IMG/VR virus record: IMGVR_UViG_3300044911_000947
Span: 1 to 23,415 of that record
Source: a virus
DNA length: 23,415 bases
Strand: one strand, 5' to 3'
The position numbers and the translations under genes are program-made. Positions 1 through 23,415 of the stretch are shown one piece after another. Numbering within the stretch: the first letter of the stretch is position 1; every line of letters begins with the position of its first letter. The notes under the pieces were generated by a model, which had not been told where the DNA came from, made no database searches, and worked only from the letters and a program-made list of their open reading frames with translations.

Positions 1-3000
1 TTGGAGCTAATGATACTATCTTAGTACTATCAATATTTAATAGTTTAAGTAATAACTTAGTAACAACTTGTGTCTTACCACTACCAGCATAACCAAGTAC
101 AACAGCTACAGGACCAGTTAATGGATTACCTTTATACCAATTAACTAACTCTCGTAATGTTACAAGTTGTTGTTTGGTTGGTATATATTCTGTGATAGTA
201 GAGAATAAGTTTACCTCACTCAATAACATATCCTTAGTATTAACTGCAGGATTATTATAATTACCAGGTATGTTCTTAACTACATTTAACATGTAGAAAA
301 GATTACGTAAGTCAGCTATCTGTTGTGTACTCTCAGTACCATCTTCAGGATTGATTAAAGAATCATCAGAAGCTTTATTTATAATAGTTATATCCTTAGT
401 GTTTATATACTGACTAATTGGATGTGATATATCCAAGAAGGTACTTCTATAAACAGAAAGTAAATATTGAGTTAAGAATGTTTCAGGATCTTTAGCTAGT
501 AATGCTTTATCTAAATGAAAAGGAGTACCATATAAATTTAAATCCTCAAACTTAGTTTTACAATATAAATACAGATCATCAATCTTAGCATTTCTAAAAT
601 CAATTAGCTGATTCCAATATTTAACTGGGTCATTAGGATCTGTCATTGAGCTATAAACAAACTCATTCATAGCTATAGCATAGCTGTGATGTAAGTAATA
701 TTTACCAGTAGCATCTTGTACTAATACACTATCAATGAATATTTTTAAAGCGTCTTTAATAGCATCAGTTAAAGGTAAATTGAATTTTACAACCGCATCT
801 TTATCAGTACTAGGTGTATACGTAATACCCATAGGTATTAATGTATTCGTAGTAGCTATGGTATAAGATTCTTCTTGAGCTAATTCCTTATCAGCAAGTC
901 TAGCTCTAATAGCTTTTCTAGCGTTAGCTAAGTCTTGTTCAAGTTGCTCAATAGCATTCTTTAACTCCACTGATATCTTTTTATCAGGATTAGTATATAA
1001 TTGTTTCTCTTCTATTAATACTTCCTTAAGCCATTTAAGTTTCTTTTCTAAAGCAGCTATTACAGAATCATCTAAGTAATCACTATCAGTATTAGCTTTA
1101 TCAACTTCACCAACCATTTCTTTTAAGAAACGATCCCATACGAATGTGATTTCTTTATCTACCTTTGAAGTGGATATACCTTTAGGTTCTCTAATTAAAT
1201 TAGCTTCTTGTAACCTATCTTGTAGCTTTAACGCATCAGTATACTCTTCACGTAAAGCTTTAAGCTTCTGATAGTAATCAGGATCTTCAATATAAGCACT
1301 ATCCATTAAATCGTTTAACTCATCAATGGTAGTTATCTTATTCTTATCCCCAAGAGAATCTTCAACCTCTGAAGCTTTATTAAATACTTCTGAAGCTTTT
1401 AATCCTATACGTTTTACTATCTCATCATTCTGCTCTTTAGTTATAGGAGCTTTAACTTGTTCAGCATATGCTAATATCTCCTGAGGTAGTACCTCAAGAT
1501 CTAACATACGTTGTACGTTACTTCTTTTATCAGTGTCTCTAAGCAATGAGGTTTCTTCGAGATCTTCTAAGAACTCGATATATTCCTTCTCACCTTTAAC
1601 ACTATTATCCATACCAACCATGTTAGAATTCTTAACATATTGGTCTCCATACTTATAAGACAAACCAGACTTCTGAGCTTCAGTACCTAATCTAGCTAGC
1701 TTATTATTCTCTCTAGTTTCTTTACTGAATTCTCCTGAAGCTATACGCTCATTCTCTTTTAAGAGTCTAGCTATAGCTCTCTCTTTAAGTATAATTGGAA
1801 TATCAAGATCATCATAGATCTCATTAAGATTTAAATTCTTAGCCTTTTCAGGATCTAATAATGAATCAAATAACTTTTTTCTTTTACTTAGTAATTTAGT
1901 TCTAGCCTCATTATCAGTAGGCTCATCTATGATAGCTCTGTAAGGATTAATCTCATCATTCTTAAGTGAGAATAAATCAGCTATCTGCTCAGTATACTCA
2001 CCAATCATTAAGCTATTCTTAATAGCTCTCTTACGATCATCTTTACTAATACCTCTAAAGTCATACTTCTCAATAAGATTGAAAATATATTGTGTATCAT
2101 CTATCTTATTAAACTCTGCCTTAGCTTTCTTAAATCTTAATACTTCTTTCTCAGCATCTGCTGGGGTAATATTACTACCTTCGATTTTAGATAATGATCT
2201 AATAGAATCTATGAAGTAATCCTCTTTATCATTATCAATATACTTAGCATAAGTGTCATACTTAAATCTTAAGTACTCACCATTAGCTTGCTCTTTAGCA
2301 GCTCTACCTAAATACGATTTAGCTTTAGCATATCCATAGTGATCGCTAATAATACTAGCAGCTTGTGGTAAAGTCATCATAGGACCAGCAGCAAGAGCAC
2401 CAGCATTTACAGCTGATATAAACTCGCTGTTAGTATACAATGAAGAGTTACCATTACCAAAGATAGCCTTCTCTACTTCAAATCTATCACTTGCTAACTG
2501 GGAAGCTTGACTAAGTAAACCTAAGAAGCTATCATCTTTATAGTTAGTAGTATCCTTTAATCCTGTTGTGTCCTTACCTAATACCTTATCTAAATATTGT
2601 CTAGTGAATAACCATTGACTACCCTCCTCGTTCATTTCCATATTGGTATTCAAGGTCAAGGCACCAATCTTTAATCCAGTACGCATCCAACGATTAGTAC
2701 CCAAAGCTATGTTACCTACCTTAGTAAAAGGTGTAACAGCAAGTATAGATTGTAATACATCACCAAACATTAATCCCATGTTCTTAGTTCGCAAACCTTC
2801 TAATTCTTCATGGGCTTTCATTGAAAGTTTATTTAACTCTCTTTGGTGTTTAGGATCTTCAAGCTCAGCCATATCCTGGATATTATTCTTGAGCATGTAA
2901 TCTTGGGTAAGTAAAGAAACAGCTTCCTCGTATGCATCATTCTCTTCAGCCTCAGTCTCTTGTACACGAGCTTTCCATTGTACAGCCAGATCACCAGCTA

Positions 3001-3751
3001 ACACAGCTAACGTAGCACCAGCAGCTACAGCATTACCTATACCAGGAGCCATAGAACCAGCAGCTTCAGCTGTAACTAATCTAGCTATAGCAGCCTTAAT
3101 AAGTTTAGGAGTAAATGCAGCAGCAACTGTAGCACCTAAAGTACCAAAGGAGCTACCAAAGTCTTTACCAAACTCATACTTAAAAGCATTGAATGCTGAA
3201 GTGTTAGCATCACGCTGGAACATATCAGAGAGTAATTTAAACTCTAAATCTATATCCTTATTTCTACGAGCTATATCTTCTTCACCCCCAGCAATTAAAC
3301 CAGTTAAACCAGAACCGTATTTAATATCCTCTTCTAGCTCCATAGTTTTCGTAGCAGTTTCCTGGTCAAACTCTTGAGCTTTTTGTTTAGCTCTACTTAA
3401 CTCATCTTGTAATGAAGCAGCTGTTACTAAATCATTATTCTCAGAAGCCTTCTGCATACGATCCTGTAAATCATAAATCTCCTCCATCTGCTTCATCTTG
3501 TTGTAGTTAAGATTACGCAGTTGAGTTTTTGATGATCCAGTATTTATACTAGCCATAGCATTTAAGAATGTATTGAGAGTATTATCCTGTGACCAGCTAT
3601 CTTGAATTAAACCTGGGTCTGTAGTAAATCCTTCAGGTGAAGGTCCTGAATAATACGGTACATTGTTAGTTGCTTGCATTGCATCAAGTGTATTATTTAC
3701 ACCTGTCTGCGTTTGTCCTGTTAATAAGTATTTTAATACTTCTGGTCTCAT
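1..3751 (-). CDS. Giant internal-virion / polyvalent-type protein with SF1-helicase P-loop (3' end outside window)
   Basis: An open frame starts at ATG 3751 and runs without a stop to the window edge, giving 1250 visible residues. The start overlaps the upstream TGA as ATGA. In order: a polar N-terminus; a likely coiled coil (about residues 70-150, repeated K/E/Q/L); a Gly/Ala-rich hydrophobic stretch (about 205-257) that could touch membrane; a long charged helical region (about 480-970); then, from about 1190, TKQQ (1192-1195, Q-motif-like), GYAGSGKT (1220-1227, Walker A with K1226 T1227) and SLAP (1247-1250), the expected start of motif Ia. This order fits superfamily 1 helicases of the Dda/RecD type. 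Position directly after two internal-protein genes and a lysozyme-like domain suggests a protein packaged in and ejected from the virion; that role is inference. Helicase motifs II-VI lie beyond the window, so activity is unproven. An AAA-type or other P-loop ATPase is the main alternative. Confidence 0.85.
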   Translation of the reverse strand, partial: MRPEVLKYLLTGQTQTGVNNTLDAMQATNNVPYYSGPSPEGFTTDPGLIQDSWSQDNTLNTFLNAMASINTGSSKTQLRNLNYNKMKQMEEIYDLQDRMQKASENNDLVTAASLQDELSRAKQKAQEFDQETATKTMELEEDIKYGSGLTGLIAGGEEDIARRNKDIDLEFKLLSDMFQRDANTSAFNAFKYEFGKDFGSSFGTLGATVAAAFTPKLIKAAIARLVTAEAAGSMAPGIGNAVAAGATLAVLAGDLAVQWKARVQETEAEENDAYEEAVSLLTQDYMLKNNIQDMAELEDPKHQRELNKLSMKAHEELEGLRTKNMGLMFGDVLQSILAVTPFTKVGNIALGTNRWMRTGLKIGALTLNTNMEMNEEGSQWLFTRQYLDKVLGKDTTGLKDTTNYKDDSFLGLLSQASQLASDRFEVEKAIFGNGNSSLYTNSEFISAVNAGALAAGPMMTLPQAASIISDHYGYAKAKSYLGRAAKEQANGEYLRFKYDTYAKYIDNDKEDYFIDSIRSLSKIEGSNITPADAEKEVLRFKKAKAEFNKIDDTQYIFNLIEKYDFRGISKDDRKRAIKNSLMIGEYTEQIADLFSLKNDEINPYRAIIDEPTDNEARTKLLSKRKKLFDSLLDPEKAKNLNLNEIYDDLDIPIILKERAIARLLKENERIASGEFSKETRENNKLARLGTEAQKSGLSYKYGDQYVKNSNMVGMDNSVKGEKEYIEFLEDLEETSLLRDTDKRSNVQRMLDLEVLPQEILAYAEQVKAPITKEQNDEIVKRIGLKASEVFNKASEVEDSLGDKNKITTIDELNDLMDSAYIEDPDYYQKLKALREEYTDALKLQDRLQEANLIREPKGISTSKVDKEITFVWDRFLKEMVGEVDKANTDSDYLDDSVIAALEKKLKWLKEVLIEEKQLYTNPDKKISVELKNAIEQLEQDLANARKAIRARLADKELAQEESYTIATTNTLIPMGITYTPSTDKDAVVKFNLPLTDAIKDALKIFIDSVLVQDATGKYYLHHSYAIAMNEFVYSSMTDPNDPVKYWNQLIDFRNAKIDDLYLYCKTKFEDLNLYGTPFHLDKALLAKDPETFLTQYLLSVYRSTFLDISHPISQYINTKDITIINKASDDSLINPEDGTESTQQIADLRNLFYMLNVVKNIPGNYNNPAVNTKDMLLSEVNLFSTITEYIPTKQQLVTLRELVNWYKGNPLTGPVAVVLGYAGSGKTQVVTKLLLKLLNIDSTKIVSLAP

Positions 3752-4320
3752 TTATTGAATGTGTTTGCGAATTGTGTTAGGTAATCTAATACAGTAGAGT
3801 TCTTATAAACTTTACCATACCGTTTTAAATAAGCTTGATTTAAAGCTTGTTGTGCTGTACTATGTGCTTCAATGTCTCCTAAGTTATTACGCTTAGCGCT
3901 TTGATAAGCTTGTAGGTATAAGTTAGTATCAGGAAATCCTAAGAAGTGTTCCATAGCCATATAGACTTCATCACTAGCTCCAGGAAACTTAGATTTTAAT
4001 GTTGGTACATTCTTACTATATGAATCGAATAAGTAATCCATATATTGTTCCTGAGCTACATTATTTTTCAAATAATCTTCCTCCTTCTTTACACCAGTTA
4101 TTTTAGCTATAGCATCAGAATGCGCTTTCCATAATACTTGGTATTTTCCACGAGCACTACTGTTAGGATTAACTGCAGCATAGTTATTATTAGTTCCTTC
4201 TGGAACTGTTAGGGCAGACTTGAACTTATCTCTTATCGTATTCCCCCCAGTGGATTGCCCTGCTGTCCCTGAGGTTGAGTGGGGTTTCCAGATATACCAT
4301 CTACAATTTCTGCAGGCCAT
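3748..4320 (-). CDS. Lysozyme/transglycosylase-like domain, probably expressed by -1 frameshift from the upstream gene
   Basis: The only in-frame ATG before the domain (4320) lies inside the 762-aa gene, and the first ~24 residues it gives (rich in Cys, Trp, Arg) look like out-of-frame translation. The convincing protein begins at about residue 27. It has the lysozyme-like pattern of a possible catalytic Glu in VPEG (E41), then NPNSSARGKYQV (51-62), and later HFLGFPD (125-131), similar to phage virion transglycosylases. The next ATG (M94) would remove the presumed catalytic region. This and the slippery site at 4242-4248 argue that the domain is made as a C-terminal extension of the 762-aa protein. 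The likely role is local opening of peptidoglycan during genome ejection (inference). The stop overlaps the next start as ATGA. A sequencing indel in the G-run, or genuine initiation at 4320, are alternatives. Confidence 0.75.
   Translation of the reverse strand: MACRNCRWYIWKPHSTSGTAGQSTGGNTIRDKFKSALTVPEGTNNNYAAVNPNSSARGKYQVLWKAHSDAIAKITGVKKEEDYLKNNVAQEQYMDYLFDSYSKNVPTLKSKFPGASDEVYMAMEHFLGFPDTNLYLQAYQSAKRNNLGDIEAHSTAQQALNQAYLKRYGKVYKNSTVLDYLTQFANTFNK
4192..4207 (-). other. Small hairpin downstream of the slippery site
   Basis: Minus-strand AGTTCC-AGAA-GGAACT forms a perfect 6-bp stem with a 4-nt loop. It starts 34 nt after the slippery heptamer, much farther than the 5-9 nt usual for a frameshift stimulator. 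A role in frameshifting is therefore doubtful, and coding constraint for VPEGT could create it by chance. Confidence 0.25.
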
Positions 4321-6521
4321 CCAGAGGCTATACCCTCACGTATTAATATATTCAATCTAGCAAGTCCTTTGTAATCATTAGACTCTTTGTATTGCTTTAA
4401 CAAAGGTAACAATACATTAGATACTGCTTTAGGAGTACGCTTGTTATTCAATACATTCTGCATAGTTAAACTAATTGCTGTAGCAGCACCTTTAGTTTTA
4501 GCTATGTTGTCAGCTACCCTAGTCTCATTTAACTGCATAAGTACTTCTGGGTATTGACTATTCCAAGCATCCTGATTAGCATCATATGTAGAACCAACAC
4601 CAGCAGCTTGCCTATTAAAGCTTTGAGCTTTTATAGGAGTATTAATCTGTTCAGGTAAATAGTATTGTAAACTAAATGAACTACCACCCCTAGTTCCAGG
4701 ATTAACTTTCATTATCTTACTACCTATATCTTCCCAGAATTCTCCAAAGGAACCGTAAGTACCACTATCTAATGGTGACATATCAAACATATCTGGAGCT
4801 ACTCTTTCCATGTAGTTTACAAAGTTTTCTTCTGCAGATAATACTTCTTTACCATCATCTGTAACTGTTGGTCCGAATGTAATATAACCCTTAATGAATC
4901 TCTTATCATCTACACTAACTACATTCTTTTCTCCTGTAGCTACTCTAAATGGAGCTTCACCAGAATTCATTATCTTATAACCCATCTTGCTTCTAACTTC
5001 CTGAATCATTTCTTCTTCAGTCATCTTAGCAGATTTATCTAATTGAGCTTTTAATAACTTATTATTTAAAGCTACAACATCACTAGGCTTAGTAATAACT
5101 TCACCCATCTCTAATGCAGCATTTTGTATAGCTAACCATTCAGGCGATGATGTATCAAGATTAGCTACACTAGCAGCTAACTCATCTGTAGCAGCTTTAT
5201 ATTCCTTAGTCATGTTTACATAGAATTCTGTAAAGTTTTTATCAGTCATACCAGAAGGTAAGTCTAATATAGAACTAAAGAAGTTACGCTTCTCTACACT
5301 ATAGTTATTATCATCGAATAAGTGGAATGCTCTATTTTGTATTCTAGCTTGTTTAAGTTTCTCACTTAAAGTATACATAGTTTTTATAGGGGCACTTAAA
5401 CCAAGCTTAGCCATATTCTCTTCTTGTACAGTATTGTAATTAGCTTCTTTAACTTCTTGCTCATTAGTTAATCCCCTATTACCAAATTGTGTTATACCTT
5501 GATCTGTAGCATCAACAATTACTGTACCATTAGCTTGTAATTGTAACCCATTGAATGCAGCAAAGTCTTTAGGAGTAACTTGGTCAGAAGCAACATAAGC
5601 ATTAACAGGAGCTTGCATTTGTGGTTTATCAGTTTTACCATCACTAGAACTAGCTAATCCTTTAGCTATGTTAACCTTACTATTTATTTGCTCAGCACCT
5701 GTAAGCATAATCATAGCTTTAGCTTGTTCGTAGGGAGTTAACTCATACATAGCTTTACCATCAAAGTAAGTCTTACCACCTAATTGCGATAGTACATCAT
5801 CAGGTACAGTACCTAATAGTTCCCTATCACCACTGATAAAATCATTAAAGTTTTCAGACTGCATATAGTTTACAGCACCAGTATTAGCTTTCTCTTCTAA
5901 GTCAGCTATAGTCTTACCGAACTCTGTAGTGAATGCTCCAGTTGTTGGGTCTATCATAGCTTGTGGATTAATAGCGCTACCAACCCATTTGTTTAATAAC
6001 TTACCTTCTATATGTGTACCCCAGTTTTGAGTAAACTTATAATTCATATTAGCTTCCCAAGGATCTTGACTACGTGAGTCTACATCTTGTGGATTAAATT
6101 GTAACCAAGGTAACAACTTATTATCAGCCCTGAAGTCAGGGTCCATCATCTTAGATGCTAAAGCTGTATTGTTAGCTTTGTATAAATCAGCTAAGCTAGT
6201 CATACGATCTAACAGAGGTTTACTCTCTGATACAAAGTTATTTATAGCCATAGAGTATTTAGTAGGATTCATATCAGGATCAGTAATTAACTGATTCTGT
6301 AACTCCTTATACTTAGATCTAATAGCTGGTAAATTACCTAACTCATCTTGACTTTGAGGTACAGTTCTAACATTCTTAAATATGTCAGATACTTCCTGAT
6401 CTGATTCTGCCCTAGCTTTATCCCAACGTTGTTGTGTCATATCAGCTGCTTTTAATATCAGCTCATATGGTAATACACCTGGGTTCCATTCTGGTGCTTT
6501 ATCGTATCTATTTATTCCCAT
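4233..6521 (-). CDS. Internal virion (cargo-type) protein, 762 aa
   Basis: The gene starts at ATG 6521, nine bases after the upstream stop, and ends with TAA at 4233. The protein is mostly helical and polar with no TM segment. The N-terminus has the pattern PGVLPYELILKAAD then QQRWDKA (about residues 14-37), which I associate with large internal/cargo proteins of crAss-like and related Bacteroidota phages; this is recollection, not a search result. The C-terminus is a flexible GNPTQPQGQQGNPLGG linker ending at the slippery heptamer. It lies between another internal-type protein and the giant helicase-containing protein, so a role inside the capsid or tail and in ejection is likely. The in-frame product of 762 aa and a minor frameshifted ~924-aa product may both be made. 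Confidence 0.8.
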   Translation of the reverse strand: MGINRYDKAPEWNPGVLPYELILKAADMTQQRWDKARAESDQEVSDIFKNVRTVPQSQDELGNLPAIRSKYKELQNQLITDPDMNPTKYSMAINNFVSESKPLLDRMTSLADLYKANNTALASKMMDPDFRADNKLLPWLQFNPQDVDSRSQDPWEANMNYKFTQNWGTHIEGKLLNKWVGSAINPQAMIDPTTGAFTTEFGKTIADLEEKANTGAVNYMQSENFNDFISGDRELLGTVPDDVLSQLGGKTYFDGKAMYELTPYEQAKAMIMLTGAEQINSKVNIAKGLASSSDGKTDKPQMQAPVNAYVASDQVTPKDFAAFNGLQLQANGTVIVDATDQGITQFGNRGLTNEQEVKEANYNTVQEENMAKLGLSAPIKTMYTLSEKLKQARIQNRAFHLFDDNNYSVEKRNFFSSILDLPSGMTDKNFTEFYVNMTKEYKAATDELAASVANLDTSSPEWLAIQNAALEMGEVITKPSDVVALNNKLLKAQLDKSAKMTEEEMIQEVRSKMGYKIMNSGEAPFRVATGEKNVVSVDDKRFIKGYITFGPTVTDDGKEVLSAEENFVNYMERVAPDMFDMSPLDSGTYGSFGEFWEDIGSKIMKVNPGTRGGSSFSLQYYLPEQINTPIKAQSFNRQAAGVGSTYDANQDAWNSQYPEVLMQLNETRVADNIAKTKGAATAISLTMQNVLNNKRTPKAVSNVLLPLLKQYKESNDYKGLARLNILIREGIASGWPAEIVDGISGNPTQPQGQQGNPLGGIR
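4242..4248 (-). other. Candidate -1 ribosomal frameshift slippery heptamer GGGGGGA
   Basis: On the minus strand the end of the 762-aa frame reads CTG GGG GGA ATA CGA TAA, so the heptamer sits as G GGG GGA in zero frame, the X XXY YYZ form. Both tRNAs can re-pair on GGG GGG after slipping back one base, and reading continues as AAT ACG ATA into the lysozyme-like frame. The stop is three codons past the heptamer. The predicted product is 760 + 164 = about 924 residues. The zero-frame C-terminus is a Gln/Gly/Pro/Asn-rich stretch typical of an interdomain linker, which supports a natural fusion point. Confidence 0.65.
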
Positions 6522-6530
6522 ATCTTCTTC

Positions 6531-8993
6531 TTATTTTGAATAACCATTCTTCTTCAACCATGCCTGAAACTGTGGGTTATCACCCATCATTGGTAAGGCT
6601 TCAAAGAAAGCATTATCATATCTCTTTTGATTACCATACTTACTAAAGTCATTAATACCTTCCATAAGCATGTTACGTTTAGCAGACTTATTCATATCAT
6701 TCATATCTCTAATCTTTAATCCTGTTTGAGAATTAAATATTCTAGACTGTTGATTAAACTGATCTGTGTTCATTATAGATGTAGCATTAGCTCTATCTGT
6801 TTCTTGTCTAGCTCCCCACTTCTGTTTCATTGAGTTAACTGTCATGTTAACCATCGAAGCTGGTGAAGAGTTGATTCTACGAAGTGAAGCTAACCCAGCA
6901 TTAGTAGCATCGTTAATCATCATCTGACTAGCCTTATCATCTATTAAGCTAGGCTTTAAGTTAGTAGGTACAGTATAGTCAGAGGCATTTATATTCTCTA
7001 CCCTATCAAACAACCCTCTACCAACCTTAGCTGCAGGACTAAGTAACCCTAAGATCTCTGGAGCTTTAGAAGCTAAAGAACTCCACTTAAATCCATTACC
7101 ACCACCTGTACCCTTAGCCATATCAGCTTGCATTTGATCTGGTGATAATATACTAGTCCAATTTTTTAATGAGGTACTAGCCCAACCATCTTCAGCCATA
7201 GGTATACCTGATTTTCTCTCCTTAGCTTTCTGCTTAGATATCAAAGACATAATCATCATTTGACGATCTCTCCTATTAGAGTTTTTGAAATCAACTGATT
7301 TCTTTTTAGGTATAATAGCATCACCTTCATTTACAGTAACTGTACTTGATGGGTCCATACCGTTAGTTGGGTGTGGATTAAATGGTGCGTAATTCTGTAA
7401 TACATTACCTAAGAGATCAACTCTAAGTTCTCCCTTCTTCATGTCTTGTATGGTTCCAATTTGTTTCCTAGAACCTTCTATATTAATTTGTGTTTTCATT
7501 GCTTGTCCACCATGTTTAAATGTGTTTGGGTTAACATTTCCCTCAAGAGCAGATCTACCAGCGCTATATGCAGCACCAGCTAATGGTCCACCTACAGCAC
7601 TAAGAACTAGCGGGGCTACTATCTCAGATACTTTACTACTTAATTGTGCTGCCTTATTAAATTGATTAGCACCAAGTTTAGTTGAGTATGTATCAGAATT
7701 TATTACATTGTCTAAACCAACCACAGCTAAAGCAGTATCTGCCAGACCTAAACCAGTGTCAGCTAAATAATTACCAAAACCTGTTTTATAATTTTTTGAA
7801 CTATTTCTTTCTCTTGATGCTCTTGCACCCATACTAGCTAAAGAGTTAGCTCTAGCATCTCTAGTAGTTGAGTAGTCAACTAAACCACCAAAGTCATATT
7901 TTTTAGGATAAATAGACTGAGTGTTAAGTCTATTCAAGAACTGGCGATCTAATCCCTCATTTTCTATAAACTGATAATTTGTAGGTCCTGCACTATTTCT
8001 TAAATAAGAAGATCTACGTGCATATATTTCTTTTTGTAATCTAGCTTTTATATTATCCAAATTATTAACATCTAAATCTTCCATAGTGCCATAATCAGAT
8101 GTGCCTTGTTCAGTATTTTGAATACCTATAAGATTTCCTTTCTTATCATATATGCTTTCTACAGGATTAGCAAGCATGCTTTTTTCTTTAACAATTCCTC
8201 CACCACCATACTTATTAATTGTAGCCCTATTCTTTACACCATCATTAAATCTATAACCCATCTTACGTAATTGTTCTGGGCTATAGTTCTGACCTGTTTG
8301 TGGAGCATCTACCCATTCACCACGACTATCTAAGTATAATGGTAGTAACATACCTTTAGTACTCTTAGGAGTAGTCCCAATAGGTTCAGCACTAACATTA
8401 GTATTAGGCATACCACGCATAGGCATTTTTTTCATAGTTGGTGTAGTTGGGTGTTTAGGTGTAGATGGTTCTGGATCGTAAAATACTCCACCTGGTTGAT
8501 GTCTAAAATCATTACCACTACCTAACACAGCATCACCCATTATATTAGTATTACCTGTTTCAGGTTTTCTGTATACTACTGGTTGTACTGGTTTTGCATT
8601 GGAATAATCTTGTATTTTAGCGACACTCTCATCAAAAACTATATTATCTTTTAAATAATTTATATAACCGCTGGGGTTTATATTAGGATCTACAAGTTGA
8701 TTTAAATCCCCAGTACGAAATTGTTCTTTAGCTTTTTTTCTTTCAGCTTCTTTTTTTATACAAGCATAACAAATACTACCATCAGGATTTCTAGGATAGT
8801 CTTCTTTATTTTTAATAAAATCATTAGATGAATATTTTTTATCTAATAAATTTTTTATTTTTACAAAATCGTTATACACATTTAAACTATCCTGATAAGC
8901 TTTAAGTCTAGGATCATTAGGGTCACTAGTATATATAGGTTCTACTGGTTTTGAAGTGTCACCACTGACACGCGCTCTATTTGTTCTTGGCAT
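6531..8993 (-). CDS. Internal virion (cargo-type) protein with repeated aromatic-GG motifs, 820 aa
   Basis: The gene starts one base after the stop of the muzzle-like gene. The protein is modular: a charged N-terminal part with a CYAC pair (C75, C78); long disordered Pro/Lys/Thr stretches (about 140-215); two Ala/Gly/Leu-rich hydrophobic segments (about 403-430 and 456-483) that could be membrane-active; a compact region (about 500-565) with INIEG and VTVNEGDAIIPKKK resembling a small beta domain common in Bacteroidota phage internal proteins; and a polar helical C-terminus. Short motifs KYGGGG (261-266), KYDFGG (365-370) and KHGG (493-496) recur before segments. No enzymatic motif is visible. 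Context places it among proteins stored in the virion and released on infection; exact function unknown. Confidence 0.8.
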   Translation of the reverse strand: MPRTNRARVSGDTSKPVEPIYTSDPNDPRLKAYQDSLNVYNDFVKIKNLLDKKYSSNDFIKNKEDYPRNPDGSICYACIKKEAERKKAKEQFRTGDLNQLVDPNINPSGYINYLKDNIVFDESVAKIQDYSNAKPVQPVVYRKPETGNTNIMGDAVLGSGNDFRHQPGGVFYDPEPSTPKHPTTPTMKKMPMRGMPNTNVSAEPIGTTPKSTKGMLLPLYLDSRGEWVDAPQTGQNYSPEQLRKMGYRFNDGVKNRATINKYGGGGIVKEKSMLANPVESIYDKKGNLIGIQNTEQGTSDYGTMEDLDVNNLDNIKARLQKEIYARRSSYLRNSAGPTNYQFIENEGLDRQFLNRLNTQSIYPKKYDFGGLVDYSTTRDARANSLASMGARASRERNSSKNYKTGFGNYLADTGLGLADTALAVVGLDNVINSDTYSTKLGANQFNKAAQLSSKVSEIVAPLVLSAVGGPLAGAAYSAGRSALEGNVNPNTFKHGGQAMKTQINIEGSRKQIGTIQDMKKGELRVDLLGNVLQNYAPFNPHPTNGMDPSSTVTVNEGDAIIPKKKSVDFKNSNRRDRQMMIMSLISKQKAKERKSGIPMAEDGWASTSLKNWTSILSPDQMQADMAKGTGGGNGFKWSSLASKAPEILGLLSPAAKVGRGLFDRVENINASDYTVPTNLKPSLIDDKASQMMINDATNAGLASLRRINSSPASMVNMTVNSMKQKWGARQETDRANATSIMNTDQFNQQSRIFNSQTGLKIRDMNDMNKSAKRNMLMEGINDFSKYGNQKRYDNAFFEALPMMGDNPQFQAWLKKNGYSK

Positions 8994-8994
8994 A

Positions 8995-11900
8995 TTATCT
9001 GGTATTTAACATAACTAAAGAGTTTGAGTTAGTAACCACAAACCTATAGTTATTACTATTATCGTATACAGCATCAACTAAGAACCAACGATCTTTCATA
9101 CGTTGAGTTAAAGCTAACCTGGTTTGAGAGATATTAGATGTATCAAAGATATCAACAATATCCTTATTGTTATAAAGTACCCTGTTACCAGGTACTAGTA
9201 CATTCCATAATGTTTTTCTACGCTTAGCAGTTTCAGAACATAGTATGTAGTCTGTATTCTGATAAGTATTACTAACCCTAATTGATTTAAAGAAATCATA
9301 AGGTACTGGTACTGACATAGGATTATATATATCATATATACCTATATCCTGATAAGACTCAGTAACAAATTCAAAGTTAGTTAGTATCTTTTCTTTATCT
9401 GATTCCTGATTAACTATAAAGCTAACCTTACTATCTACAACTGGCTTGTTATAGAACTTACCATATTGACCATAGTCTTGTAAGTAAATATAACCACCAT
9501 CACTATTAGTATTACCAGGGACAGTAAAGATATTTAATCTATCGTTAATGTATAATCTTGGGTAATAAGAATAGAAGGATGTAAAGCCATCTGTGAGTGC
9601 ACTGTAAGCTATAGTAAAGTAATCACCTGTACCAACCTCTTCATTCTTATCAAGCATTGATATTAAGAACTCATTATATCTGTGATCGTATGTACAAACA
9701 AAACCATTATCAGTTATAGGGTTATCAGTTGATTGTATTAAACCATCTAGCTTCCTGTATAAGAAAGCATTAAGTCCTTTGATATCACTTAATGGTTCAG
9801 TACCCTGAGCACTAAACTTAAATATTTTCCTACCCAAGACATCAATGAATACTATTGAATCATCACTTACAGCAAACCCTGATTGATTCTTAGAGCCTAC
9901 AATAGTTGATATATAATCATATCTTTCAAGTACACCACTAGTTCCTAGAACAAGTTCAGAAGTACTGGTAGCGTCTTGTATAAGTTGTTGTGCATTAACC
10001 TGGAATAAACCAAATCCTCTATCTTGGAAATAGAATAACTTATCCTTAAATACAATAAGATTGTTAATAGGCCCATACTTGCTATCCACGTCTTTGTAAG
10101 CTTCAGGTAAGAATGTAGTCCATGAATCAATATCTTCGCTGTTAGTTTTAGTCTCCGACTTATAGGTCCGTGTATCATACTCGTTAATGTTTTGATAGTT
10201 TAATGGTTTAGCAACGTGAACCATATAGTAGGGATTCCAACTAAACAAGTCACAGGTTGTTGCTTCAAATGATTCTACAGTATCAACTGCACCACTACTA
10301 CCTTGACCAAAAGGATCAGAGTAATTAGGTATAGCTGCTGGTAAAATATCTTTACCACGTAGTTCAGTATTAATAGTACTTTCAAGTGGTACACATAAAG
10401 TTATACCACCAGCTTCTCCAATCAATATACTATTATCACCACCTCCAGCACCACTAGGGTCCATAACTGATATTGCACTATCACCAACCCTACGTTTCCA
10501 ATCTGGAAAATCCATGATAGTATCGTAGACTTGTGTGTAAGTATCACCACCAGCTATAAGTAAGTTAGGCATATTAACGCCTGTTACTTTAAAGTAGTTA
10601 GATACTGGTATGTATGTGTTAGTACTACGCTGAGCATATGAACTACCATTGTATTGAGCATTCAATGTTCTATTGTAGTTTACAATATATTTATATAAAG
10701 AACTACCACCTTGAGAAGTCCAACTATCTAAGTCAGCATATCCTCTACCACCGAATGTTGTTGTTAAGAAATCAACTGAGCCATTAAGGTTACCTGAAGT
10801 AGGTTTATTACCACCAAATATAATAGCAGCTCTATTAGAGCCTGTTGAATATCTTGTTACAAATCCTGTATTACTATTGCTTGGTGAGAAATTACCTACT
10901 CTAGCATTAGTATTATAAACTAATAATGTTGATGGGTTATAAGCACCAAATGTTGAACTATGTCCTGCTAGAAATGATTCGTGGACTGGGTATATAGGAC
11001 CATCAGCTGCACTATCCTTAATACAATAAGGAGAATTAGCTGTATCTATATGTGAGTAGTATTTACTTATAATCCAAGCTACATCTTCACATGGTATGTT
11101 ATTACCATCTAAAGCATTACCACAATCTTGCCCATAAACAAAGCTATTTTGATTGGTACCCAAGATACCAACGAAGTCTATTGAATCACCAGTTTGAAAT
11201 CCTGGGAATCCTCTAAAGTCAAAGTCTGGAGATTTAATTGATCCTACATTATGCCATAATAAAGAATCGGACCTAAGGTTAACTGGGTAATAATTACTAC
11301 CACCTAAACCTGTAGCAGAGTCATGTGATAAGTAAAATGCTGTACCACTTATTACTGATGAGTAATCTTTCTGAGCAAAGTTAAATACACCTTGACCAAC
11401 AATATGTTTATCATTATCAGTCCTAGGTACTACTACTATCTGAAACCCAGTAGCTTCAGTTGGTATATTACTTAATGAAAACTTCAAATACATTTGATTT
11501 GTATAAGCTTTCACATTAGTAGAATCATAAGTAGCTAATGGGTATGCTAAGAATCTTTGATGTTTAGCTGTACCATTAGGCATGTACACATGTGGTACAC
11601 GTATATCAGCTATCCATTTAGGGAAGCTAGGATTACCAAGATCATCAAAGAATACAACAGCAAATCTATACATCTCATCACGCTGATAGCCAGCCATTAA
11701 TGGTGCATAGAATGGTGAAACAAAACAATCATAAAAATTACCATTAGTATGATCTCTATCACCTAATGATATAATAGTATTAGTCTTTGTAATTATATTC
11801 CTATAAGGAGCTCCATTATATGATCCTGGTGAAAAGCTATTACCTATTTGTTTCTCATCTGCTAATATAGGAAAGCTAGAAAACTCATAACTAACATTTG

Positions 11901-14061
11901 GTCCTTGACCTCCTAGGTTAGTTAGGGTACTAGCTGATACAGAACCTGGTTTGTATAATAAGTTATTAGTACTTAATGGTGATTGATTACCATAGTCTTG
12001 TATAGCATCAAATGTCTCAGGTACATCATAAGGTGTTACAGCTGAACCATTTATAGCAGTGATCTGCCAAGTATTACCAGACTTAGTTAAAGTGTATGGT
12101 GTACCTTGTGCATCATATAAGGTAGTGGTAGTAGAGTTTAAAGGAAACCTATAAGCTCTTGAATCATAGTCTACATCAAAAGTATTAGTCCTAACATTAG
12201 ATAGGAATAATATATTGTTCTTAGTAGCCATAGCTTTAGCTCTAACAATATTAGTTGAGAAAGCTGTAAGCTCATCTATACTAATTGGGTAATCAGAATC
12301 TTCTTCCCCAGTATGTAGGAAAGTCATTGTAGATCCTGTAATAACATTATCTGAAATTACTTTAATCTCAGGTGCTGTATTCTTAGTACCATAGTAAATG
12401 AAGGCTATCTCAATTCTATCAAAGTTTGTATCTATATTAGATACTTCTAATTGAATAGATTTATCAACAGTTACCCCAGCATCTACAGCATAATAGTCTA
12501 TCCAATTTGTGGTAGACTCATCCTGTACTGTTAATGGTACTAATATTGATGGCATAGAGAACCTAGTCTCTGCACCATTGTTACGCTTTAACCTATATGC
12601 ATACTGATACATCCCTGACTTCAAATTACCGCCTTTAACGATACCTGTTAAGTTTAACACATCAAAGTCAATTGCTGGTGTTAAAAGTAATTGTGAGGGA
12701 GCTAAACTAGCTACATTGGGATCTGCGACATTAATATATCTAGGAGGATTAAAATTATCCGTCCAGTATATCTTTTGAATGTTTTCATTCTCATACCTGG
12801 CTTCAACTCTACCAAGATTTAATATTGGATGTTGTGTACTAAAATTTAACTCACTATTGTATATTAGAGTTAATGTTGAATTTATATTTACATTGGGGTC
12901 AGCAGTTCTATCATAAGTAAACTTCCATATCTGACCATTACTAATTGGATCTACACCACCTGGATCAGGATCTGTACATGAGGTTGTAAATAAATAAATA
13001 TCATCTCTTAATGTAACCCAACCAATTATCTGCGCACTAGCTACACCAGAAATGTAGTTATTAGTAACATTAAAGATTTGACTATACATCCCAGGACCGT
13101 ACAAGTCTACACCAACAATCCAAACTACAGCAGCTGTAGTAGGTGGAGGAGTAATTGAAGTAGGTGTGAAATCTAATCTAATAGTTATATCATTATTAGT
13201 AGGGGTGATAGGTGTTGTTATTGTTCTAACTGAGGCACCAGCTACACCACTATAATCTTGACCACCACTAAGAGCATAAGACATTGGAGTAACCCCACCT
13301 AAATCTAATGATATATAAGCTGTAGTGTTTTGTATAGCCCCAGTCTTGTACTTTAAATTTATAGTGTAATTACCAGTTGGTAATGTCTTAGGTATTGTTT
13401 GTGTAACCTCATGCCATGAAGCAGGACCATTACTTATTTCAGTATTAGCTACCCACTGCATTAGACCCCCTATGTTAACAAATGTAGGGTGATTACTATA
13501 AGCAATACCAGCACCACCACTATCAGTAGCAACCCATGAATTTAAAGTATTAGCACCAGCAACTCTAGGTAATGTTAAGTACTGATTGTAGTTAACTAAA
13601 CCAGTACCACCACTAACAAATGTAAAGCTAGTTATAGATACATTAGTTACAGCAGATGAGGATATATGAATACTATCAGTATAGCTAGTAGCTACAGTAG
13701 TACCAAAGCTTGAGTTTATATGAGAGGTTAATCCAGTTAATAAGTCAGCTAGGGAAGTATAAGTAAATTGATAAGCAGGTAAATTTGTACCATCAATATT
13801 TACTACGATAGAATATATACTACCAAGTGATAAGTGTGATAAGTACTCAGTGTTAATTTCTATCTTAGAAACAGAATTAATATCTGGAATAACTGAATCA
13901 AACTTATTACCACGAATGTTAGTACGTGATAATGTTGTAGCACCATTAGTAGTAACTACACGGAAATTCTCAGAATTATATACTAAGTCTGGTTTTAACA
14001 GAGCCTTAGAAATATCCTGATTCATATTCCCACCTAAATTATTTTTTAATGGTATTAACAT
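8995..14061 (-). CDS. Large muzzle/stabilization-type tail protein, 1688 aa
   Basis: The largest complete gene here. It starts at ATG 14061, sharing a base with the upstream stop (TAATG). The N-terminus carries NNLGGNMNQDISKALL (about 7-22), followed later by IYWTDNFNPPRYINV (431-445) and KDKLFYFQDRGFGLFQVN (about 1330-1355). These hallmarks fit the very large beta-rich tail proteins of crAss-like and Cellulophaga-type phages called stabilization or muzzle proteins, which close the tail tube. The rest is beta-strand rich, possibly propeller- or sandwich-like, with no TM segment. Residues about 170-325 look like an inserted jelly-roll, galactose-binding-type domain (NYTINLKYKT, AYISLDLGG, DITIRLDFT). 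Position after the ring proteins and before the internal proteins fits this role. The fold is inferred from sequence pattern only. Confidence 0.8.
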   Translation of the reverse strand: MLIPLKNNLGGNMNQDISKALLKPDLVYNSENFRVVTTNGATTLSRTNIRGNKFDSVIPDINSVSKIEINTEYLSHLSLGSIYSIVVNIDGTNLPAYQFTYTSLADLLTGLTSHINSSFGTTVATSYTDSIHISSSAVTNVSITSFTFVSGGTGLVNYNQYLTLPRVAGANTLNSWVATDSGGAGIAYSNHPTFVNIGGLMQWVANTEISNGPASWHEVTQTIPKTLPTGNYTINLKYKTGAIQNTTAYISLDLGGVTPMSYALSGGQDYSGVAGASVRTITTPITPTNNDITIRLDFTPTSITPPPTTAAVVWIVGVDLYGPGMYSQIFNVTNNYISGVASAQIIGWVTLRDDIYLFTTSCTDPDPGGVDPISNGQIWKFTYDRTADPNVNINSTLTLIYNSELNFSTQHPILNLGRVEARYENENIQKIYWTDNFNPPRYINVADPNVASLAPSQLLLTPAIDFDVLNLTGIVKGGNLKSGMYQYAYRLKRNNGAETRFSMPSILVPLTVQDESTTNWIDYYAVDAGVTVDKSIQLEVSNIDTNFDRIEIAFIYYGTKNTAPEIKVISDNVITGSTMTFLHTGEEDSDYPISIDELTAFSTNIVRAKAMATKNNILFLSNVRTNTFDVDYDSRAYRFPLNSTTTTLYDAQGTPYTLTKSGNTWQITAINGSAVTPYDVPETFDAIQDYGNQSPLSTNNLLYKPGSVSASTLTNLGGQGPNVSYEFSSFPILADEKQIGNSFSPGSYNGAPYRNIITKTNTIISLGDRDHTNGNFYDCFVSPFYAPLMAGYQRDEMYRFAVVFFDDLGNPSFPKWIADIRVPHVYMPNGTAKHQRFLAYPLATYDSTNVKAYTNQMYLKFSLSNIPTEATGFQIVVVPRTDNDKHIVGQGVFNFAQKDYSSVISGTAFYLSHDSATGLGGSNYYPVNLRSDSLLWHNVGSIKSPDFDFRGFPGFQTGDSIDFVGILGTNQNSFVYGQDCGNALDGNNIPCEDVAWIISKYYSHIDTANSPYCIKDSAADGPIYPVHESFLAGHSSTFGAYNPSTLLVYNTNARVGNFSPSNSNTGFVTRYSTGSNRAAIIFGGNKPTSGNLNGSVDFLTTTFGGRGYADLDSWTSQGGSSLYKYIVNYNRTLNAQYNGSSYAQRSTNTYIPVSNYFKVTGVNMPNLLIAGGDTYTQVYDTIMDFPDWKRRVGDSAISVMDPSGAGGGDNSILIGEAGGITLCVPLESTINTELRGKDILPAAIPNYSDPFGQGSSGAVDTVESFEATTCDLFSWNPYYMVHVAKPLNYQNINEYDTRTYKSETKTNSEDIDSWTTFLPEAYKDVDSKYGPINNLIVFKDKLFYFQDRGFGLFQVNAQQLIQDATSTSELVLGTSGVLERYDYISTIVGSKNQSGFAVSDDSIVFIDVLGRKIFKFSAQGTEPLSDIKGLNAFLYRKLDGLIQSTDNPITDNGFVCTYDHRYNEFLISMLDKNEEVGTGDYFTIAYSALTDGFTSFYSYYPRLYINDRLNIFTVPGNTNSDGGYIYLQDYGQYGKFYNKPVVDSKVSFIVNQESDKEKILTNFEFVTESYQDIGIYDIYNPMSVPVPYDFFKSIRVSNTYQNTDYILCSETAKRRKTLWNVLVPGNRVLYNNKDIVDIFDTSNISQTRLALTQRMKDRWFLVDAVYDNSNNYRFVVTNSNSLVMLNTR

Positions 14062-14870
14062 TAATATCTACCTCTCTGTCCTTGTTTACCTAAATTTCTA
14101 AATGCTGATAGATACTCATCCTTACGGACAACCATCTTCAATGATATATTCTTCATAGTCTCCATCTGATGTTCATCTGGAGTTCTAGCTAAAGCGTAAG
14201 CTGCAGCCATAGCCCAATTACGTTCACGTAATGATACTTTATAAACATCACCACTGATAATACCTTTTCTAAATAATCTCCAGTCTAAGCGCTCTAAAAT
14301 GTATGCTGACACAGCTTGTTTGATTACATACTCATCTGGTACTTTAGGGAAACCCTCATCATCAATAGGGAAAGCCCAGTAAGCCATACAAGCTTTACCA
14401 GACTTAACATTGAATGTAATATGATTATTAGTTATGTTAAATGTGATAGGTTCTAATCCTTGCTTTGTTGGTGGGGTAATAGGTTCAGCTGAAGGCGAGA
14501 ACGCATTACCAAAGTTATCATAGTATGTTTCTATAGCTGAGCTACTAACACTATCCCAACCACAACAAGTACCATCTAACATTTCATGGTAAGTATTAGT
14601 TGAAGGAATAGCTGTAATACCATCTACTGATAATGCTCTTAGCTTATGGAAGTCACTAGGTAATTTAATTTTAAACCCATCAAAGTCCCATGTCTCATCT
14701 TCCTTATGACCGTATATCTTAGACTCATATACTAGCGGGGAAGCTACACCCTCTAAAGCTTCATAGGCCCAGTATGCTAGATCATCAATATTTAAATCAC
14801 GATCGGCACCTGAGTCCCTATATATTTTTAATATTACTTCTTTTAAAGAAGTGTATTTGTATAACTGCAT
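14061..14870 (-). CDS. Putative ring/head-tail adaptor protein, 269 aa
   Basis: The gene is coupled on both sides by TAATG junctions (14870 upstream, 14061 downstream). The N-terminal half is helical (KEVILKIYRDSG, LAYWAYEALEGVASP), followed by LPSDFHKLRALSVDG (about 75-89) and a beta-rich middle. The C-terminal third returns to helices (YVIKQAVSAYILERLDWRLF and later SAFRNLGKQGQRGRY). This arrangement, with a hydrophobic helix near the N-terminus and a pattern reading 'LP.DF..L', resembles tail-tubular/adaptor proteins encoded beside the muzzle gene in crAss-like phages. It probably forms part of the ring stack between portal and tail tip. No catalytic residues are evident, and the precise ring position cannot be decided from sequence alone. 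Confidence 0.65.
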   Translation of the reverse strand: MQLYKYTSLKEVILKIYRDSGADRDLNIDDLAYWAYEALEGVASPLVYESKIYGHKEDETWDFDGFKIKLPSDFHKLRALSVDGITAIPSTNTYHEMLDGTCCGWDSVSSSAIETYYDNFGNAFSPSAEPITPPTKQGLEPITFNITNNHITFNVKSGKACMAYWAFPIDDEGFPKVPDEYVIKQAVSAYILERLDWRLFRKGIISGDVYKVSLRERNWAMAAAYALARTPDEHQMETMKNISLKMVVRKDEYLSAFRNLGKQGQRGRY

Positions 14871-15379
14871 TATTCGAAATAGTCTATAGAATGATTTGTT
14901 TGTAATATATTGGCTAGTTTTCTATGCCAATGTCTAATTGGCTCAAGCCTGTAAGATCTGATATTAGATACATCAGCAAATGCCCAATATAACTTATATC
15001 TAAAATAGTTCCTATGCTCATTTAAATGATATTTAAGCTTACCAGTTTCTCTCCAGTATTTGTAGTCCATCTTAAGTTTTCCCTTAGTCTTAAGTAAGCT
15101 AATAGGCATTTCCTTCTTCTGTACTCTAAGCTCTCCTAGTTTAAATGGGAGTACAACAGTATAAGATTTAAGCAGTATAGCTTCAAACATTAAGGAGTAC
15201 AAACGCATGTTAACAGCTCTAAAAACAGATTTACTAACTGGTTGTACTTCTGAGTTACCTAAATATTTTCCACTTGTCTTAGGGAAATCAAAAAGTTTAA
15301 TATAGTTCTTATACACATCATTTAGTGTGTAGTCTGAAACTACTTTGTTTGGTTTACCTTTCCTACTTAATACTTTCAT
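14870..15379 (-). CDS. Conserved-type small basic protein of the tail block, 169 aa, function unknown
   Basis: The gene is joined by TAATG to both neighbours. The protein is strongly basic and aromatic, with KVLSRKGKP at the N-terminus, a central LPFKLGELRVQKKE (98-111 approx.), KMDYKYWRETGK (about 123-134) and a C-terminal HRNYFRYKLYWAF...RLEPIRHWHRKLA block rich in Arg, His and Tyr. Proteins with a comparable LP..LG.LRV core followed by an Arg/Tyr/His-rich end occur near structural genes in crAss-like phages, as far as I recall, without assigned function. The charge could suit nucleic-acid contact, or packing against DNA in the portal region. Both are inference; no recognised domain or catalytic motif is visible. 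Confidence 0.6.
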   Translation of the reverse strand: MKVLSRKGKPNKVVSDYTLNDVYKNYIKLFDFPKTSGKYLGNSEVQPVSKSVFRAVNMRLYSLMFEAILLKSYTVVLPFKLGELRVQKKEMPISLLKTKGKLKMDYKYWRETGKLKYHLNEHRNYFRYKLYWAFADVSNIRSYRLEPIRHWHRKLANILQTNHSIDYFE

Positions 15380-16071
15380 TACTTAGCCTGTTGCTCCTCT
15401 AAATTATTCTGCGCATTGTTAGTATTATCACTAAGAGGTTTCTGTAAGAACTTAAAGTGAGTATCTATGATTAACCTTTTTAATGTATCTAACATTTGAT
15501 TAGATATAGGATAGGGACTATCAGAAGTGAAGCAAGGAGCATTAGAACAATCATTAAATTGTGCTAGCTCCTTAGGGTCTTCAAATACTCCAGTAATATT
15601 TATATGTTCAATAAATGGGGTATTCATTAAGTATAAATAACCCTCCTTTAAAAAGGCCTTAACAGTATGCTTACCAAACTTATTATAGTTCACATAAGGC
15701 ATAGCTGCTACAGGAAATATTGAATAAGGTATAGAACCTAATTTAGGTGTACTAACCTTAAGTAACATATCCTCTTCAGCAGATTCAATAAACTTAGGTA
15801 CACGTAACTTAGTTTTAACCAAGTAACACCCTGATATAAGTTCAGGGTTCTCAGATGCATCTACTTGCTCAACCTCTACACATGGTAGTGATTGTATTAT
15901 ATTCTCACTTAAGGTTTGACCTTTATCGATCTGCCTACGAATGAGAGTGGCTCTAGTAGAGTGCACCCAGAATTCCAACTGTCTATCGCTGATTGGATCA
16001 TCGTCACTTACTAAAGCCCCTCCTCTTAGTATATTTCTTAAGTCGTATATTATTTGATTTAATGTAGTCAT
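15379..16071 (-). CDS. Putative ring/adaptor structural protein, 230 aa
   Basis: ATG 16071 gives a protein starting with a helical hairpin: LNQIIYDLRNILRGG, then DDDPISDRQLEFWVHSTRATLIRRQIDKG (about 22-50). The pattern '(I/S)DRQ.EFW.H..RA.LIRR' is one I associate with a ring protein encoded just upstream of the muzzle gene in crAss-like phages. The middle is beta-rich (KVSTPKLGSIPYSIFPVAAMPYV), and the C-terminus has another helix (MLDTLKRLIIDTHFKFLQ) and an Asn/Gln-rich tail. The gene ends TAATG-coupled to the next. Its order with the 169- and 269-aa genes and the muzzle-type gene supports a portal-tail connector role. Its start follows a 69-base gap after the phosphoesterase stop that holds no convincing gene. 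Confidence 0.65.
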   Translation of the reverse strand: MTTLNQIIYDLRNILRGGALVSDDDPISDRQLEFWVHSTRATLIRRQIDKGQTLSENIIQSLPCVEVEQVDASENPELISGCYLVKTKLRVPKFIESAEEDMLLKVSTPKLGSIPYSIFPVAAMPYVNYNKFGKHTVKAFLKEGYLYLMNTPFIEHINITGVFEDPKELAQFNDCSNAPCFTSDSPYPISNQMLDTLKRLIIDTHFKFLQKPLSDNTNNAQNNLEEQQAK

Positions 16072-16140
16072 TTATATTTTTATAATAAGGATCTGAAAAA
16101 AGATCATCATCCCATTCAAAGGGATCTCCTATCCAATGAT

Positions 16141-17217
16141 TTATAGTTCCATTGGAACTACTATAGGTAATTTTCCATTTAATACTACTCCGCATGATAC
16201 AATTGATTTTTTACTAAAAGCTTTAGCGTAATCAAAACTGTATTGCGCATCATCAATACCACATCCTACTTGCATTGCGAATATCCGATCTATCTCAGAG
16301 ACGTTCCAGGTGATAGACGCTGTAGTATGTAAGTGCCCACTAACCACAGATAATCTGCGATTTAAAGCTCTATTAAAAGCGGCCCTATCACCTGAAGTCC
16401 CAGTACCATGAGTATAGATAACACCTTGAATCTGGTGTTCGAGATCGAATTTCCAATTAGGTACTTCAAGTACCTCTGCTAATCCTTTGATCCAACGCTT
16501 AGACATACCTGAGGTAAATGCCTTACGTTGAATTATCTGATCGTGGTTTCCTAAGCAAACATGTGCTTCAGGGAATGTATAGTACCAAGACTTTAATTTA
16601 CTGATAGCTAAAGCTAGTTCATCACCAGCTGAATGACCATCAGGATTAGTCTCATGATATGATGAGTAGTTATTATCAACTACATCACCAATATGTACTA
16701 CTGTACCACAATTAAATCTTTCTTGAACTTCTCTGCAGAACTTTAAATACCCTTTCCTTTCAAAAGGTATGTGGGTATCTCCAATGACCAATACGTTATT
16801 CTTATCGCCCGTTAGAAATGGTTCAATCTTCTCTTCCTGCAGATCAACTTTAATAGCATCATTTTGCTCATCAAATACACCCATCTGAAGTAGTTGATTG
16901 AGGAGTTGTAAGTTCAACTCTCTATCCTCTTGAGCATTACCAGTTCTAAACTTAACTACTGGTATTGGTGTATTTGAATCTAATCTTACTTTTACAACTT
17001 TTCTGTTGCTGCTAATAAAGTTATTATAATTTGAACTACCTCTATCTAAGAGTTCTCCTCTTTTAAAGTAGTCCTTTACTTCTTTAATAATATCTCGAAC
17101 ATCTTCGTATGATAAGCTAAATCTATCAGCTAGTTTAGCGTAAGAAGTCTTTAAATGTCCTGGGTGGCTGATTAGCCAATCCCTCAATACTTGTTGTTTT
17201 GTTTCTCTATTTCTCAT
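16141..17217 (-). CDS. Calcineurin-like metallophosphoesterase with N-terminal helix-turn-helix region, 358 aa
   Basis: All signature motifs of the binuclear metallophosphoesterase fold are present in order: GDTH (146-149), GDVVD (177-181), GNHD (223-226), THG (269-271) and GHLH (294-297), so the enzyme is predicted active on a phosphodiester or phosphomonoester. Before it, about residues 22-51 (TSYAKLADRFSLSYEDVRDIIKEV) look like a winged or simple HTH, hinting at DNA binding. Known relatives range from nucleases to protein phosphatases, so the substrate is open. It is the first gene after the promoter at 17238-17269, with a ~20-base A-rich leader and no Shine-Dalgarno sequence, and it heads the structural operon. 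A role in DNA handling, regulation or host interference is possible; nothing here decides. Confidence 0.85.
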   Translation of the reverse strand: MRNRETKQQVLRDWLISHPGHLKTSYAKLADRFSLSYEDVRDIIKEVKDYFKRGELLDRGSSNYNNFISSNRKVVKVRLDSNTPIPVVKFRTGNAQEDRELNLQLLNQLLQMGVFDEQNDAIKVDLQEEKIEPFLTGDKNNVLVIGDTHIPFERKGYLKFCREVQERFNCGTVVHIGDVVDNNYSSYHETNPDGHSAGDELALAISKLKSWYYTFPEAHVCLGNHDQIIQRKAFTSGMSKRWIKGLAEVLEVPNWKFDLEHQIQGVIYTHGTGTSGDRAAFNRALNRRLSVVSGHLHTTASITWNVSEIDRIFAMQVGCGIDDAQYSFDYAKAFSKKSIVSCGVVLNGKLPIVVPMEL

Positions 17218-17237
17218 GGTTTTAATTTTGTTTACTA

Positions 17238-17269
17238 CAAAGATAATAACTAATTATTGAAAATCCAAA
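17238..17269 (-). promoter_or_regulatory. Bacteroidota-type promoter (-33 TTTG, 20-nt spacer, -7 TATCTTTG)
   Basis: On the minus strand TTTG lies at 17269-17266 and TATCTTTG at 17245-17238, with 20 nt between. This matches the Bacteroidota sigma consensus TTG...N19-21...TAnnTTTG exactly at all fixed positions. Transcription would start a few bases after 17238, leaving a leader of roughly 12-16 nt before ATG 17217. It lies in the only sizeable intergenic gap and would drive the phosphoesterase, ring, muzzle and internal-protein genes with the host RNA polymerase. Confidence 0.75.
17245..17258. promoter_or_regulatory. Short dyad in the promoter spacer, possible operator
   Basis: AATAA-CTAA-TTATT is a 5-bp dyad lying between the -33 and -7 boxes. 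The motif CTAATTA inside it (17250-17256) recurs at 17279-17285 within the palindrome CTAATTAG. Such paired sites could bind a repressor or activator. AT-richness makes chance dyads likely, so this is tentative. Confidence 0.25.
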
Positions 17270-17272
17270 TGT

Positions 17273-17307
17273 TTTTTTCTAATTAGTTGATTGTCAGTTA
17301 GAAAAAA
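17273..17307. repeat. 10-bp perfect inverted repeat between lysis and structural operons
   Basis: Plus-strand arms TTTTTTCTAA (17273-17282) and TTAGAAAAAA (17298-17307) are perfect reverse complements with a 15-base loop. The second arm includes the last codons of the spanin-like gene. It sits exactly at the operon boundary, just upstream of the -33 box. On the minus strand the stem is followed by AC rather than a U-tract, so it is not a canonical intrinsic terminator. It may be an atypical terminator or an operator. Confidence 0.45.
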
Positions 17308-17782
17308 TTTTCATGAGTCTTGAAACAACAAATCCAACAGTGAAAGCACCGAGTAAAGCTAATATATTATACCAAGATTTAACAGGTTTCTCAGTCTTAA
17401 CTTCTACTTTCTCTTTATCATTATTCTTTAGAGATGTTATGTAAGTATCCCTTTGTTGTAATAATAGCTTTAAGCTATCTTCAGCACATATACTCTTAGC
17501 TGTAAGCTTACCATCAACTATCTTAACCTCAACCTTAGAACGATCATTACGTACTTGTACTTCATCTAATTGTGCTTTACCTAAGGAATCCACACTAACC
17601 GCTACACCATCTATAGAGGCTATAACCTCTGGTATATAGATAGTTGTATCCTTGTACGAAGTATTATAGATTACAGTATCCTTACTTACGTAATTAACCT
17701 TCTCCCATCTTGTTGGGATCGTCCTGCATGAGGTCAGGATTGTTAATCCTATTGCGCTTATTAATATCAATGTCTTGTTCAT
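17294..17782 (-). CDS. Unimolecular-spanin-like lipoprotein with C-terminal TM segment, 162 aa
   Basis: I chose ATG 17782 rather than the longer frame from 17812, because it places a classic lipoprotein signal at the N-terminus: MNKT, a hydrophobic stretch and the lipobox LTSC with Cys19. The lipid anchor would sit in the outer membrane. The middle (about 28-110) is strand-rich with repeated DTVIY/DTTIYIP patterns, followed by a helix around SLKLLLQQRDTYITSL. A second hydrophobic segment near the C-terminus (about 139-157, ILALLGAFTVGFVVSRL) would span the inner membrane. Lipobox plus C-terminal TM is the topology of unimolecular spanins such as phage T1 gp11, which fuse the two membranes at lysis. 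It overlaps the preceding 115-aa gene by 89 bases and is the last gene of the lysis cassette. Confidence 0.75.
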   Translation of the reverse strand: MNKTLILISAIGLTILTSCRTIPTRWEKVNYVSKDTVIYNTSYKDTTIYIPEVIASIDGVAVSVDSLGKAQLDEVQVRNDRSKVEVKIVDGKLTAKSICAEDSLKLLLQQRDTYITSLKNNDKEKVEVKTEKPVKSWYNILALLGAFTVGFVVSRLMKIFSN

Positions 17783-18041
17783 AATCTCCAAAAAATGTAG
17801 CTCCTGCACCAAATCTACCTTTAATTATATCTACTAGGTTCTCTGCAGTTAAGAACCCTAAACCTAATAATATTATAGTTGCTAGGATATACAAGAAGAT
17901 CTCTTGTATGGCTACCCCAGTATAGAGGTGGACGATATACCCAACATTAAATTGTACAAAGGCGGTAAAGACAGTAACTTTCCTAGCGGAAGGTTTTCCG
18001 CGATATTCAAAAGTTTTCTTAAACCACCTTATTAATTTCAT
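17694..18041 (-). CDS. Two-TM membrane protein of the lysis cassette, 115 aa
   Basis: The protein has a basic N-terminal segment (MKLIRWFKKTFEYRGKPSARK), two hydrophobic helices (about 23-42 and 46-64), TAENLVDIIKGRFG just after, and a polar Asp/Asn-rich tail. Small proteins with this KPSARK plus two-TM plus TAEN layout recur in crAss-like phages, to my recollection, without proven function. It is TAATG-coupled to the lysozyme and overlaps the spanin-like gene. That position suggests a second holin, an antiholin or a lysis regulator, or a membrane partner of the spanin. The tail (about 72-115) overlaps the spanin start by 89 bases in another frame, which may constrain its sequence. Confidence 0.65.
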   Translation of the reverse strand: MKLIRWFKKTFEYRGKPSARKVTVFTAFVQFNVGYIVHLYTGVAIQEIFLYILATIILLGLGFLTAENLVDIIKGRFGAGATFFGDYEQDIDINKRNRINNPDLMQDDPNKMGEG

Positions 18042-18496
18042 TACCTAAAATATAATTCTGTTTCTAATTTTCTTCTTCTTAATAATACTCTACTGACCTT
18101 ACCATCAGCATATTTCCACCTACCAAACTGCGCAGCTATAGCTGGATCATTTGGATTCTTATTAACCATTCTAGCTAGCGTAGAGTTCTTATAGTTAGTT
18201 AAACCAACATTAAAAGCAAATGATACTAAAGCATCAAATTGATTCTGAGTTAATGTATCTACAGTTAAAGAGTCTACACCACTTTCATAATGATCTAATA
18301 GTTTTAAAAGCATTACCTCAGCCCACTCCTCTGTTATAGGAGTATCTTGTAAAGTAACTCTTTTACCATTAGGGTACCTAGTAAAGCCATAACCAATAGT
18401 AGGCACACCTGCCTCACATAAGTATGGTTTAGATCTAAAGCCTTCTAAATATTTAATTAGATTTAGGCCCTGTTGACTTACTTTTGTTACGTGCAT
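18041..18496 (-). CDS. Phage lysozyme (endolysin), GH24 / T4-lysozyme-like, 151 aa
   Basis: The catalytic pattern Glu-8x-Cys/Asp-5x-Thr is intact: E18 in YLEGFR, C27 in PYLCEAG and T33 in VPTIGYGFT. Cys at the usual Asp position is known in several GH24 endolysins. FDALVSFAFNVG (about 98-109) and the C-terminal RR(R)KLE segment are further family hallmarks, and the length is normal for a single-domain enzyme. There is no signal peptide or SAR segment, so release to the murein depends on a holin. The start at 18496 lies 44 bases inside the holin-like gene, and the first ATG gives the whole domain. It cleaves the MurNAc-GlcNAc bond of peptidoglycan at the end of infection. Confidence 0.93.
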   Translation of the reverse strand: MHVTKVSQQGLNLIKYLEGFRSKPYLCEAGVPTIGYGFTRYPNGKRVTLQDTPITEEWAEVMLLKLLDHYESGVDSLTVDTLTQNQFDALVSFAFNVGLTNYKNSTLARMVNKNPNDPAIAAQFGRWKYADGKVSRVLLRRRKLETELYFR

Positions 18497-18704
18497 GTTT
18501 AAACTTTTTAATTAACTTAGTAGCCCAACTTTTAATGGGATTACCAGTTAAGGTATCAACAGCTATTAATATAGCCATGAAGTATGATATCCCCTGAAGG
18601 ACAGATAAGAAAGACATAACAGCAAAAACCTGTGCTAGCGTAATAAATATTACACTTGATATTAATCCTTGAAATGAAGACATATCTATACTAACTTGGC
18701 TCAT
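18453..18704 (-). CDS. Holin-like small membrane protein, 83 aa
   Basis: Two closely spaced hydrophobic helices (about 14-34 and 36-52) are followed by VDTLTGNPIKS (49-59) and a strongly basic tail (KLIKKFKHARNKSKS). The D-TLTG segment after a TM and the basic C-terminus fit small phage holins, notably the DTLTG-bearing type seen in Bacteroidota and Firmicutes phages. It begins in an ATGA overlap with the stop of the 179-aa gene and overlaps the lysozyme by 44 bases. Position directly before the endolysin is the strongest support. It would form inner-membrane holes at a set time to release the lysozyme. Confidence 0.78.
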   Translation of the reverse strand: MSQVSIDMSSFQGLISSVIFITLAQVFAVMSFLSVLQGISYFMAILIAVDTLTGNPIKSWATKLIKKFKHARNKSKSTGPKSN

Positions 18705-19240
18705 GATACATTATAAACTAATTTAATATACATATCTTGTGGCGCATCACAATCACCACCAAAGTATGGTTTTAAGACATAACCCGCTGTAGGGCTTTTA
18801 GAGAATGGTATACTAACTGTAAGACCATTAATAGTAACAACTGCTAACTTATTTAATAAGTCGTTTTTAATTGAGAACTCGTACTCAGTATCAAAGTTAA
18901 AGCTTCTACCAGTACCAACATTAACTACTACCCTTTTACCATCTACGTAGGCATATAAGTTAAGTATTAATTTACCAGTACTATTTACACGCCACCCAAT
19001 CCTAATAGACCAAATATGGTGTGAGTTAGGCCATATACCATAACCTATACCACATAGTTTATTAGTATCATTTACACAGGGTTTAACATTTGAGAAATCA
19101 TATTTACACGAGCTGGTTATATTAAATTTACCAGTCATTAAAGTAGCCCCATTATGAAATCCTGGGGGTGTTGGTATTTGAGGTATTGCTGGAATTAAAG
19201 AGGAGTAATGATCTCCTTCAGGAATATAATAAGTATTCAT
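18701..19240 (-). CDS. Small beta-sandwich, possibly carbohydrate-binding, fibre-associated protein, 179 aa
   Basis: The sequence is almost all beta strand after a Pro-rich start (IPAIPQIPTPPGF). Recognisable patterns are FNITSSCKYDF (39-49), NKLCGIGYGIWPNSHH (60-75), SIRIGWRVN and LNLYAYVDG, and near the end YVLKPYFGGDCDAPQDMYIKL (about 154-174). I associate the PYFGG...AP pattern and the overall strand layout with small lectin-like (concanavalin/LamG-type) domains of Bacteroidota phages; this is not verified. It is TAATG-coupled to the upstream spike gene and ATGA-coupled to the holin. A role as a fibre cap, adhesin or decoration protein binding surface glycans is plausible. Confidence 0.65.
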   Translation of the reverse strand: MNTYYIPEGDHYSSLIPAIPQIPTPPGFHNGATLMTGKFNITSSCKYDFSNVKPCVNDTNKLCGIGYGIWPNSHHIWSIRIGWRVNSTGKLILNLYAYVDGKRVVVNVGTGRSFNFDTEYEFSIKNDLLNKLAVVTINGLTVSIPFSKSPTAGYVLKPYFGGDCDAPQDMYIKLVYNVS

Positions 19241-20721
19241 TATGAAGCTGAGCTAAATGGTCTAAATATGTATGCGCGGTTTGATGGGGATGATCCTGCA
19301 GCTTGTATAACTGATACAACGCCACCAGGTAATGCTCCAGTAAACCAGTTTGAAGAATCTGCAGGGTCTATTGACATTACACGATCGAAGTACCAGAATG
19401 TACTAGATTCACCGCTACCACCTGAACCTATCCTATCATCCCTAAATACTGTATTAGATGTCACAGATTCTATATTACTAATAGTAACTTTACTATTAGT
19501 TAAGTTATCATCAACATGTACTAAAGTATTATCGTATTGAGAATAGATACCATCAACAGTAGCTTTACCACCACCAGATAAATTTAAATAGATAGCTGAT
19601 GTATTGTACTTACATTCTAAGTGAGACCTATGTACAGTGAAATCTTTAACGTTACCAGAACCCCTAGCATGGAATAGTACAGCATAGTTCCAAGGTCTAT
19701 CAGATGTACCTGTAGTTCCCTCAAATATACATTGATTTAATTCTATACCAGAGCAACCATTAACAGCAACAGCTACAGCAGCTGGTGTATGTCCGTTCCA
19801 GAATCTACATTTGTAGACTTCAGTACTATTAGACTGTGAGTTAGATGATCCATAAGAACCACCTGTCCAACCGCCAGCATAAACAGAACTATCCCCACAA
19901 TCTACGTTTATACCAACAGCAGCTATTTTCTGTACAATACAGTTAGTTACTCTAGTACCAAGGCAGAACCTTAAGTGTAATCCAGATGATAAGTTAGTAA
20001 AGTTACAACTATCTACTATAGAGTTATATGTAGCTTTTAAATGGATACCTTTCTGTAAGCTACTTACTCCTCTAAATGATAAGTTATCAATATTAAAGGC
20101 AGTATTAACTTCAGAGTTAGCTTGAGTATTAGTAGTGATATTCCTACTCCACATATCAAACGCAGTAGCAGCTACTGTACTATGTACTTCCATTTGAGCA
20201 GCATTACCTGTTATTACAAATAATGCATACTCTCTATCTGTTGTAGATATATTAGTACGTAATGGTAAGAAGCAGGTACTGGTGAGATAATATGATTTTC
20301 TTGAGAAGGAAATAGAGTACATATACTTCTGCTCCATCAGATTAAAAGCTAACTTAATAGCAGCAGTATCATACGTATCAGCTGTAGTTACAGTATTAGA
20401 ACCAGTTATAGTATTCCACCTAGCATTTACAGTTGTAGAAGTAAAACCATATGAAGCTAATGTACCTTGGGTTGATGTATTAATACATCCAAACCAATCA
20501 ACAGACCAAGTATCACCATCAACTATACGTTCCCAGTAACCTAGTGTAGTACTAGTAGGTTTAATTCTAAACCCAGGTACGTTAGCAACTGATGTGTTGT
20601 TTGATAATATCCATCTAAATACACCACCACCAGTTTCGGTATTATTATCAAAACGCTCTACAGTATGTGTAGTATAAGCTTGTGAGGATTCTAAATCCCA
20701 AAATGTTTTGTAGTGTGCCAT
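19240..20721 (-). CDS. Tail-spike-like right-handed beta-helix protein, 493 aa
   Basis: The N-terminus reads as a spike head-binding type: GGGVFRWILSNN (31-42), GFRIKP, GYWERIVDGDTWSVDWFGCI (61-80), close to the 'G.W.R...G...V.WFG' pattern preceding pectate-lyase-fold spikes. From about residue 140 a series of short repeats with regularly placed N, C, F and G (for example ITNTQ.., VDSCNFTNLSSGLHL, VTNCIVQKI, LNQCIFEG) indicates a parallel beta-helix. The C-terminal part (about 290-460) is clearly related to the neighbouring 456-aa protein (shared CIFEG, VKDFTV, SQYD.TL). It probably contacts or degrades host capsular polysaccharide. No unmistakable catalytic pair can be named, so a pure receptor-binding role is equally possible. 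Confidence 0.78.
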   Translation of the reverse strand: MAHYKTFWDLESSQAYTTHTVERFDNNTETGGGVFRWILSNNTSVANVPGFRIKPTSTTLGYWERIVDGDTWSVDWFGCINTSTQGTLASYGFTSTTVNARWNTITGSNTVTTADTYDTAAIKLAFNLMEQKYMYSISFSRKSYYLTSTCFLPLRTNISTTDREYALFVITGNAAQMEVHSTVAATAFDMWSRNITTNTQANSEVNTAFNIDNLSFRGVSSLQKGIHLKATYNSIVDSCNFTNLSSGLHLRFCLGTRVTNCIVQKIAAVGINVDCGDSSVYAGGWTGGSYGSSNSQSNSTEVYKCRFWNGHTPAAVAVAVNGCSGIELNQCIFEGTTGTSDRPWNYAVLFHARGSGNVKDFTVHRSHLECKYNTSAIYLNLSGGGKATVDGIYSQYDNTLVHVDDNLTNSKVTISNIESVTSNTVFRDDRIGSGGSGESSTFWYFDRVMSIDPADSSNWFTGALPGGVVSVIQAAGSSPSNRAYIFRPFSSAS

Positions 20722-20724
20722 ATA

Positions 20725-22095
20725 TTAAATATTTCTACCAGCAAGTCTGATAGTAGGAGTTTGTCCGTTAGTATTCCAACTCATTACACCTTGATTAACA
20801 GGGGGAGTAGTAATCCACTTTGTAGCATCTTCAGGATTAAATGTAGCTGGTGGGTTAACCCAGAACCAACGACCTGCACCATTGATGTTATTAAATTTAG
20901 TATTAGTAGTTAAGAATGGTACATTGTGTACAATCATCTTAGCATAAGCTGCTGAATCAAAGCTGATTAAGGTACAATCATATTGTGAGAACACAGTATC
21001 AATATTAGCATAACCATCTTTTAATCTTACGTGTACAGCTGCAACTGAAGGTACTTGTTCAATATGACATCCTTTAACAGTAAATTCTTTTACAACTGTA
21101 GAGCTATTATCATCAAAGTATATTTCGTACTGAGGACCAGCCTGAACACCTTCAAAGATACAATGGTCAATAACTAACCCAGATACAGCTGTAGCCTTAA
21201 TAGCACCAAACTGACCTGCAGAATGTCTGAACTTACAATCCCTAATTATACTATGATTAGACTGGGAAGCACTATTAGAACCACCAGTAAATCTAGCATA
21301 ATCTAATTCAATACTGATATTGTTTTCCCAGAAGTAACATTGGTCAATTATAGTACCCATTGTCCAACCACCTTTGAAAGCACTTCTAAAGTTAGAGAAT
21401 CTACATCCTTCAATACGAGCACCATAGTTAGCTTCCAGATCTATACAGTCAGCACCACGATTAGATGTAGATATAAACTCTACATTACGTATTCTAAACT
21501 GCATATCAATACCAGAGTTAGCTGCTGTTAAGCTAGCATACTTACGGCTAAATATAGTTGTAGCAGATGTGATTGAGAATCCATGACCCTCAAGTTCTAA
21601 CATCTTAGTATAGTTAGGATTTATAGTAACTGGTTGTGTTAAAGTAATATTATTAGCTAAGTGTATAGATCTAATATTAGCGTCAGCGAAAGCTGCTCTA
21701 AATTCTGCTTCATTAGTTACCCAACGAGTATTACCAACATTACCTGTACCACCAGTACCTGTACCAGGAATACCCTGTGGACCCTGAGGTCCTTGTGCTC
21801 CAGTATCTCCTTTGTCACCCTTTTCACCAGTATCACCTTTAAGTCCCTGAATTCCAGGATCACCTGGATCACCTTTAGGACCTTGTAAGCCCATTGGACC
21901 AGTACTACCTGTAGGACCAGGCACACCAAATATACCACTTATTTCTTCCCAAGAGGTACCGTTATGGAAATAGGATTTCATTGTAGGTACTACTATAATT
22001 ACATCACGATTTGAAACAAAACCAGATGGTTTCTGTAGTGGGAGTTCTGTGGATTCAAATGTGATCCTAGCTAAATTTAAGTCTTTGTTTAACAT
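20725..22095 (-). CDS. Collagen-like plus beta-helix fibre/spike protein, 456 aa
   Basis: A short head (1-52) ending in [12 protein letters not shown] leads into a collagen-type Gly-X-Y run (57-121) and then a right-handed beta-helix domain (about 125-400: [61 protein letters not shown]). The C-terminal module [20 protein letters not shown] resembles WYFDRVMSIDPADSSNWF in the next gene. The protein is probably a trimer, with the collagen segment as a rod and the helix as a receptor-binding or polysaccharide-active tip. It starts TAATG-coupled to the 112-aa gene and ends three bases before the paralogous spike. No signal peptide is present, as expected for a virion protein. Confidence 0.82.
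21733..21927 (-). repeat. Collagen-like Gly-X-Y coding repeat in the spike gene
   Basis: About 21 consecutive G-X-Y triplets encode the rod segment, with many K-G-D and Q-G-P units. DNA-level repetition of GGAs and CCAs is evident but imperfect, so the tract is more varied than the one at 23120-23284. Confidence 0.85.
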
Positions 22096-22433
22096 TATAT
22101 ATCTTTTAAAAGTTGAGAACTGTCAAGGCAAGAAGAGCACTGGCATATACCACGTACACCTTCAATTACCCATTGTAGATCTTCAGAAGATAAACATTCA
22201 TCTTCCTCAGTTTGTGTGTAGATAACATCACCATTTACTTCATATTCATAGTCTAATGGTCTGTATCTTTTTAAAGCATCCATGTAATATTCTAACATAG
22301 TTGCTTGTAGTTTTAAAGTAGTAGCACATGGATTACCAGATCTCTCAGCTATAATAATATTATAGGTTAATACTGGTAAGCAACATTGTGCTTTTAATCT
22401 AATTTCTTGTATATCCTCGTATGTATAAGTCAT
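22095..22433 (-). CDS. Small Cys-rich protein between fibre genes, 112 aa, function unknown
   Basis: TAATG-coupled to both the collagen-like fibre upstream and the spike downstream. The first half is helical ([33 protein letters not shown]) and the second half acidic ([21 protein letters not shown]). Five of its seven Cys lie in two clusters: CC (17-18) and CQCSSC plus a neighbouring C in the last ~17 residues. There is no signal peptide or TM. It may be a fibre assembly chaperone or a connector between fibre proteins, judged only from position. The Cys clusters could bind zinc or form disulfides. I do not recognise a family. Confidence 0.6.
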
Positions 22434-23415
22434 TAGTTTAATGTAAAGGTTATAGTATCAAGTTTTAGATCTAAGTTACTCATAGGTGTTTTAGCACCAT
22501 TTAATATTAATAGTCCCCCAGTTGTAACATACCCAGCTACAAAGGTACCACTAAAGTTATCAAATATAAGTACATGTTGTTGTACAAGTGGTCTGTAGCC
22601 AGTATTTAAAGTTAGAACTGGTATATTAGTAGTTATTAATCCAGCTGTAGCTATACCTAAATTAATAGTTAAGTCTCCTTGCATCACAACACTACTACCT
22701 TGTTGCCTATATCTAACAGGTCTTGTACCAGGTATATATGGAGATACTGGAGAACCAGTAACCCAACCAGTAGTTGTGTAAGCAAATGGTATAGGTGTCC
22801 AGCTAGTACCATTCCAATAGAAGAAAGACCCACTAGTTGTATTTAAATACACATCACCAACTACACCAGAACCACTAGGATTAGCAGCTCCTGAATTAAA
22901 GTTAGATCCAGTAGGTGTACCACTAGTACCATCCTCACCACATATTTTTGTAAATGGTGTACCATCAGTTAAGAAGTCAGATAGTATAGGTGTTAATGAG
23001 GGTAAGTCTGATAAGAAAGAAATGTAACATCTCTTTATACTACCAGCATTAGCATCATTTAATGAGAAATTAGTACCTGAAGCATCAGTAGCCCAGCCTA
23101 TATAAACCCAAGCATCATCACCATCTGTACCATTAGCGCCAGGTACACCAGCGGGACCTGTTGCTCCAGTAGGTCCAGCAGGACCAGTTGCGCCTGTCGC
23201 ACCCGTAGCTCCAGTTGCACCAGTGGCACCAGTCGGTCCAGTAGCCCCTGTAGCACCAGTTGGGCCTGGAGGACCTTGTAAACCACCTAAAGCTAAGTAC
23301 CATGATGAATAAGTACCAGCACCAGTAACTGAAGTTACGTTAACTACAACAGCTCCTGTGCCTGAATTATAACTTGTAATAGTACCATTCATATAGTTGC
23401 TACCATCAAATGATA
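22433..23415 (-). CDS. Collagen-like tail/head fibre protein, 5' end outside window, at least 326 aa
   Basis: The frame is open to the window edge: before the ATG at 23392 it already encodes SFDGSNY, which fits directly to [19 protein letters not shown]. This '.YM.G.ITSYN..TG...[13 protein letters not shown]' pattern is a well-repeated N-terminal domain of phage fibres, so the ATG at 23392 is probably internal and the gene begins beyond the window. Counted from that Met: a collagen run (37-91), then [18 protein letters not shown] (93-110), a typical follow-on module of Bacteroidota phage fibres, then a [19 protein letters not shown] module (180-198), and a C-terminal beta-rich domain (about 205-319) that is likely the tip. 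Role: adsorption to the host surface. Confidence 0.85.
23120..23284 (-). repeat. Highly repetitive collagen-like tract (GPTGATG units)
   Basis: About 18 Gly-X-Y triplets, dominated by GAT, GPT and GPA, make a low-complexity DNA tract. Near-identical 9-base units could slip or recombine and change rod length between isolates. Confidence 0.85.

What the first reader, a model, noticed from the sequence alone, without database searches (positions are those of the whole stretch)
4233..4320. Candidate programmed -1 frameshift joining an internal virion protein to a lysozyme-like domain
The minus strand has G GGG GGA in the zero frame of the 762-aa gene, three codons before its TAA. Slipping back one base enters the frame encoding the lysozyme-like domain with no stop. 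The only ATG for that domain (4320) lies 88 bases inside the upstream gene and gives an implausible N-terminal peptide, and the next ATG would delete the presumed catalytic Glu. The zero-frame end is a Gln/Pro/Gly linker. Together these predict a ~924-aa minor product in which a peptidoglycan hydrolase is attached to a fraction of cargo protein copies, analogous in principle to frameshifted tail-assembly proteins but in a different functional setting.
Basis: partly seen in the sequence, partly recalled or inferred. Interest (0 to 1): 0.87.

Follow-up and report, generated by a model that had tools for sequence, protein, structure and literature searches.

The report
Frameshift adds wall-cutter to phage cargo
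In a group of uncultured crAss-like phages, a protein carried inside the virion and injected into the host appears to be made in two lengths, because some ribosomes slip back one base at the end of its gene and read on into a cell-wall-cutting enzyme; four phage lineages do this at the same gene junction with different enzymes, suggesting that the frameshift sets how much enzyme each virion carries.

Summary
The window is a fragment of a crAss-like phage (muzzle protein PF25731). By synteny with crAss001 the 762-aa gene is cargo protein 2 (gp46). It ends CTG GGG GGA ATA CGA TAA; a -1 shift on G_GGG_GGA gives a 924-aa fusion with a transglycosylase-like domain that has no usable start of its own. 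Two other metagenome contigs carry the same G6 run.

In three further lineages the same gene ends in an X_XXY_YYZ heptamer directly before the stop: G_GGA_AAG, A_AAA_AAG (two contigs) and A_AAA_AAG (a contig extended afterwards). A -1 frame without a fitting start then runs into a hydrolase of a different family each time, followed by the RNA-polymerase-associated gene. Codon usage switches from frame 0 to -1 at the junction in all five sequences. Stem-loops lie 2-6 nt downstream of three lineages' sites, but not of the window's. Eight described crassviruses and two clade members lack the insert.

Programmed -1 frameshifting that adds a hydrolase to a minority of cargo-protein copies is the best explanation. 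No expression data exist.

The parts
4233..6521 (-). Cargo protein 2 gene (crAss001 gp46 position), zero-frame product of 762 aa; stop TAA at 4235-4233
   Evidence: ORF; synteny muzzle-C1-C2-RNAP with crAss001; weak similarity within the clade
4242..4248 (-). Slippery heptamer G_GGG_GGA in the zero frame, two codons before the stop
   Evidence: Sequence; only G6 or C6 run in the window; same in two other contigs; canonical heptamers at the same place in L010, L022, L024, L036 contig
3748..4242 (-). -1-frame extension of 164 codons encoding a transglycosylase-like domain
   Evidence: Open frame with coding codon usage from the junction on; 47% identity over 51 aa to a Leptolyngbya phage protein whose domain weakly matches transglycosylase models; no direct Pfam family; structure prediction poor
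4242..4289 (-). Zero-frame Gly/Pro/Gln-rich linker GNPTQPQGQQGNPLGG before the slip site
   Evidence: Translation
4258..4261 (-). AGGG, 9 nt upstream of the heptamer; possible Shine-Dalgarno-like stimulator (weak)
   Evidence: Sequence; inference only
4192..4207 (-). 6-bp hairpin with tetraloop, 34 nt downstream of the heptamer; probably too far to be a classical stimulator
   Evidence: Fold of 52 nt downstream, -8.7 kcal/mol, z about -1.5 to -1.8
2..3751 (-). Next gene, position of crAss001 gp47 (RNA-polymerase-associated); runs off the window
   Evidence: ORF; synteny
6531..8993 (-). Cargo protein 1 gene by position (820 aa)
   Evidence: ORF and synteny
8995..14061 (-). Muzzle protein, which identifies the phage as crAss-like
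   Evidence: PF25731 E = 4e-158

Best explanation
The end of the cargo-protein-2 gene carries a programmed -1 ribosomal frameshift signal. Most ribosomes terminate and make the 762-aa cargo protein. A minority slip back one base when GGG and GGA are in the P and A sites, and continue for 164 codons to make a 924-aa protein with a peptidoglycan-cleaving domain on a flexible linker. Both forms share the part that is packaged, so each virion should hold mostly plain cargo protein and a few enzyme-bearing copies, which would open the wall locally while the cargo and then the DNA are ejected. Shown here: the heptamer, the frame relation, the lack of a fitting start, the switch of coding frame at the junction, and recurrence in four lineages with different hydrolases. 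Inferred: that the shift occurs, its efficiency, incorporation into virions, enzymatic activity and the role in ejection.
For: Heptamer in the right frame two codons before the stop, same in three assemblies. The same junction in three further lineages has G_GGA_AAG (L010) or A_AAA_AAG (L022, L024; L036 contig) directly before the zero-frame stop, a -1 extension of 149-171 codons, and the next gene after it; L036 was extended after the pattern had been seen. The extensions match hydrolase families: PF18013 phage tail lysozyme E 3e-18, endolysin/injection-transglycosylase profiles, endolysin profile phrog_90 and 48% identity to a phage endolysin. Codon usage switches from frame 0 to -1 at the junction in all five sequences, before any ATG. 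In L036 and L010 the domain match begins upstream of the first ATG. Only 7.3% of 667 genes have any such heptamer near their end. Stem-loops begin 2-6 nt after the heptamer in L036, L010 and L022/L024. A_AAA_AAG and G_GGA_AAG are among the most efficient heptamers in E. coli (PMC4066793).
Against: No expression or proteome data. The window's own heptamer is all-G, a class not known to be efficient in E. coli (G_GGG_GGU was the lowest value reported), and no stem-loop lies close downstream. The host and its decoding are unknown. In L022 and L024 an ATG 74 nt after the stop could start an intact domain. The stem-loop energies are only moderately better than shuffles (z -1.2 to -2.6). The window domain's hydrolase assignment is indirect.
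Confidence: 0.88

Rival explanations
1. Separate translation: the hydrolase is a free protein started inside the -1 frame, at ATG 4320 in the window, at a non-AUG codon just after the G-run (which could act as a Shine-Dalgarno), or at ATGs 74-119 nt after the stop in relatives, coupled to termination of the cargo gene.
For: ATG 4320 exists and its frame is open. In L022 and L024 the ATG 74 nt after the stop lies just before the conserved domain. G-rich motifs can direct low-level initiation at a nearby AUA in E. coli reporters (PMC4066793), and the window has a -1-frame AUA six bases after the heptamer.
Against: From ATG 4320 to the heptamer the -1 frame has non-coding codon usage (-0.25 against +0.43 for frame 0). 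In L036 and L010 an ATG start would cut the matched domain. The 71-116 nt before the ATGs are coding in frame -1, while genes in this clade usually abut (most common gaps -1 and +1 nt). It does not explain a canonical heptamer in the right frame in every lineage.
Confidence: 0.07
2. Transcriptional slippage: the RNA polymerase adds or omits bases in the homopolymer run, so that part of the mRNA has both parts in one frame.
For: Three of the four lineages have runs of six or seven G or A at the site.
Against: The L010 site GTGGGAAAG has no run longer than three. Runs of six or seven are short for transcriptional slippage (general knowledge). The phase always fits an X_XXY_YYZ ribosomal site.
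Confidence: 0.03
3. Assembly or sequencing error, or a decaying pseudogene: the true sequence is one continuous frame, or the hydrolase is dead.
For: Homopolymers are error-prone, and all sequences are metagenome assemblies.
Against: The same G6 is in three assemblies. The same -1 relation recurs at different sequences in three other lineages, with the stop at or within two codons of the heptamer. In L022 and L024 the A-run lengths differ (six and seven) but the frame relation is kept. The extensions keep coding character.
Confidence: 0.02

Closest known systems
Phage lambda gpG/gpGT tail-assembly chaperone frameshift and its relatives in tailed phages
   Same: -1 slippage near the 3' end of a late phage gene gives a minor C-terminally extended product; the lambda site is G_GGA_AAG (own knowledge), the same heptamer as in L010.
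   Different: Here the gene is a virion cargo protein by position, not a chaperone that is absent from the mature virion (PMC5009743), and the added part is a wall hydrolase rather than a tail-protein-binding domain.
T7 gene 10A/10B capsid frameshift (own knowledge)
   Same: Frameshift-extended minor form of a virion protein.
   Different: Concerns the major capsid protein; the extension is not a wall hydrolase.
Virion-associated wall hydrolases on ejection or tape-measure proteins (T7 gp16, tape measures with lysozyme domains; own knowledge)
   Same: Hydrolase domain attached to a protein ejected from the virion; the L010 and L036 extensions match domains of tape-measure and internal virion proteins.
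   Different: Those domains are in the same frame, so every copy carries the enzyme; here only frameshifted copies would.
crAss001 cargo protein 2 (gp46)
   Same: Same position between cargo protein 1 and the RNA-polymerase-associated gene.
   Different: crAss001 and seven other described crassviruses have no hydrolase frame between the two genes.

Membership tests
Programmed -1 ribosomal frameshift cassette (X_XXY_YYZ) | Heptamer X_XXY_YYZ in the zero frame within the overlap of the two frames | tested here: met
   G_GGG_GGA in the window; G_GGA_AAG, A_AAA_AAG, A_AAA_AAG in relatives
Programmed -1 ribosomal frameshift cassette (X_XXY_YYZ) | Long open -1 frame with no start of its own that fits the coding region | tested here: met
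   weaker in L022 and L024, where an ATG lies just before the domain
Programmed -1 ribosomal frameshift cassette (X_XXY_YYZ) | Conservation of the site among homologues | tested here: met
   Four lineages at the same gene junction; absent in L020 and L026 together with the hydrolase
Programmed -1 ribosomal frameshift cassette (X_XXY_YYZ) | Stimulatory structure 5-8 nt downstream or Shine-Dalgarno-like element upstream (not always present in bacteria) | tested here: inconclusive
   Stem-loops 2-6 nt downstream in L036, L010, L022, L024; none near in the window, which has AGGG 9 nt upstream
Programmed -1 ribosomal frameshift cassette (X_XXY_YYZ) | Frameshift product observed | not testable with these tools
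   No expression data
Crassvirales cargo protein 2 | Position between cargo protein 1 and the RNAP-associated gene, downstream of the muzzle | tested here: met
Crassvirales cargo protein 2 | Sequence similarity to gp46 of described crassviruses | tested here: not met
   No tblastn match in the phage collection at E 1e-3; assignment is by position only
Transglycosylase/lysozyme-like peptidoglycan hydrolase (window domain) | Significant match to a curated family model | tested here: not met
   No significant Pfam, PHROG or NCBIfam match
Transglycosylase/lysozyme-like peptidoglycan hydrolase (window domain) | Catalytic Glu followed by the Asn-Pro...Gly-x-Tyr-Gln core motif | tested here: inconclusive
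   VPEGTNNNYAAVNPNSSARGKYQ aligns with AVESGGNYRAVNPNSSAVGKYQ of a Leptolyngbya phage protein; activity untested

The most novel reading that the evidence does not exclude
A clade of environmental crassviruses has kept a -1 frameshift at the end of cargo protein 2 as a dosing device for ejection-linked wall hydrolases: the enzyme module is swapped between families while the frameshift junction is retained, so that each virion carries only a few enzyme-tipped cargo proteins.
Probability: 0.65. Interest if true: 0.8.

Novelty: new variant of a known kind. Interest (0 to 1): 0.74.

Why it matters
Frameshifting in tailed phages is best known from tail-assembly chaperones, which do not stay in the virion. 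Here it would set the copy number of an enzyme on an injected virion protein, in a widespread and little understood order of phages whose route through the host wall is not established. Retention of the junction while the enzyme module changes family points to selection for a fixed minor fraction of enzyme-bearing cargo. It also means that such hydrolases are likely to be missed or called as broken genes by ordinary annotation.

Tried and rejected
Stop-codon recoding was rejected because the domain is in the -1 frame, which reading through TAA or TAG does not reach. Pfam, PHROG and NCBIfam searches gave no significant family for the window domain and PDB sequence matches were weak (E 0.006-0.012). 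A single-sequence AlphaFold model had mean pLDDT 64 and Foldseek found nothing below E = 3: uninformative. Searches with the window's own cargo and hydrolase proteins found only near-identical contigs; plasmids gave none. An alignment of six cargo-2 proteins was too diverse to search with. The RNAP N-terminus alignment found only contigs already held. The GTDB genome scan with the muzzle alignment found no relative. Other genes with long -1 frames lacking a near ATG (in L008, L009, L023, L032, L066) were not counted: of them only the L008 gene has a heptamer, and its -1 frame overlaps the next gene, which starts with its own ATG in another frame; L009 and one of the two in L023 look like interrupted muzzle genes. 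A G-run acting as a Shine-Dalgarno for a non-AUG start was considered because PMC4066793 reports such an artefact for G-rich motifs; it cannot be excluded for the window alone but does not fit the A-rich sites of relatives.

Full report
Check of the observation. On the minus strand the 762-aa ORF (6521-4233) ends AAT CCA CTG GGG GGA ATA CGA TAA, with the heptamer G_GGG_GGA at 4248-4242. A one-base backward slip reads AAT ACG ATA AGA GAT AAG TTC AAG and stays open for 164 codons to 3748, giving a product of 924 aa. The only earlier ATG in that frame is at 4320, 88 nt inside the upstream gene; the next is 194 nt after the stop. The G6 run is unique in the window and GGG_GGA occurs once in the genes counted; alternative frames of the window's genes have stops at 12.5% of codons and never stay open beyond 84 codons. 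Two other IMG/VR contigs, from other metagenomes, carry the same run with 2 and 5 mismatches over 11.5 kb.

Context. The window is from a crAss-like phage: the 1688-aa protein is the crassvirus muzzle (PF25731, E = 4e-158). The order muzzle (8995-14061), 820 aa, 762 aa, large downstream gene is that of crAss001 gp44-gp45-gp46-gp47. In crAss001, gp45 and gp46 are cargo proteins 1 and 2, found in virions by mass spectrometry and expected to be ejected ahead of the DNA, and gp47 is RNA-polymerase-associated (PMC10172136). The 762-aa protein has no detectable sequence match in described phages, so 'cargo protein 2' rests on synteny and on weak similarity within the clade.

Relatives. A muzzle-alignment search of IMG/VR gave 80 loci. 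Contigs L010, L022 and L024 reach the cargo-2/RNAP junction and show the same anatomy. L010: the 817-aa cargo 2 ends GTG GGA AAG TAA (G_GGA_AAG), and the -1 frame continues 153 codons. L022 and L024: 769 and 765 aa, ending AGA AAA AAG TAG and CAA AAA AAG TAG (A_AAA_AAG), with a 171-codon extension each. I then extended the contig of L036, from a sister group, after the pattern had been seen: its 833-aa cargo 2 ends GGA AAA AAG TAA (A_AAA_AAG), the -1 frame continues 149 codons, and the next gene follows. Predicted fusions are 924 (window), 970, 940, 936 and 982 aa.

The extension is a wall hydrolase of a different family each time. L036: PF18013 phage tail lysozyme, E = 3e-18. L010: endolysin, tape-measure and injection-transglycosylase profiles, E = 8e-21 at best, with similarity to an annotated internal virion protein of an E. 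coli phage. L022 and L024: the endolysin profile phrog_90 (best match phrog_14527, E about 5e-18, unnamed) and, for L024, 48% identity to a Lentibacter phage protein annotated as endolysin. Window: 47% identity over 51 aa to the C-terminal domain of a Leptolyngbya phage protein that weakly matches transglycosylase models. The window assignment is the weakest of the four.

Frame evidence. With codon usage from each phage's own genes, frame 0 scores best upstream and frame -1 scores best after the zero-frame stop in all five sequences, including the stretch before any ATG in L010, L022, L024 and L036. In L036 the Pfam domain begins at residue 21 of the extension while the first ATG is near residue 40; in L010 the profile match begins at residue 29, before its ATG near residue 42. 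A separate start would therefore cut the domain in these two. In L022 and L024 it would not, so there the argument rests on the coding signal and the heptamer.

Chance. In 667 distinct genes of these loci, 49 (7.3%) have an in-frame X_XXY_YYZ within the last six codons. Ten genes are followed by a -1 frame of at least 100 codons without a nearby ATG. The four focal genes then in the set (window, L010, L022, L024) are in both groups; the one other gene in both is at L008 105-1391, where the -1 frame overlaps the next gene, which starts with its own ATG in another frame. The specific heptamers AAAAAAG, GGGAAAG and GGGGGGA occur at only four other gene ends in the list. L022 and L024 are close relatives, so these are three lineages in that count, and four with L036. 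The comparison was set up after the first cases were seen; only L036 was found afterwards.

Stimulators. Stem-loops begin 2 nt (L036, -16.8 kcal/mol, z -1.2), 4 nt (L010, -14.7, z -2.6) and 6 nt (L022 and L024, about -12, z about -2.4) after the heptamer. The window has none near, only a 6-bp hairpin 34 nt downstream and an AGGG 9 nt upstream. In E. coli, A_AAA_AAG and G_GGA_AAG are among the three best heptamers and G_GGG_GGU gave the lowest value (PMC4066793). The window's own site may thus be weak, or suited to its unknown host.

Distribution. Described crassviruses (crAss001, phi14:2, cr10_1, cr118_1, cr113_1, cr85_1, cr272_1, cr1_1) and clade members L020 and L026 have cargo 2 followed directly by the next gene. 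In the muzzle tree the window, L010 and L022+L024 fall in one strongly supported clade together with L020 and L026, which lack the insert, and L036 lies in a neighbouring group. L036 was labelled 'cut' when the tree was built and proved positive later. One ancestral gain with losses in L020 and L026 and exchange of the enzyme module is the simplest reading; repeated gains are not excluded.

Mechanism and rivals. Tandem slippage of two tRNAs on X_XXY_YYZ, giving a minor extended cargo protein, explains the phase, the nearby stop, the lack of fitting starts and the recurrence. Internal initiation fits only L022 and L024 reasonably well. Transcriptional slippage does not fit the L010 site. Sequencing error does not fit recurrence at different sequences. 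What the enzyme does, presumably local wall opening during ejection, is inference from its position in the cargo operon and from known virion hydrolases.

Literature. Searches of open-access papers found no report of frameshifting in Crassvirales cargo genes or of frameshift-added hydrolases on ejection proteins. Most subscription journals are not in that library, so absence there is not proof of novelty.

Noticed in passing
window 6531-8993 (-) and L022 8835-10781: The two otherwise divergent cargo-1 proteins share a nearly identical block of roughly 100 aa (KEKSMLANPVES.YDKKGNLIGIQ.TEQGTSDYGTMEDLDVNNLDNI...), which suggests recent exchange between these phages.
   Followed up: no
L010 14820-17882, L008 14790-19529, L020 5815-11046, L026 15463-18288: The gene after the muzzle in these relatives begins with an in-frame hydrolase domain (PF00959 lysozyme, or SLT in L026), so some of these phages would carry two virion wall hydrolases.
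   Followed up: partly
window 18041-18496 (-): A separate PF00959 phage lysozyme gene (E 1e-36), probably the lysis endolysin.
   Followed up: no
window 20725-23413 (-): Two genes carry collagen-like Gly-X-Y repeats, probably tail-fibre or adhesin proteins.
   Followed up: no
window 16141-17217 (-): A 358-aa protein in the structural gene cluster has calcineurin-like phosphoesterase motifs (GDTHIPFE, GDVVDN, GNHDQ), judged by eye only.
   Followed up: no
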